Source: Micromonosporaceae bacterium (GTDB taxonomy: Bacteria; Actinomycetota; Actinomycetes; Mycobacteriales; Micromonosporaceae). Taken from it: a stretch of DNA of 64,000 nucleotides. The stretch spans positions 1-64,000 of the forward strand of contig WHTQ01000012.1 in assembly GCA_009377645.1 (NCBI GenBank), written 5' to 3'. Numbering within the stretch: position 1 is the first letter of the stretch; each line of letters starts with the position of its first letter. This document shows, piece by piece, positions 1 to 64,000 of the stretch. Position numbers and translations under genes: made by a program. The notes under the pieces are model-generated. The model was not told the DNA's origin. It saw only the letters and a program-made list of their open reading frames with translations, and made no database searches.

Positions 1-1430
1 ACGGGTACGACGGGTTCCTCTACTCGATCGGGTTCCTGGTCGCCTGGCTGGTGGCGCTGCTGCTGGTGGCGGAGCTGCTGCGCAACTCGGGCCGGTTCAC
101 GATGGCCGACGTGCTGGCGTTCCGGATGCGGCAGCGGCCGGTGCGCACCGCGGCCGCCGCCTCTACCGTGGCCGTCTCGATCTTCTACCTGCTGGCCCAG
201 ATGGTCGGTGCCGGGGCGCTGGTGGCACTGCTGCTGCGGATCCAGGAGGGCGAGACCTTCCTGGGGATGGACGCGAACACCGCCCGGATCGCGACCATCG
301 TCCTGATCGGCGCCCTGATGATCACCTATGTGACGGTGGGTGGCATGAAGGGCACCACCTACGTGCAGATCGTCAAGGCGTTCCTGCTGATGACCGGCGC
401 GGCGGTGATGACCGTGCTGGTGCTGGCGGCCTTCAACTTCAACCTGTCGTCGCTGCTCGGCGCGGCCGCCGACCGCAGCGGGAGTGACGGCTTCCTGGAG
501 CCCGGCCTGGTCTACGGCCGGGAGGTGGCCGGCGACGCGCTGCAGACCTTCTACAACAAGATCGACCTGCTCTCGCTCGGGCTGGCGCTGGTGCTCGGCA
601 CCGCCGGGCTGCCGCACATCCTGATCCGGTTCTACACCGTGCCGAACGCCCGGGCGGCCCGGCGCAGCGTGCTCTGGGCGATCGGCATCATCGGCGCCTT
701 CTACCTGATGACGCTGGCGCTCGGGTTCGGCGCCGCGGCGCTGGTCGGCGGGGACGCGATCTCGGCGCAGAACCCGGGCGGCAACACCGCCGCGCCGCAG
801 CTGGCCGACGCGCTCGGGCAGCGCTACCTGGGCGGGGACCTCGGCGGGGCGGCGTTCCTGGCGATCATCGCGGCGGTCGCGTTCGCGACCATCCTGGCGG
901 TGGTCGCCGGCCTGACACTGGCCTCCTCGTCCAGCATGGCGCACGACTTCTACGCCAACGTGATCCGGCGCGGCGAGGCGACCGAGCGGCAGGAGGTGGT
1001 GGTGGCCCGGTTCTCGGCGTTCGTGATCGGCGGGGTCGCGATCGTGCTGGGCATCCTGGCCCGGAACCTGAACGTGGCGTTCCTGGTGGCGCTGGCGTTC
1101 GCGGTCGCCGCCTCCGGCAACCTGCCGGCGATCATCTACAGCCTGTTCTGGAAGCGGTTCACCACCACCGGCGCGGTGTGGGCGATCTACGGTGGGCTGA
1201 TCTCGGCGGTGCTGCTGGTGTTCTTCTCGCCGGTGGTGTCCGGCGCCGAGAACGCGATGTTCCCGAACCACGACTGGCAGTGGTTCCCGCTGCAGAACCC
1301 GGGCATCATCTCGATCCCGGCCGGCTTCCTCTGCGGCTGGCTCGGCACGTTGCTGGCCAAGGAGCCGCCGGACGAGGCCAAGTACGCGGAGCTGGAGGTG
1401 CGGGCGCTCACCGGGGTCGGCGCCCACTGA
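1..1430 (+). CDS. Sodium:solute symporter (SSS family), 5' end cut by window edge
   Basis: This is an integral membrane secondary transporter of the SSS family, most like cation/acetate or monocarboxylate symporters (ActP/MctC type). The open frame runs in from the window edge in the phase beginning at base 3, and the residues before the first GTG (base 51) already read as a membrane helix, so the true start lies upstream. About 475 codons are present. They contain many hydrophobic helices, the family loop GGMKGTTYVQ after helix five, and a C-terminal tail rich in Glu/Ala. Substrate cannot be decided from sequence. The gene ends about 100 bases before the LuxR-type regulator gene on the same strand, with no clear terminator between them. 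Family assignment is firm; acetate as substrate is a guess. Confidence 0.85.
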   Translation, partial: GYDGFLYSIGFLVAWLVALLLVAELLRNSGRFTMADVLAFRMRQRPVRTAAAASTVAVSIFYLLAQMVGAGALVALLLRIQEGETFLGMDANTARIATIVLIGALMITYVTVGGMKGTTYVQIVKAFLLMTGAAVMTVLVLAAFNFNLSSLLGAAADRSGSDGFLEPGLVYGREVAGDALQTFYNKIDLLSLGLALVLGTAGLPHILIRFYTVPNARAARRSVLWAIGIIGAFYLMTLALGFGAAALVGGDAISAQNPGGNTAAPQLADALGQRYLGGDLGGAAFLAIIAAVAFATILAVVAGLTLASSSSMAHDFYANVIRRGEATERQEVVVARFSAFVIGGVAIVLGILARNLNVAFLVALAFAVAASGNLPAIIYSLFWKRFTTTGAVWAIYGGLISAVLLVFFSPVVSGAENAMFPNHDWQWFPLQNPGIISIPAGFLCGWLGTLLAKEPPDEAKYAELEVRALTGVGAH

Positions 1431-1525
1431 CCTCCCGCCGCCCCCGGCCGGGCCGGTAGCCTCGGCGCTGAGCGGGGGCTCGAGCCGAGCCGGTGCGGGT
1501 GCCGGCCGCTGACGAGGCGGGGACG

Positions 1526-4468
1526 ATGAGTCGAGGCGGGCGCGGTGCGGGGTGGGTGGTCGCCCCGGCGCTGGTCGGCCGGGCGGAGGAGCTCGAGCGG
1601 CTGGCGACGGCGGTGGCCGCCCCACCGGTGGTCGTGGTGGTGGACGGCGAGGCGGGAATCGGTAAGACCCGGCTGGTGACCGAGCTGGCGGCCCGGCCGG
1701 AGGTGACCGGCCGGCGGCTGCTGGTCGGCCGGTGTCACCGGATCCGCGAGTCGTTCCCGCTGGGTCCGGTGGTCGAGGCGCTGCGGGGCGCGGCCGACCA
1801 GCTGGCCGGGACGGCGCTCTCCCCGGTCGCCGGTGCCCTGCGACCGCTGCTGCCGGAGCTGGCCGGCCGGCTGCCACCGGCCCCGGCGCCGCTGGACGAC
1901 CGGGCCGCGGAGCGGCACCTGGTGTTCCGCGGCCTGGTGGAGCTGCTGGCCGGGCTGGGCCCGGCGGTCCTGGTGCTGGAGGACCTGCACTGGGCGGACG
2001 GGCAGACCGCCGACTTCGTGGGCTACCTGCTGGCGGGCGTGCCGGCCGACCTCGCGGTGGTGCTCACCTTCCGGGGCCAGGAGGTCAACCCCGGGCTTCG
2101 CGCCGCGACCGCCCGGCGCTCGCCTGGGACCGGCCGGGCCGAGCTGCTGCTGGCTCCGCTCGACCCGCCCGCCACCGGTGCCCTGGCGGCCGCGATCGTC
2201 GGGGTCGAGCGGGTCTCCGAGGAGTTCGCCGACTACCTGTGCGAGCGGACGGCCGGGCTGCCGTTCGCGGTCGAGGAGCTGCTGGCGCTGCTGCGTACCC
2301 GCGGGGACGTGGCCCGGCAGGGCGGCGGCTGGGCCCGGCGGGAGCTGGCCGAGCTGACCGTCCCGTCCGGGATCCGGGACCAGGTGGCCGAGCGGATCGG
2401 GCACCTGACCGCGGACGCCAGGTCGGTGGTGGTGGCGGCGGCGGTGCTGCAGGTGCCGGTGCCGGCACCGGTGTTGCTGGCTACCTCCGGGCTGGCGGCC
2501 GGGCGCGCCGCCCGGGCGGTGGACGAGGCGCTCGGGTCCGGGCTGCTGGTCGAGCACGGCCCGCAGCTCGGGCTGCGGCATCCGCTGGCGGCGCAGGCGG
2601 TGTACGAGGCGACGCCGGGGGTGCGCCGCCGGGAGCTGCACGCCCGGGCCGCGACCACGCTGCGGGCGCTCACCCCACCGCCGCTGGGTCAGCTGGCGCA
2701 CCACCTGCGCCACGCCGATCGGTGGGACGAGTGGCCGGCGGCGGCCGAGCGGGCCGCCGACCAGGCGGTCGGGCTCGGGCACGACGAGGCGGCCGCCCGG
2801 CTGCTGGAGGAGGTGCTCCGGCACGCCCCGCTGGACCCCGAACGCCGCGGCCGGCTGGCGGTGAAGCTGGGTCGGGTCGCGGTCGACGCGCTCCGCGCCG
2901 CCACGGCGGTGGACCTGGTCTCGGCGGCGCTGCAGACCGAGCCCACGGCTCCCGGGCGGCTGCCGCGGGAGCTGCGGGGTGAGCTGCGGCTGGTGCTCGG
3001 GCGGCTGATCGAGCACACCGGCGGGGACCCGGTGCGGCTGCGCCAGCTGTGGGCCGGCGCGGTCGAGGACCTGGACCACCGGCCGGACCTGCAGGCGTGG
3101 GCGATGGTGGCGCTGGGGATCCCGATGGTCGCCCAGGTCCCGGCCGCGGAGCACCGCAGCTGGCTGGACCGGGCGGTCGAGATCCTTCCGGCGGTCACCG
3201 ACCCGGTCGACCAGCTGCACCTGCGGGGCAAGGTCGCGATGGTGCTGGCGGCGCTGGGCGACCCGAGCTGGCGGGCGCAGGCCGAGCAGATCACCGCCCG
3301 GACCGGCGGCGCCCCCCGGCAGCGGCGCGAGGTCACCGCGTACTGGTCGGTGGGGCTGGCCGCCTGCTTCGCCGGTCATCACGAGACCGCCGGGCGGCTG
3401 CTGTCCACCGGGCTGGCCGCGGCGGTCGGGTGCGGCAGCCGCCGGCTGGAGCTCACCTGCCGTTCGTCGCTGGCGCTGCTGGACTACTGCCGGGGCGACT
3501 GGTCCGGGCTGGCCGAGCGGGTCGCGACGCTGGTCGACGAGGTCGCCGACGACCCGGGCACGGACGAGGTGGTACTGGTCGCCGGGTGCCTGGCGCTGGC
3601 GCGCGGGGAGGTCGCGCCGGCCCACCGGTGGCTGGAGCCGTTCCTGCGCCGCGACTCCGGCGCGTACGACGTGGTGCCGTTCGCGGTCGGGGCCTGGTGC
3701 CGCGCGGCGCTCGCCCGGGGGGACCTGGCCGGTGCGCTGGCGAGCATCCGGCGGGTGGTGGCGGTGATCGAGGCCAGCGGCGCCTGGGCGGCGGCGATGC
3801 GGGCGCTGCCGGCGGTGGCCGAGACCATGGTGGCCACCGGTGAGGTGGCGGCCGCCGGCGCGCTGGTGGACCGCTGTGAGCGGGAGCTGGCCGGCTCGGA
3901 CGCACCGCTGGCGCCGGCGGCGCTCGAGCACGCCCGGGGGGTGCTGGCCGCGGCGGCCGGTCGCGGGCCGGAGGCGGCCCGCCGGTTCCGCGCCGCGGCG
4001 CACCGGTACCAGCGGCTGACTTGCCCCTACGAGGCGGCGCAGGCGAACGAGCGGGCGGCGGAGGCGCTGCTGGCGGCCACCCCCGAGGATGCTCCGGCGG
4101 GCGGCGACCGGCCCGCGATCGCCGGGCCGGCGTTGCAGGCGGCGCTGGCCGAGTACCTCCGGCTGGGGGCGAGCTGGGACGCGGCGCGGGCCACGAGCAC
4201 GGCCCGGCGGTACGGGGTGCCGGTGCCGGCCCGCCACCGCGGAGGCCGGCGCGGGTACGGCGACCGGATGTCTCCCCGGGAGCGGGAAGTGGCGGACCTG
4301 GCGGCGACCGGCCGGACCAACAAGGAGATCGCCGCCGAGCTGTTCCTGTCGACCCGGACGGTCGAGAAGCACGTGCTGGCCGTGATGCGGAAGCTGGGCG
4401 CCAGCACCCGCGCCGGGATCCTGCCCCGGCTGGTCGACCACGCCAATAACGGGGGGATTCCCGCATAG
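1526..4468 (+). CDS. LuxR-family transcriptional regulator of the large ATP-binding (LAL) type
   Basis: This is a 980-residue cytoplasmic ATP-dependent transcription activator. An N-terminal AAA/STAND ATPase carries Walker A GEAGIGKT near residue 40 and a Walker B-like VLVLEDLHWADG near residue 150. A long helical, TPR-like middle follows, then a C-terminal LuxR helix-turn-helix beginning MSPREREVADLAATGRTN with the TVEKHV recognition helix. Size and order match LAL (MalT-like) regulators. I chose ATG 1526, preceded by the purine-rich GAGGCGGGG, over an in-frame GTG at 1493. The inducer and target genes are unknown. LAL regulators often sit beside sugar-uptake or antibiotic genes; here the neighbours are a symporter and a secreted protease, so control of either is only a possibility. 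Confidence 0.9.
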   Translation: MSRGGRGAGWVVAPALVGRAEELERLATAVAAPPVVVVVDGEAGIGKTRLVTELAARPEVTGRRLLVGRCHRIRESFPLGPVVEALRGAADQLAGTALSPVAGALRPLLPELAGRLPPAPAPLDDRAAERHLVFRGLVELLAGLGPAVLVLEDLHWADGQTADFVGYLLAGVPADLAVVLTFRGQEVNPGLRAATARRSPGTGRAELLLAPLDPPATGALAAAIVGVERVSEEFADYLCERTAGLPFAVEELLALLRTRGDVARQGGGWARRELAELTVPSGIRDQVAERIGHLTADARSVVVAAAVLQVPVPAPVLLATSGLAAGRAARAVDEALGSGLLVEHGPQLGLRHPLAAQAVYEATPGVRRRELHARAATTLRALTPPPLGQLAHHLRHADRWDEWPAAAERAADQAVGLGHDEAAARLLEEVLRHAPLDPERRGRLAVKLGRVAVDALRAATAVDLVSAALQTEPTAPGRLPRELRGELRLVLGRLIEHTGGDPVRLRQLWAGAVEDLDHRPDLQAWAMVALGIPMVAQVPAAEHRSWLDRAVEILPAVTDPVDQLHLRGKVAMVLAALGDPSWRAQAEQITARTGGAPRQRREVTAYWSVGLAACFAGHHETAGRLLSTGLAAAVGCGSRRLELTCRSSLALLDYCRGDWSGLAERVATLVDEVADDPGTDEVVLVAGCLALARGEVAPAHRWLEPFLRRDSGAYDVVPFAVGAWCRAALARGDLAGALASIRRVVAVIEASGAWAAAMRALPAVAETMVATGEVAAAGALVDRCERELAGSDAPLAPAALEHARGVLAAAAGRGPEAARRFRAAAHRYQRLTCPYEAAQANERAAEALLAATPEDAPAGGDRPAIAGPALQAALAEYLRLGASWDAARATSTARRYGVPVPARHRGGRRGYGDRMSPREREVADLAATGRTNKEIAAELFLSTRTVEKHVLAVMRKLGASTRAGILPRLVDHANNGGIPA

Positions 4469-4501
4469 CTATCGCAGCGCCGTCGCCCGCACCCTGTCGG
4501 T

Positions 4502-4663
4502 ATGGAGGACGTCGACCCGACCGGCGAGGGCCGGGCCGGTGACGACACGGCCGCCGGGCCCGACCATCCCGGTCCGGACCCGGGCGGTCCACCGGCGGGG
4601 GAGCCGAGTGAGCCGGAGGATCAGCCGCCGGCTCCGCCGCGGCGACGGTGGGTTCCTTTGTGA
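4502..4663 (+). CDS. Possible small acidic/proline-rich protein, 53 residues
   Basis: A short open frame from ATG 4502 to TGA 4661-4663 encodes an acidic, Pro/Gly-rich stretch ending in a basic patch RRRWVPL. Third codon positions are mostly G or C, as in the neighbouring real genes, which is the only support for coding. No convincing ribosome-binding site is visible upstream and no family is recognised. It lies alone between the LuxR-type gene and the secreted peptidase gene. It may be a real small protein or chance open sequence in GC-rich DNA. Confidence 0.28.
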   Translation: MEDVDPTGEGRAGDDTAAGPDHPGPDPGGPPAGEPSEPEDQPPAPPRRRWVPL

Positions 4664-4721
4664 ACGGTCCCCGGCCGGATCGCCGGAGGACAAACGCGGG
4701 GGAGAAGGGTGACGGAGTGCC

Positions 4722-7700
4722 GTGATCAGGAGACAGTGGATAAGACCGGTCCTGGCAGCCGCCGCCACGGTGGTGCTGACCGTGGGGCTGGCCGGCCCGG
4801 GCACCCCCGTGCAGGCCCAGGAGCGGGCCGGCGCCGATCCGCCGGCGATGGTCGAGCCTGAGCTGCTCACGCAGCTGGCGCAGGCGGACGAGGCCAGCTT
4901 CTGGCTGCGACTGGACGAGCCGGCCGACCTGGCGGGGGTCGAGTCGGTCACCGACTGGTCGGCGCGCGGCACCGCCGTGTACGAACGGTTGACCGACGCG
5001 GCCGCGCGGACGCAGGCCGGCCTGCGCCAGCTGCTGTCCGCGCGCGGGGCGGCCTTCCAGCCGTACTGGATCGTGAACGCGATCCGGGTGACCGGGGACC
5101 GGGCACTGGTCGACGAGCTGGCCCGGCAGCCGGAAGTGGCCGAGATCCTGACCGACCGGACCTACCACATCCCGGAGCTCGAGCCGGCCGACTCGGCGCC
5201 CGCCGCGGTCGCCGGGGTGGAGTGGGGAGTGGACCGGATCGGCGCCCCGCAGGTGTGGCAGGACCTGGGAGTACGCGGCGAGGGCGTGGTGGTCGGGGTG
5301 ATCGACAGCGGTGCCTCGTACACCCATGAGGCGCTGGTCGGGCAGTACCGCGGCAACCTCGGCGACGGAGAGTTCGACCACAACTACCACTGGCACGACC
5401 CGTCCCAGGTGTGCGGCCGACCGTCCCTGGCACCCTGCGACACCAACGGGCACGGCACCCACGTGACCGGTACGATCGTCGGCGGCGACGGCGGCGGCAA
5501 CCAGATCGGGGTGGCGCCCGGCGCCAAGTGGATCGCGGCCAAGGGGTGCGAGACCACCAGCTGCAGCGACGCGGCGCTGCTGTCGGCCGGCCAGTTCATG
5601 CTGGCCCCGACCGACCTGGCCGGCGAGAACCCGCGCCCCGACCTGCGGCCGCACATCGTCAACAACTCCTGGGGCGGCGGTGCCGGCAGCGACCCGTGGT
5701 ACCAGGGGATCGTCCGGGCCTGGCTGGCGGCCGGGATCTTCCCGCAGTTCGCCAACGGCAACACCGACGGGACGGCCGGCTGCGGCTCCGCGTCCAATCC
5801 GGGCAACCTGCCGGGCAGCTACGCTGCCGGGGCGTTCGACATCGACAACCAGATCGCGCCGTTCTCCAACCGCGGCCCCTCGGCCTGGGGCGGCGAGATC
5901 ATCAAGCCGAACGTCGCCGCCCCCGGGGTGGCGATCCGCTCGGCCATGCTCGGGGCTCCGGACGCGTACCAGATCGCCAGCGGCACCTCGATGGCCTCGC
6001 CGCACGTGGCCGGCACGGTCGCGCTGATGTGGTCGGCCGCCCCGGACCTGGCCCGGGACGTCGACCTCACCCGGTCGCTGCTGGATCTGACCGCGATCGA
6101 CACCGAGGATCTGTCCTGCGGCGGCACGGCCACGGACAACAACGTGTGGGGGCAGGGCCGGCTGGACGCCCGGGCGGCGGCCGAGGCGGCGCTGGACCCG
6201 GTGCCGGCCGGCACCCTGGCCGGCAAGGTGGTCGACTCCGTCTCCGGGGAACCGGTCCCGGACGCGCTGATCACGATCACCGGCGCGGTCCGCCGGAGCA
6301 CCCACACCGGTGCGGATGGCGGTTACGCGGTGACCCTGCCGGCCGGCGGCTACCAGGTGAGCGTGCTGGCCAACGGCTACCCGTCCGAGCGCGGCGTGCG
6401 GGCCACCGTCACCGCGGACCGGCCCGCCACCGTCCACTTCGCACTGGACCCGATCCAGCAGTGGGAGGCGCGGTACGACGGGCCGGGAGCGGCCGCGGAC
6501 GAAGCCGAGGCGATAGCGGTGAGCCCGGACGGCGGCCGGGTGTTCGCGACCGGTGCCAGCACCGGTGCCAGCACCGGCGAGGACTACGCGACGGTCGCGT
6601 ACGACCCGGCCACCGGGCAGCAGCTGTGGGCCGCTCGGTACGACGGCGGCGGTGGCGGCGACGATCAGGCCACCAGCGTTGTGGTGAGCGGAGACCGGGT
6701 GATCGTGACCGGGCGCAGCGACGGCGCCGGCCCGACCTTCGACTACGCCACGGTCGCCTACGACGCGGCCACCGGTGTCGAGCTGTGGGTGGCCCGGCAT
6801 GACGGGCCGGCCAGCGATCCCCGCCCGGCGTTCGCCGCTTTGAACGTCCCCCCCAAGGTGGCGGTCGAGGACGACCGGGTGTTCGTCACCGGGTTCGACT
6901 ACACCGAGCTGACTGGCGAGGACTTCGGCACGGTGGCCTACGACGCGGCCACCGGGGCCGAGCTGTGGCAGGCCCGCTACGCCGGGACCGCGGTGCCGGA
7001 GGCGAACGACATCGGCTACGACGTCGCGGTCGCCGCCGGCACGGTCTACGTGACCGGCACCAGCCGCGGCGCGGACGGCCGGGACCATTGGGAGTTCGCC
7101 ACGGTGGCCTACGACGCCGCCACCGGCGAGCAGCGGTGGGCCGCCCGACACAGCTCGAGTACGCGTTCGCACTCCTCCTGGGCGGTGACCGCGACCGACA
7201 GCCAGGTCTTCGTCACCGGCCAGAGCTCGCAACCGGGCGCGATCGAGTTCGCCACGGTGGCCTACGACGCGGTCACCGGCGACCGGCAGTGGGAGTCCCG
7301 GCACCGGGGCCCGCTCAGCGGCGGGACCCCCCGGGACGTGGTGGTCATCGAGGACGGTGAACATGGAGACCGGGTCTTCGTCACCGGCTCCAGCCTGACC
7401 AGCCTCGGCAACTCCGACGCGGCCACGATCGCGTACGACGCGGCCACCGGCGATGAGCTGTGGCAGGCCCGCTACGCCGGGCCGCGCGGCGCCGGCGACA
7501 CCGGCCGCGCGCTGGCGGTCGTCGGCGGCGAGGACGGCGGCCTGGCCGGCGCCACGCTGGTGGTCACCGGAGAGAGCTGGGGCCAAGGCACGCATTTCGA
7601 CTACTTCACCGTCGGCTACGACGCCACGACCGGTGCGCGGCAGTGGGACGCGCGGTTCGACCAGCCGGTGACCGGCCGGGCCGAGGCGACCGGGGTCGCG

Positions 7701-8243
7701 GTGGCCGGCACCGCGGCCGACTACCAGGTCTTCGTCACCGGGCTGCTGCGGCCGGAGGCGTTCTCGACGCCGTCGGGCGACTTCGCCACGGTCGCGTACG
7801 GGGTGCAGCCGCTGGTCTGCGACCGGACCGTCACCAGGGTGCGGGTGGCCCCGGTGGTGGTCAACGACGGCGTGACCTGCCTGGAGGACGCGCAGCTGCT
7901 CGGTGGGGTGACGGTGCGTCCAGGCGCCGGTCTGGTCTCGACCGACTCGGTGGTCCTCGGTGGAGTGACCGCGGACGGGGCCAGCGTGGTCGAGCTGGAG
8001 CGCACGCAGGTGGTCGGTGGGGTGCGGGTACGCGGCACCACCGGCCGGGTGTCGGTGTTCTCGAGCGAGGTGATCGGCTCGGTGCAGCTGCTGGACAACG
8101 TCACCGGGCAGGTCCCGCCGACGGTGGCGGCCAACTCGGTGCGCGGTTCGCTGAAGTGCTCCGGAAACGTGCCCCCGCCCAGCGACCTCGGCCTGCCGAA
8201 CTCGGTGACCGGCGAGGTGTCCGGGCAGTGCGCCCCACGGTGA
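4722..8243 (+). CDS. Secreted S8 (subtilisin-like) serine peptidase with C-terminal beta-propeller
   Basis: This 1173-residue exported protease starts at GTG 4722, with GGAG eight bases upstream. A signal peptide (basic start, hydrophobic LAAAATVVLTVGLA, cleavage near PVQAQ) is followed by a prodomain. The subtilisin domain has all three catalytic motifs: Asp in VVVGVIDSGA, His in NGHGTHVTGT, Ser in GTSMASPHVAG. Then comes a carboxypeptidase-regulatory-like beta-sandwich (GTLAGKVVDSVSGEPVPD). Next are about eight repeats of the form Y-D-x-x-T-G-x-x-x-W-x-A-R, which should fold as a beta-propeller. The tail is a valine-rich repeat region resembling a beta-helix. It probably acts outside the cell or at the surface; substrate is unknown. 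A strong terminator follows directly. Confidence 0.92.
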   Translation: MIRRQWIRPVLAAAATVVLTVGLAGPGTPVQAQERAGADPPAMVEPELLTQLAQADEASFWLRLDEPADLAGVESVTDWSARGTAVYERLTDAAARTQAGLRQLLSARGAAFQPYWIVNAIRVTGDRALVDELARQPEVAEILTDRTYHIPELEPADSAPAAVAGVEWGVDRIGAPQVWQDLGVRGEGVVVGVIDSGASYTHEALVGQYRGNLGDGEFDHNYHWHDPSQVCGRPSLAPCDTNGHGTHVTGTIVGGDGGGNQIGVAPGAKWIAAKGCETTSCSDAALLSAGQFMLAPTDLAGENPRPDLRPHIVNNSWGGGAGSDPWYQGIVRAWLAAGIFPQFANGNTDGTAGCGSASNPGNLPGSYAAGAFDIDNQIAPFSNRGPSAWGGEIIKPNVAAPGVAIRSAMLGAPDAYQIASGTSMASPHVAGTVALMWSAAPDLARDVDLTRSLLDLTAIDTEDLSCGGTATDNNVWGQGRLDARAAAEAALDPVPAGTLAGKVVDSVSGEPVPDALITITGAVRRSTHTGADGGYAVTLPAGGYQVSVLANGYPSERGVRATVTADRPATVHFALDPIQQWEARYDGPGAAADEAEAIAVSPDGGRVFATGASTGASTGEDYATVAYDPATGQQLWAARYDGGGGGDDQATSVVVSGDRVIVTGRSDGAGPTFDYATVAYDAATGVELWVARHDGPASDPRPAFAALNVPPKVAVEDDRVFVTGFDYTELTGEDFGTVAYDAATGAELWQARYAGTAVPEANDIGYDVAVAAGTVYVTGTSRGADGRDHWEFATVAYDAATGEQRWAARHSSSTRSHSSWAVTATDSQVFVTGQSSQPGAIEFATVAYDAVTGDRQWESRHRGPLSGGTPRDVVVIEDGEHGDRVFVTGSSLTSLGNSDAATIAYDAATGDELWQARYAGPRGAGDTGRALAVVGGEDGGLAGATLVVTGESWGQGTHFDYFTVGYDATTGARQWDARFDQPVTGRAEATGVAVAGTAADYQVFVTGLLRPEAFSTPSGDFATVAYGVQPLVCDRTVTRVRVAPVVVNDGVTCLEDAQLLGGVTVRPGAGLVSTDSVVLGGVTADGASVVELERTQVVGGVRVRGTTGRVSVFSSEVIGSVQLLDNVTGQVPPTVAANSVRGSLKCSGNVPPPSDLGLPNSVTGEVSGQCAPR

Positions 8244-8263
8244 GCTGACCCGCCGGACCGGCC

Positions 8264-8299
8264 GCCGGGGGACCCGCTGTACCCAGCGGGTCCCCCGGC
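8264..8299 (+). terminator. Strong hairpin terminator after the S8 peptidase gene
   Basis: A perfect 16-base-pair GC-rich stem (GCCGGGGGACCCGCTG paired with its complement) closes on a four-base loop TACC, 20 bases after the peptidase stop codon. There is no U-tract, which is common for actinomycete terminators. Confidence 0.8.
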
Positions 8300-8335
8300 G
8301 CCGGCCCCGGGCTGGCTGCCACCTGACCGGTCGGG

Positions 8336-8560
8336 CTGTGTTCGGTGCTGCACCCGGCCGACGCGGCGGCGAACAAGCTGTGCGCCCTGTTCGGGCGGGC
8401 AGAGGTGCGCGACTACGTCGACGTGCACGGCGTGCTCCAGGACGGACGCTACGCCGGCGACGAGCTGCTGCGGATGGCCGCCGACCACGACCCCGGCTTC
8501 AACCCGGAGATGTTGGCCGAGGCGCTCCGGGCGGTTCGTCGGAGCGGACGCAATAGCACG
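8336..8560 (+). pseudogene. Remnant of AbiEii/AbiGii-type nucleotidyltransferase toxin gene (C-terminal part)
   Basis: The frame opens right after an in-frame stop (8324-8326) and gives HPADAAANKLCALFGR, then RDYVDVHGVL and DHDPGFNPEMLAEAL. These match the conserved C-terminal half of AbiEii/AbiGii nucleotidyltransferase toxins. The N-terminal catalytic half is missing, and no native stop codon is present, so the frame runs into the next gene. No cognate antitoxin is visible. It is a truncated relic of a toxin-antitoxin or abortive-infection module. Family recognition is from motif memory, without a search. Confidence 0.65.
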
Positions 8561-8648
8561 GTCGGTCATGTCGAGAATCGCGCGACGGCCTCTACATACC
8601 TGGTGAGAGGTGCCCATCCGGGCACCGGGATCGGGAGCGGAGAGGATC

Positions 8649-9227
8649 ATGAGGGCCATGACTGGACGAGACGACACCGGGCCGGGCAGGTCCGGCGAGG
8701 GCGTGCGGCCGGGGACCGGCCGGGACCGGGCCGAGTGGTTCACGGTGCTCGACGCCTGGGGGGCCGCCGGCCGCCCGTACCGGGAGATCGCCGACTGGCT
8801 CACCGGGGAGCACGGCCTCAGCACCTGGTGGGCGCAGAAGCTCATCGTCGAGTACGAGCAGGCGCGCGGGGTGCGCGAGGCCGGCGTACGCCCCGGCGGC
8901 ACGTTCACGGTGACCGCCAGCAAGACGGTGGGCGTACCGGTCGAACGTCTGTTCCAGGCGTTCGTCGACGACTCTCTGCGCGGGCGCTGGCTGCCCGGCA
9001 TCTCGGTGCAGGAGCGCACCGTCACGCATGGGCGCACGGCGCGTTTCGACTGGGACGACGGCGCCACCCGGGTCAACGTCGGCTTCGCCGCCACGGGCGA
9101 GGGTAAGAGTCAGGTGTCGGTGGAGCACGAGCGCCTGCCGGATCAGCAGGCCGCGGAGGACAGGAAGGCGTTCTGGCGGGAGCGCCTGGCGGCCCTCAAG
9201 GCCCTGCTGGAGGGGGAGCAGCGGTAG
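8649..9227 (+). CDS. SRPBCC (AHSA1-like) protein with N-terminal DUF4287-like helical domain
   Basis: This 192-residue soluble protein begins at ATG 8649, preceded by GGAGCGGAGAGG. Residues of about 25-75 (EWFTVLDAWGAAGRPYREIA and the WWAQKL motif) resemble the DUF4287 helical unit. The remainder reads as a START/SRPBCC fold of the AHSA1 type: a first beta strand TFTVTASKTVGVPVERLFQA, a central RFDWDDGATRVNV, and a C-terminal helix ending LKALLEGEQR. Such proteins bind hydrophobic ligands or act as co-chaperone-like modules; no catalytic activity can be assigned. It stands alone on this strand, downstream of the AbiEii remnant. Confidence 0.75.
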   Translation: MRAMTGRDDTGPGRSGEGVRPGTGRDRAEWFTVLDAWGAAGRPYREIADWLTGEHGLSTWWAQKLIVEYEQARGVREAGVRPGGTFTVTASKTVGVPVERLFQAFVDDSLRGRWLPGISVQERTVTHGRTARFDWDDGATRVNVGFAATGEGKSQVSVEHERLPDQQAAEDRKAFWRERLAALKALLEGEQR

Positions 9228-9364
9228 CCGTCGAGCGGGGCCGTGAGGCTTAGAACCGGAGGGTTGGTGGGTCGCGGTGCGGGCCGCCGCGACGGTACGT
9301 GTTGCGCCGTCCCCGGAACGGTCGGATCATTGATCTATGGCGACACATCCTAAGGAGGCCATTA

Positions 9365-10873
9365 ATGACAGAAGTGGCTGAGGTCCCGGATGCCCGCACC
9401 TACCAGCTGGGCACGAGCCGTCCCCCGCTCGCGATTGCGGACCTGCCCGAACCCGAGGAGGTGTTCAACGTCCGGAAGATCGGGCCGCGGGAGCTGTTCA
9501 AGTTCGCGCTCGGCCCGAGCCTGATCGCGCTGGGTATCTCGATTGGCAGCGGCGAGTGGCTGCTCGGACCGCAGGCGGTCGGGCAGTACGGGTTCATCGG
9601 CGTCGGCTGGGTGATCCTCGTCTCGGCGGTGCTGCAGACCTTCTACAACGTCGAGTCGTCGCGGTACGTGGTGGCCACCGGCGAGGTGCCGGTGATCGGG
9701 TGGGGACGTGTCCCACCCGGCCAGCTGCTGTGGGTGCCGCTGGCGGTGTTCCTGGTCATCTTTGCGTTCATCGCCGGCGGCTGGGCGGCCTCGGCCGGGC
9801 AGGGGCTGTACGCCCTCGTGCACGGCGACATCCCACCGTCCGATGCGGAGGAACCGAGGCTGTGGGCGATCGCCCTGCTGGTGGTGGTCTTCCTGATCAC
9901 CGCGACGGCGCGGAAGATCACCCGGACCCTCGAGCTCACCAACTGGGTGCTGATCGGGGTGATCCTGATCGCGCTGTTGTTCACCACGCTGTTGGTGGTG
10001 CCCGGCAGCATCTGGTGGGACGGCATCCGCGGGTTCTTCACACCGGCCGCACCGCCGGCCGGGATCAGCGCCACCCAGCTCGGCGCCCTGGCCGGCTTCA
10101 CCGCGCTGGCCTCCGGCCTGAACTGGTACGTGATGGGCCACTACCGGGACAAGGGCTACGGCATGGGCTTCCGGACCGGCTACATCGCGGGGTTGCGCGG
10201 CCAGCGCCGCGAGCTGCTGCACACCGGGGTCACCTTCCCCGACAACGCCATCAACGCCGGCCGCTGGCGGCGGTGGTACCGGCTGCTGCTCACCGACATG
10301 TGGGGCATCTTCTTCGTCGGTGCCATGCTGGGCATGCTGCTGCCCACCATCCTCATGGCACGGGCGGTGGAGCTGTCCGGGGAGGCGCCGACCACCGAGA
10401 GCGTGCCGACCTTCGTGGCCGCCGCGCTCGAACCCGAGTATGGCCGGCTGATGTTCTACGGCATGCTGCTGATCGGGGTGCTCGTCCTGTTCACGACCCA
10501 GCTCGGCATCTTCGAGGCGATGGTCCGGGTGACCACCGACGCCGCGCACGCCACCAGCCCGCGGCTGCGGCGCCTGATGGAGGGCGACCCGCGACGGTTC
10601 TACTACCCGTTCATGCTCGTCCTGCTCGTGACGATCGCGATCATCCTGCACCTCGCGCTGCCGGTCAGCCTGGTGCAGTGGTCGGCGAACATGTCCAACC
10701 TGGGCGCGCTGATCTTCCCGTTCATGCTGATCTATCTCAACAGCCGGCTGCCTCGGCCAGCCCGGCCGCGCCCGTGGCACTATGCGCTGCTCGGCGCCAA
10801 CGTGCTGTTCTTCGGGTTCTTCTTCGTCAACTTCATCGCCGACTTCATCGGTGAGCCCCTGGTTACCTTCTAG
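9365..10873 (+). CDS. Nramp-related membrane transporter lacking the canonical DPGN metal motif
   Basis: This 502-residue polytopic membrane protein starts at ATG 9365 behind a perfect Shine-Dalgarno AAGGAGG (9352-9358). The overall layout and about 11 helices fit the Nramp (SLC11) superfamily: a GPSLIALGISIGSGEW first helix, then VESSRYVVATGE, and a helix 6-like AGFTALASGLNWYVMGH. In metal-transporting Nramps the first helix carries DPGN and the sixth carries a metal-binding MPHN-type motif. Here the first site reads GSGEW and no MPHN is seen. This matches the Nramp-related clade with non-canonical sites, so divalent metal transport should not be assumed. A hairpin terminator follows. Confidence 0.8.
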   Translation: MTEVAEVPDARTYQLGTSRPPLAIADLPEPEEVFNVRKIGPRELFKFALGPSLIALGISIGSGEWLLGPQAVGQYGFIGVGWVILVSAVLQTFYNVESSRYVVATGEVPVIGWGRVPPGQLLWVPLAVFLVIFAFIAGGWAASAGQGLYALVHGDIPPSDAEEPRLWAIALLVVVFLITATARKITRTLELTNWVLIGVILIALLFTTLLVVPGSIWWDGIRGFFTPAAPPAGISATQLGALAGFTALASGLNWYVMGHYRDKGYGMGFRTGYIAGLRGQRRELLHTGVTFPDNAINAGRWRRWYRLLLTDMWGIFFVGAMLGMLLPTILMARAVELSGEAPTTESVPTFVAAALEPEYGRLMFYGMLLIGVLVLFTTQLGIFEAMVRVTTDAAHATSPRLRRLMEGDPRRFYYPFMLVLLVTIAIILHLALPVSLVQWSANMSNLGALIFPFMLIYLNSRLPRPARPRPWHYALLGANVLFFGFFFVNFIADFIGEPLVTF

Positions 10874-10882
10874 TACGCCCGA

Positions 10883-10928
10883 GCAGGTGCTCGACGGGCG
10901 GTCCGCGGTTGGGCCGTCGAGCACCTGC
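10883..10928 (+). terminator. Hairpin terminator after the Nramp-like gene
   Basis: A perfect 15-base-pair inverted repeat (GCAGGTGCTCGACGG and its complement) flanks a 16-base loop, starting 10 bases after the stop codon. It separates the transporter from the downstream methyltransferase gene. Confidence 0.7.
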
Positions 10929-10985
10929 CGGCCACCGCCCTTATGCTTGGTGGAGCCCCGTCGCCCACCGCCTGGAGGACGTCCA

Positions 10986-11804
10986 ATGACAACGGAGTCC
11001 GGATACGGTCCCAAGGACCTCGATCTCGACGTTCCCAGCCCGGCCCGGGTCTACGACTACTCGCTCGGCGGGTCGCACAACTTCGAGGTCGACCGGGCCT
11101 TCGCGGAGAAGGTGTTCGAGTTCGTGCCGTGGGTGCCGAACATCAACCGGTTGAACCGGTCCTTCCTGTGGCGGGTGGTCAGCTTCTACCTGGATCAGGG
11201 CATCCGCCAGTTTCTCGACCTAGGCTCCGGCATACCCACGGTGGGTAACGTGCATGAGGTGGCCCAGCGGCGGGTGCCGGACGCCCGGGTGGTCTATGTG
11301 GACTACGAGCCGTTGGCCTACCACCATGCGCAGTCGCTGCTGGCCGACAATCCGTACGCCACGATCATCCAGGCCGACGTCCGAGACCCGGAGGCGATCC
11401 TGGAACACCCGCAGACGCGGGAGCTGCTGGACTTCTCCCAGCCGCTGGGCCTGCTGATGGTGGGGGTGCTGCTGTTCATCGGCCCGGACGACCGGCCGGC
11501 GGAGCTGGTGAACACCTACCGGCGGCGGCTGGCACCGGGCAGCCTGCTGGCGATCTCGCACCTGTGCGACGAGCAGGCCCCACCGCAGCTGCGGGCGCAG
11601 GTGGCCGCCGCGGTGGCCGCGTACGAGCAGGCCAGCGAGCAGCTCCATGTGCGTACCCGGGATGAGATGGTCTCCTGGTTCGACGGCATGGCGCTGGTGG
11701 ATCCGGGAGTGGTGTTCCTGCCGGACTGGCGGCCGGAGTCCCGGGAGGAGGCCGATGACGTGGCCCGGCCGCTCGGCTACGGCGGCGTGGCCCGCCAGCC
11801 GTAA
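10986..11804 (+). CDS. SAM-dependent methyltransferase, Methyltransf_19 (DUF574) family
   Basis: This 272-residue protein starts at ATG 10986 with GGAGGACG upstream. It opens with the family hallmark SPARVYDYSLGGSHNFEVDR. It then has the SAM-binding loop FLDLGSGIPTVGNVHE near residue 80, and the acidic strand end VVYVDYEP. These features define the DUF574 methyltransferases that are numerous in actinomycetes and whose substrates are largely unknown. It is not obviously part of any operon; the NTF2-like gene follows after about 50 bases. Family call is firm, substrate unknown. Confidence 0.88.
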   Translation: MTTESGYGPKDLDLDVPSPARVYDYSLGGSHNFEVDRAFAEKVFEFVPWVPNINRLNRSFLWRVVSFYLDQGIRQFLDLGSGIPTVGNVHEVAQRRVPDARVVYVDYEPLAYHHAQSLLADNPYATIIQADVRDPEAILEHPQTRELLDFSQPLGLLMVGVLLFIGPDDRPAELVNTYRRRLAPGSLLAISHLCDEQAPPQLRAQVAAAVAAYEQASEQLHVRTRDEMVSWFDGMALVDPGVVFLPDWRPESREEADDVARPLGYGGVARQP

Positions 11805-11855
11805 ACACCACCGTCCACGGGCCGCGGCGGGCGGCGAGACACAGGGGTTGGCCGT

Positions 11856-12194
11856 ATGAGTAGTCGAGTCCAGATCGTGAAGGATTTCTACCGAGCCTTT
11901 GCTGCGGGTGACCGTGCCTTTGTAGAGGGGCACCTGGCGGACGACTTTACCTTCTCTGCTCCTCCCGACCCGCAGCTGGATCGCTCGGGCTACTTTGAGC
12001 GGTGTTGGCCCGGTGCGGGAAAGGGGCAGGAGTTCGAGTTCATACGCATCATAGAGTCTGGCGATGAAGTTGTGGTTACCTACGAGTTGAGGCAGCCGAA
12101 CGGCATCACCGGCAGGAATACCGAGATCCTGACACTTGACGGTGACCGAGTTCGCAAGGCGGAAGTCTATTTCGGATGGAACGTAGACCAGTAG
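11856..12194 (+). CDS. NTF2-like / SnoaL-like small protein
   Basis: This 112-residue protein has the typical cone-fold opening VKDFYRAFAAGDRAFVEGHL and a strand-rich second half ending in AEVYFGWNVDQ. Members include ester cyclases, isomerases and ligand-binding proteins, but no catalytic residues distinctive of a subgroup can be assigned here. The gene is visibly less GC-rich than its neighbours (many A/T third positions), suggesting a different origin from the flanking methyltransferase gene. The start is ATG 11856, after a weak purine stretch. Confidence 0.75.
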   Translation: MSSRVQIVKDFYRAFAAGDRAFVEGHLADDFTFSAPPDPQLDRSGYFERCWPGAGKGQEFEFIRIIESGDEVVVTYELRQPNGITGRNTEILTLDGDRVRKAEVYFGWNVDQ

Positions 12195-12290
12195 CCGTGC
12201 GGTCGCCGGTCATGCTGCTCGTGACCAACGCTAGGGTCGGGGTGGTGAGTTGGCCTCCGGGCACGGGCTCCGGTGCACCGTCTCAGGAGA

Positions 12291-12600
12291 TCACGTGTTC
12301 CTGGCATCGAGCAGAGCGCGTAGCCGGTCAACGGCGTCGTAGCTGAACAGCCCGTCCACTACTGCCTCCTCGGCACCGAACCCGGCGAGAATGGTCAGGT
12401 CAATGTCCAGAAGTAGAAGCCCCAGCCACGTTCGCGGCAGAGCTCCTGAACGGCGGCCGCGGCGACGAACAGCGGGTTCATGTACGTCCGCGGCGAGCTG
12501 ATCTTGGCGTCGACGCTCGAGGGGAAGCTTGGCGAAGCGGGGATCCCACGCAGGAGGTGGCCGGACATACTGGTACAGCGCGTGCGGCGCGAGCCAGCTC
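12291..12600 (-). pseudogene. Frameshifted pseudogene of unrecognised family
   Basis: Reading the minus strand, protein-like sequence alternates between two frames. One frame gives HALYQYVRPPPAWDPRFAK. The second gives KISSPRTYMNPLFVAAAAVQ and ELCRERGWG. The first frame then resumes with LLLLDIDLTILAGFGAEEAV and a stop at 12291-12293. Joined, they read as one continuous small protein, so at least two frameshifts have accumulated. No intact start is visible, and the 5' end abuts the pRiA4b-type gene on the same strand. I do not recognise the family. An alternative is that only one of these frames ever coded. Confidence 0.45.
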
Positions 12601-12608
12601 GCCGACGC

Positions 12609-14087
12609 TCAGGCTCCTTCCCGCAGCCCTCCGTCGGGCCAGGTGCGAAGGGCGGCGCGAGCGAACACAACTCCGGCCGGCGTCGGTCTTTCCAGCTGGT
12701 CCCCCAAGCCGTCGAGCCGGTGTAGCACCATCCTGGTGTCCCAGGCCGCGCCGCCTGCCATACCGCTGGTGATGGGCGAGCCGTCTCCGTCTCGCCAGCC
12801 GATCGCGTGGAGCGTCTCCGCGACGAAAGCGTCGGTGTTGGATAGCCCGGCCGCCACGGCCAGCAGCAACAGCAGGCCCGCCTGCACCTCGTGCCGATGC
12901 CTGGACTTCACGGGCAGGTTGTCGGCCAGGTGCCACCACAGCAGGACTGGATCGGCCCGTGCCCGCAGCGAGCGTCCAACCGGCGTGAGAACCAGCGATC
13001 CGCGGTACCTCCGTAGCAGCCCCACTGCCTGTGCCGAGCGGCGCAGATGCAACACCGGCATGGTCTGGCTCTCACGGTTACCCTTCCCGATCCACGCCCG
13101 ATCCAGGCCGAGCGCGGCCACGGTGGCCTCGACGTGGACCGGCGGGAGGTAGCCCGCGTCAGTAAGCTTGATGCCGTCGGCGCCGACGTGGTTCAGCAGC
13201 CACTGGTATGGCCGGACCATGCTGGCCGCGGTTTCGCGATCGACCTCTGCGTGCTCGCCTAGCTCGGCCTGGCGGATCACCTGGCGCAGCTGTTTGCTGG
13301 CAGGGATGTCTCGGATGTCGTCGACGACCTCGCTCAGCGGCCGTGGGAGGTCGGTCGGGAACTCGACGGCGCCGAACTCGAACCCGGCAAGGTCCTGGTT
13401 AACCTCCTCGGCCTCAAACGGAGTTGGGCGGTACTCCGCTGGGTCCGCCTCGTCGCCGATATAGCGGGCGTACTCCCGGACCGCTTCGGCATGGTCCGGA
13501 CTGGTCGGGTCGGTGGCCGCCACGAGCAGCTTGTAGTGGTGGGTGCCACCACTATCCTCGTGCGGGGCGGGGCGGCGCCCAGCCAGGCAGACTGGCCGCG
13601 GAGCGGAGTCATCTCGGGGCATGACCGCTTCGAGCCGGAGGACGAGTTCCCATCCGTCGCCGAAGTCGTAGTCGTAGAACAGCTTGTCCCCGGCGTCGAC
13701 CAACACCTCGTCAAGGCGCACCTGCTCCTCGGGGACACCCTCCGTCTCGCCCTCCTCCACGTCGAACGGGCAGAGATAGTACTCGGTGTCATGGCCATAA
13801 CGCTCCGGCCCGCACCCGAACCGGTGCAGGTGATAGTCCCACCAGCCGAACGCTACCTGGATAACGCGGTGCACGTCATCGAGGAACAGGTCCGACGCAA
13901 GCTCAAGCCGCCGCCATACCGGCGGCTTGGTGCGTGTGAGGTCGATACGGACTCGGTACGAGACGACATCGACGCGACGTGGCCGGCGTCGCGACGGCGG
14001 CGGCCTCCCCATCGGCGGCTCCAGGTCGGACGGTCCGGCTACCGCGCTGCGCAGCGTGCCTGTCTCCACACTTGGATGGCGTGGCAT
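12609..14087 (-). CDS. Plasmid pRiA4b ORF-3 family protein
   Basis: This 492-residue protein has, at residues of about 40-200, the pRiA4b ORF-3 domain: YRVRIDLTRTKPPVWRRLEL, then VIQVAFGWWDYHLHRF and FYDYDFGDGWELVL, the YDFGDxWEH-like signature. The C-terminal 250 residues form a helical region without a recognised domain. The family takes its name from a plasmid gene and is often found with mobile DNA; its function is unknown. The assigned start is ATG 14087; an internal Met at 14012 also fits. It lies 10 bases downstream of the zinc-ribbon gene, so the two may be co-transcribed. No transposase is visible nearby. Confidence 0.82.
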   Translation of the reverse strand: MPRHPSVETGTLRSAVAGPSDLEPPMGRPPPSRRRPRRVDVVSYRVRIDLTRTKPPVWRRLELASDLFLDDVHRVIQVAFGWWDYHLHRFGCGPERYGHDTEYYLCPFDVEEGETEGVPEEQVRLDEVLVDAGDKLFYDYDFGDGWELVLRLEAVMPRDDSAPRPVCLAGRRPAPHEDSGGTHHYKLLVAATDPTSPDHAEAVREYARYIGDEADPAEYRPTPFEAEEVNQDLAGFEFGAVEFPTDLPRPLSEVVDDIRDIPASKQLRQVIRQAELGEHAEVDRETAASMVRPYQWLLNHVGADGIKLTDAGYLPPVHVEATVAALGLDRAWIGKGNRESQTMPVLHLRRSAQAVGLLRRYRGSLVLTPVGRSLRARADPVLLWWHLADNLPVKSRHRHEVQAGLLLLLAVAAGLSNTDAFVAETLHAIGWRDGDGSPITSGMAGGAAWDTRMVLHRLDGLGDQLERPTPAGVVFARAALRTWPDGGLREGA

Positions 14088-14096
14088 GCCGCCACA

Positions 14097-14504
14097 CTAC
14101 CCATCGCTGGCCACCGGCGGGTGCGCCGGCCGCCACCGCTGCTCTGGGGCATCGCTGGCCAAGGTCGTCTCGATCGCCGGGGACTCGGTATACCGAGCTG
14201 CGCGTTCCGCGACCAGCTGGCCGAACAGCCCGTTGGGCCGCCCACAGTCCCGGCACAGGAAGTTGCTATCGATCCGCCGACTACCGCAATGATCACAGCG
14301 GCCATGATCGCGTGGGTCGTGATAGTCGCGCAACGCCTCCACCAACGCCCGGGCAACCGGAGCGCGCAGCGGCAGCCGCAACAACTGCTGGTCCACGCGT
14401 ACCTCAAAATTCCCCCACAGCGGTGCTGTCGGGTCAAGCGCATCGACCCGGGTGGTGAAATCTCGCAACGCGGCCACAACGTCATCGGGTGAAGGCAACG
14501 ACAT
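14097..14504 (-). CDS. Small hypothetical protein with a CxxC...CxxC zinc ribbon
   Basis: This protein of about 135 residues contains a four-cysteine pair arrangement, CDHCGSRRIDSNFLCRDCG, around residues 85-105, which should bind one zinc ion. The N-terminal half is helical (VVAALRDFTTRVDALD). I do not recognise a wider family. ATG 14504 was chosen over an in-frame GTG at 14510, as neither has a strong ribosome-binding site. It directly precedes the pRiA4b ORF-3-type gene on the same strand, with a 9-base gap, suggesting a two-gene unit. Confidence 0.6.
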   Translation of the reverse strand: MSLPSPDDVVAALRDFTTRVDALDPTAPLWGNFEVRVDQQLLRLPLRAPVARALVEALRDYHDPRDHGRCDHCGSRRIDSNFLCRDCGRPNGLFGQLVAERAARYTESPAIETTLASDAPEQRWRPAHPPVASDG

Positions 14505-14664
14505 GGCCACGACGGTACGACACCCACCTTCGCAGTCAACGAGCAGATGCCAACAGTATCTGGCTGGACATGATCAGTGGGTCGCGGCGGCCGTCCAAGG
14601 GCACCCGGGGCAGCCGAAGTCGTAGGGTCGGGCGGCTTCGTCCGCCAAGCCTTGAACGGGTCGG

Positions 14665-15753
14665 CTAGACCGGTTTCGGGGTGGCGGAGTAGCTGGTGGC
14701 GGCATGTGCGGCCCCTCGACCCTCGGCGCGGGCGACGACGCGGCCTTCCCGGACCCGTACGCACACCTCTGTCTCGTCGCTGAGGTCGGACACCCCGGCG
14801 GCGGTGGCCACGGCGCCGTGGTCGTCGAGCACGACGCGTAGGCGGGGCCAGTTGGTCGGGTCGAACGCGCGGCGCAGGCAGATCGCGAAGTCGAGGCTCG
14901 CCCACCGCGCCAGGGGCATCAACTCACCGGCGTCACTGGTGACCACCACTGCGGTGATCGCATCGCCGGGCCGTGCGGCGCGTAGCGCTTCCTCTGCCGC
15001 GCCGAGGCGGTGCGTGCCGAGAATCGCGACCGTCCCGTCGGCACCTAGCCAGGCCGGTTCGCCGCGTACGGTGTCGACCGCCTCCGGCGGGGTCCACCCC
15101 CGGTCTTCCGGCTGTGCGGGTGCCGCGTACGGCAGGTGCGCGGGCAGCCAGACATCAGCTAGGTCGAGCCGAGCCAGCTCTTCGCACACTCTGATTACGT
15201 CGAACGGGTCACCGAAGCCAGGCGCGCTGACGGCGATGTGATCCACGCCGTGCAGCATGGTGAGGGTGATCTCCGCGATGCGTACCTGCCGTCGGACCGG
15301 AGCCCGGCCCTGCAAGCCTTCTAACGCGGTGGCGAGCAGGATCGCGTTGAGGTGGGTGAGCTGTGCGAACGGCAGCCGGGTACGGTCGTCGGTGATCGCC
15401 TCGGCGAGAGCGCCGGCGCGGAGGCGACTGGCGCCGTCGTCGCCTGCGGTGAGTGGCAGGCGACTGACCCAGGCGCGGGCGAAGGCGCCGAGGGCCGCTG
15501 CCGGGGTACGGCCCGGCTCCGCCCGGGTGGCAGCCGGCTCCTCGCGCTCTACCAGGTCGGTGAGCACGGCGAAGTAGAGAGCCCGCTTGCTCGGGAAGTT
15601 GGAGTAGACCGCGCCGCGGGTCAGCTCCGCCCGGTCGGCGATGTCGTCGATGCGGGTTTCCCGGAAGCCACGCTCGGCGAACTCGTCTCGTGCCGCGGCC
15701 AAGACATTCGCCCTGGTACGCAGCTGCTGCTGGGTCCTGCTGAGCCTCGCCAT
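14665..15753 (-). CDS. TetR/AcrR-family repressor with long C-terminal extension
   Basis: This 362-residue regulator has the N-terminal TetR helix-turn-helix: ANVLAAARDEFAERGFRETR followed by RGAVYSNFPSKRALY. A ligand-binding helical region reaches about residue 200. An extra segment of about 150 residues, rich in beta-type sequence (AVVVTSDAGELMPLARWASL), follows, making it much longer than the usual 190-220 residues. The start is ATG 15753, behind GGAGGGG. It is divergent from the DrrAB-like ABC genes with a perfect palindrome between them, so it most likely represses that exporter and responds to an exported compound. Confidence 0.85.
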   Translation of the reverse strand: MARLSRTQQQLRTRANVLAAARDEFAERGFRETRIDDIADRAELTRGAVYSNFPSKRALYFAVLTDLVEREEPAATRAEPGRTPAAALGAFARAWVSRLPLTAGDDGASRLRAGALAEAITDDRTRLPFAQLTHLNAILLATALEGLQGRAPVRRQVRIAEITLTMLHGVDHIAVSAPGFGDPFDVIRVCEELARLDLADVWLPAHLPYAAPAQPEDRGWTPPEAVDTVRGEPAWLGADGTVAILGTHRLGAAEEALRAARPGDAITAVVVTSDAGELMPLARWASLDFAICLRRAFDPTNWPRLRVVLDDHGAVATAAGVSDLSDETEVCVRVREGRVVARAEGRGAAHAATSYSATPKPV

Positions 15754-15798
15754 GTGCCCCTCCGCCCGTCCCATCCCTGCTCGTAGGATACAGTCACT

Positions 15799-15823
15799 AT
15801 CCAGATGTTAAGGATATCTGGAT
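15799..15823. promoter_or_regulatory. Palindromic operator between tetR-type and ABC exporter genes
   Basis: The inverted repeat ATCCAGAT, nine bases, ATCTGGAT sits in the 83-base divergent intergenic region, in unusually AT-rich DNA. Its right arm overlaps a possible ATG at 15822, which argues that the exporter starts at the next ATG (15837). Position and symmetry fit a TetR dimer site controlling both directions. Confidence 0.65.
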
Positions 15824-15836
15824 GTCGGAGAATATC

Positions 15837-16796
15837 ATGTACGCCTTGCAGGCCGAAGGACTGGTCAAACGCTTTGGGCGGACGACAGCGCTTGCCGGAG
15901 TCGACCTCCACGCCGATCAGGGCTCGGTGCTCGCGGTGCTGGGCCCGAACGGAGCCGGCAAGACGACGGCGATCCGCGTCCTCGCGACGCTTGTCCGCCC
16001 GGATGGCGGGACGGCGAAGGTGGCCGGCTTGGACGTGGTCCGGCAGGCGCGGGAGGTAAGGCGGCTGATCGCGCTCTGCGGCCAGCAAACAACCGTGGAC
16101 GAGGAGCTGACCGGGATGGGCAACCTGGTGATGATCGGCCGGCTACTCGACTTGCGGGCGGCGGATGCCGCCCGGCGCGCGACGGAGCTGCTGGGCCGCT
16201 TCGATCTCAGCGACGCGGCGACCCGGCCGGTGGCCGCCTACTCCGGCGGCATGCGGCGCCGCCTCGACCTGGCGGCGTGCCTGGTCGGGCACCCGCGGGT
16301 GGTCTTCCTGGACGAGCCGTCCGCCGGCCTCGACCCAGGTCGCCGGGAGGACCTGTGGCGCGCGCTCCGGGGGCTGGTGAACGAGGGCGTGACGGTCCTG
16401 CTCACCACGCAGTACCTGGAGGAGGCCGACGCGATGGCCGACCGAGTGGTGGTCATCGACGGGGGCCGGGTCATCGCCCACGGATCGCCCGCCGAACTGA
16501 AGCGCATCGTCGGCGGCCAGACGATCTCGGTACGGCCGGCCCGCACCGAGGACGTTGAGGCGGTCGCGTCAATCATGGCGGCTGTCGCGGGCCGGATGCC
16601 CGAACGGCTCAACCGGCAGGAGGTTGCCGTCCCCGTCGAGGGCGATACCGCCGTCATCGGCATGATGCAGCGATTCCACGCCGCGGACATCCCGGTCGCC
16701 GAATTCTCGCTGCGCCTGCCCAGCCTCGACGAGGCGTTTCTCGCGCTGACTGGTGGCCGCCGCGGAATCAACGACAACCCGGACAGACAGAGGTGA
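15837..16796 (+). CDS. ABC transporter ATP-binding protein, DrrA-like drug exporter
   Basis: This 319-residue cytoplasmic ATPase has Walker A GPNGAGKTT (residue about 37), signature YSGGMRRRLDLA in place of LSGGQ, Walker B VVFLDEPSAGLDP, and the switch His replaced by Gln (LLTTQYLEEAD). The C-terminal tail after residue 230 is the DrrA-type extension. ATG 15837 was chosen because GGAG lies six bases upstream, whereas ATG 15822 overlaps the operator. It is followed four bases later by its membrane partner. The pair resembles daunorubicin-type self-resistance exporters. TetR control is inferred from the divergent gene and palindrome; the substrate is unknown. Confidence 0.9.
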   Translation: MYALQAEGLVKRFGRTTALAGVDLHADQGSVLAVLGPNGAGKTTAIRVLATLVRPDGGTAKVAGLDVVRQAREVRRLIALCGQQTTVDEELTGMGNLVMIGRLLDLRAADAARRATELLGRFDLSDAATRPVAAYSGGMRRRLDLAACLVGHPRVVFLDEPSAGLDPGRREDLWRALRGLVNEGVTVLLTTQYLEEADAMADRVVVIDGGRVIAHGSPAELKRIVGGQTISVRPARTEDVEAVASIMAAVAGRMPERLNRQEVAVPVEGDTAVIGMMQRFHAADIPVAEFSLRLPSLDEAFLALTGGRRGINDNPDRQR

Positions 16797-16800
16797 CAGC

Positions 16801-17616
16801 ATGACAGTCGCAGCAACCACGGTGGACAGCATCAGCGGGCGTCGGCGTCGGCGTCGACTCGGCTTGCTGCGGCACAGCCTCGTCCTCGCCCGGCGGAGCC
16901 TGGCGAAGACGTCCCGCAACCCCGGTGCCGTCATCAACGGCGTGATCACGCCGGCCATCTTCCTCGTCCTCTTCCTCTATCTGTTCGGTGGCTCGGTGGC
17001 CGGCTCGACCCGGGACTACCTGCAATACCTGTTTCCTGGAATCCTCGTCATGGGCGCCAGCCTCGCTGGCATGCTCTCGACTGGCGTCGGCATCGCGGTT
17101 GACATGAAGAAGGGGGTCTTCGACCGGTTCCGCAGTCTGCCTATCGGACGCACCGCCCCACTGCTCGGCTCACTCCTCGCTGACATGGTCCGCTACCTGC
17201 TCGGGGTGGCAATCCTTTTCGGACTTGCCTACCTGCTCGGCTTCCGGGTGCAGACCGGGCTGCTGTCTGCGCTGGGCGCGGTGGCCCTGGCCATCACGTT
17301 TGGCTTCTGCCTGAGCTGGTCGACTGTCCTGCTCGCCGCCACGCTCAGGGACGAGAGCGCCGTGCTCGCGTTCAGCTTCATCGCGTTCCTCCCCCTCCAG
17401 CTGGGGACCAGCCTCGCGGCCCCTACCGACACCCTTCCGGGCTGGCTTCGCACCTGGGCGGAAGTCAACCCGGTCACCCACGTGATCGACGCGAGCCGGG
17501 CACTGCTGACCGGCACCCCGATGGAGGGCTCGCTCGCGCTGTCGCTCACCTGGTCGGCAGTCCTGTTAGTGACCTTCTGCCCGCTGGCTGCGCTGGCGTA
17601 CGGCAGAAGGCAATAG
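16801..17616 (+). CDS. ABC-2 type permease, DrrB-like partner
   Basis: This 271-residue membrane protein has an N-terminal basic stretch (GRRRRRRLGLLRHSL) followed by six predicted helices. ABC-2 family sequences are present, including PAIFLVLFLYLFGG in helix 1 and RFRSLPIGRTAPLLG before helix 3. It ends in the usual helix with a short basic tail (YGRRQ). It begins four bases after the ATPase stop with GAGGTG upstream, so the two are translated from one message. It should form the membrane channel of the TetR-controlled exporter. Confidence 0.88.
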   Translation: MTVAATTVDSISGRRRRRRLGLLRHSLVLARRSLAKTSRNPGAVINGVITPAIFLVLFLYLFGGSVAGSTRDYLQYLFPGILVMGASLAGMLSTGVGIAVDMKKGVFDRFRSLPIGRTAPLLGSLLADMVRYLLGVAILFGLAYLLGFRVQTGLLSALGAVALAITFGFCLSWSTVLLAATLRDESAVLAFSFIAFLPLQLGTSLAAPTDTLPGWLRTWAEVNPVTHVIDASRALLTGTPMEGSLALSLTWSAVLLVTFCPLAALAYGRRQ

Positions 17617-17964
17617 AGCTCGCCCCGATAGCTCACCAAGGCCTCATGCGGCTCGCTCTGGAAAGCGCCCGTGGCGGCCCAACCCGTAGTCAGGAAGCGG
17701 CGGCCCCCAGCTCTCCGGTTCCAACGAACCTGGGTTGAGCAGGCGCTGCGCCGGTATCCAACGCTGGCCGGTCCGGATCTCGGCCGGGCGGAGGGCTGTC
17801 AAGACGGCTCGGCGGGTGATACATTCCTCACGCTTGATCATCAGCCCGGGGGACCGGATGTAGCGTAACCGTCCACGAACGAGCGGTGACCCCAGCTCGC
17901 GTCGTTGTGGTGCCAGTCGCGCAACCCACGCGCACCCACCGGGCCGGCGGGAAGGAACGTTCGG
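17617..17964. other. Intergenic region with one doubtful small minus-strand frame
   Basis: This 348-base gap lies between the ABC permease and the second S8 peptidase gene. A minus-strand frame at 17644-17841 (65 codons, beginning MIKREECITRRAVLTALRP) has no ribosome-binding site and matches nothing I recognise. GAAGGAAC near 17951 is the peptidase ribosome-binding site. I see no clear promoter. Confidence 0.4.
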
Positions 17965-20900
17965 ATGACAGTTCTTCGTAGGAGAGCGCGTGCCTGGCTG
18001 CTGACGGCGACGCTGGCCGTACCGGCCGCAGTGACCGTGGCGGTCGACCAGGCTGATGCCCAGACCGGCGCACCGCCCGGGTCGGCCGGCGGACCGGGCA
18101 CGACGGTCACCCTCATCACCGGCGACCGGGTCACGCTGCTCGACGGCGGCGGGCTGGCGATGCAGCCGGGTGTCGGCCGGGCGGACATCACCTTCGCCAC
18201 CAAGCAGGTCGGCGAGCGGCTGCAGGTCGTTCCGAGCGACGCCGCGCCGCTGCTAGACGCGGGCCGGCTCGATCCGCGCCTGTTCGACGTCACCATGCTG
18301 ATCGAGTCCGGGTACGACGACCGGCGCGGCGACCTGCCGCTGATCGTGACCGGCGGCGGCGTTGCGGCGGCGGCTGCGGTCACGGCGCTGGACGGGGTGG
18401 CGTCCCGGCGCAGCCTGCCCAGCGTCGGCGGCACCGCGGTGCGGGTGGACCCGGACGGCGGCACCTTCTGGGAGGGCATCACCGGCGGTTCCGGCGGCCA
18501 GCGGGCGCTGGCAACCGGGGGCACCACGATCTGGCTGGACGGCGTACGGGAGCCGACCCTGGACGTGAGCGTGCCGCAGATCGGTGCCCCGGCGGCCTGG
18601 CAGGCCGGCTACACCGGTGCCGGCGTCACGGTCGCGGTGGTCGACACCGGGATCGACCAGACGCACCCCGACCTGGCCGACCGGGTGGCCCAGGCGCGGG
18701 ACTTCACCGGGACCGGCGGCGAGGACACCGAGGGCCACGGCACCCACGTCGCGTCCACCGTCGCCGGAAGCGGCGCCGCCTCCGGGGGCCGGTACCAGGG
18801 CGTCGCGCCGGGCGTACAGCTGCTCGCGGCCAAGGTCTGCATCGGCCGCTCCTGCCCCGACTCGTTCATCATCGCCGGCATGGAGTGGGCGGTCAGCCAG
18901 GGCGCGAAGGTCGTCAACATGAGTCTCAGCGGGACGGACACGCCCGAGCTGGACCCGCTGGAGCAGTCTCTGAACAACCTCACCGAGGCGCACGGCACGC
19001 TGTTCGTCACCGCCGCCGGCAACGAGGGAGACGACGAGACGGTCGGTTCCCCGGCCAGCGCCGACGCGGCGCTGGCGGTGGGCGCGGTGACCAAGTCCAA
19101 CCAGCTGGCCAGCTTCTCCAGCCGTGGCCCGCGGATCGGCGACGCGGCGATCAAGCCGGACGTGACCGCGCCCGGACAGGAGATCGTCGCGGCCCGGTCG
19201 TCGGCCTCGTCGATCGGCGACCCGGCCAGCCAGTACGCGCCCCTGTCGGGTACCTCGATGGCCGCGCCGCACGTGACCGGGGCGGCGGCGATCCTGGCAC
19301 AGCAGCTGCCGGACGCCTCGCCGACGGCGCTGAAGGCCACCCTGATGGCCTCGGCGACGCCGAACCCGTCGCTGGGCGCGTTCGCCCAGGGGGCCGGACG
19401 GATCGACGTGAGCCGCGCGATCGACCAGCAGCTGACCACCTCGCCGCCCAGCCTGAGCTTCGGGCGCCAACCGTGGCCGCACGACGGCGACACCCCGGTC
19501 GAGAAGGCCGTCACCTACCACAACTCGGGCACGTCACCGGTCACTGTGGACCTCACACTGGACGTACGCGGACCGGACGGTGCACCGGCCCCGGACGGCA
19601 TGTTCACCGCCAGCGCGGGCACGATCACCGTGCCCGCCGGGGGCGAGGCGCAGGTGACGGTCACGGCCGACACCAGCGTGGACGGGCCGGTCGGGTTTAT
19701 CACCGGGCACCTCGTGGCCGCCGGCGGTGGCGGCACCGCGCGCACCCCGGTCGCGGTGGACCGGGAGGGCCTGACCCACCAGCTCACGGTCCAGCACACG
19801 GACCGGGCCGGGAACCCCGCCTCGGACCACAACACCTACCTGCTGTCGCTGGACGAGCGGGTGGAGCACGACCTGACCGGCACGGACGGGAGCTCATCGG
19901 CACGCGTACCGCCTGGGCGCTACTCCCTTATCAGCCACGTCTCCACCGACGCCGGCGACGAACGGTCTCTGACCAAGCTGGTCCAGCCGTTGCTCACCAT
20001 CGACGGGGACCAGACCGTGGACCTGGATGCCCGGCTCGCCGGGCCGATGGAGGTGTCCGTGGAACGGCCGGACGCGTCCATGATCCTCAAGGAGGTCACC
20101 GCGCACATCACCGCGGACTGGGGCGACTCGAAGTACGGAGTCCTCTCCTTTTCGGACACCCCGATGTACTCCGGAAACATCGGTCCGGACACGCCGGCGC
20201 CGGGCTTCACCAGCTACTTCAACACCGAGCTGATCAAGCTGGGCCCGGACGGCAGCAAGGCCGACAGCCCGTTCTTCTACCACCTCACGTGGCTCGAGTC
20301 GGGCCGGATGTTCGACGGGTTCTCCCGCGATGTGCGGGACAAGGAACTCGCGCAGGTCCACGCCGAGCACGCCGCGCAGCCCGGCGGCGGCGACGTGCAG
20401 GGGGCGAAGGCGACGTCCTTCTTCGCGCCCGGGGTCGGTGGTGGCGTGTCAGCGGTAATTCCGTTCCGGCTGCCGTTCGACCGAACCGAGCTGTACACCA
20501 CCGGTGACGGGCTACAGTGGACGCACTCGTTCGGCCAGATCGGAGAAGGTGGGGTGAGCGAGGACGAGATCACCGGCACGCAGGCGCCACCGGTGACCTA
20601 CCAGGCCGGGCAGCAGTACACCTCCTCGTGGAACCAGGCCGTGTTCACCCCCGCGCTGCCGGCGCTGCCCAACCCCGCTACCGGGGTGGCCCGGTCCGGT
20701 GACGCGATCCTCGTGAACCTGGCGCTGTACGGTGACCAGGCCGGTCGGCAGGGCTTCCCGACCTCGTCCAAGGGCCGGACCGCGCTCTACCGGGACGGGG
20801 TGCTCGTCGGCGAGTCCGACCAGCCCGGCCGGGGGTTGTTCGACGTGTCGCCCGAGCCGGCGGAGTACCGCCTGGAGGTGACGGCCGAGCACGACCCGCG

Positions 20901-21312
20901 GCTGGAGCTGTCCCGGTCGATGTCCGCCGCCTGGACCTTCCGGTCCGAGCACGTGGAGGGCGGCGGAGGCAAGGGCGGGGCGGTCCCGCAGGCGTTGTCG
21001 GCGGTGCGGTTCCTGCCCGGCCTGGACGAGCACAACACGATGCCCGCCCTGCGCGGGCGGGTGGTCCCGGTCCAGGTCGACCGGCAGGCCGGCGCGACCG
21101 CGGCCGCGGTCCGGGAGCTTGCCGTGGCGGCGTCGTTCGACGACGGCACGACCTGGCAACCGGTGCGTACGGTGCTCCTGCCGGGCGGCCACGGTCTGGT
21201 CATCATGCCACCGGGGCAGCCTGGCTTCGTCTCGCTGCGGGCGAGCGCGGTCGACGCCGAGGGGGGCAGCGTCGAGGTCACGGTCATCCGGGCGTACCAG
21301 ATCGTCGGCTGA
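17965..21312 (+). CDS. Secreted S8 (subtilisin-like) serine peptidase, large actinomycete type
   Basis: This 1115-residue exported peptidase begins at ATG 17965, preceded by GAAGGAAC. The signal peptide (MTVLRRRARAWLLTATLAV, cleavage near ADAQ) is followed by a prodomain starting TVTLITGDRVTLLDGG, a hallmark of a large Streptomyces-type S8 group. Catalytic motifs are Asp in VAVVDTGIDQTHPDL, His in GHGTHVAST and Ser in SGTSMAAPHVTG, all within about residues 210-450. The remaining 650 residues are beta-sandwich-like without recognised catalytic sites. It shares no propeller with the other S8 peptidase of the window, so it is not a simple duplicate. A terminator follows within 15 bases. Confidence 0.92.
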   Translation: MTVLRRRARAWLLTATLAVPAAVTVAVDQADAQTGAPPGSAGGPGTTVTLITGDRVTLLDGGGLAMQPGVGRADITFATKQVGERLQVVPSDAAPLLDAGRLDPRLFDVTMLIESGYDDRRGDLPLIVTGGGVAAAAAVTALDGVASRRSLPSVGGTAVRVDPDGGTFWEGITGGSGGQRALATGGTTIWLDGVREPTLDVSVPQIGAPAAWQAGYTGAGVTVAVVDTGIDQTHPDLADRVAQARDFTGTGGEDTEGHGTHVASTVAGSGAASGGRYQGVAPGVQLLAAKVCIGRSCPDSFIIAGMEWAVSQGAKVVNMSLSGTDTPELDPLEQSLNNLTEAHGTLFVTAAGNEGDDETVGSPASADAALAVGAVTKSNQLASFSSRGPRIGDAAIKPDVTAPGQEIVAARSSASSIGDPASQYAPLSGTSMAAPHVTGAAAILAQQLPDASPTALKATLMASATPNPSLGAFAQGAGRIDVSRAIDQQLTTSPPSLSFGRQPWPHDGDTPVEKAVTYHNSGTSPVTVDLTLDVRGPDGAPAPDGMFTASAGTITVPAGGEAQVTVTADTSVDGPVGFITGHLVAAGGGGTARTPVAVDREGLTHQLTVQHTDRAGNPASDHNTYLLSLDERVEHDLTGTDGSSSARVPPGRYSLISHVSTDAGDERSLTKLVQPLLTIDGDQTVDLDARLAGPMEVSVERPDASMILKEVTAHITADWGDSKYGVLSFSDTPMYSGNIGPDTPAPGFTSYFNTELIKLGPDGSKADSPFFYHLTWLESGRMFDGFSRDVRDKELAQVHAEHAAQPGGGDVQGAKATSFFAPGVGGGVSAVIPFRLPFDRTELYTTGDGLQWTHSFGQIGEGGVSEDEITGTQAPPVTYQAGQQYTSSWNQAVFTPALPALPNPATGVARSGDAILVNLALYGDQAGRQGFPTSSKGRTALYRDGVLVGESDQPGRGLFDVSPEPAEYRLEVTAEHDPRLELSRSMSAAWTFRSEHVEGGGGKGGAVPQALSAVRFLPGLDEHNTMPALRGRVVPVQVDRQAGATAAAVRELAVAASFDDGTTWQPVRTVLLPGGHGLVIMPPGQPGFVSLRASAVDAEGGSVEVTVIRAYQIVG

Positions 21313-21325
21313 TCCGGGACGCTCA

Positions 21326-21355
21326 CCGGCCCCGAGGCACCGGCCTCGGGGCCGG
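21326..21355 (+). terminator. Hairpin terminator after the second S8 peptidase gene
   Basis: A perfect 13-base-pair stem (CCGGCCCCGAGGC and complement) with a four-base loop lies 13 bases after the stop codon. It separates the peptidase from the aldo/keto reductase gene. Confidence 0.75.
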
Positions 21356-21385
21356 CGCCGGGTCTCGCACTCTACGATCCAGGTC

Positions 21386-22357
21386 ATGCGTTACCGGCCC
21401 CTCGGCGGCACGCCCCTGCAGGTCTCGGTCCTCGCGCTCGGCTGCGGGAACTTCGGCGGCATCGGGTCGGTCCCGGAGCTGTTCGGTCGCGGCGACGACC
21501 GCGACACCGCGTTCGCCCTCATGGATGCGGCGCGCGAGCACGGAATCACCCTGTTCGACACCGCCAACGCGTACGGCGGTGGGACGTCCGAGGAGTGGGT
21601 GGGCCAGTGGCTGGCGAGCCGGCGCGCCCGCGCTGACGTCGTCCTGACCACGAAGGTGCGCAACCGGGTCGGGCCGCACCCGGCCGACGAGGGTCTGTCC
21701 GCACGCCACATCCGCGAACAGATCGATGCTAGCCTGCGTCGGCTGGGGACCGACCGGGTGGACCTCTACCTGGCGCACGCACCCGATCCGCGGGTGCCGA
21801 TCGACGAGACCCTGAGCGCCTTCGACGAGCAGGTCCGGGCCGGGAAGGTGCGGTACGCCGGCCTGAGCAACTACGCCGGCGCGGAGCTGGTCGCGGCCGC
21901 CGGAGCCGCCGCCAGCAACGGGATGACACTGGCCAACCTGCAGTCCGGCTACAGCCTGCTCGACCGGGCCGCGGCCGGCAACTTCCCGCTCTGCGCCGAG
22001 CACGGCATCGGGTTCACCGCCCACAGCCCGCTCGCCGGGGGCTGGTTGTCCGGCAAGTACCGCGCCGGACAGCCGTTCCCCGAGGGCTCGCGAATGACCC
22101 TGCGCCCGGAGCCGTACCAGCAGTGGCGCAACGCCGACACGTACGCCGCGATCGGGGCACTGGACCGGATGGCCCGGGACCGCGGTCTCGCCCTCGCCGC
22201 GCTGGCCCTAGCCTGGGTGCTCACCGACCCCGGAGTCACCGGCGCGGTGATCGGCCCGCGCCGGCCGGAGCAGGTGGCGCAGGCCGTCGCCGCTCTCGAC
22301 GTCACACTCACCGACGACCAGCGGTCCGCGCTGGTGGCCCGCACCTCATCGCGATGA
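21386..22357 (+). CDS. Aldo/keto reductase
   Basis: This 323-residue NADPH-dependent oxidoreductase has a TIM-barrel fold. The catalytic tetrad is visible: Asp in LFDTANAYGGG, Tyr in the same motif, Lys in VVLTTKVRN, and His in DLYLAHAPDP. The NADPH-binding C-terminus reads GAVIGPRRPEQVAQAV. Length and motifs match the AKR family of general carbonyl reductases; the substrate is unknown. The start is ATG 21386, shortly after the upstream terminator. The last codons overlap the 3' end of an SRPBCC remnant on the opposite strand. Confidence 0.9.
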   Translation: MRYRPLGGTPLQVSVLALGCGNFGGIGSVPELFGRGDDRDTAFALMDAAREHGITLFDTANAYGGGTSEEWVGQWLASRRARADVVLTTKVRNRVGPHPADEGLSARHIREQIDASLRRLGTDRVDLYLAHAPDPRVPIDETLSAFDEQVRAGKVRYAGLSNYAGAELVAAAGAAASNGMTLANLQSGYSLLDRAAAGNFPLCAEHGIGFTAHSPLAGGWLSGKYRAGQPFPEGSRMTLRPEPYQQWRNADTYAAIGALDRMARDRGLALAALALAWVLTDPGVTGAVIGPRRPEQVAQAVAALDVTLTDDQRSALVARTSSR

Positions 22358-22550
22358 CCCTCCATGGTTCGCCCGCCGGCCCTCGACCAGCCGGGCAAGG
22401 TTCGCCAGTGCCATGCGCATGCCGGTTTCGTTGTCGGCGGCCGGGACGCCGTCCGGAACGCCCTCGTGCACGACGAGGACCTGAGTGCCGCCGTCTGCAT
22501 CGGTGAGCGTGGTGGTCATCGTCATCGCGCCGCGCTCACGACCCGCTGGT
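22346..22550 (-). pseudogene. C-terminal fragment of an SRPBCC/AHSA1-domain gene
   Basis: The minus strand encodes GREREGAMTM-like and TLTDADGGTQVLVVHEGVP followed by NETGMRMALANLARLVE. This is the conserved last third of AHSA1-type SRPBCC proteins. An in-frame stop immediately upstream removes the rest of the gene, so only about 65 codons survive. The fragment overlaps the 3' end of the aldo/keto reductase gene by 12 bases. It is a truncated relic. Confidence 0.65.
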
Positions 22551-22600
22551 CAGGGCCGTATACGCGGTCCTGATGGTTGGGGTAGCCAGCACGCTGGATG

Positions 22601-22632
22601 CTGTCATACGCATAGGGTAGTATGTCATACAG
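22601..22632 (+). promoter_or_regulatory. Repeat operator/promoter of the BrnT-like toxin-antitoxin pair
   Basis: Two direct copies of TGTCATAC (22602 and 22623) are spaced 21 bases apart, about two helical turns. The right-hand copy also forms a near-palindrome, GTATGTCATAC. The stretch is AT-rich, contains the -10-like TAGTAT, and lies 19 bases before the toxin start. It is a natural binding site for the RHH antitoxin encoded downstream. Confidence 0.55.
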
Positions 22633-22650
22633 CCGATCAAGGATGTGGGG

Positions 22651-22908
22651 ATGCCGGAGCTGTGGCCGGAAGGTACCGAGTGGGATGACGGCAACTTCGG
22701 CCATGCAACTGCGCACGGCATCTCCGCAGACGAGATCGATCAGGTGATCGCTAACGGACCAGTCTACCGACGCAACAAGCGAGGCAGGTCCGCTGACTAC
22801 CTGGCGCTGGGCACCACAGACGGTGGCCGGCGAGTCGTAGTCGCGGTCGAGTGGCGACCAGCCACCCGCCGCGTTCGCCCGATCACGGCGTGGGAAGAGG
22901 GACAGTGA
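22651..22908 (+). CDS. BrnT-like toxin of a type II toxin-antitoxin pair
   Basis: This 85-residue protein has the BrnT-type layout: a Trp-Asp-rich opening (EWDDGNFGHATAHGISADEI), a central short strand, then DYLALGTTDGGRRVVVAVEW and a basic ending ATRRVRPITAWEE. BrnT toxins are small RelE-fold ribonucleases. The closest catalytic-type residues here are the paired Arg and His positions, but identity to true BrnT is low by eye. ATG 22651 follows AAGGA with suitable spacing. Its stop overlaps the antitoxin start (TGATG), and the order toxin-then-antitoxin is the one used by brnTA. Confidence 0.7.
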   Translation: MPELWPEGTEWDDGNFGHATAHGISADEIDQVIANGPVYRRNKRGRSADYLALGTTDGGRRVVVAVEWRPATRRVRPITAWEEGQ

Positions 22909-23300
22909 TGGCCAGGACGAAGAAGACTAAGCATCCAGACGAGATGACCGAGACCGAGCTCGCCGACTACTTCTACGCCCATCGTGACGATCTGGCAGGG
23001 GACGAGGTGACCAGCCAGGCGCCCGAGCGGATGGATGTGATGATCTCCACTCGGTTCTCGCCAGCGGAAGCTGCCGAGTTGCGTGCTGCCGCGGCGCGGG
23101 CAGGGTTGTCGGTGTCAGCGTTTCTGCGTCAGAGTGTCATGGCCACGTTGAGCGACACAGTTGTGGACCTGGAACGTGCCCGTGCCGACCTGAAGGACGT
23201 GTACTCCAAGGCGGCTGATGCGTTGCAGGCATTGGCAGACAAGCCACCGACGCGCTCCCGAGCGAGGCCGCTAAGGCGCCAGTCCGCGAACGCGGCATGA
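22908..23300 (+). CDS. Ribbon-helix-helix antitoxin (BrnA-like)
   Basis: This 130-residue protein is translated from an ATG that overlaps the toxin stop by one base. An acidic N-terminus (DEMTETELADYFYAHRDDL) resembles the toxin-binding part of BrnA/CopG-type antitoxins. Residues of about 42-82 form a ribbon-helix-helix: DVMISTRFSPAEAAELRAAA then LSVSAFLRQSVMATL. A basic tail follows. It should neutralise the upstream toxin and bind the TGTCATAC repeats to repress the pair. RHH assignment is good; pairing is inferred from overlap and order. Confidence 0.75.
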   Translation: MARTKKTKHPDEMTETELADYFYAHRDDLAGDEVTSQAPERMDVMISTRFSPAEAAELRAAAARAGLSVSAFLRQSVMATLSDTVVDLERARADLKDVYSKAADALQALADKPPTRSRARPLRRQSANAA

Positions 23301-23334
23301 TGGTCCAGCAACAGCCAAGTGTTCCTAGTGCCGC

Positions 23335-23401
23335 CTGCTTCAAGGCAGCCTTAAGATCATCCTGGTAAGGTACTCGCGCGCTCCAGACCGATGCACCCAT
23401 G
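23335..23401 (-). pseudogene. Possible N-terminal fragment of an actinobacterial hypothetical gene
   Basis: From ATG 23401 the minus strand reads MGASVWSARVPYQDDLKAAL, which resembles the conserved opening of a common actinobacterial hypothetical protein. After about 22 codons the resemblance is lost and the frame runs on as GC-rich noise. The rest of the 272-base gap (23301-23572) shows nothing else I can support. Confidence 0.3.
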
Positions 23402-23572
23402 ATCGCCTCCGTGCCCTTGACCCCGAAGAGCTTACTCTGCGGCACCGTCCTCAACTGCCGCAAGTAGCGTGATGTCCGACGTACTGAAATGGGCGGGGGT
23501 GCGGAACCGTGGTTCGGGTTCTGCCATGTCCGGTGCGCGAGCCAACTGCCAGAGTCGGGTCCAGCGTCGGGG

Positions 23573-24850
23573 TCACCGACCTGGCCCGGTGACGGTCCGG
23601 ACCGGCCGGTCTCGTAGCGGGTCGAGCAGCCGCTCGGCGACGCCGGACCAGCTCCAATAGTCCACGACGACCTGGCGTGCGGTCAGGCCGAGGCTGCGTC
23701 GATCGTCCGGCGGCAGGAGCAGCAGCGCCTCCAGCTTCGCGCGAAGGTCGCGCGGGTCGCCCGGTTCGAAGCTCGCGAGGTGCGCGAGCTCCGGGGGATA
23801 CGCCTGCGACAACCGGGCGGCGACCTCGGCGAGCCCGGAGTGGCGCGCCACCAGCGGCGGTGTCCCCGCCGAGGCGGCCTCAGCGGCGACCATCCCGAAC
23901 GCCTCCGGGAAGACCGACGGGACGACGCTCACGTCGGCCAGCGGCAGCAGATGTACGAGGTGGCGGTGCTCGAGCGGGCCGGTGAAGAGGGTTCGCGGCG
24001 GCGCGTTCGCTTCCAGCTCAGTACGGTCCTCGCCGAACCCCACGATCACCGACCGTGCGTCGAGGCCGGCCAGCGCCTCCAGCAACAGGTGTACGCCCTT
24101 GTTGCGGGACAACTTTCCGAAGTAGACGACCGTAGGCTCGGCGTCGGCGAGGAACGCTGCCAGCCGGTCGGCGTTCCCGTCGTCCGGTAGGCGTTCCCGC
24201 AGGTTGCCGGGGTTCGGCTGGTCGCGTCGTGACTCTGCGATCAGCGCCGCCAACGCGTGCTCGCGCGGCTCCGGCCGCCATCGGTCGGTGTCGACGCCGG
24301 GTGGCAGCTCGTAGACCCGTTCGACCCGGCCGCAGATCTCGGTGAGCACATCCCGGATGTGCGCGGAGCCGACGTAGACCGCGGCCGCGCCGGCGAGAGT
24401 CTGGTGGCCGAGGCGCGCGAGCTCCGGCCGGCCGCGCATCGAGTACTCCAGCTCGGAGCCGTGCGCCTTGACCGCGTACCGCGCGCCGGTGGCCGCGCCG
24501 ACCGGCCCGCCCATCAGCACGTGGTTGGTGAACACCAGATCCGCGGGTAGGTGCTCACGCAGCGCCGCCGCGTTGTACGCGACGTACCGGTCCCGCTCGG
24601 CGACCGTGAAGTCCTGCAACCGGCGGGCGTTTAGCCCCTCGTAGCGGTCGAGCACGAACACCGGCAGCTGGCCGCCGATGTCCGGCCGGATCGCGCCGGC
24701 CTCGCCGATGTCGAACTCCTCCGGGTGCGGTTCCTGGGAGAAGACCGTCACGTCGTGGCCGTTGCGGCTCCACGCGCGCGCCAGCGACCGCGTGTAGACG
24801 TTCGATCCCGTGCCGCCGAGCAGATAGCCGTGCCAGAGCAGGATTCGCAT
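23573..24850 (-). CDS. Glycosyltransferase family 4 (GT-B fold)
   Basis: This 425-residue enzyme begins at ATG 24850 with MRILLWHGYLLGGTGSNVYT, the glycine-rich acceptor loop of GT4 retaining glycosyltransferases. The donor-binding half has VVYFGKLSRNKGVHLLLEAL and the hallmark EAFGMVAAEAASAGTP, where the Glu pair contacts the nucleotide-sugar. The product may be a glycan, glycolipid or small glycoside; nothing nearby fixes it. It is separated by 77 bases from the downstream-oriented VOC gene on the same strand and is not obviously linked to the NRPS cluster. Confidence 0.88.
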   Translation of the reverse strand: MRILLWHGYLLGGTGSNVYTRSLARAWSRNGHDVTVFSQEPHPEEFDIGEAGAIRPDIGGQLPVFVLDRYEGLNARRLQDFTVAERDRYVAYNAAALREHLPADLVFTNHVLMGGPVGAATGARYAVKAHGSELEYSMRGRPELARLGHQTLAGAAAVYVGSAHIRDVLTEICGRVERVYELPPGVDTDRWRPEPREHALAALIAESRRDQPNPGNLRERLPDDGNADRLAAFLADAEPTVVYFGKLSRNKGVHLLLEALAGLDARSVIVGFGEDRTELEANAPPRTLFTGPLEHRHLVHLLPLADVSVVPSVFPEAFGMVAAEAASAGTPPLVARHSGLAEVAARLSQAYPPELAHLASFEPGDPRDLRAKLEALLLLPPDDRRSLGLTARQVVVDYWSWSGVAERLLDPLRDRPVRTVTGPGR

Positions 24851-24927
24851 GCCACCTCCGCCGCCCCGGTAGCGGTCCGGGTCCAGCGTCAGCCCCTCAG
24901 CTGAGGTCGCGGGCGGGAGGGCGCCGC

Positions 24928-25287
24928 TCACAAGGGCTGGGTCAGGTTGACCATGTTCCCGTCCGGGTCGTGGACGTGGGCTACTCGTTGTCCCCATGGC
25001 ATGTCGTTTGACGGGCCGAGCACGCGTCCGCCGGCCGTCTCCACCCGGTCCAGCAAGCCGTCGACGTCGTCGACATCCACGCTCAGCACGATCCGCTGCG
25101 GAGCGGACAGGTCGGTCGCCGCCTCGTTGACCAGCCCCAGCTCCGAGTCGCCCAGCTTCAAACCTACGAAGAAGATGGGTCCATCGTCCGGGTAGCGACG
25201 TACCTCCACCGCGCCGAGCAGGCGCTCGTAGAACGTCCGTAGGCGGGGCAGGTCGGGTGTGCTGATGATGGGTTGGATGCTCGTCAT
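24928..25287 (-). CDS. VOC-family protein (glyoxalase/bleomycin-resistance fold)
   Basis: This 119-residue protein has two beta-alpha-beta-beta-beta units, opening with IQPIISTPDLPRLRTFYERL and ending HVHDPDGNMVNLTQP, the characteristic C-terminal strand with a metal-type Glu position replaced by Asn/Val. Members include metal enzymes and antibiotic-sequestering proteins. The start is ATG 25287, preceded by GGAGGAGCGCAC. It overlaps the stop codon of a short cupin-like remnant (ATGA), so the two were probably once translationally coupled. Confidence 0.85.
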   Translation of the reverse strand: MTSIQPIISTPDLPRLRTFYERLLGAVEVRRYPDDGPIFFVGLKLGDSELGLVNEAATDLSAPQRIVLSVDVDDVDGLLDRVETAGGRVLGPSNDMPWGQRVAHVHDPDGNMVNLTQPL

Positions 25288-25415
25288 GTGCGCTCCTCCG
25301 GCGGTGTGTGTTCGAACCACTGTCCATTGATACGCGCCGGCGCGACGATCCGGGGGCTGTACATGTCGTCGTAGGAGCCGAGCGCCTCGGTCAGGTTGAC
25401 GGGTGTCACGTCCAT
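25284..25415 (-). pseudogene. Truncated cupin-domain gene
   Basis: This 43-codon frame starts MDVTPVNLTEALGSYDDMYS and PRIVA, the conserved N-terminus of small actinobacterial cupin proteins. It then jumps to unrelated ARINGQWFEHTPPEERT and stops. The cupin barrel is missing, which is consistent with an internal deletion. Its stop overlaps the VOC start. It could still be expressed as a short peptide, but it cannot be a working cupin. Confidence 0.55.
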
Positions 25416-25648
25416 GCCCCGATTCTCCGCCCGCTGGAACCGGCCGGTCCAGCGGGTCCGCCTTGACGAGAAGGGGCTCCAGGTCCCGACCAACGCTGGT
25501 AAACGGCCAGCGCTTGGCGCAAGAGGCGATCGGCCTCGCCAACCTGCTCCCCCACCGAGACTGGCTCGTCGGCTTGAGGTAGGTTGCCGGCCAGCAGCTA
25601 CTCGACCCCGGGCCGTTACGCCGGCCTGGGTGACTCCACGTGGAAATG
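25416..25648. other. Intergenic region without a convincing gene
   Basis: On the minus strand a short stretch reads VGEADRLLRQALAVYQRW, suggestive of a degraded helical-repeat gene, but it has no start, stop or family match that I can support. Confidence 0.3.
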
Positions 25649-26035
25649 CTAACTCTGGAGAGTCATTCCGATTACCTCGTAGGTAAGCAGCGCGGCTGCA
25701 ACGAAGAGAAGTCCGGTAAAGACGAGGTCCTCGAACCAGTCTATGATGCCCGGCTGTCGCTCGAGCAAGATCCTCGGGTTGTAGTAGAAGATCGACACAA
25801 GGATCATGACAGTCGAAAATACCAGTCCCGCCCATGCTGCCCAGCTCACTCCGGAGAAGAGCGCGGCAATGACGATGGTCGCGACTCCATACAGCACAAG
25901 GCTCCGGACGAAGCTGCCCGTCGAGTCGTGCCTGGAGACACCTGCTTTCATGGTTACGCGGTAGAGTTCGTAGCCGGCCGAGATCACAAATGTGACCAGC
26001 AAGATCCACGCCGCGTGGGTCACCAATGCGGACAT
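25649..26035 (-). CDS. Small hypothetical membrane protein, four helices
   Basis: This 128-residue protein is predicted to cross the membrane four times: AAWILLVTFVISAGYELY, VLYGVATIVIAALFSGVSW, WAGLVFSTVMILVSIFYY and LVFTGLLFVAAALLTYEV. The start is ATG 26035, behind GGAGAGAGG. Base composition is clearly lower in GC than the surroundings, hinting at a recent arrival. I do not recognise a family and there are no charged catalytic residues within the helices. Confidence 0.65.
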   Translation of the reverse strand: MSALVTHAAWILLVTFVISAGYELYRVTMKAGVSRHDSTGSFVRSLVLYGVATIVIAALFSGVSWAAWAGLVFSTVMILVSIFYYNPRILLERQPGIIDWFEDLVFTGLLFVAAALLTYEVIGMTLQS

Positions 26036-26978
26036 ACAAACGCCTCTCTCCGGATCGTCGTGGTACGCGTACTGACCGGAGCCCGCGTACTGGGCATGAG
26101 CCGGATGACCCACATCTCAAGCCCGCCTGCAGGTGCATCGCGGCCAGCAGACCTGCCGAGGGGTCATGATCGGCGACCCGTGCCGCGGGTGGAGTACGAG
26201 AGCGCGGCATGCGCGACCTCCTGGCGTCACCAGACATCGCCGCTGGCCGTGCCACTGGACCTGACCGGCGAGCTCACATCCGCGCGTACCGCGACCCCTT
26301 CGACGTAGCCGGCGCGCAGCGCCGCACGGGTCGCGCCGTCCAGGTCCGCGGTATGAGCCGTGCGCAACTCGATCATGAGGAACATCCTCGCAGGCGGCGT
26401 ACGACCCGGCCGCGGCGACAGCGACAGCCGCGTTCCCCCACTCCCCGGTGGCGGAGTCCGGCCGGCGCGTGACGTTCAGGCCGTGCCGATGACGTTCCCC
26501 TCCCACCCAGCGGCCGTCGTGGGGTTGAAGGTGTGGAGACCTCGCTGGACGGCTCGGCCTGCCGGTGTGGCCGTTGTCGCATCAGCTGCCCGGGCTGATC
26601 GGGTGGAGCCTGCCCTCGTGCTGGCCGGTACCTGGACGATGCGCCGGGCAGCACCGATAGTCGCCACTCATCTCCCGCCCGCCGGCCCGCTTGCCCTGCG
26701 GGACTTTCGCTCGATTCGAGCAGCCCGGCACCGTTGGTCGGTCACGGCATACTGCGGGCTGCTCGGAACCGCCAGTCACCTCGTACTGGACCGGCTAGTG
26801 GTGTGTCTCAGGAATGGCTTGCCGGTGCCGCCCGAACCGAAGGTGGTTGTTCGCGACCACGTACGAGACCCCTCGCCCCTCGCCAAATATATTCAAGACA
26901 CGGCACACTAGATGTCGTGGGCGTCATGGTCATGCTGGCGCTCGCCATCCACATCGGCCGGTGGCGGCTGCTGCGCAC
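26036..26978. other. Decayed intergenic region
   Basis: This 943-base stretch between the small membrane protein and the SHMT-like gene holds no intact gene. A GNAT remnant is described separately. A short plus-strand frame ending at 26982 (VMVMLALAIHIGRWRLLRT) and a minus-strand tail (TFNPTTAAGWEGNVIGTA, stop at 26476-26478) look like further scraps, but I cannot assign them. Confidence 0.5.
26227..26376 (-). pseudogene. Remnant of a GNAT acetyltransferase, AAC(2')-like
   Basis: From ATG 26376 the minus strand gives MIELRTAHTADLDGATRAAL, like the N-terminus of aminoglycoside 2'-N-acetyltransferases. It is followed directly by RAGYVEGVAVRADV, a segment that in intact proteins lies much further on, near the acetyl-CoA site. 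An internal deletion therefore joined two distant parts, and the frame stops soon after. The product cannot be active. Recognition is by motif memory only. Confidence 0.5.
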
Positions 26979-28376
26979 CTAACCGTATCCGGTCTGATAT
27001 GACGGGATCGGGTAGCGCCGGCAGAGCTCCTGGACTCGCGTGCGCACTCGATCTCGCGTGTTATTCGCCAACCGGTATTCCTTGTCGCCCAGCACCTCGA
27101 CCCCACGGAGCACCTGGTCCACAAGAGCGGCACAGCTGTCCATCTCCGCTGGCCGCAGGCCACGCTGGGCCAGGATGTTGGTACCGAGCCGCAGACCACT
27201 GGTGATCAGCGGGGGTTTGCTGTCTCCCGGAATCCGGTTCTTGTTCGCCAGGATGCCGCACTCCTGCAGGGCTGACTCTGCGACCGCTCCGGTGATCCCA
27301 CGTTTCCAGGTGTCGAGCAGCACCATGTGATTGTCGGTGCCCCCGGTGAGCACCCGCCAGTCCCGCGCCATCAGGGCGGCCGCGAGCCGCGTGGCGTTGG
27401 TGGCGATCCGCCCGACGGTGCCGGCGAACTCGGGCTGGGTCACGAGATCGAGCGCACGCGCCTTGGCGGCGATCGCCGCCGGGCTCGGGGTGCCCTGGAA
27501 CCGCGGGAACACGCTTCGCTTCATCAGCTTCTCGAGCGATGTCCCGTGGGTCCGGACCGGCGTGCTCCGGTCCTGGCCGAGCAGGATAATCCCCCCGCGC
27601 GGCCCGCCGAGCTGCTTGTAGGTGCTGGTGGTCGTCACGTGCGCCACGTCGACCGGGCTCGGATGCAGGCCGACGGCCACGAGCCCGGCGATGTGCGAGA
27701 CGTCGGCGAGCAGGTACGCCCCGACCGAGTCGGCGATCTCCCGGAAGCGGACGTAGTCGATGGTTCTCGGGTAGGCGCTCGCGCCCGCGATGATCAGCTT
27801 GGGCCGGTGCTCGCGGGCCAGCTCCGCCGCTTGGTCGTGGGAGATCCAACCGTCGGGGTCCAGACCGTAGTTGATCACCCGGAAGTATCGGCCGGTCACC
27901 GAGGCCGGGGCGCCGTGGGTCAGGTGACCTCCGGAGTCGAGGTCCAGGCTCAGCACGACATCACCCGGCTCGAGCAGGGTGAACAGCACCGCCAGGTTGG
28001 CCGACGAGCAGGAGTGCGGCTGCAGGTTCGCGTACTGCGCGCCGAACGCCCGCTCGGCGCGGTGCACCGCGAGGCGTTCCACCGCGTCGAACTGCGCGGC
28101 GCCGGGGTGGAACCGGGCGCCCGGATAGCCCTCGGCGGTGACGTTGGCCAGCGCCGACCCGGCCGCCGACAGCACCGACGGGTCGGCGAGGCTGGCGTGC
28201 GCCACCATCGGCAGCGTGTGGCTCTGGTAGGCGACCTCGTGGTCCAGCAGCCTGGACAACGTCGGGTCGTCCCGGCGGAGTCGTTCGGCCCCCCGTCGCA
28301 GCAGCTCGGCATGGCTGGCCGCCGCGAGGTCCGGGGTCACGTTGGTTGCTCTGGGCTGACGGTGGTCGACAGTCAT
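26979..28376 (-). CDS. Serine hydroxymethyltransferase-like PLP enzyme, divergent (cluster-associated)
   Basis: This 465-residue fold-type I PLP enzyme is related to GlyA but has altered active-site motifs. The PLP lysine is Lys254 in TTTSTYKQLGGPRGG, where housekeeping SHMT has TTTTHKTLRGPRGG, so the neighbouring His is Tyr253. The cofactor loop usually written GAQAN reads SCSSAN (residues 122-127). The GGHLTHG stretch is retained. This pattern fits specialised SHMT-like enzymes (alpha-methylserine synthases, threonine transaldolases) rather than one-carbon metabolism. The start is ATG 28376, behind CAGGAG. It is divergent from the NRPS operon, 331 bases away, and probably makes a non-standard beta-hydroxy amino acid, or Gly/Ser, for it. 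Confidence 0.85.
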   Translation of the reverse strand: MTVDHRQPRATNVTPDLAAASHAELLRRGAERLRRDDPTLSRLLDHEVAYQSHTLPMVAHASLADPSVLSAAGSALANVTAEGYPGARFHPGAAQFDAVERLAVHRAERAFGAQYANLQPHSCSSANLAVLFTLLEPGDVVLSLDLDSGGHLTHGAPASVTGRYFRVINYGLDPDGWISHDQAAELAREHRPKLIIAGASAYPRTIDYVRFREIADSVGAYLLADVSHIAGLVAVGLHPSPVDVAHVTTTSTYKQLGGPRGGIILLGQDRSTPVRTHGTSLEKLMKRSVFPRFQGTPSPAAIAAKARALDLVTQPEFAGTVGRIATNATRLAAALMARDWRVLTGGTDNHMVLLDTWKRGITGAVAESALQECGILANKNRIPGDSKPPLITSGLRLGTNILAQRGLRPAEMDSCAALVDQVLRGVEVLGDKEYRLANNTRDRVRTRVQELCRRYPIPSYQTGYG

Positions 28377-28707
28377 GGTCCGCTCCTGCAGGGCCGCACC
28401 GCGAGGTGCCGGTCGCGAAGTGGTGAGCTTACTCATGCTCGCTGCCACGTAACGGTAGTCGCGAATGATGCTGAGCGCGCGCCGGCACCGGGTGGACCGG
28501 GTGCGAGTCAGTCCCGCGCAAAGGAACATGATCAATAGCGATATTTGCGTATCCGGTGTGATTCGCCAAGACTGTCCTGTCCGGATGAGCAGCGGCCTGC
28601 GTTGTCGTTCTGAGGCTTGAGGAGTCGAGTTCTGCTGCTATATGCTGTGAAACTCCACGACTCCGTTGCGTGATCACCCGCCAGCGCTCACTGGATGTGG
28701 GAGGTGA
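28377..28707. other. Divergent control region of the NRPS/PKS cluster
   Basis: This 331-base region lies between the SHMT-like gene (leftward) and the thioesterase-PPTase gene (rightward). It is less GC-rich than the flanking genes, and one rightward promoter-like element is described separately. A weak leftward candidate (TTGGCG with AAATAT 17 bases on) is also present. No regulator gene lies within the cluster, so control must be supplied from elsewhere. Confidence 0.5.
28617..28646 (+). promoter_or_regulatory. Candidate promoter of the rightward biosynthetic operon
   Basis: TTGAGG (28617) and TATGCT (28641) are spaced by 18 bases; TATATG at 28639 is an alternative with 16. The AT-rich stretch CTATATGCTGTGAAA stands out in this GC-rich region and lies about 60 bases before the first gene. 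Confidence 0.35.
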
Positions 28708-30057
28708 GTGGACATCGCGAGTAGTGCGGCAGCCCAGGAGCGCTGGCCCGGCTCGGTTGCTTCGCCGCCCGACGAGTGCGCCTTGTTCTGCCTTCCCTAT
28801 GCCGGCGGCGACTCCACGGCATTCTGGCACTGGCGGCGCGCCCTCCCCGCGGCGGTGCGGGTCCAGTTCGTGGAGCTGCCTGGTCGGGACGGCCGCACCG
28901 CGGATCCGGGGCCGATCTCACCACCTGACGTCGCGGCGGTGATCGCCGCTCGCGCACCCACCCCGTACGCCATCTACGGGCACAGCATGGGCGCCCGACT
29001 GGCGTTCGAGACAGTCCGGGAACTGGCGCGGCTCGGCGCGCCCCGGCCGTTGCGCCTGTATGTCGGGGCGGCCCACCCGCCGCACCTTCCGGAGCCGCTG
29101 GCGCGGCTGGCGCACGCGACCGAGGACGACTTCGTCGACCAGCTGATCATGCGGGCCGGAGCCCCGGCCGCCCTACGCGAGGATCCGGACGTACGGGCGG
29201 CGCTGCTGCCCGCGCTCCGCGCCGACCTGGACTGGCTCAAGCGGTACCGGTACCGGCACGACACTGCGCTGACCGTGCCGGTGGTGGCCTTCGCCGGGAC
29301 CTGTGACCGCGAGGTCGCCGCCGACGTGATGCTCGGGTGGGCCCGGCACACCTCCGGGTCGTTCCGGCTGCATACCGTCGCCGGTGACCACCTGTTCATC
29401 CGTACGGCGAGCGACGCCGTCACGAGCCTGATCGCCTCCGACCTCGGTACGGCCATGGCAGCCCACGACGGCGACGGCGGCCCACCGGCCCTGCCGCTGC
29501 CCGCACCCGACGAGGTCCACGTTTGGCGGGTGGAGCTGGACCGGTTGCCGGGCGCCTGCTCGGCTACCGGCGAGCTCTCCGCCGCCGAGACGGCGAGCGC
29601 GGCGGCGGCTCCCGATCAGGTCGAACGCCGTCGCTACATCGGCCGCTGCGTGGTGGTGCGGCGGTTGCTGCGACGCTACGGCGCGGACCTGCGATACCGG
29701 CTCAGCCACTCCGGCGGGACCGTGCTCGTGGCGTTCAGCCGCACCGGCGAGGTCGGCGTCGATGTCGAGCGGCTGCGGCCGGTGGCCGACTTCGACGCCT
29801 TCTGCGACCGCGCCCTGACCCCGGCTGAGCGGGCGGAGGTCGCGGCCGAGCCCGAGGAGGCCCAGCTGCACGCGGGACTGAGATTCTGGACCGCGAAGCG
29901 AGCGCTGCGCATGGCAACCGCCACCGGAGCGGCCGCGGCGGCCGGAGCCGGCTGGCGGGTCAGGCACCTGGAGCTCGACGGAGTGGTCGGGGCGCTCGCG
30001 ACGCGGCAGGACGACTGGCGGCTGCGGTTCGAGACGATCGTGGAGAGTCCGCGTTGA
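28708..30057 (+). CDS. Fusion of type II thioesterase and Sfp-type phosphopantetheinyl transferase (PPTase part degenerate)
   Basis: This is one 449-residue protein with two domains. Residues 20-250 are a type II thioesterase that would clear stalled carrier proteins: Ser93 in GHSMG, Asp200, and His228 in GDHLF. Residues 268-449 resemble Sfp-type PPTases, which activate carrier domains: VWRVELD, RRRYIGR, LSHSGG, VGVDVE (Asp352, Glu354). The motif normally WTxKEAxxK reads WTAKRALRM here, so the third metal-ligand Glu is Arg398 and the Lys is Met402. The usual GxxGKP segment before the LSHSGG motif is also missing. PPTase activity is therefore doubtful. The start is GTG 28708, behind GGGAGG. 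The stop overlaps the next gene (TGATG). Confidence 0.85.
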   Translation: MDIASSAAAQERWPGSVASPPDECALFCLPYAGGDSTAFWHWRRALPAAVRVQFVELPGRDGRTADPGPISPPDVAAVIAARAPTPYAIYGHSMGARLAFETVRELARLGAPRPLRLYVGAAHPPHLPEPLARLAHATEDDFVDQLIMRAGAPAALREDPDVRAALLPALRADLDWLKRYRYRHDTALTVPVVAFAGTCDREVAADVMLGWARHTSGSFRLHTVAGDHLFIRTASDAVTSLIASDLGTAMAAHDGDGGPPALPLPAPDEVHVWRVELDRLPGACSATGELSAAETASAAAAPDQVERRRYIGRCVVVRRLLRRYGADLRYRLSHSGGTVLVAFSRTGEVGVDVERLRPVADFDAFCDRALTPAERAEVAAEPEEAQLHAGLRFWTAKRALRMATATGAAAAAGAGWRVRHLELDGVVGALATRQDDWRLRFETIVESPR

Positions 30058-33000
30058 TGGCCGGCCCAGCGGCGCCAACCCGGTCGCCCGGCGGGGGAAC
30101 CCGGCCGGGCGATCAGCCGGTACCCTGGGCGTGGACCCGGGGACCGGCCCACCGCCCGCCGGCCGTGCCGCTGTGGGAGCTGATCGTGGCGCAGGCGGCG
30201 CGGACCCCGGAGGCGCTGGCGGTCCGCCAGTGGGCCGACCAGCTCACCTACCGCGAGCTGGTCGGCGCCGCCGCCGGGCTCGGCGCGCGGCTGCGCGATC
30301 TCGGGGTCGGCCCGGAAGCCCGGGTGGGCGTCTGCGTGCCTCGCGGACTGCCGTTGCCGGTTAGCGTGCTGGGCGTGATGGCCGCGGGCGGCGCCTACGT
30401 GGCGCTGGACCCCACCCACCCCCGGCAGCGGCTCCGGGACGTCCTGGACGACGCCGGAGTCGACGTGGCGGTGGTCGACGAGGCGGGGCGGTCACTGCTG
30501 GCCGGCACCGGACGGCGACTGGTCGAGCCGTCGCTGGCCGGGCCAGCTCCCACCCCGGCGCCCGGTCCCGCCCGCCTCACCAACGCGGCGTACGTGCTCT
30601 ACACCTCCGGGTCGACCGGACGACCCAAGGGTGTGGTGGTCAGCCACGCCAGCGTAGTCTCGTTCGTCACTGCCACCGCAGACCACTTCGGACTCGACCC
30701 GAGCTGCCGGGCGATCGCCTTCGCGGCGCTCGGCTTCGACGTCTCGGTGCTGGACCTGCTGACCCCGCTCACCCGGGGCGGCTGTGTGCAGCTGGTGCCG
30801 GATCCGGACCGCGTCGACCCGGGGCTCCTGCAACGGTTTCTCGAGGCGCACGACGTGACGTGGGGGTTCCTGCCGCCGGCGCTGCTGCCGCTGCTGGACC
30901 CGGACCGGCTTCCCGCGCTGCGGAACCTGGTGACCGCCGGTGAGCCGCCCGGCCCGGAGCAGGTGGCCCGGTGGTCCGCGCCGCCCGACCGCCGGCTGCA
31001 CAACTGGTACGGCCCCACCGAGGCGACTGTGTGCGTGGTCGGCTGCGAGCTGACCGGCGACTGGCGGCGGCCGGTCCCGATCGGGCGCCCGCTGGCCGGC
31101 TGCCACGCGTACATCGTGGACGAGCGGATGGATCCCTGCCCGGTCGGCACCCCCGGAGAGCTCTACCTCGGGGGTCCACAGCTGGCGCGGGGCTACTGGG
31201 ACCACCCGGGGCTGACCGCGGAGCGGTTCGTCCCGGATCCGTTCGGCGAGGCGCCCGGCGGCCGGCTGTACCGGACCGGAGACCGGGTGGCGTGGGAGCC
31301 GGACGGCCGGATCAGGTTCCTGGGACGCCTGGACCGGCAGGTGAAGATCCAGGGGCAACGGGTGGAGATTGGTGAGGTCGAGTCGGCCCTGCGGGGACAC
31401 CCGCGGGTGTTGCAGGCGATCGCCGACGCCGGCGGCGAGCCCGGCCCCGACCACTTCGGCGAGCTGGTCGCCTACCTGACCCCGGCCGACGCCCCGGACT
31501 TGACCGAGCTGCGGGAGCACTGCGCGCAGCGGCTGCCGGGGTACATGGTGCCCACCCGGGTGGTCCGGCTGGACACCCTACCGCTCAACGCCTCCGGCAA
31601 GACGGACCTGCCGGCGCTGCGGGCGCTGGCGGCGGCGGCGGACCAGCGCCGGTCCAGCCGGGCCGACTGCGTCGATAGTGGACCGGCCTCCATCGACAGC
31701 GTGGTCGCCGGCGCTTGGTCGGAGATCCTGGGGACGCCCGAACCCCGGCCCGAGCACGAGTTCTTCGCCTGCGGTGGCCACTCGCTGCGTGCGATGCGGC
31801 TGGTCTCCGCGCTGCGCGCCCGGCTGGGCAGAGACCTCACCGTGGCGGACGTGTACGCCGGACACACGCTGTCGGGGCTGGCGGAGCGGGCGACCGCGGC
31901 ACCGCCGCTGGCCGATGCCGGCACGGCCCGGCGGGGCAACCCACCGGCGCTGTCCACTGCCCAGCGGCGGATCTGGTTCGTCGAGCAGCTCGCGCCCGGG
32001 TGGCCCGCGCACAACATCGCGATGGCCGAGCGGCTGCGGGGACCGGTCGAGCGCGCCGCACTGCGTACCGCGCTACGCGCCGTCGCCGCGCGGCACCAGC
32101 CGCTGCGGTGGCGGGTTCCGCACCGGGCCGGCGCCCCGTACGTGGTGGTGGATGAGGTACGCGACGTGCCGTTGCCGGTGGTCGACCTGTCGACGCGGCC
32201 GGAGTCCCAGCGGCCGGCCGCCCTGCGCGCACTGCTGGATGCCGAGGCGGGCACCCCGTTCGACCTGGTCGCCGGTCCACTGTGGCGCGCCACCCTGGTC
32301 CGGCTGGCAGCCGACCAGCACGTCCTGGCGATCACGGTGCACCACCTGGTCTTCGACGGCTGGTCCCAGGACGTGCTGTACCGGGACCTCGCCGCCGGAT
32401 ACGCCGCCGCGCTGGCCGGTGAGCAGCCGCCGGCGCACCCGCTGCCCGCCGAGTTCGGCGACTACGTCGCCGCGGCGGCGGAGCGTACCGCCCGCCACGG
32501 CGCCGATCAGCTGCGCTGGTGGGTGGACCGGCTCTCGGACGCGCCCGCGGTGTGCGACCTGCCCCGCGACCGCCCCCGGCCCGCGGCCCAGACCTTCCGC
32601 GGCGCGGCCCGGTCCGCCCAGGTCGACCAGGCCACCACCGCGGCTGTCCGGGCGCTGGCGCGGCGGCTGGACACTACCCCGCACGCGGTGCTGCTGGCGG
32701 CGTTCGGCCAGTTGCTGCGGCGGCTGACCGGCCAGCCCGACCTGATCGTCGGCGTCCCGTACGCGGATCGCGACCAGGTCGCCTTCGAGCCGCTGGTCGG
32801 GCTGCTCCTGCGGATCCTCCCGCTGCGGCTGCGGGCCTCCGGCGAGGCGAGCTTCGCCGAGCACGCACGGCGCTGCCACGACGAGGTACGCGAGGCGATC
32901 GCGCATCGGGATGCTCCGTTGGAACGGGTGGTGGAGGCGCTGCGGGTGCCCCGGGACCTGTCCCGCAACCCGCTCGTCCAGGTGCTGTTCAACATGTACA

Positions 33001-35171
33001 ACTTCGCCGAGCCGAGGCTGGAGCTGCCCGGGTGCGCGGTCGAGCCGGTCCTGGCCGGCCTGCCCGGATCGCTGTTCGACCTCACGCTGTACGTGAGCGA
33101 GGGCGCCGACCGGCTGAGCCTGCAGGCCGTGTACAACCCGGACCTGTACGACGAGGACCGGATCGCCGGCTACCTCGACTCCTACCGTCACCTGCTGCGG
33201 GAGCTGGCAACCGCGCCCGACGAGCCGGTCGGGCAGGCCGCCGCCCGGCCCGCGGACAGCGCGCTGCCCGACTGGGCCAGCCCGCTGTCGCTGCCACGGG
33301 CGCCCGACCTGGTGACCCAGGTGGCGCGCTCCACCGCCGAGCGCCCCACCGCCGTCGCGGTCACCGGCACCGGTGACACCGCCGGCTCCGGCGGGGAGCT
33401 CACCTACCGCGAGCTGGCGGCGCTGCGCGACCGCGTCGCCGCCGGCGTCGAGGCGGCCGGCCTCAGCGCCGGCCAGACGGTGGCGGTGCTCGCCACCCGG
33501 CACGTGGCCCTGCCGGCGCTGCTGCTCGGCGTGCTCTGCGCCGGTGCCCGCTGGGCGATCCTGGACACCAGCCTGCCCGCCGCCCGGTTGGCGCGGCAGG
33601 CGGCCGCGGCCGACGCCAAGGCGCTGCTGGCCTGCCCCGGCGCGACCGTTCCGGAGGAGCTGTCCCACCTGACCGGGATCGACCTGCCCGCCGCCGCTAC
33701 CACCGCCACCTCCGCGCCCGACGGGACGTACCTGGCCTTCACCTCGGGCACCACCGGTGAGCCGCAGGCCGTGCTGACGCCGCAGGACGCGCTGGCCGAC
33801 TTCCTGGCGTGGTACGCGGGCACCTTCGCACTCGGGCCGCGGGACCGGTTCGCCCTGCTCGCGGGGCTCGGCCACGACCCGCTGCTCCGCGACGCGTTCG
33901 CGCCGCTGGTGGTGGGTGCCCGGCTGGCGGTGCCGGAGCAGCAGTGGCTGCGGGACCCGACCCGGCTCCACGCCTGGCTGCGCGAGCAGCGCATCACGGT
34001 GGCCCACCTGACCCCGCAGCTCACCCGGCTGCTGACCTCGGACCAGACCGTCGCGCCGCTTGCCGACCTGCGGCTGGTCGCCACCGCCGGAGACCAGCTC
34101 ACCGCGGCCGACGTGGCGCGGCTGCGCGCGCTCGCCCCGCAGGCCCGGCTGGTCAACCTCTACGGGGCGACCGAGACGCCGCAGGCGCACGGGTGGTACG
34201 AGGTCCCGCGCCACCCGGACGGGGAGGTCGTCCCGGTGGGGCGGGGGGTCGCCGGCAGCGCGCTGGTGGTGGTCGACCGGCTCGGCCGGCCGGCCGCGAT
34301 GGGCGAGCTCGGCGAGGTGGTGGTCCGCAGCCGACGGCTCGCGACCGGCTACCTCGATCCGGAGCTGACCCGCCGCCGCTTCTCCCGCACACCGGGCTCG
34401 CGGGACCACCACGACCGGCGCTACCGGACCGGCGACCTGGGACGGCACCGGCCGGACGGCGCGGTCGTGCTCGCCGGCCGAGCCGACGACCAGGTCAAGG
34501 TACGCGGCTTCCGGGTCGAGCTGGGAGAGATCGAGGCGGTCCTGACCGCCCACCCGGACGTACGGGCAGCCGCCGCGGTGGCGACGACCCGCGGTGGCGA
34601 ACGGGTGATCCGCGCGTTCGCCGCCCCGGCCCAGCCCGACCTGCGTGCCGAGCAGCTGCTCGACCACCTGCGGGCCAGCCTGCCGGAGTACGCCGTCCCC
34701 GCGGATCTGCAGCTGGTTCCCGCGATCCCGCTCACCGCGAACGGCAAGCTGGACCGGCCGGCGCTGCTGGACCGCGCGCCGCAGCCGGGGCCGGGGCCGG
34801 CGCCGGGATCCGGCCCGTCCGGCGAGCTGCGCACCCCGACCGAGCGGCTGGTGGCCGGGGTCTGGCGGTCGGTGCTCGGCCGGCCACGGGTCGGCGCCGA
34901 GGACAACTTCTTCGACCTCGGCGGGCACTCCCTGGCGCTGGTCGCGGTGGCGGTCCGGCTGTCCGCCGCGGTCGGCCGGGAGGTCCCGGTCGTGGAGCTG
35001 TTCCGCCTTCCCACCATTCGTACGCTCGCCGGGTTCCTCGACGGCGACCGGCGCAGCCCCGGCCTCGACCGGGCCGAGCGTCGCGTCGCGGTACGCCGGG
35101 AGCGGCTACGCCGTAGGAGCCCGGGTCGCGCCGGCGGTGCCGTGGCCGAGACCGAAGGGAGTCAACGATGA
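30057..35171 (+). CDS. Nonribosomal peptide synthetase, A-PCP-C-A-PCP
   Basis: This 1704-residue enzyme begins directly with an adenylation domain, so it may start a chain. Domains are: A1 (about 38-540; TSGSTGRPKG, WYGPTEAT, NASGK), PCP1 (GGHSL, Ser about 575), C (about 625-1055; intact VHHLVFDG), A2 (about 1090-1570), PCP2 (GGHSL, Ser about 1625). Read against GrsA, the A1 pocket is D-V-L-F-V-A-W-V-C-K, which I cannot assign. A2 lacks the usual FD motif and reads GHDPLLRDAF with YGATETPQ, like Lys2-type aminoadipate-activating domains. Its P-loop also has Gln for Lys (SGTTGEPQ). ATG 30057 overlaps the previous stop, and its own stop overlaps the PKS start. Confidence 0.92.
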   Translation: MAGPAAPTRSPGGGTRPGDQPVPWAWTRGPAHRPPAVPLWELIVAQAARTPEALAVRQWADQLTYRELVGAAAGLGARLRDLGVGPEARVGVCVPRGLPLPVSVLGVMAAGGAYVALDPTHPRQRLRDVLDDAGVDVAVVDEAGRSLLAGTGRRLVEPSLAGPAPTPAPGPARLTNAAYVLYTSGSTGRPKGVVVSHASVVSFVTATADHFGLDPSCRAIAFAALGFDVSVLDLLTPLTRGGCVQLVPDPDRVDPGLLQRFLEAHDVTWGFLPPALLPLLDPDRLPALRNLVTAGEPPGPEQVARWSAPPDRRLHNWYGPTEATVCVVGCELTGDWRRPVPIGRPLAGCHAYIVDERMDPCPVGTPGELYLGGPQLARGYWDHPGLTAERFVPDPFGEAPGGRLYRTGDRVAWEPDGRIRFLGRLDRQVKIQGQRVEIGEVESALRGHPRVLQAIADAGGEPGPDHFGELVAYLTPADAPDLTELREHCAQRLPGYMVPTRVVRLDTLPLNASGKTDLPALRALAAAADQRRSSRADCVDSGPASIDSVVAGAWSEILGTPEPRPEHEFFACGGHSLRAMRLVSALRARLGRDLTVADVYAGHTLSGLAERATAAPPLADAGTARRGNPPALSTAQRRIWFVEQLAPGWPAHNIAMAERLRGPVERAALRTALRAVAARHQPLRWRVPHRAGAPYVVVDEVRDVPLPVVDLSTRPESQRPAALRALLDAEAGTPFDLVAGPLWRATLVRLAADQHVLAITVHHLVFDGWSQDVLYRDLAAGYAAALAGEQPPAHPLPAEFGDYVAAAAERTARHGADQLRWWVDRLSDAPAVCDLPRDRPRPAAQTFRGAARSAQVDQATTAAVRALARRLDTTPHAVLLAAFGQLLRRLTGQPDLIVGVPYADRDQVAFEPLVGLLLRILPLRLRASGEASFAEHARRCHDEVREAIAHRDAPLERVVEALRVPRDLSRNPLVQVLFNMYNFAEPRLELPGCAVEPVLAGLPGSLFDLTLYVSEGADRLSLQAVYNPDLYDEDRIAGYLDSYRHLLRELATAPDEPVGQAAARPADSALPDWASPLSLPRAPDLVTQVARSTAERPTAVAVTGTGDTAGSGGELTYRELAALRDRVAAGVEAAGLSAGQTVAVLATRHVALPALLLGVLCAGARWAILDTSLPAARLARQAAAADAKALLACPGATVPEELSHLTGIDLPAAATTATSAPDGTYLAFTSGTTGEPQAVLTPQDALADFLAWYAGTFALGPRDRFALLAGLGHDPLLRDAFAPLVVGARLAVPEQQWLRDPTRLHAWLREQRITVAHLTPQLTRLLTSDQTVAPLADLRLVATAGDQLTAADVARLRALAPQARLVNLYGATETPQAHGWYEVPRHPDGEVVPVGRGVAGSALVVVDRLGRPAAMGELGEVVVRSRRLATGYLDPELTRRRFSRTPGSRDHHDRRYRTGDLGRHRPDGAVVLAGRADDQVKVRGFRVELGEIEAVLTAHPDVRAAAAVATTRGGERVIRAFAAPAQPDLRAEQLLDHLRASLPEYAVPADLQLVPAIPLTANGKLDRPALLDRAPQPGPGPAPGSGPSGELRTPTERLVAGVWRSVLGRPRVGAEDNFFDLGGHSLALVAVAVRLSAAVGREVPVVELFRLPTIRTLAGFLDGDRRSPGLDRAERRVAVRRERLRRRSPGRAGGAVAETEGSQR

Positions 35172-38100
35172 CCCACTCGGACAACCTGGAGCCGATCGCG
35201 GTGATCGGGTTGGCGTGCCGGCTGCCCGGCGCCGCCGACGCGCGGCAGTTCTGGCGCAACCTCGCCGATGGCGTGGAGTCGGTCCGGTTCTTCACGCTCG
35301 ACGAGCAGCGGGCGTTCGGGGTGCCCGAGTCGATTGTGAGCGACCCCAACTTCGTCCCCGCGGCGGCGGTGCTCGACGACTACGACGCGATCGACACCGG
35401 CTTCTTCGGGATGTCGGTGCGGGAGGCCGAGACCCGCGATCCGCAGCACCGGCTGCTGCTGGAGCTGTGCCACACCGCACTGGAGGACGCCGGCTGTGAC
35501 CCGGGCCGGTACCCCGGTGAGATCGGCATGTACGCCACGGTCGGACCGGACGTCTACCAGTGGCTCAACATCCGCAGCAACCCCAAGGCCTACGCGAACG
35601 CCGGCTGGCTCGCGGTGATGGTCGCGAACCATCCGGACTACGCGGCCACCCTCGCCTCGTACAAGCTGGGCCTGCGCGGCCCCAGCATCACCATGAACAC
35701 CGCCTGCTCCAGCTCGCTGGTGGCGATGCACATGGCCTGCGAGGCGCTGCGTAACGGCGAGTGCGACATGGCCCTGACCGGCGGCGCGACCATCGACATC
35801 CCGTCCGGCCACGGCTACCTGTACGACGAGGACGGGATCACCGCGCCGGACGGGCACTGCCGGACCTTCGACGCCGACGCCAAGGGCACGATCTGGGGCA
35901 GCGGCGGCGGGGTGGTGGTGCTGAAGCGGCTCTCGGACGCGGTAGCCGACGGTGACTGGATCCGCGCGGTGGTGCTCGGCAACGCGATCAACAACGACGG
36001 CGACGGCAAGGTCGGTTTCTCCGCACCGAGCATGGAGGGCCAGGCCGCGGTGATCGCGCAGGCGCTCGGAGTGGCGGGTGTGGACCCCCGCTCGATCACC
36101 TATGTGGAGGCCCACGGCACCGGGACCGCGCTCGGGGACCCGATCGAGGTCTCGGCACTGTCCAGCGTGTACCAGCGGGACACGGCGGACCGCGGCTGGT
36201 GCGCGATCGGTTCGGTCAAGACCAACGTCGGCCACCTGGGGCAGACCGCGGGGATGGCCGCCGTGCTGAAGACGGTGCTGTCCCTGGAGCACGGCCAGAT
36301 CCCGCCCAGCCTGCACTACCAGCAGCCCAACCCGAAGATCGACTTCGGGGAGAACCCGTTCTACGTCAACGCTTCGCTGTCCAAATGGGAGGCCAACGGT
36401 TCGCCGCGGCGGGCAGCGGTGAGTTCGTTCGGCATCGGTGGCACCAACGCCCACGCGATCCTGCAGGAGTCACCGCCGCGGGAGCCCGCGCCCGCGCCCG
36501 CGCCACCGCGCCCGGCGCACCTGCTGCAGGTCTCCGCCCGCACCGAAACCGCGCTGGCCGGCCGGCTGGAAGGGCTGGCCGCGCACCTGTCCGAGCACCC
36601 GGAACTGGACCTCGCCGACGTGGCGCACACGCTCCGGGTGGGCCGGCGGGAGCTGCCGCGGCGGGCGGCGCTGGTCGCCGTCGACACCGCTGACGCGGCC
36701 GCCGGGCTCGGCGACGCCGGCCGGCTGGTGCTGGGCACCGCCGGCAAGCGGGCGCCAAAGCTGGCGCTGCTGTTCTCCGGGCAGGGAGCCCAGTACGCCG
36801 GGATGGGCGCGGAGCTGTACCGGGCCGAGTCGGTCTTCCGGGACACTGTGGACGAATGCGCCGAGCTGTTGCGCACCGTCCCGGGCGGCGGCGAGCTCGG
36901 CGACCTGCGCGAGCCGATGTTCGCCCGGGGCGGCGAGTCCGACGAGCTGCTGCGCCAGACCAGCCACACCCAGCCGGCGCTGTTCGTGGTCGAGTACGCC
37001 CTGGCGCGGCTGTGGCAGGCGTGGGGCGTGGAGCCGGCCGGGATGATCGGGCACAGCATCGGGGAGTACGTCGCCGCCACGCTCGCGGGAGTGTTCGCAC
37101 CGGCGGACGCGCTGCGGCTGGTCGCCACCCGGGGCCGGCTGATGCAGCAGATGCCGCCCGGCTCGATGCTCGCGGTGCACCTGGACGAGGCGGAGGTACG
37201 CCCGATGTTGCCGGATGGCCTGGCGGTCGCCACCGTGAACGGCCCCGGGACCTGTGTGATCGGCGGGCCGACCAGCCTGGTCGAGGAGTTCGCCGAGCGG
37301 CTGGGATCGGACGGCGTGGGCGCCACGATGCTGCGGACCTCGCACGCCTTCCATTCGCCGATGATGGAGCCGATCCTGAGCGAGTTCCGGGACTCGGTCG
37401 CCGAAACCGAGCGGTCGGAACCCCGGCTGCCGTTCCTGTCCAACGTCACCGGAGACTGGATCACCGCGGATCAGGCGACCGATCCCTCGTACTGGGCCCG
37501 CCACCTGCGGGAGCCGGTCCGGTTCGGCGACGGCGTGGCCACCCTGCTGGCCGACGGCGAGTGGCGGTTCGTCGAGTGTGGCCCCGGCCGGCAGCTCGCC
37601 GGGCTGGTCCGCACCCAGCTCTCGCGGGATGCGGCCGCTCCGCTGCCGAGCCTGCCCGGCCCGCGGGACACCGCATCGGACCTGGCCACCCTCTATCGCG
37701 CGGCCGGCGCACTGTGGACCCAGGGAGTGCCGGTGGTCGGCGAGGCGCTCGGCCCCCGGGCCCGCAAGGTGCCGCTGCCGACGTACCCGTGGGAGCGGCG
37801 GCGGGCCTGGATCGAGCCGGATCCCGACGCGGCCGGGTTCGCCGCCCAGACCTCGGCGGTGTCCAGCCGGGGCGAACGCGGCGGCGTACTGCCGATCGAC
37901 GAGTGGGCCTGGGCGCCGACCTGGCGGCAGCTGGCGCCGGGCCCGACCACCGAGCCACCGATCGCGCGCTGCCTGGCGTTCGTCGACGACGACACGGCCG
38001 GGCTGAGTGCGGCGCTGCGCGCGCAGGGCACGGAGGTGGTGGAGGTCCGGCCGGGCGGCGAGTACGCACGCACCCCGACCGGCTACACCGTGCGCCCGGC

Positions 38101-40744
38101 CGACCGGGCCGACTACGACACCGTGGTCGCCGACCTGGCGATGACCGGCGGGGACTGCGACCGGGTGGTGCACGCCTGGGCCGCCGGCGGCGCACCCGCG
38201 GCCGGCGGCGCGGACGCCACCTGGCAGGCCCAGGATCGCGGCTTCTTCAGCCTGCTCAGCCTGGTGCAGGCGCTCGCCGCCGGGCAGTCGGCCGAGCCGG
38301 TGCGGCTGGATCTCCTCAGCCGCGGCTCCTGCGACGTCACCGGGACCGACCTAGTCCGCCCGGAACATGCCACGCTCGCGGGGGTGGCCCGGGTGGTCCC
38401 GCTCGAACTGCCGTGGCTAGCAACACGCCAGCTGGACCTGGACCCGGCCGGCCCGGTCGACTGGTCGCACACCGCCGGCGAGCTGGCCCGCAAGCCGGAG
38501 ACCGACCAGGCCGGCCTCTGCCCGGCCACGGCGCTGCGCGGGCACCGCCGGTGGGTCCAGGAGTACCAGCCGGTCGCCCTGCCGGATCGGGCCAACGCCG
38601 GGCTCCGGGAGAGCGGCGTGTACGTGGTGACGGGCGGGCTCGGCGGTATCGGGATCACGCTGGCCGAGGACCTGGCCTGGCGGGTGCGGGCCCGGGTGGT
38701 GCTGCTGTCCCGATCCGGCCTGCCGCCGCGGGTCGAGTGGGACGAGCACCTGCGGCAGCACGGCGGCACCGGCCGGGTCGGCCGGGCGATCGCGGCGGTC
38801 CGGCGGATCGAGGAGGCCGGCGGCGAGGCGCTGGTGCTCGCCGCGGACGTCACCAGCACCGAAGACCTGCGGCGGGTCCGGCGGGAGACGCTGGCCAGCT
38901 TCGGCGCGATCCACGGCATCGTGCACACGGCCGGCGTGCCCGGCGGCGGGGTGGCGGAGGTCAAGGAGCGGCCGGCGGCGGAGCAGGTGCTGGCGCCCAA
39001 GCTGCTCGGCACGCTGGCGTTGCGGGACGCGTTCGGTGACCTGGACCTGGACGTGGTGCTGCTCTGCTCGTCGGTCACCGCGGTGGCCGGCGGGTTCGGC
39101 CAGGTCGACTACTGCGCGGCCAACGCGTTCCTGGACGCGCACGCCCGCGGGAAGCCCGGCTGGCGGGCGGCGCGGGTGATCGCGGTGGACTGGGGCGGCT
39201 GGCGCGAGGTCGGCATGGCCGCCGAGGTGGCCGCGCCGGACGCGCTACGCGCGCTGCAGGGCGGCGAGCGCGGGCTGCAAGGCAGCGAGTACGCGGTCAC
39301 CCCGATCGACCATCCGTTGGTGGCGCAACGGCACGAGGCCGCCGCGGGGGAGCTGCCGTGGTGCGGTGGCACCGTCTCGGCCGCCACCCACTGGGTGCTC
39401 GACGAGCACCGGATGGCGCCGGTGCCGCTGATGCCCGGCACCGGGTACGTGGAGATCGTGCGCGCGGCCGCCGAGGCGGTGCTGCCGGATCGCGGCGACG
39501 ATCAGGTGATCGAGCTGCGCGACCTGGCGTTCGTGGAGCCGATGCCGGTACCGGATGGAAGCTCGGCCGAGCTGCGGGTGGAGTTCTCGCCGGAGCCGGA
39601 CGGCGCGGACGTGCAGGTGATGAGCGTCGCCGGTGGGCGGGTCGCCACCCACGCCCGGGGCAGCGCCGGGTGGGTCGATCCGGGGCCGGTGCCGGTCGTC
39701 GACCTGGACGAGATCCGCGGCCGCTGCGCCCAGGCCGGCGGGCAGGGCGGCGTGGCGCTGTCCAGCCTGCTCACCTACGGGCCGCACTGGCAGAACCTGC
39801 GAACCTGGTACACCGGCCAGGACGAGGCGCTCGCCCTGCTGGAGGCCAACGATGTGGTCGCCGCGGACCTGCCCCGCTGGGTGCTGCACCCGGGCATCCT
39901 GGACGAGGCGACGTCGTTCGCCCGGTTCAGCGTCGAGGGCCACTATCTGCCGCTGAGCTACGGGCGGGTGGTGGTGCGCGCCCCGATGCCGCGGCGGTTG
40001 TGGAGCCACCTACGGTTCCGGGGTGGCGGCGCCAGCGCGGAGGTGATCGTCGCGGACGTGTCGTTGCTGGACGACTCCGGCCACGAGATCGTCAGCATCA
40101 GCGAGTACGTGCTGCGCCGGATCGATCCCGACACGGTGCTGTCCACAGTGAGCGCGGCGTCGCTGCCCGGCCCCCCGGCGGCGCAGGAAGCCCCCGACCC
40201 GGCGGCCGCCGATCCGGGTCGCGGGATCCGCCCGGCCGACGGTGCCGAGGCCTTCTGCCGGCTGCTGGCCACCCCGCTCGGCCCGCAGGTGGTCGTGACC
40301 TCGGTCCGGCTGCCGGAGTTCCTGGCCGAGGTCGGCGGCGTGAACCAGCAGGCCGTCGAGGGCCTGGCCGGGGCGGGTTCGACCAGCCCGCCTGGCGCGG
40401 GACGGCCCCGGTCGGAGAACTATCTGGCGCCCCGCACCGAGCTGGAGGCCGCCGTCGCCCGGCTGTTCGGGGAGGTGCTCGGTGGCGAGGAGATCGGCGT
40501 GGCGGACGACTTCTTCGACCTCGGCGGCAACTCGCTGGTGGCGGTGCAGCTGATCGCGCTGATCCGCAAGCAGGTGAAGGTGAAGCTGCCGATGCGCAGC
40601 CTGTTCGAGGAGCCGACCGTGGCCGGGGTGGCGGCCCTGATCGAGCAGGCTCGGGACGAGCCGGAGCCGCCGGCCGAGCCGGACCTCGGCGCCACCACCA
40701 TCCGCCGGCAGCCTCGCCGCTCCGACCCTGAGGAGGTCCAGTGA
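35168..40744 (+). CDS. Type I polyketide synthase module, KS-AT-KR-DH-ACP
   Basis: This 1858-residue module adds one two-carbon unit. KS (about 8-430) has Cys180 in NTACSSSL plus EAHGTGT and NVGHL. AT has GHSIGE (Ser630) and HAFHSP, the malonyl-CoA type. KR is at about 1150-1340 (GGLGGIG, Ser in CSSVTAV, Tyr in DYCAANAF). DH is at about 1400-1660, with the histidine motif reading EHRMAPVPLMPG (Gly replaced by Pro) and Asp in HPGILDEA. The carrier is NRPS-like (DLGGNSL, about 1787). KR precedes DH, the reverse of the usual module order. An enoyl or beta-hydroxy intermediate is expected, depending on whether DH works. ATG 35168 overlaps the previous stop; the C-terminus overlaps the MbtH start. 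Confidence 0.92.
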   Translation: MTHSDNLEPIAVIGLACRLPGAADARQFWRNLADGVESVRFFTLDEQRAFGVPESIVSDPNFVPAAAVLDDYDAIDTGFFGMSVREAETRDPQHRLLLELCHTALEDAGCDPGRYPGEIGMYATVGPDVYQWLNIRSNPKAYANAGWLAVMVANHPDYAATLASYKLGLRGPSITMNTACSSSLVAMHMACEALRNGECDMALTGGATIDIPSGHGYLYDEDGITAPDGHCRTFDADAKGTIWGSGGGVVVLKRLSDAVADGDWIRAVVLGNAINNDGDGKVGFSAPSMEGQAAVIAQALGVAGVDPRSITYVEAHGTGTALGDPIEVSALSSVYQRDTADRGWCAIGSVKTNVGHLGQTAGMAAVLKTVLSLEHGQIPPSLHYQQPNPKIDFGENPFYVNASLSKWEANGSPRRAAVSSFGIGGTNAHAILQESPPREPAPAPAPPRPAHLLQVSARTETALAGRLEGLAAHLSEHPELDLADVAHTLRVGRRELPRRAALVAVDTADAAAGLGDAGRLVLGTAGKRAPKLALLFSGQGAQYAGMGAELYRAESVFRDTVDECAELLRTVPGGGELGDLREPMFARGGESDELLRQTSHTQPALFVVEYALARLWQAWGVEPAGMIGHSIGEYVAATLAGVFAPADALRLVATRGRLMQQMPPGSMLAVHLDEAEVRPMLPDGLAVATVNGPGTCVIGGPTSLVEEFAERLGSDGVGATMLRTSHAFHSPMMEPILSEFRDSVAETERSEPRLPFLSNVTGDWITADQATDPSYWARHLREPVRFGDGVATLLADGEWRFVECGPGRQLAGLVRTQLSRDAAAPLPSLPGPRDTASDLATLYRAAGALWTQGVPVVGEALGPRARKVPLPTYPWERRRAWIEPDPDAAGFAAQTSAVSSRGERGGVLPIDEWAWAPTWRQLAPGPTTEPPIARCLAFVDDDTAGLSAALRAQGTEVVEVRPGGEYARTPTGYTVRPADRADYDTVVADLAMTGGDCDRVVHAWAAGGAPAAGGADATWQAQDRGFFSLLSLVQALAAGQSAEPVRLDLLSRGSCDVTGTDLVRPEHATLAGVARVVPLELPWLATRQLDLDPAGPVDWSHTAGELARKPETDQAGLCPATALRGHRRWVQEYQPVALPDRANAGLRESGVYVVTGGLGGIGITLAEDLAWRVRARVVLLSRSGLPPRVEWDEHLRQHGGTGRVGRAIAAVRRIEEAGGEALVLAADVTSTEDLRRVRRETLASFGAIHGIVHTAGVPGGGVAEVKERPAAEQVLAPKLLGTLALRDAFGDLDLDVVLLCSSVTAVAGGFGQVDYCAANAFLDAHARGKPGWRAARVIAVDWGGWREVGMAAEVAAPDALRALQGGERGLQGSEYAVTPIDHPLVAQRHEAAAGELPWCGGTVSAATHWVLDEHRMAPVPLMPGTGYVEIVRAAAEAVLPDRGDDQVIELRDLAFVEPMPVPDGSSAELRVEFSPEPDGADVQVMSVAGGRVATHARGSAGWVDPGPVPVVDLDEIRGRCAQAGGQGGVALSSLLTYGPHWQNLRTWYTGQDEALALLEANDVVAADLPRWVLHPGILDEATSFARFSVEGHYLPLSYGRVVVRAPMPRRLWSHLRFRGGGASAEVIVADVSLLDDSGHEIVSISEYVLRRIDPDTVLSTVSAASLPGPPAAQEAPDPAAADPGRGIRPADGAEAFCRLLATPLGPQVVVTSVRLPEFLAEVGGVNQQAVEGLAGAGSTSPPGAGRPRSENYLAPRTELEAAVARLFGEVLGGEEIGVADDFFDLGGNSLVAVQLIALIRKQVKVKLPMRSLFEEPTVAGVAALIEQARDEPEPPAEPDLGATTIRRQPRRSDPEEVQ

Positions 40745-40931
40745 ACGACGACACCGAGCACAAGGTCGTGGTCAACGACGAGGAGCAGTACTCCATCTGG
40801 CCGGCGGACCGGCCGAACCCGGCCGGCTGGCGGGACGCGGGTTTCACCGGCGGGCGGCAGCAGTGCCTCGACCACATCGAGACGATCTGGACCGACCTGC
40901 GGCCGCGCAGCCTCCGGGAGGCGAGCCAGAC

Positions 40932-40935
<4 letters not shown>
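40741..40935 (+). CDS. MbtH-like NRPS accessory protein
   Basis: This 64-residue protein carries the family signature NDEEQYSIWPADRPNPAGW and the C-terminal WTDLRPRSLRE. MbtH proteins bind adenylation domains and are needed for their folding or activity. The GTG start overlaps the PKS stop (GTGA) and the stop overlaps the GTG of the next NRPS, so it is coupled to both. In this position it may serve the two Gly-type and one Ser-type adenylation domains of the cluster. Confidence 0.95.
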
Positions 40936-44233
<3,298 letters not shown>

Positions 44234-44237
<4 letters not shown>

Positions 44238-47200
44238 CCACTACGCCTGAGCTGTCGTCGTCGGCCACGGTCGGGCAGCTGTCCGAGAGCAAGCGGGAGC
44301 TGCTGCGGCAGCGGCTGCGCCGGACCGGTCCCGCGCAGCCGCGGATCCCGCGCCGCCGGCCGGACGCGGGCGCGCCGCCGGTCTCGTACGCCCAGCAGCG
44401 GCTGTGGTTCATGGAGCAGTTCGCCCCCGGGACCGGGGCGTACACGGTCCCGCTCAGCCTGCGGCTGCGCGGCGGCCTGGACCCCGACGCGCTGGCCCGT
44501 TCGCTGGACGCGGTGCTGGCCCGGCACGAGTGCCTGCGGACCCGGTTCGAGACCACCGACCAGGGGGCTGTCCGGATCGTGATCAGCGAGTCGGCGTCCG
44601 CGCCGCCGGTGCGGATCGTGGACCTCGCCGGGGACGCCACCTCGCTGCCGGAGCGGGTGGACCGGGCGCGCGAGCTGATCTCCGACGAGATCGCGCGCCC
44701 GTTCGACCTGCGGCAGGGGCCGCTGCTGCGCGCCGTGCTGGTGCGGCTGGACCCGGACGACCACGTGTTGCTGGTCGCCACCCACCACATCGTCAGCGAT
44801 GGTTGGTCGACCGATGTTCTCGCCGACGAGCTGCTCGCGCTCTACGAGTCGTTCGCCCAGGGCGAGCACCCGGCGCTGCCGGAGCTACCGGTGCAGTACG
44901 GCGACTACGCGGCCTGGCAGCGGGAGCGGCTGGCGGCCGGGCGGCTCGACGCGGCGCGGGAGTACTGGCGCCGCCAGCTCGCCGGCCTCCCGCCACTGGA
45001 GCTGCCGATCGACCGTCCGAGGGGCGCGGAGCAGACCTTCGCCGGCCAGTCCCACCGGTTCCGGCTGGAGCGGCCGTTGGTCGACGCGCTCCAGCGGCTG
45101 GCCGGTTCGGCCGGCGCCACCCTCCACATGGCACTGCTGGCGGCGTTCCAGGTGCTGCTGTCCCGGCACACCGGAGCGACCGACTTCGCGGTCGGGTCAC
45201 CGGTGGCCGGCCGCCCGCTGCCGGAGCTGGAACGGCTGATCGGGTTCTTCGTGAACATGCTGCCGATCCGGGCCGACCTGGCCGACGACCCCAGCTTCCT
45301 CGACCTGCTCACCCGGGTCCGGGACACCGCCCTGGACGCCTGGGCATACCAGGACCTGCCGTTCCAGCAGCTGGTCCAGGAGCTCGACGTGGCCCGGGAG
45401 GCCAGCCAGTCGCCGGTGTTCCAGACCATGCTGGTGATGCACGACTACCTGGACGGCCAGTCCGCGGCCCGGCAGCGACGGGCCGGCTCGCTGGTCGCGG
45501 TCAGGTTCCCGTTCGAGCTCCGGGCGACCCGGTACGACCTGGAGCTGTACGCCTCGCTGTCGCCGGACGGGCTGGAGTGCGTGTTCGTCCACAACCGCGA
45601 CCTGTTCGCGCCGGAGCGGATCGAGCGGATGACCGGGCACCTGGTGACGCTGCTGTCCTCGGCAGTGGCGCGCCCGGAGACGAGAGTGTCGCAACTGGAC
45701 ATGCTGACCGCGTCGGAGCTGGCCGACCTGGCGCGCTGGAACGACACCGCGCAGGAGCTGGGTGAGCCGGACTGCCTGCACCGGTTGGTCTTCGCGCAGG
45801 TCCGGCAGCGCCCGGAGGCGGTCGCCGTGCGGGACGCCCGGGCCGCGCTGACCTACCGCGAGCTGGGGCAGCGGTCCCGGCGGCTGGCGGCCGAGCTGGC
45901 GGCGGCCGGCGTGGCCCCCGGCGAGCTGGTCGCGGTGGTGATGGATCGCGGGGCCGAGCAGGTGGTGGCGGCGCTGGCGGTCCAGCTGGCCGGCGCGGCG
46001 TACCTGCCGGTGGATCCGGACTTTCCCGAGCAGCGGCGCCGGCAGTTGCTGGCCCTGGGCCGGTGCCGGATCGCCCTCACCCAGCCGTGGCTGGCCGACC
46101 GGTTGACCTGGCCGGACGGCGTCACCACGCTGGCGGTTGCCGACGACTCACCCGGCGAGCCGCCGCCGGACCTGGCGGATCCGGCTACTCCGGACGATCT
46201 CGCGTACGTCCTGTTCACGTCGGGTTCCACCGGTGAGCCGAAGGGCGTCATGATCCATCATCGAGGCGCGGTCAACACGGTGCGGGACACCAACCAGCGC
46301 TTCGGGGTGGGGTCCGCCGACCGGGCGCTGTCGGTGTCCGCGTTGAGCTTCGACATCTCCGTACAGGACATCTTCGGTACGCTCGCGGCGGGCGGCACGC
46401 TGGTGCTGCCGGAACCGGCCGCCGCGAAGGAACCCGCCGCCTGGGCGCGGTGGATAAGCCAGCAGCGGGTCACCGTGTGGGCCTCGGCGCCGGCGCTGCT
46501 GGAGCTGCTGGTCGAGCACGCGGAGGCCGACGGCACGGACCTCGGCTCGCTGCGGCTGGTGCTGCTCTCCGGAGACTGGATCCCGCTGGACCTCCCGGAC
46601 CGGATCCGGGCGCTGGCCCCCGGCGTCACGGTGGTCAGCCTCGGCGGCGCCACCGAGGTCTCGATCTGGTCCTGCTACTACCAGGTCGGCGAGGTGGATC
46701 CGGGGTGGCGGTCGATCCCGTACGGCCGGCCGCTGGCCAACCAGACCTTCCACGTGCTCGACCAGCACGATCGCCCGGTCCCGGTCGGGGTCACCGGGCA
46801 GCTGCACATCGGGGGAGTGGGCGTCGGCCGGGGCTACTGGCGGGACCCGGAGCGCACCGCCGCCGGCTTCTTCCTGCACCCGGACACCGGCGAGCGGCTG
46901 TACCGCACCGGTGACCTGGGACGCTACTGGCCGGACGGCGTGATCGAGATTCTCGGGCGGGCCGACTTCCAGGTGAAGGTCCGCGGCTACCGGATCGAGC
47001 TGGGGGAGATCGAGGCGCAGCTGGCCGGCTGTCCCGGAGTCGCCGAGTGCGTGGTCACGGTGCGCCGCGAGGAGGGCGAGCCGGTGCTGGTCGGGTATGT
47101 GGTGCCGAGCGACGGCGCGGCGCCGGCCGGCCCGGACCTGCGGGTCCGGCTGGCGCAGAGCCTGCCGGCGTACATGGTGCCCAGCCGCTACCTGACGCTG

Positions 47201-49849
47201 CCCCGGCTGCCGCTCAACGACCACGGCAAGCTGGACCGCAGCCGGCTGCCGGCGCCGGCGGTCGCGCCCGGCCCGGCGCGGGAGCTGGCCGCGCCCGGGA
47301 CCGCCACCGAGCGGGTGGTCGCCGAGATCTGGAGCGAGGTGCTCGGCGGGGCCGCGGTCGGGCTCGACGACAACTTCTTCGACCTGGGCGGCCACTCCCT
47401 GACCGCGATCCAGGCGGTGACCCGGCTGCGCCGGGCGCTGGCCGGCGACGGGGTCCCGGCGTTCGGCGTCTCCACCCTGTTCCGGCACCCCACCGTGCGG
47501 GAGCTGGCCGCGCTGATCGACCGGCCGCCGGCCGAGCCGGCACCCCGCCGGATCCTGCACGAGCTGACGCCGCCGGAGCGGGCGGGCACCCGTACCGTCA
47601 GCTATGTCTGTGTCCCGTACGGGGGCGGGCAGCCGATGGTGTACCAGCCGCTGGCCGACGCCCTGCCGGACGACTGCTCGCTGTACGCGGTGGCGATCCC
47701 GGGGCACGACCCGTCGCTGCCGGAGGAGACCGCCGAGCCGATCGACCAGATCGCCCGGCAGTGCGCCGCCGAGATCGCGCAGGACGTGGACGGCCCGTTG
47801 GTGATCTACGGCCACTGCGGCATCGGCGCCGCGATCGCGGTGGGGACGGCCCGCCGGCTGGAGGCCGCCGGCCGGGAGCTGGTGGCGGTGTGCTTGGGTG
47901 GGGTCTTCCCGTTCGCCCGCCCCACCGGCCGGATCGCCGGGCGGCTCGCGGCACTGGTCCGGTTCGACCGGCTGGCCGGCAACCGGGCGCACGAGAACCG
48001 CCTCCGCTCGATGGGTGCCGAAGTGGACGGGCTCGAGCCGGACCAGGTCAAGTTCATGATCAGCAGCGTGCGGCGGGACCAGGACGTCTCGGAGGACTAC
48101 TTCACCGAGCTGTTCGACGAGCAGCCGCACCAGCTCCGGGCGCCGATCCTCGCGGTGGTCGGCGAACGCGACCCGCTGACCGACTACTACCAGGAGCGGT
48201 ACCGCGAGTGGCACTTCCTGACCGGTACGACCGGGCTGGTGATCCTGGACGAGGCCGGCCACTACTTCCTGCGGTACCGGGCGGACGAGCTGGCCCAGAT
48301 CCTGACCCGGACCCCGCCGGCGATCGCCGCCGGGACCGCGCCGAGCCTGAGCCGGGCCGCCCGGGGGCCGGCCGCGAGCTGGTGGCTGCAGGAGTTGTCC
48401 GACCGCGGCACCAGCGCCGGTCCGGCCGGCACCGGTCCGACTGGGGCCGAGCCGGCCGGCGCCGAGCCGGCGGCGCCGGAGCCGAGCCTGCGGCGGTTCC
48501 TGGCGGTGGCGCTCAGCCAGCTGGTGTCGTTCACCGGGACGGCGCTGACCGACTTCGCGCTCCCGATCTGGATCTACCTGACCACCGGCTCGCTGGCCCA
48601 GTTCGCGGTCTTCGTGATGCTGGCGATCGTGCCCGGCGTGTTGACCGCGCCGCTGATCGGGGCGCTGGTGGACCGGTCCAGCCGGCGGAACATGATGATC
48701 GTGGGCAACTGCGCCGGCGGGTTCACGATGCTCGGGCTGGGACTCCTGGTGTGGACCGGGAACCTGCAGATCTGGCACACCTACCCGCTGGTCGCCATGC
48801 TGTCGGTCGCGTTGATGTTCCACCGGCTCGCGTACACGGCGGCGGTCCCGCAGCTGGTGCCGAAGCAGTACCTGGGGCACGCGAACGGGGTGGTGCAGCT
48901 CGCCAACGGGATCGCCCAGTTCATCGCGCCGCTGGCTGCGGTGGCGCTGCTGTCGGTGATCGGGCTGTCCGGAATCCTGATCTTCGACGTGGTCACGTTC
49001 GTGGTGGCGATCACCGCGATCCTGCTGATCCGGTTCCCGCGGACGATGGCCCACACCTCCCGGGAGCCGCTGGCCACCGAGATCGCCGAGGGGTTCCGGC
49101 TGTTGCTGGGCAACCCCAGCTTCCGGGCGGCGCTCGTCTACTTCGCCCTGCTCAACATCCTGCTCGCGCCGCTGCTGATGTCGCTGCTACCGATCTCGCT
49201 CTCGTTCGGGACGCTGTCCACCGCCGGGACGGTCGCCTTCATCGGTGGCGGCGGTGCCGCGCTCGGCGGTCTGGTGGTGGCGCTGTGGGGCGGCCCGGCA
49301 AGGCGCCGGATGCGGGGGATGCTGGCCGTCTCGTTGCTGCTCGGCGTCTTCGGGTTGGTCACCGGCCTGCAGCCGTCGGTGCTGGTGGTGGGGCTGGGCG
49401 CGTTCGGCCTGTGGGGCGCGCTGTCGGTGGCGAACGGCATCTACCTGACGATCATCCATGTCAAGCTGCCGCACCGCCTTCACGGCCGGGTGATCGCGCT
49501 GAACCAGGCGGTGGCCTGGTCCACGCTGCCGCTCGGGTTCGCGGTGGTGGCGCCGCTGGGGGAGGGGCTGCTGGAGCCGCTGATGGCCACGGATGGGGCG
49601 CTCGCCCCGAGCCTGGGCGCGGTGATCGGCACCGGCCCGGGTCGCGGCCTGGCGCTGCTGTACGTCCTGCTCGGTCTGGCGATCCTCGGGCTGGTGCTGG
49701 TGGCGATGCGCACCGGCCGGCTGGCCAGGTTCGACGACGAGGTTCCGGATGCGGACCCGGACGACCTGGTCGGAGCGCGGGTGGTGCAGCAGCGGGTCGC
49801 CGCCGTGACCGGTGGGCCGGTGCCGGACCACCATGGACAACGCCGATGA
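44234..49849 (+). CDS. NRPS fused to thioesterase and MFS exporter, C-A-PCP-TE-MFS
   Basis: This 1871-residue protein combines chain release with export. Domains are: C (about 45-475; intact THHIVSDG), A (about 510-1005), PCP (GGHSL, about 1055), TE (about 1110-1380), and a membrane segment from about 1417 to 1830 with 10-12 helices of the EntS-like MFS type (FALPIWIYLTTGSLAQFAVF; LVDRSSRRNM). The A pocket reads D-I-Q-A-L-S-L-I-W-K and the domain has the GGATE and LSGDWIPL motifs of the cysteine-type clade (DLYNLSLIWK), but positions 2-4 differ. The TE nucleophile elbow is YGHCGIG: Cys1195 replaces Ser, with Asp1313 and His1343 completing a triad. The linker is rich in Gly/Pro/Ala. Reading is continuous, with no frameshift. 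Confidence 0.92.
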
Positions 49850-52800
49850 GCGCGCCCACGCCCGACGCCTTCCCGGTCGCCTCCGGGCAGGAACGCATGT
49901 GGTTCCTGGCCTGCCTGGAGCCGGAGCTGGCGGTCTACAACGTGAACCTCTGGCTCCCGCTGCCGACCGGCTGCGCCCCGGAGCAGGCCCGCCGCGCGCT
50001 GGCCCGGCTGGTGGCCAGGCACGAGCCGTTGCGCACCTCGTTCTCGATGCGGGACGGTGCGGTGCTGCAGCTGGTGCACGGCTCGGTGCCGGTGACCGTC
50101 GAGGAGACCGACCTGCGCCCGCTCCCGGCGACCGAGCGGGAGCCGGAGTTCGCGCGGATCGCGCGCGCGGACGCGGCCCGTCCGTTCACTCTGGACCAGG
50201 CGCCGTTGTGGCGAGCCCGGCTGGTCCGGCTCACCGACCAGGAGCTCCGGCTGGTGTGGATCTGCGACCACACGGTCTTCGACGGGTCATCCTCCGACAT
50301 CTTCGTGACCGAGCTGCTGGAGTGCTGCGCCGCCCTGCGGGAACGGCGGGCGCCGCGGTTGGCCGAGCTGGCGATCCAGTACGCCGACTACGCGGTGTGG
50401 CAGCGGGAACGGCTCACCACGCAGCGGGTCGCCACCGAGCTGGCGTACTGGCGCAAGGAGCTGACCGGCCTGCCCAGGGACCTCGGCCTGCCCACCGACC
50501 GGCCGCGCCCGCCGGTGCGCGGCTACCGGGGCGAGGTGCACCAGTTCGCACTCGCCGAGGAGCTGACGTCGCAAGTGGAGGAACAGGCGCGACCACTCGG
50601 CGGCACCTCGTTCATGGTCCTGCTGGCCGGGTTCAAGGCGTTGCTGTCCCGCTGGGCCGGGCATCCGGACATCTTCGTCGGCTGCCCGATGGCGGGGCGG
50701 CCGCTGCCGGAGCTGGCGCCGCTGATCGGGATGTTCGTCAACGCGGTGGTGCTCCGGACCGACCTGGGTGGGGATCCCAGCTTCCGGGAGGCGGTGCGGC
50801 GGGTCCGCGCCACGCTGCTGGAGTCGCTGGAGCATCAGGAGCTGCCGTTCGAGCGGATCGTGGAGGATCTGCAGCCGGCCCGCGACCTGAGCCGGCCGCC
50901 GCTCTACCAGGTGGCGTTCAACCTGGTGCCCTCCGACACCCGGGGACAGATCGGCAACGGCACGGTGAAGGTCGACCTCGCCCTGGACCTGAACCTCCGG
51001 GACGGGCGGCTGCACGGCCGGCTGGAGTACGCCACCGACCTGTTCGACACCGCCACCGCCGAGCGCCTCGCCGGGGCGTACCAGATCCTGCTGGACGCGG
51101 CGCTGCGCGATCCGGACCTGCCGATCTCGCGGCTGCCGATGCTGCCGCCCGCGCAGCGGACCCGGATCCTGGCGCTCGGGCGGGGTCCCCGGGTCGAGCC
51201 GCCGTCCCCGGCCATGCTGCCGGAGCAGCTGCGCGCGCAGGCCGCCCGCACCCCGGACGCGACCGCCGTGGTCAGCGAGTCCGGGCAGCTCTCGTACCGG
51301 CAGCTGTACGCCCGGGCGGACCGGCTGGCGCAGCGGCTGCGCCGGCTCGGCGCCGGTCCCGAGGTGCCGGTGGCGGTGGCCGCGGAGCGCTCCGCGGAGC
51401 TGGTGGTGGCGGTGGTCGCGGTGCTGCAGGCGGGGGCGGTGCTGGCGCCGCTGGATCCGGACTACCCGACCGACCGGCTGGCGTTCCAGCTGGCCGACTC
51501 CGGCGCTGCGGTGCTGCTGACCCAGTCGCGGCTGCGGGACACCCTGCCGGAGCCGGACTGCCCGGTGCTGCTGCTCGACGAACCGGACCCGCCGGACGGG
51601 ACAGAGGTCAAGCCGGCGCCGGCGCCGCGCCCGGACAACGCCGCGTACCTGCTCTACACCTCCGGCTCCACCGGCCGGCCGAAGGGCGTCCTGACCAGCC
51701 ACCGGTCGCTGGCCAACCGGCTGGACTGGATGCAGCGCAGGTTCCAGCTCGACGCCGGCGACGCGGTACTGCACAAGACGTCGGTGAGCTTCGACGTGTC
51801 GCTGTGGGAGCTGTGCTGGCCGCTGGTCACCGGCGCGAGGCTGGTGCTCGCCCGACCGGGCGGCCAGCGCGACCCGGGCTACCTGCGGCACGCGATCATC
51901 CGGTCCGAGGTGACTACCATCCACTTCGTACCGTCGATGCTGGAGGCGTTCCTGGCGGCGGACGGGGTGGAGCGATGCCGGTCGCTGCGCCGGGTGATCT
52001 GCAGCGGCGAGGAGCTTACCCACGGGGTGGCGGATGGGTGTTGCACCCGGCTGCCCGGCGCCGAGCTGCACAACCTGTACGGTCCGACCGAGGCGGCGAT
52101 CGACGTGAGCGCCTGGGCCTGCCGGCCGGAGACCGGGTCCGGGGGCGTGCCGATCGGCTGGCCGGTCCACAACACCCAGCTCCACGTGCTCGACCGGTGG
52201 CTGGAGCCGGTCCCGGAAGGCTTCCCGGGAGAGCTGCACATCGGTGGCGTGCAGCTCGCCCGCGGCTACCACGGCCGGCCGGCCCGCACCGCGGCGGCGT
52301 TCGTGCCCAACCCGCACGGGCCGCCCGGCACCCGGCTCTACCGCACCGGGGACCTGGCGCGGATGCGACCGGACGGCGCCATCGAGTTCCTCGGCCGCGC
52401 CGACACCCAGGTGAAGGTGCACGGGGTGCGGGTGGAGCTGGGTGAGATCGAGAGCGCACTCGCCGAGCACCCGCAGGTGCGCCGCGCCGTGGCGGCGGTC
52501 CGCGACGACGCGCCGGGCGGGCGCGGCCCGGTCGCCTATGTGGACTGGGCCGGCGAGCCCGGCGCGGCGCCGGCGCAGCTGCGCGAGGTCCTCGCGCGAC
52601 GGCTCCCGGCCACCCTGCTGCCGCAGGCGTTCGTGCTGACCGGGGAGTTGCCGGCGCTGCCGAGCGGCAAGGTCGACCGGGGCGCGCTGCCCTCGCCGGC
52701 CAGCGACGACCGGACCCAGGTAGCCGCGGCGTACGCGCCGCCCAGCACCCCGATCGAGCGCGAGCTGTGCGTGATCTGGTCGGAGCTGCTCGGGCGGGAC

Positions 52801-52983
52801 CGGATCGGGGTGGCCGACGACTTCTTCGAGCTTGGTGGGCACTCGCTGCTGGCGATGCAGCTGGTGGGTCGGCTCCGGGAACGGTTCGGGGTGGAGCTTC
52901 CGCTGCGCCGCTGCTTCGAGATCACCACCATCGCAGACCATGCCCTGGAGGTCCTCGGCCTGCTGATGGAGACCTCACAGTGA
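49846..52983 (+). CDS. Nonribosomal peptide synthetase module, C-A(Ser)-PCP
   Basis: This 1045-residue module has C (about 8-450; ICDHTVFDG, first His of HHxxxDG replaced by Asp but the catalytic second His kept), A (about 460-950; TSGSTGRPKG, LYGPTEAA, LPSGK) and PCP (GGHSLLAM, Ser about 1001). The pocket reads D-V-W-H-I-S-L-I-D-K, almost identical to the serine code DVWHLSLIDK. It has no terminal thioesterase, although it is the last gene of the operon, so its product must pass to a partner earlier in gene order. ATG 49846 overlaps the previous stop (ATGA). The 3' end overlaps the convergent LLM gene by nine bases. Confidence 0.92.
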   Translation: MSAPTPDAFPVASGQERMWFLACLEPELAVYNVNLWLPLPTGCAPEQARRALARLVARHEPLRTSFSMRDGAVLQLVHGSVPVTVEETDLRPLPATEREPEFARIARADAARPFTLDQAPLWRARLVRLTDQELRLVWICDHTVFDGSSSDIFVTELLECCAALRERRAPRLAELAIQYADYAVWQRERLTTQRVATELAYWRKELTGLPRDLGLPTDRPRPPVRGYRGEVHQFALAEELTSQVEEQARPLGGTSFMVLLAGFKALLSRWAGHPDIFVGCPMAGRPLPELAPLIGMFVNAVVLRTDLGGDPSFREAVRRVRATLLESLEHQELPFERIVEDLQPARDLSRPPLYQVAFNLVPSDTRGQIGNGTVKVDLALDLNLRDGRLHGRLEYATDLFDTATAERLAGAYQILLDAALRDPDLPISRLPMLPPAQRTRILALGRGPRVEPPSPAMLPEQLRAQAARTPDATAVVSESGQLSYRQLYARADRLAQRLRRLGAGPEVPVAVAAERSAELVVAVVAVLQAGAVLAPLDPDYPTDRLAFQLADSGAAVLLTQSRLRDTLPEPDCPVLLLDEPDPPDGTEVKPAPAPRPDNAAYLLYTSGSTGRPKGVLTSHRSLANRLDWMQRRFQLDAGDAVLHKTSVSFDVSLWELCWPLVTGARLVLARPGGQRDPGYLRHAIIRSEVTTIHFVPSMLEAFLAADGVERCRSLRRVICSGEELTHGVADGCCTRLPGAELHNLYGPTEAAIDVSAWACRPETGSGGVPIGWPVHNTQLHVLDRWLEPVPEGFPGELHIGGVQLARGYHGRPARTAAAFVPNPHGPPGTRLYRTGDLARMRPDGAIEFLGRADTQVKVHGVRVELGEIESALAEHPQVRRAVAAVRDDAPGGRGPVAYVDWAGEPGAAPAQLREVLARRLPATLLPQAFVLTGELPALPSGKVDRGALPSPASDDRTQVAAAYAPPSTPIERELCVIWSELLGRDRIGVADDFFELGGHSLLAMQLVGRLRERFGVELPLRRCFEITTIADHALEVLGLLMETSQ

Positions 52984-54018
52984 TCCGGCCAGCTCCGCGA
53001 TGACCCGCAGCTGGTCCAGCCGCAGCCGCAGCGTGGGCGGCACCAGCCCTACGATCAGCGTGGTCACGCCCGCGTCCCGGTAGGCGGCCAGCCGCTCCCG
53101 TACCCGCTCCGGCGGGCCGCAGACCGTCATCGCGTCGACCAGCTCATCCGGCATCGCCGCCATCGCCTCGCCCTGCCGCCCGGCCAGGAACGCCTCCTGC
53201 ATGGCGGTGGCCTCCCGCGCGAACCCGAGCCGGCCGGCGAGCTGGTTGTGGAAGTTGTGCTGGCGGGAGCCCATGCCGCCCAGGTAGAGCGAGAGCATCG
53301 GGCGCATCATGTCGTACGCGATCTCCAGGTCGTCCTCGACCAGGACCATCACCATCGGGGCGATGTCGAAGCCGTCCAGCGACCGGCCGGACCGGGCCGC
53401 GCCCTCCCGCAGCAGGCTCCGGCACTGCGCCAGGTACTCGGGGGGAACGTTCAGCGGCAGCCAGCCGTCGGCGACCTCGCCGGTCAGCCGGACCGCCTGC
53501 GGTCCCAGGGTGGCGAGGTAGATCGGCAGCTGCTGCTGCACCGGCCCGACCGCGAGCGCCATCTCCCGGCCCTCGCTGTCCGGCAGCGGCACGGTCAGGG
53601 TCGGGCCGTGGTACCGCACTGGCTGGCCGGCCAGCGCCATCCGCACCACGGCGAGGTAGTCCCGGGCGCGCGCCAGCGGCCGGTCGAACCGCAGCCCGTG
53701 CCAACCCTCGACCAGCTGCGGCCCGGAGAACCCCAGGCCGAGCCGGAACCGCCCGCCGGAGATCTGGTCGATGGTGGCGGCGGTCATGGCCGCGGCCACC
53801 GGCCGGCGCGCCGGCATCTGCAGGATCGCGGTGCCCAGCCGGATCCGGCGGGTCTGCCCGGCCAGCCACGCCATCAGGCTGGCCGGGTCGGTGCCGTACG
53901 TCTCGGCCGCCCAGGCCGAGTGGTATCCGAACCGCTCGGCCTCCCGTACCAGTGTCAGGTGCTCGGCCGGGCTGAGCCCGGCCGTGCCCCAGTAGCTCAG
54001 GCTGTATCCCAGTCGCAC
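52975..54018 (-). CDS. LLM-class F420-dependent oxidoreductase
   Basis: This 347-residue luciferase-like TIM-barrel protein opens GYSLSYWGTAGLSPAEHLTL, then has SAWAAETYGTDP and IDQISGGRFRLGLG, the usual LLM signature for coenzyme F420-dependent oxidoreductases. It has no monooxygenase-specific features that I can identify. GTG 54018 follows GGAGG. It is the last gene of the leftward operon and ends nine bases inside the convergent NRPS gene. It is likely a tailoring enzyme acting on the peptide or its precursor, possibly oxidising or reducing an amino or hydroxy position. Confidence 0.88.
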   Translation of the reverse strand: MRLGYSLSYWGTAGLSPAEHLTLVREAERFGYHSAWAAETYGTDPASLMAWLAGQTRRIRLGTAILQMPARRPVAAAMTAATIDQISGGRFRLGLGFSGPQLVEGWHGLRFDRPLARARDYLAVVRMALAGQPVRYHGPTLTVPLPDSEGREMALAVGPVQQQLPIYLATLGPQAVRLTGEVADGWLPLNVPPEYLAQCRSLLREGAARSGRSLDGFDIAPMVMVLVEDDLEIAYDMMRPMLSLYLGGMGSRQHNFHNQLAGRLGFAREATAMQEAFLAGRQGEAMAAMPDELVDAMTVCGPPERVRERLAAYRDAGVTTLIVGLVPPTLRLRLDQLRVIAELAGSL

Positions 54019-54035
54019 AGACCACCTCCGGTCGG

Positions 54036-54794
54036 TCAGTCGGTGAGCGCCTCGCCGATCGCCGCGGCCAGCTCGGCTGGCGCGTCCTCCACCAGCCAGT
54101 GTGAGGCGTCGATCTCCCGGAGGACCGGCCGCGGCCGGGTCTGGCGACGCCAGCCCAGCAGGCCACCGCGGGTCAGCGAGCTGTCGTGCGTGCCGTGCAG
54201 CACCGTGATCGGCGTCCCGAACGGCGGTCCCGGGACGTGCCGGTATCCGGCCTGCAGGGCGAAATCGGCCCGCAGCGCCGGTTCCAGCACCGGCCGGAGC
54301 TCCGCCCGGTCGGCCAGCTCCTGCGGCACGCCACCGAAACCGACCAGCCGCTCCCAGAACAGCGGGGACGGCAGCAGGTGCAGCCGGCGGGGCGGGGCCG
54401 CCACGTCGGGCGCCGCCGCCGAGCCCACCAGCAGCCGGGCCGCCGGCCGGTCCAGCTCGTGCAGCCGCCGGCACACCAGGTACGCGAGCAGCGCGCCGCT
54501 GCAGTAGCCGAACAGGGCGTACGGCGACCGGACGGCTATCGGAAGGGCCGCGGCCAGCTCCGCGACCAGCGGGCCGAGCTCGGTGCGGGGCGGCTCGGCC
54601 AGCCTGGCCTGCCGGCCGGGGAGGTTCACCGACCACGGCTCGATGCCGGGCGGCAGCAGCGGGGTGAGCGGGGCGAGCGAGGCCGGGCCGCCGCCGGCGT
54701 GCGGGAACCCCACCAGCCGCACCCGGGGCGGAGCGGCGGCCGCGGCTTCCTCCGCTTCCTCCGCGGGGCGTAGCGGTACGAACCATTCCGTCAC
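54036..54794 (-). CDS. Type II thioesterase with Cys nucleophile
   Basis: This 252-residue alpha/beta hydrolase of the NRPS/PKS editing type has the early GFPHAGGGPASLAPL motif. The nucleophile elbow GYCSG (Cys98) stands where GHSMG is normal; Asp204 is in HGTHDSS and His232 in DASHW. Type II thioesterases free carrier domains from wrong or stalled acyl groups. The Cys form may instead transfer or cyclise. It sits 17 bases upstream of the LLM gene and overlaps the preceding KS-AT-NRPS stop by four bases. It is the second type II-like thioesterase of the cluster, the other being fused to the PPTase. Confidence 0.88.
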   Translation of the reverse strand: MTEWFVPLRPAEEAEEAAAAAPPRVRLVGFPHAGGGPASLAPLTPLLPPGIEPWSVNLPGRQARLAEPPRTELGPLVAELAAALPIAVRSPYALFGYCSGALLAYLVCRRLHELDRPAARLLVGSAAAPDVAAPPRRLHLLPSPLFWERLVGFGGVPQELADRAELRPVLEPALRADFALQAGYRHVPGPPFGTPITVLHGTHDSSLTRGGLLGWRRQTRPRPVLREIDASHWLVEDAPAELAAAIGEALTD

Positions 54795-57700
54795 GGGTCA
54801 CCGCCCGGCTGCTGCTGCGGTGACAGGTGCGCGGCCAGCTCGGCCGGGGTGGGGTACGCGAAGACCACGCTCACCGGTGCCGGGCGCCCGGTTACCTCCG
54901 CGATCCGGCCCACCAGCCGGGCGGCGAGGATCGAGTGCCCGCCGTTGAGGAAGAAGTTGTCGTGCTCGCCGAGCCGGGGCCGGCGCAACGCCTCCCGCCA
55001 CAGCCGGGTCAACGCCTCGGTCAGCTCCGGGTCGCCAGCCGCTGGCTCCGGCTCCACCGGCCAGGTCGGGTCCGGGTCCGGGTCGACCGCTGGCAGCGCG
55101 CGGTGGTCGATCTTCCCGTTCGGGGTGGTGGGCAGCCGGTCCAGCACGACGATCCCGGACGGAACCGCGGCACCGGGCAGCCGGTCCCGCGCGTGCCGCC
55201 ACACCTCCTCCCGCAGCCGGCCCGGGTCCTGCCCGCCGGACCGGGGCTCCACAAAGGCCACCAGCCGCCCGTCGGTCTGCGGGTCGCCGTCCAGCCGCAC
55301 CGCCGCCAGCGCCACGTCCGGGTGCTCGTGCAGCACGCCCTCGACCTCGCCGAGCTCGATCCGATGACCGCGCAGCTTCACCTGCCGGTCGTGGCGGCCG
55401 AACAGCTCCAGCCCGCCGTCGTAGCGCAGCCGGGCGACGTCCCCGGTGCGGTAGAACCGCCCGTACCGCGGGTGCTCGCCGAACCGGGCGGCGGTCAGCT
55501 CGGCGCGTCGCAGGTAGCCGGTGCTCACGCCGTCGCCGGCGAGGCACAGCTCGCCCGGCACCCCGGGCGGCAGCTCCTGCCCGTCCGGGTCGGTCACGAA
55601 CACCCGGGTGTTGGCGATCGGCGCGCCGACCGGCACCGGGTCCTCGGGATCGTGGTCGAGCTCGGCCGCCGTCGACCAGATCGTGGTCTCGGTCGGACCA
55701 TACACATTGAACAACCGGCCGCCGTGCCGGCGGAGCTGCCGGGCCAGCGCGGCGGACATCGGCTCGCCCCCGCACAGCAGGGTGCGGCCGGCCAGCTCAC
55801 CGTCCGCCTCGGGGAGGAGCATCCGCCACGCGGTGGGTGTCGCCTGCACAGTGGACACGTCGTGCTCGCGTACCAGGTCCAGGAGCGCTCGGGGCCGCAG
55901 CGACGCCTGGTCTGGTGCGACCACCGCCCGCCCGCCGTTCACCAGCGGCAGCAACAGCTCCAGTGCGGAGATGTCGAATGTGGTGGTCGTGGACCAGAGC
56001 ACGGCGCCGGCGGCACCGGACGGCAGCAGCTCGGTGAAGCCGCACACCAGGTTGAGCAGGCTTCGGTGGGACACCACCACACCCTTGGGCGCTCCGGTCG
56101 AGCCGGAGGTGTAGCTGACGTACGCGGGACTGTCCGGGTCGGGGGCGGCGCCGTCCAGCAGCTGTCCCGGAGCGGTCCGGTCCGGGTGCTCGGGGATGTC
56201 CGTCAGCACCAGCGCCGCTGCGGCATCGTCGACCTGGTAGGCCAGCCGCGCCTCGGGCTGGTCCGGGTCCAGCGGCAGGTAGCAGGCACCCGCCGCCCAG
56301 GTGCCGAGCACCGCGGCCGCCGCGCCGGCCGAGCGGCCCAAGGCGAGCGCGACCACCTGGCCGGGTTGCACGCCACGATCCCGCAGCAGGTCGCGTACGG
56401 CGATCGCCCGGTAGATCAGGTCCTGATAGCTCGATGCCTGCTCGCCGTCCACCACGGCGGTGGCCGCCGGGGTGGCCTGCGCCTGGGCCGCGATCCGCTC
56501 CGGTACGGTGCTCGGCGTGCCCCACCGCCGCCGGGTGTGGTTCACCCGCTGCCACGCCGCTTGGTCCGCAGTGGAGCCGAACGGCAGGCTGGACACCGGG
56601 CGGTCCGGCTCGGCGGCGGCCCGCTCCAGCAGCGCCTGCATCCGCGCCACGAACGCCTCGATCTCCGCCTCGTGGTGCACCTCGGTGCTGTGCCAGCACC
56701 GCAGCGTCAACCGGTCCGGCTCGGGCACCGCGATGCACTGGAGGTCCAGCCGGCTGCGGTCGAAGAGGTCCTCGAGGTACTCGGGGACCTCGCCGCAGAT
56801 CCGGATCTTCTCGTCGCTCCACGGCCGGTAGTTGAACATGTGGCGGAACAGCGGCACCCGCCAGCCGGTCGTGCCGTGCCCCCGCTCCGTGATCACTCGC
56901 TCGACCGTGGCGTCGGCGTGCTCGACCCCGTTGAGGAATGCCTCGCCGACCCGGTGCGCCAGGTCCCGGAAGCCGGCCCGCGGGTCCACCCGGATCCGCA
57001 GCGGCAGCGTGCTCACGCCGTACCCCACGTGGTTCTCAGTGGCCGGCCGGCGCGTCCCCACCGGCACCCCGATCACCAGGTCCGGCCCGGCACCGTGCCG
57101 CAGCAGCGTGAGACAGAAGGCGCTCATCAGCACCAGGTTGTCGGTGGTGCGCAGCTCCCGGCGCAGCGCCCGCATCGCCTGCTGTGCTGGCTCGGCCATC
57201 TGCCAGCTACAGGTGTGGCCGGCGAAGGTCGGCCGCGCCGGCGCCGGATGGCTGCCCGGCAGCACCATCGCCTCCGGCTGCGCACCTCGCAGGTGATCCA
57301 GCCAGTACCGGATCGCCTCCGGCGAAGGCTCGGGCTCGGCTAGCAGCGGCGCCACCGTGGCGAGCTGGTCGGGGATCCGCCCGGATGCCGTGATGCCGTC
57401 GTAGATCTGGCCCAGCTCTTCGACCAGAATCTGCACGGATGCCGCATCGATGACGATGTGGTGAGCCGCCAGGCAGACCACGCTCCCGCCGTCCGGCAAG
57501 CTGAAATGACCCGCCCGGAACAGGAAGTCCCGGTGCAGGTCGAACGGCCGGTGCAGGAACTCCTGCAGGTCGGGGATCAGTTGCTCGGGCGTGGTGGTGC
57601 GGGTCTGGATCGGCAGCTCCGCGTCCGCGCCGGCGGTGAGGTGCCGCACCGGAGTGCCGTCGATCTCCGGGAACCGCAGCCGGAGGGCGGGGTGCCGGCG

Positions 57701-60094
57701 CAGCAGCTGGTTCACCGCGGTCTGCAGCGGCCACCACCGCAGCGGCCGGGCCGGGCGGAACGCGACCCCGATGTTGGACACGCCGCTGTCCGGCGCCAGC
57801 TGGTCGAGCACCCAGAAGGCGTGCTCGGTGCGGCCGAGCGGCCGGGGCGGCTCCGCCGCCGGCGGCAGGCCTTCGATCGTCGCCGCGCTGGTGAGCTTCG
57901 CGGGCGGAGCGCTGTCCGGTTGCCGGTCCGGAGCGCTCGGTGCGGCGGGCCCGCGCGCCGGCACCACCCAGTGCCGTCGCCGCCGATACGGGTACCCGGG
58001 CAGCGGCACCCGCTGCAGCGGGTGATCGGGCTCCAACCGCTCCCAGTCGACGGGCGCGCCGGACGCCCAGAGCCGGGCGAGCGTGGTCAACAGGTGCCGT
58101 TCGTCCTCATCGGAGGTCGCGGCGGGACCGGGACCCAGCTCCAGCCGTAGCCGGCCATCGGCCACCGACCCGATCGGGACCTCGGGTGGGGACAGGACCG
58201 CCCCGGCCGCCGCCCGCTGGCCCTGGGTGAGCAGCCGGGCGGCGGTGTCGAGGTCGAGCGCCTCCGCCACCACGGCGGCGGCGATCTCGCCGACCCCGGC
58301 ACCGAGCACGGCCGCCGGACGTACCCCCCACGAACGCCAGGCGACGGCCAGCGCGTACTCGGCGGTGAACACCAGCTCGGCGGCCGCGTCGCCGGTGGCG
58401 CGACCGGCGATCCACCGCTCGTACAGGTCCACGCCGCGGCGTTCGAACGCTTCCAGACAGAGGTCCGCGGCCTCGGTGAAGGCCGGTTGCGTCCCGTACA
58501 GGCCGATCGGCACACGCTGCCCCGCCACGAGGTCGGGGAAGCTGAAGACCACCTCCGCCTGCCGCGGGGCCGGATGGTCGGCGGCGATGACGCCGGGTGC
58601 GGACAGCGCGGCGGCGGCCTCGGCGGCGCTGGCGCACACCGCGGCCCGCCGCACCAGATGCGCCGTCCGGCCCTGCCGCAGCGTGGCGGCGGCGTCCGCG
58701 AACCGGCTCGGGTCGGCGGTGGCGAAGTATCGCGCGAGCGCCGCCGCCGCGGCGTCGGCCGCCGCTGGCTGCCGGCCGGACCACACCACGATCCGCGGGC
58801 GGGCGCTGGCGCCGACCGGCTCTGGCCGCACGCCATCCGCGGCATCATCGACGACGAGCAACGTGTTGGCGCCGCCCGGGCCGACCGCGTGCACCGCCGC
58901 CCGCCGCGGGCTGCCCGCCGTGAGCGGCCACGGGGATGGATCCGTGGCCACCCGGAACGGGGTCGCCGCCAGGTTCAGCCCGGGGTGCGGCGTGGCCACG
59001 TTGAGCGTTGCCGGCAGGTGTTCGTGCTGCAGGGCGAGCACGGTCTTCAGCAGGCCGGCCACCCCGGCCGCCGCGGCCAGGTGGCCGACGTTCGACTTGA
59101 CCGAGCCGATCGGCACGCTGCCCGGGGGCGGGTCCGCCGCGCCAGCGAGCCGGAACCCGCGGGCCAGCGCGTCGACCTCCCGAGCGTCGACGGGTCCGGT
59201 CGCCGCGCCGTCGGCCTCGACGTACCCGAAGTCCTGTGGGTCGCAGCCGGCGAACGCGATCGCCCCGGCGATCGCCGAGGCCCAGCCGCCGCCGGCCCCC
59301 GGATGTCCGGCGGCACTGGCCCGGATCACAGCCCGAACGCAGTCGCCATCGGCGATGGCTTCGCCGAGTCGCTTGAGGACCAGCACGCCGGCGCCGGTGC
59401 CGGGCACGGACCCGGCCGCCGCTGCGTCGAACGGTCGGCTGTGCCCATCCGGGGGCAGCCGGGCACCGGGCGTCCAGCGGTAGCCGTGGCCGTATGGAAG
59501 CTCGACGTGCACGCCGCCGGCCAGGGCGACATCGCAGTCACCCGCGATCAGTGACTGGGTCGCCAGATGGACCGCGAGCAGCGAGCACGAGCCCACCGTG
59601 ACGGACGGCCCGCGCAGATCCAGCCGGCTGGAGGTGAACGCCGCAAGATCCGGCTCGGCCCGCGCGTGCTCGGCGGCTTCGAACGCGTCGGTCGGCAGAT
59701 GGAGCTCCCGGTAGCGGCCCGGGCGGGCGGCGCCGAACACGGCGGCCCCGTCGCCGATCGCGGTGAGGTCGTGGCCAGCGTCCTCGACCGCCGAGTGGGC
59801 GGTCTCCAGAAACATCCGCAACTGCGGGTCGCAGGCGTCCGCGGCGGCTGCCGACATACCGAAGAACTCGGCGTCGAAGGTGTCGACGCCCGGGGTCAGC
59901 AACGCCGCCCGTACGTAGTCGGCGTCTGCCAGGTCGTCGGCGGTCACCCCGGCAGCCAGCAGCTCCTCATCGGACGGTACGGTCACCGCCTCCCGCCCCT
60001 GCCGGAGCAGCTCCCAGAACCCCTGGACGTCCGCCGATGCCGGAAACCGGCAGGCGGAGCCGATAACCGCGATCGGCTCCGGCTCCACCGTCAC
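54791..60094 (-). CDS. Vestigial KS-AT fused to an NRPS module (KS0-AT0-C-A(Gly)-PCP)
   Basis: This 1767-residue protein begins like a PKS (EPIAVIGSACRFPASADVQG) but its active sites are changed. The KS cysteine region reads TVGSCSLL (Cys170) with three residues missing compared with DTACSSSL. The first KS His is lost (EADGAATG for EAHGTGT), though NVGHL remains. The AT is shortened and GHSxGE has become GAGVGE, with no Ser. After it come a C domain (AHHIVIDA, about 790-1240), an A domain (TSGSTGAPKG, VYGPTETT, PNGK) with pocket D-I-L-Q-L-G-V-I-W-K, a clear glycine code, and a PCP (GGHSI, about 1720). GTG 60094 overlaps the ACP stop. It probably condenses an acyl chain from the ACP with glycine. 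Confidence 0.9.
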   Translation of the reverse strand: MTVEPEPIAVIGSACRFPASADVQGFWELLRQGREAVTVPSDEELLAAGVTADDLADADYVRAALLTPGVDTFDAEFFGMSAAAADACDPQLRMFLETAHSAVEDAGHDLTAIGDGAAVFGAARPGRYRELHLPTDAFEAAEHARAEPDLAAFTSSRLDLRGPSVTVGSCSLLAVHLATQSLIAGDCDVALAGGVHVELPYGHGYRWTPGARLPPDGHSRPFDAAAAGSVPGTGAGVLVLKRLGEAIADGDCVRAVIRASAAGHPGAGGGWASAIAGAIAFAGCDPQDFGYVEADGAATGPVDAREVDALARGFRLAGAADPPPGSVPIGSVKSNVGHLAAAAGVAGLLKTVLALQHEHLPATLNVATPHPGLNLAATPFRVATDPSPWPLTAGSPRRAAVHAVGPGGANTLLVVDDAADGVRPEPVGASARPRIVVWSGRQPAAADAAAAALARYFATADPSRFADAAATLRQGRTAHLVRRAAVCASAAEAAAALSAPGVIAADHPAPRQAEVVFSFPDLVAGQRVPIGLYGTQPAFTEAADLCLEAFERRGVDLYERWIAGRATGDAAAELVFTAEYALAVAWRSWGVRPAAVLGAGVGEIAAAVVAEALDLDTAARLLTQGQRAAAGAVLSPPEVPIGSVADGRLRLELGPGPAATSDEDERHLLTTLARLWASGAPVDWERLEPDHPLQRVPLPGYPYRRRRHWVVPARGPAAPSAPDRQPDSAPPAKLTSAATIEGLPPAAEPPRPLGRTEHAFWVLDQLAPDSGVSNIGVAFRPARPLRWWPLQTAVNQLLRRHPALRLRFPEIDGTPVRHLTAGADAELPIQTRTTTPEQLIPDLQEFLHRPFDLHRDFLFRAGHFSLPDGGSVVCLAAHHIVIDAASVQILVEELGQIYDGITASGRIPDQLATVAPLLAEPEPSPEAIRYWLDHLRGAQPEAMVLPGSHPAPARPTFAGHTCSWQMAEPAQQAMRALRRELRTTDNLVLMSAFCLTLLRHGAGPDLVIGVPVGTRRPATENHVGYGVSTLPLRIRVDPRAGFRDLAHRVGEAFLNGVEHADATVERVITERGHGTTGWRVPLFRHMFNYRPWSDEKIRICGEVPEYLEDLFDRSRLDLQCIAVPEPDRLTLRCWHSTEVHHEAEIEAFVARMQALLERAAAEPDRPVSSLPFGSTADQAAWQRVNHTRRRWGTPSTVPERIAAQAQATPAATAVVDGEQASSYQDLIYRAIAVRDLLRDRGVQPGQVVALALGRSAGAAAAVLGTWAAGACYLPLDPDQPEARLAYQVDDAAAALVLTDIPEHPDRTAPGQLLDGAAPDPDSPAYVSYTSGSTGAPKGVVVSHRSLLNLVCGFTELLPSGAAGAVLWSTTTTFDISALELLLPLVNGGRAVVAPDQASLRPRALLDLVREHDVSTVQATPTAWRMLLPEADGELAGRTLLCGGEPMSAALARQLRRHGGRLFNVYGPTETTIWSTAAELDHDPEDPVPVGAPIANTRVFVTDPDGQELPPGVPGELCLAGDGVSTGYLRRAELTAARFGEHPRYGRFYRTGDVARLRYDGGLELFGRHDRQVKLRGHRIELGEVEGVLHEHPDVALAAVRLDGDPQTDGRLVAFVEPRSGGQDPGRLREEVWRHARDRLPGAAVPSGIVVLDRLPTTPNGKIDHRALPAVDPDPDPTWPVEPEPAAGDPELTEALTRLWREALRRPRLGEHDNFFLNGGHSILAARLVGRIAEVTGRPAPVSVVFAYPTPAELAAHLSPQQQPGGDP

Positions 60095-60438
60095 CGAGTC
60101 TCCCCGTCGCGCCGCAGCCGGGCGCGGATCTCCCGACGTGAGCTGGCGGAGCGCCGGGTCCGATCGGACGCGGCGTCCCGGGGCACCTGGCTGGTCGGCC
60201 CCGTCGCGTCGACCACGAGAGCCGCCGCCCCGCGCAGATTCGGGTGGCTGAACAGCCCCACTTCCGGTATCTGGGTGCCGAGCCGCTTGGAGATCAGCGC
60301 GTGTAGCTTGGTCACGGAGAGCGAGTTCAGCCCGGCCTCGAAGAAGTTCTCGTCCAGGTCGATGCGACGACCCAGCAGCTCCTTCACGATCTCGTTGATC
60401 TGATCGGCGACAGCCTCGGTCGTCAGCTCCTGGCCCAT
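60091..60438 (-). CDS. Free acyl carrier protein
   Basis: This 115-residue discrete carrier protein has the phosphopantetheine motif FFEAGLNSLSVTKLH near residue 40 (DSL-type motif, here NSL). A basic, unstructured tail (SRREIRARLRR) follows, possibly a docking region for the next protein. Its stop overlaps the GTG of the KS0-AT0-NRPS gene, so the two are translated together. It is the natural candidate to carry the starter acyl or aminoacyl group for that protein. No adenylate-forming loader for it is seen in the window. Confidence 0.85.
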   Translation of the reverse strand: MGQELTTEAVADQINEIVKELLGRRIDLDENFFEAGLNSLSVTKLHALISKRLGTQIPEVGLFSHPNLRGAAALVVDATGPTSQVPRDAASDRTRRSASSRREIRARLRRDGETR

Positions 60439-60560
60439 ATGCGCACCAACCCAACGGAGACGGTGGACATCATCCGTCCGCCGGCGTTCAGGATATTCGC
60501 CGCGCCGCTGCGAAACAACCCGGTGACGCGGCGCAGATCAACCGCGATGCGGATGCGCTG

Positions 60561-60902
60561 CTACTTCCGGCCTGTCGGGCGGGCGCGGACCTCGGCCGCC
60601 TCGGGCACTCCGAGCCGGGTGAAGCGGTCGAGCGCCTCCTGCCAGTGGTGGTTGGCGCGGTCCCGGCGGCCGAGCGCCTGGTGGGCCTGCCCGAGGCCGG
60701 AGTATGCCCGGGCCTGCTCGTACCGGAACCCGAGCTTGCTGGCCAGCGCCAGCGCCCGCTGGTGGTAGGTGAGCGCATCGCGGACGCGGCCAGCTGCCCG
60801 CAACGCGTACCCAAGGTTGTTGAGGGTCTCCGCCTCGCCCGCCCGGGCCCCGCTGCGGCGGTGGAGCGCGAGCGCCTGCCGCAGCTGCTCAAGCGCCGGG
60901 CA
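60561..60902 (-). pseudogene. C-terminal TPR fragment of an AfsR/SARP-like regulator gene
   Basis: The minus strand reads consecutive tetratricopeptide repeats: LRQALALHRRSGARAGEAET, then LNNLGYALRAAGRV and RALALASKLGFRYEQARAYS. This is the pattern at the C-terminus of AfsR/NB-ARC-TPR regulators, which are usually 600-1000 residues. A stop in frame (60903-60905) and an abrupt junction with unrelated plus-strand sequence cut it off. Only about 113 codons remain. Confidence 0.7.
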
Positions 60903-61225
60903 TCAGCGCCTGCCTGGCCTGCCAGAAGCTCGCCGAAGCCGCCGCGGTCCCGGCCGGCGAACCCGACCAGGAGGCGGTAGCGGTCACCCTCTATCAAGAC
61001 CGCCTCCGCCGCAACCGCGGGATCGGGCCGGTCGCCGGCCTGCTCGGTGCGCTCGCGTCGTTCGAGGTGCTGCGTTACCTGACCGGGTTCGAGGCACCCG
61101 TCTACGCCGGCCGTCCGGCGGTAATCGACTTCGCCGATGGTTGCGCCATGTCGCAGCCGAAGACCTGGCAACCGCACCCGGAGTGCCCGGCCTGCCCGGC
61201 CGCCCGACCCCGAGGCGAACCGTGA
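60896..61225 (+). pseudogene. C-terminal fragment of an E1/ThiF-like gene (TOMM-type cyclodehydratase relative)
   Basis: About 109 codons on the plus strand read ISACLACQKL, RRNRGIGPVAGLLGALASFE, VLRYLTGFEAP and a C-terminal HPECPACPA. Paired CxxC sequences and the LxALxxxEVLRYLTG helix are typical of E1-like/ThiF-fold partner proteins in RiPP (azol(in)e-forming) clusters. The N-terminal nucleotide-binding half is missing. The stop overlaps the GTG of the next decayed gene, as expected for a former operon. Confidence 0.5.
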
Positions 61226-62467
61226 CCGGGCTGGCGGCGGCGGCCGACCTGGCCACACGGGTGAGCCGGTTGGTGGTGGCCAATGACCGAGACGAGTGCG
61301 TCCTGGGCCGACCGGACCTCGGGATCTATGTGGTGGTGCCGCCGCCCGGCGGGGTGTTCGTGACCGCCCTGCAGGCCGGCGAGTCGGTGGGGGAGGCGAC
61401 CGCCCGGGCGAGCGAGGCGGCCGGCGCCCGGTCGACGGTGCGGACTTCCTGGCCGGGCTGGCTGGTGCCGGTCTGCTCGACCTGCCGGCCCCGGCAGCTG
61501 GTGCCGCGGCCGGGCCGGCCGGGCCGGGCGGGGGCCGGGGCCGCGGCCGGGAGATCCGCTGGATCGAGGGAGTCAGCCCGCGGGCGGCCCGGCGGCTGTT
61601 CGGCCCGGTGGCCTGAGCGGTTACTCGTTGGCGGCGCTGTTCGCGGCTGCGGTGCTGGCGGTCCGGGCAGACCTGCGACCCACCTATCAGGACTTCCGGT
61701 GGCTGGCCGACCCGGCCCTGTCGGTGCTCACCCTCACGGTGATCGGCTGGGCCACCGCCGCTCTCCACGAGGCGTGGCATTGGCTGGCCGGGCGGGCGAT
61801 CGGCGTACCGGCCATCTTCCGGGTCAGCTACCGGGCATCTTCCTGGCCTTCGAGAGGACGTCTCGCAGATCGTCACCGTCCCGCGGTGCCGCCGGTACGA
61901 GGTGTTCCTGGCAGGCATGGCGGTGGACGTGGCGGTGGTGGCGGTGGCGGTGGCGCTGCGGCTTGCGTACCAGCTGGGCTGGCTCGGGCTGCCCGGCTGG
62001 CTAGACCGGCTACTTGCCATGCTGGTGCTCGTGTACGTCATCCGGCTCGTACTCCAGTGGGCGCTGCTGTTCCAGCGCAGCGACGGGTACGCGGTGCTCG
62101 CCAACGCACTGCGCTGCCACGACCTGTCCCGGGCCACCTGGCTGACCACCAAGCTGCGGCTGTGGCGGCTCACCGACACCGAGGCGGCGGAGCTTGCCGC
62201 CATCCACGCGACCGGCGAACCGCCGGCTGGTTCGGATGGGGCTACCTGGCTGGCCTGCTCGCGATGGCCTGGATGCTGGTGGCCTTCATCATCCCGTTCC
62301 TGGTCACGCTGGTGCGCTCGATCAGTGGCCAGTTGCTACACCCCTCGCTGACCTCGGTCGGGCTCTTGGCCTCGGCCGCGGCGGTGGTGGTCGCAGTCGG
62401 GCAGTACGCGATCGTCCCGCTGCTCGCCTGGCGGGAACGCCGGCTGCGCCGTGCCGGCGTGCTGTGA
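61222..62467 (+). pseudogene. Frameshifted PqqD-like/M50-type membrane peptidase gene
   Basis: Protein-like sequence continues across three frames. The first begins from GTG 61222 with VSRLVVANDRDECVLGRPDL and a strand GIYVVVPPPGG. A second frame gives DGADFLAGLAGAGLL. The third has membrane helices with ALHEAWHWLAG, an HExxH zinc-peptidase motif. The frame changes again for RYEVFLAGMAVDVAV and finally returns for GYLAGLLAMAWMLVAF, with a stop at 62467. Four frameshifts are needed. The intact ancestor would be a PqqD-like domain fused to a membrane metallopeptidase, a type seen beside RiPP genes. It follows an E1-like fragment, supporting a lost RiPP operon. Confidence 0.55.
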
Positions 62468-62539
62468 TAGCGCCCCATCGCCGAGGTGGAGGCGGAACGC
62501 CGCCGCATCCTCCGCGACCCGGGCTGGTGGATTAGCTCA

Positions 62540-62684
62540 GCCTGCTGGTCCACCCGATCCTGGTGGGCAAGGGCTGGCGGCTGTTCGAGAGCGACGGTCC
62601 CAGGTCCCGCTCACGCTCGTGGAGTGCGCAGAGCTGGCCGGGGTGGTGCACCAGCGCTTCCGGATTTTGTTCCGGACGCCGTAG
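62540..62684 (+). pseudogene. C-terminal fragment of a RibD/dihydrofolate-reductase-family gene
   Basis: One frame gives LLVHPILVGKGWRLFESDGP and, after a one-base shift, VPLTLVECAELAGVVHQRF ends with TAG at 62682-62684. This matches the final strands of the bacterial bifunctional deaminase-reductase (RibD C-terminal) family. Everything upstream is missing. It is a relic. Confidence 0.55.
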
Positions 62685-62909
62685 GCAACGGCTCAGTGTC
62701 CGAGGGGGGATTCGATCCCGTGTCCGTAGCTCCCGTCACGCCTGACTCGAGCTCCGGCGACGTTGCCAAGGGTACGAGCGGTGCGCACCTCAACTGACCT
62801 CCCAGCCGTACAGCGAGGCGACCTGGCCCGAGCGAGCGAAGCATTCCCGGATGAGGCGACACAGGTGGTCGTGTGCAGTGCAGACGTGGCCCTACGGTGC
62901 GATGTTGGG

Positions 62910-63422
62910 TCAGCGGCTTCGGCGACGGGCGCGTCGGGAGGCGTCCACAAGCGAGGCGAACTGGCCTGGCTCGACGATCGGCCGTCCGCGCCAGGGTGAC
63001 ATCTGCAGGAGGTCGTTGTCGGCCGAGACGATCACCCATGCCGCGACCTCGGCGGCCAGGTCGAGGATCCGGTTGTCTTCCCAGTCCGGGCAGTCGCCCA
63101 CGGTCTGCGGCGGATCGGTGAGACCGCCGCCGGAGGCAGCCGCGAGGTCTGTCAACACCTGTATGTATTCGTCGATGTGCTTGCCGTCGAGGCCGAGGAC
63201 CTCGGACAGGACGCGGGCAAGGTTGGAGAGGATGTGGGGTGAGAGCCACAGTGCGAACTCGGCGGCGTCGTTGATCACGCCGAGGCAGTCGGCGTGCGGG
63301 TTTCGGCTGGTCGGTGGTGGTGAGGGCCAGGATCGGTAGGGGTGCTCGCCGGCCTTGATGGCCGCGACCAGGACGTTCACGTCGAACACGACGGGGGTCG
63401 GCACAGGGCCGGGCAGGGTCAT
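62910..63422 (-). CDS. PIN-domain toxin (VapC-like)
   Basis: This 170-residue ribonuclease-fold protein has the PIN acidic residues in order: Asp in VVFDVNVLVAA, Asp in DWEDNRILDLA, and Asp in IVSADNDLL. It ends with a basic tail. Such toxins cleave RNA, often tRNA, when freed from their antitoxin. The ATG at 63422 lies seven bases after the antitoxin stop, on the same strand. It is a little longer than typical VapC (about 130-140 residues), with an insertion after the first helix containing YRSWPSPPPTSRNPH. Confidence 0.85.
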   Translation of the reverse strand: MTLPGPVPTPVVFDVNVLVAAIKAGEHPYRSWPSPPPTSRNPHADCLGVINDAAEFALWLSPHILSNLARVLSEVLGLDGKHIDEYIQVLTDLAAASGGGLTDPPQTVGDCPDWEDNRILDLAAEVAAWVIVSADNDLLQMSPWRGRPIVEPGQFASLVDASRRARRRSR

Positions 63423-63429
63423 CGCTGGA

Positions 63430-63678
63430 CTAGCGCTGCTTGTAGGAGGTCTTGATCGCGTCGAGGAAGTTGTCGTCGGTCACGCCCCGCTCGGCCGCGT
63501 GCTCCTCGGCGATCACCGCGAGGTCGCGGAGTCGGTTGGCACGCTCGATCGACTCCATCACTGAAAGGCTGGCACGCAGAAACGCCGACCGGTTACCGCC
63601 GCTGAGGCGCTCGGCAAGGCGATCCAGCCGAGCCCGGTCCTGGTCCGTGATCGAGAAGCCGATGGTCGAGGTTCCCAT
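63430..63678 (-). CDS. Ribbon-helix-helix antitoxin of the PIN toxin
   Basis: This 82-residue protein starts at ATG 63678, behind GTGAGG. Residues 1-45 form a ribbon-helix-helix (GTSTIGFSITDQDRARLDRL, then NRSAFLRASLSVMES). The tail after residue 50 is an acidic helix ending DNFLDAIKTSYKQR that should bind the PIN toxin. It is immediately upstream of that toxin gene on the minus strand; antitoxin first, toxin second is the normal order for vapBC. Confidence 0.8.
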   Translation of the reverse strand: MGTSTIGFSITDQDRARLDRLAERLSGGNRSAFLRASLSVMESIERANRLRDLAVIAEEHAAERGVTDDNFLDAIKTSYKQR

Positions 63679-64000
63679 GGCCTCACTATAACTGTTCTGC
63701 ATTCAGAGCTGCAACATGACTCGTTGTGGCGCCTGGCGTACCACCGATGATCACGTCTCGTCCCCGGGCGACCTCCTCACCTCTACCTTGGGTGTCCGCG
63801 CGGTTACGCGCTCTCCCGTAGCGTGCCATCTGGGCCGGGCCCTCGCTGCACGGGAACCGGTGGGCCGCGATGCGGGAGGGGCTACCCGTGGATCGGCATG
63901 GTGTCATGACTGGACCGGGCGAGCCAGCCCTGTGCTCCTCGCTTATGATGTTCCCCCGGTTGGGTGGAGGCGGCTTGGTTGACTCTTCATGCTCCTGGCT
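63679..64000. other. Window end without a convincing gene
   Basis: These 322 bases carry the likely VapBC promoter region and then sequence in which I can support no gene. A short plus-strand frame (63716-63982) and a minus-strand frame (63686-63907) have irregular codon use and no family resemblance. No tRNA cloverleaf or inverted-repeat end is clear. Confidence 0.4.

Follow-up and report, generated by a model that had tools for sequence, protein, structure and literature searches.

A single gene in the window, the 64,000-nucleotide stretch of DNA analysed here, raises the question of what a KS-AT didomain does ahead of an NRPS module when its own catalytic residues are gone. The gene (54791..60094, reverse strand, GTG start) encodes one protein of 1767 aa with the domain order KS0-AT0-C-A-PCP.

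Domain layout and catalytic losses

Pfam matches, alignments and a structural model place KS0, whose catalytic set is not intact, at aa 1–430 (58805..60094). It is followed by a KS-AT linker domain at aa 432–498 (58601..58801; Pfam KAsynt_C_assoc, CurL-like and RhiE-like), a truncated AT0 at aa 499–663 (58106..58600; Pfam and alignments) and, by alignment, a post-AT linker at aa 664–714 (57953..58105), all on the reverse strand. The KS part scored 163 bits for ketoacyl-synt and 80.5 bits for Ketoacyl-synt_C, with the KS-AT linker families also matched; Acyl_transf_1 reached 27.8 bits on AT0, under its cut-off of 32.7, and covered profile positions 18–114 of 319 only. The condensation domain (56510..57847, HHIVIDA), the adenylation domain (55085..56509) and the PCP (54794..55054, GGHS) lie on the same strand and were identified by Pfam (Condensation 189.5, AMP-binding 259.2 and PP-binding 46.5 bits) and alignment. 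The adenylation code, taken from alignment columns, is D-I-L-Q-L-G-V-I-W-K, which reads as a glycine-type code. Alignment showed the HHxxxD motif of C, the code residues of A and the PCP Ser to be identical in 19/19 orthologues. By these motifs C-A-PCP qualifies as a glycine NRPS module, in agreement with the initial annotation.

Directly upstream, as in every copy of the family, lies a free ACP gene (60091..60438, reverse strand; 115 aa; Pfam PP-binding 52.3 bits), whose product carries its Ser in GLNSL and a basic C-terminal tail, SRREIRARLRRDGETR; its stop codon overlaps the start of the KS0-AT0-C-A-PCP gene by 4 nt. Genes for a type II thioesterase (54039..54794, reverse strand; Pfam Thioesterase 87.6 bits) and an LLM-class oxidoreductase (52975..54018, reverse strand; TIGR03559, F420-dependent, 345.4 bits against a cut-off of 335) follow. 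An intact KS-AT-KR-DH-ACP protein of the same cluster (35168..40744, forward strand; domain matches and alignment), with an intact cis AT (GHSIGE), served as in-cluster control.

The initial annotation had described a short KS loop, an Asp in place of the first catalytic His and a shortened AT without its elbow Ser, and alignment bore out all three. The active-site loop TVGSCSLL (aa 166–173; 59576..59599, reverse strand) is 3 residues shorter than in intact KSs. The first catalytic His is replaced by Asp in EADGAAT (aa 293–299; 59198..59218, reverse strand), and the second is retained in SNVGHL (aa 334–339). The AT0 elbow reads GAGVGE (aa 598–603; 58286-58303, reverse strand), and the C-terminal half of the domain, including the HAFHS region, is absent. 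The window KS0 accordingly has neither the Cys in a TACSSS loop nor the pair of catalytic His residues of an elongating type I KS, and the loops of all five full-length KS0s lack the Gln of a KSQ decarboxylase; AT0 has neither the GHSxGE Ser nor the catalytic His of a functional AT. The loop deletion is common to the window and the four full-length orthologues, and the ACS motif is absent in 6 of 47 KS rows (5 genes; the 47 rows include some sequences fetched twice), all from the KS0-AT0-C-A-PCP family. Judged by these alignments, the catalytic residues of both KS and AT have been lost. Because orthologues carry the same changes, sequencing error was ruled out as their source, and the changes are genuine.

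These losses also bear on a covalent role, in which KS0 would take the acyl group on its displaced Cys and then hand it on. A Cys does lie near the loop in the window, L020, L021 and L023, but L022 has none. The catalytic His residues are variably lost: the first position holds D in the window and L020, H in L021 and L022, and C in L023, and the second holds H in the window, L020 and L023, and D in L021 and L022. The entire loop is missing from 14/14 shrunken orthologues (10 by alignment, 4 by reading the sequence). Since no nucleophile is conserved, the earlier proposal that KS0 receives the acyl group is unsupported in its covalent sense, and we regard such transacylation as highly improbable.

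Shrinkage of the KS, selection and predicted fold

We found 18 orthologues, spread over nine named actinobacterial genera. Four retain a full-length dead KS; in the other 14 only 108–162 KS residues are left, a shortening by about three quarters in some relatives, with the fusion still in frame and the KS-AT linker domain retained. In the tree, the KS0 rows form a single clade (support 100/100), which indicates that the KS0 clade has one origin, and a profile of ten remnants matched a profile of ten intact KSs with a probability of 98.4 over 52 columns. The KS shrank either once or twice, and the trees disagree on which. In C-A-PCP trees, Bailinhaonella (L035) falls outside the other shrunken rows, with an AU p of 0.034 against a single shrunken clade (11/16 shrunken rows used), whereas the stub tree joins the 10 shrunken rows used with support 88/87. 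The aligned deletion ends are nearly identical among the shrunken forms, an agreement that gap placement in one alignment could also produce. In Hamadaea, C-A-PCP is a protein of its own whose sequence starts at the linker ahead of C, and the ACP with the basic tail sits before an intact KS.

One explanation of this series is that the KS-AT is functionless, held open only for translation of the C-A-PCP behind it and pruned by in-frame deletions. Stub lengths vary widely across orthologues (327–784 aa). KS0 has diverged more quickly than either C or A, and far more so than the cluster's intact KS (56% for KS0 against 85% for the intact KS, between the window and Virgisporangium). In the shrunken clade the AT remnant shows relaxed constraint (omega 0.51), and PPGPGG repeats occupy the former site of the KS C-terminal half in L143, the copy in L144 being broken. 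Set against these observations, omega in the shrunken clade is as low for the KS remnant (0.26; 0.17–0.40), the KS-AT linker (0.17) and the post-AT linker (0.20, counted on aa 664–704) as for C (0.34) and A (0.29). Because the remnant and linker values are low relative to C, the shrunken KS piece is evidently not drifting freely; the substitution pattern shows purifying selection on the KS remnant and linkers in this clade, and neutral decay as a full answer is therefore disfavoured. Values from single species pairs scatter, omega of the KS remnant running from 0.07 to 0.57 among closely related ones. For the two pairs of full-length forms the values were 0.54 for the linker, 0.52 for the post-AT linker, 0.42 for KS0 and 0.45 for C, all with wide intervals, and there the constraint on the linkers is no stronger than on C.

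Structure prediction also speaks against a functionless remnant. In the model of L029, a shrunken form, the KS remnant has strands and helices throughout, with pLDDT block means of 70–92. The full-length form was modelled with a mean pLDDT of 90.0 over 1195 residues and aligned to KS or KS-AT structures with VIA-align Z of 48.2–55.4 among the 50 matches listed, so that the thiolase fold of the KS is predicted to be kept. Both forms are thus predicted to fold; the fold comparison of the shrunken model gave C-domain matches only among the matches listed, because the C domain fills the list, and it therefore has no bearing on the stub. With the retained ACP tail described below also against it, we consider the functionless reading quite unlikely. 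The term vestigial, used in the initial annotation, does not do justice to the KS and linker parts under purifying selection and is fair for the AT remnant.

The basic ACP tail and a putative docking platform

A basic C-terminal motif ends 21 of the 22 ACPs of the family; the exception, the L022 ACP, lacks the motif yet is still basic. Net charge over the last 30 residues averages +5.8 in carriers upstream of KS-first proteins (n=26, including 5 ACPs of the KS0 family; the remaining 21 average +5.6), against −1.9 in genes upstream of C-first proteins (n=23, including one MbtH gene, window 40741, which is not a carrier), and many rows in both sets are homologues rather than independent cases. 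The value for ACPs of the shrunken orthologues is +6.7 (n=17); in one of the KS-first donors, L103, the tail charge is −1. By these charges, the family tails resemble those of donors to KS proteins and are unlike those of donors to C proteins. Omega for the ACP tail is 0.21, resting on 5 and 9 changes.

The reading we favour, to which we give roughly an even chance, is that the dead KS-AT acts as a non-catalytic docking platform for the upstream ACP, with direct chain transfer to C. The steps of the fusion, the docking and the transfer are inferred as follows. The ancestral pair would have been a free ACP and a KS-AT module; the module would then have lost its KR-DH-ACP part and fused to a glycine C-A-PCP protein, with KS and AT catalysis lost after fusion. 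The KS core, the KS-AT linker and the post-AT linker would have been retained as the platform, to which the upstream ACP would bind via its basic C-terminal tail, passing the acyl chain straight to the fused C domain for coupling to glycine. The scaffold role suggested by the initial annotation gains from the purifying selection, the predicted folding and the KS-donor type of tail. The differing catalytic residues among orthologues, the single KS0 clade, the profile match to intact KSs and the arrangement in Hamadaea also speak for the favoured reading.

Several points count against a docking platform. These include the L022 ACP without the motif, the L103 donor, the related C-A-PCP proteins without any stub (L034, L038, L060 and L103), the linkers of the full-length pairs with constraint no stronger than that on C, the scatter of omega and the few changes behind the tail value. 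The charge data count against it as well: the net charge of the two Streptosporangium remnants reaches only −3, and the C and A domains are also acidic. Relaxation of the AT remnant and the L143 repeats are, in addition, what a mere spacer would permit.

The evidence from selection and fold also fits a structural role other than ACP docking, namely in folding, in dimerisation, or in recruiting the type II thioesterase or the LLM oxidoreductase. Genes for these two enzymes follow in the window, L101 (= L021), L142 and L143, and in L144 with a shorter LLM gene, and the gene starts of L020, L022, L023, L029 and L032 look similar by eye. Such a role leaves the KS-donor type of ACP tail unexplained, and we consider it unlikely.

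The docking platform may, more tentatively, represent a new inter-subunit docking class, in which a PKS extension didomain has taken on the part of acceptor docking domain to an NRPS condensation domain, has been cut back to about half a thiolase fold together with the two linkers, KS-AT and post-AT, and is recognised by the basic C-terminal tail of a free ACP. If so, in ordinary KS proteins of this type, whose sequence begins only a few residues from the KS, basic tails would dock on the KS N-terminal half plus linker. The literature covered says little on how NRPS or ACP donors dock to KS proteins that have no docking helix at their N-terminus. The natural series, in which the KS is intact, then dead, then pared down while the donor tail stays constant, hints at where such tails may bind and supplies small constructs for testing tail binding; a docking stub would also be a natural part for linking carriers to condensation domains.

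Comparison with known systems

The first Foldseek match was OzmQ KS1 of the oxazolomycin synthase (PDB 4oqj; VIA-align Z 53.9, rmsd 2.5, 652 aligned), a KS with a partial AT; the sequence match covers KS and short AT, aa 4–732. Compared with OzmQ KS1, the window family has also lost the KS catalytic residues, adds C-A-PCP directly after and includes relatives without most of the KS. The KS-AT-like part of ClbK, a PKS-NRPS hybrid of colibactin (PDB 8cjh), is similar too (Z 49.4, rmsd 5.3, 643 aligned); its KS is active, unlike the window KS0, and we know of no shrunken forms of it. Non-elongating KS0 domains of trans-AT PKSs have lost a catalytic His, as has the window KS0, whereas the family has not kept the Cys loop for transacylation and stands outside a trans-AT system, its cluster containing the intact cis AT at 35168-40744.

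A shrunken or vestigial KS ahead of an NRPS was not found in the literature covered, which was mostly non-subscription. The pseudo-ketosynthase KS′ of PfaB in PUFA synthases is described as a shorter thiolase-like fold without the Cys-His-His triad and is proposed as a scaffold possibly helping to position ACP (PMC12895367). The window KS0 likewise has a predicted thiolase-like fold without the full triad; PfaB differs in retaining an active AT and in not being an NRPS, whereas the window family has a dead AT with a C domain next. The ten Pfam families matched by the window protein are those of KS, linker, AT, C, A and PCP; no beta-hairpin docking domain of the sort that opens C proteins is among them, and C is preceded by KS0-AT0. 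SLiM/beta-hairpin docking from carrier to C combines a short carrier C-terminal tail with an extra domain before C (PMC9113145, PMC13324335), and carrier tails facing NRPS subunits are described as acidic (PMC6117356). The family shares the arrangement of a carrier tail and an extra part ahead of C, but its tail is basic and the part before C is a dead KS-AT.

A degenerate KS–AT front on a glycine module

The gene at 60094-54791 (-) encodes a 1767-residue protein in which ketosynthase (KS), KS–AT linker, truncated acyltransferase (AT), post-AT linker, condensation (C), adenylation (A) and carrier (PCP) regions follow one another. The motifs singled out by the initial annotation, among them the shortened KS loop TVGSCSLL, an Asp in place of the first catalytic His and the AT elbow GAGVGE lacking its Ser, were each found in the protein where it had placed them. 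The C domain carries HHxxxD and the carrier its Ser. In the A domain the code residues, interpreted as a putative glycine code, are identical in all 19 orthologues, the window included. A free ACP gene lies upstream, its stop overlapping the next start by 4 nt, and thioesterase (TEII) and F420-type LLM oxidoreductase genes lie downstream. The opposite strand of the cluster encodes A-PCP-C-A-PCP, an intact KS-AT-KR-DH-ACP, MbtH, C-A-PCP, C-A-PCP-TE-MFS and C-A-PCP. In the gene at 44234-49849 (+), C-A-PCP-TE is followed in the same frame by a major facilitator domain (MFS_1, 72.7 bits), apparently an NRPS joined to its likely exporter, though a lost stop codon may also account for the arrangement. 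The window also holds a phosphopantetheinyl transferase domain fused to a thioesterase at 28708-30057 (+) and, near the cluster, a serine hydroxymethyltransferase family gene at 26979-28340 (-), a possible supplier of glycine or a hydroxyamino acid. A TPR piece at 60609-60896 (-) resembles residues 772-867 of a 936-aa regulator-like protein encoded upstream of the ACP in Virgisporangium; the rest of that protein was not found in 60400-64000 at E 0.01, overlapping TPR matches aside.

One scan of named genomes gave 349 relatives, the best 80 of which were taken as loci; 18 of the 24 loci inspected carry an in-frame fused orthologue. In four of these 18 the KS-like domain is full-length (Micromonospora echinofusca L020, Virgisporangium L021, Actinomadura L022 and Rhizohabitans L023), and 14 (Streptosporangium, Planobispora, Nonomuraea, Microtetraspora and Bailinhaonella) have a shrunken stub before the C domain, 327-491 residues long vs 704-784 in the full-length forms. 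Another search covered 297 genomes of one family. Matches at E 1e-10 or better, some of them ordinary KS–AT linkers judging by their low scores, came from 21 genomes, and the search added L142 and L143, both shrunken orthologues, and a broken copy, L144.

Comparison KSs came from searching 201 relatives of the window's genome, of which 129 matched at 1e-60 or better, most being ordinary KS–AT genes; stretches were taken from part of them. The ACS loop motif is absent from 6 of 47 KS rows, which include some loci twice and here represent five genes, the window's and L020-L023. In all five the active-site loop is 3 residues short, and in L022 it lacks Cys. In the order window, L020, L021, L022, L023, the first His position reads D, D, H, H, C and the second H, H, D, D, H. 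The five form a single clade with support 100/100 in a 38-row tree from which 9 duplicated or fragmentary rows had been removed, and their KSs are predicted from these residues to be catalytically dead. The AT Ser is also missing in L105/L038, L111 (6511) and L162/L145, on other branches of the tree, and AT death extends beyond the KS0 clade. In the genes at L105 14539-19455, L111 6511-11529 and L162 2474-7003, the KS Cys is intact and the AT behind it is truncated and lacks its Ser, and the L162 KS has Asn at the first His position; these genes would represent additional steps in this type of loss.

The upstream ACP and its basic tail

A Ser-bearing ACP gene lies directly upstream in 19/19 orthologues, window included, and in L142-L144; the 4-nt overlap recurs in 17/19 (exceptions L022 and L023). 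The C-terminal motif RR(D/E)hRx(R/Q)hR, where h is I, V, L or A, occurs in 21 of 22 family ACPs, the L022 ACP ending in a basic stretch without it. In the broken L144 copy (G359, 5440-7600), stub and C are out of frame with each other and the A domain is mostly missing; its ACP keeps the tail.

Among the retrieved loci, the last 30 residues were scored for genes directly upstream of KS-first or C-first proteins. Mean net charge was +5.8 before KS-first proteins (26 rows, including 5 ACPs of the KS0-AT0-C-A-PCP family; the other 21 average +5.6) vs -1.9 before C-first proteins (23 rows, including one MbtH gene admitted by error), and a loose tail motif was present in 14/26 vs 0/23. In L103 one KS-first donor has a tail charge of -1; three genes there (6594-8936, 12828-15413 and 16347-18656), near a glycine-type C-A-PCP and TEII, look by eye like LanB-type dehydratases. 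The ACPs of the shrunken family (n=17) have a mean net tail charge of +6.7 (range 6 to 8), so the KS-donor tail persists in ACPs whose partner has a KS remnant of about 110 residues. In Hamadaea (L034, L060), G023 (L111) and G466 (L145), a basic-tailed ACP directly precedes a KS gene and the glycine-type C-A-PCP forms a protein of its own, which in Hamadaea starts at the linker before C. PMC6117356 describes other C-terminal docking regions facing NRPS subunits as bearing a run of negative residues.

Constraint on a shrinking KS

The 14 shrunken orthologues retain 108-120 KS residues, 162 in L035, and lack the C-terminal half; among the shrunken rows listed, the remaining blocks correspond to roughly residues 1-22, 98-109, 152-159, 174-198 and 227-257 of the window protein. 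In L143 (G324), collagen-like PPGPGG repeats stand at about 4280-4520, where the C-terminal half was deleted. A Pfam scan of four shrunken stubs detected KS in one (L035, 23.9 bits) and not in the other three. When profiles built from ten remnants and from ten intact KSs were compared, they matched over 52 columns (probability 98.4), a stretch that runs from the active-site helix through the next strand-helix-strand.

Omega in the shrunken clade, obtained by plain counting pooled over six species pairs, two sharing a short inner branch, was as follows: KS remnant 0.26 (0.17-0.40), KS–AT linker 0.17 (0.10-0.27), post-AT linker 0.20 (0.10-0.39), C 0.34, A 0.29 and AT remnant 0.51 (0.38-0.71), with scatter between single pairs. 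Weighting by base composition gave 0.24, 0.16, 0.19, 0.29, 0.25 and 0.48, respectively. These values suggest that the shrinking KS remnant is under constraint and cannot drift freely. Two pairs of full-length forms, at a probably underestimated dS of 0.5-0.8, gave 0.42 for KS0, 0.54 for the linker, 0.52 for the post-AT linker, 0.61 for AT0, 0.45 for C and 0.41 for A; constraint on KS0 here is on a par with that on C, and that on the linkers no greater. The KS–AT stretch may instead be a vestige: between the window and Virgisporangium, KS0 is 56% identical and the cluster's intact KS 85%, and this much faster divergence counts against function. Alternatively, the stretch may be a folding aid, or a recruiter of TEII or LLM.

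Predicted fold and proposed ACP landing platform

The model of window residues 1-1195 has a mean pLDDT of 90.0 (41 rows). Its KS–AT part most resembles KS–AT structures, among them ClbI (8xju; Z 55.4, rmsd 2.8, 681 aligned), OzmQ KS1 (4oqj; Z 53.9, rmsd 2.5, 652 aligned) and ClbK (8cjh; Z 49.4, rmsd 5.3, 643 aligned). In the model of the shrunken L029 stub plus C (mean pLDDT 83.1, 26 rows), the KS remnant is built of five main strands and short helices, after which come the linker domain and the post-AT helix; mean pLDDT per block is 70-92 in the KS remnant and drops to 42 in the AT remnant. In the fold comparison of this model C filled the match list, which bears on C rather than the stub.

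The simplest account would be a fusion in which KR-DH-ACP was lost and the KS–AT front became attached to the glycine module. Formerly the feeder of the KS, the ACP would now feed the C domain, and the KS–AT front would be retained as its landing platform. We infer that the ACP docks on this front and hands over directly to C, and the kind of acyl group involved is likewise inferred. The whole arrangement was not found described in literature on shrunken or vestigial KSs before NRPSs, this cluster type, docking, partial ATs, ClbK and charged tails, with subscription papers mostly outside the search. Parts of the proposed mechanism have precedents: 4oqj, a KS with a partial AT, offers one. Another is the shortened, non-catalytic KS' of PfaB, for which PMC12895367 suggests a scaffold role, possibly with a part in positioning the ACP.
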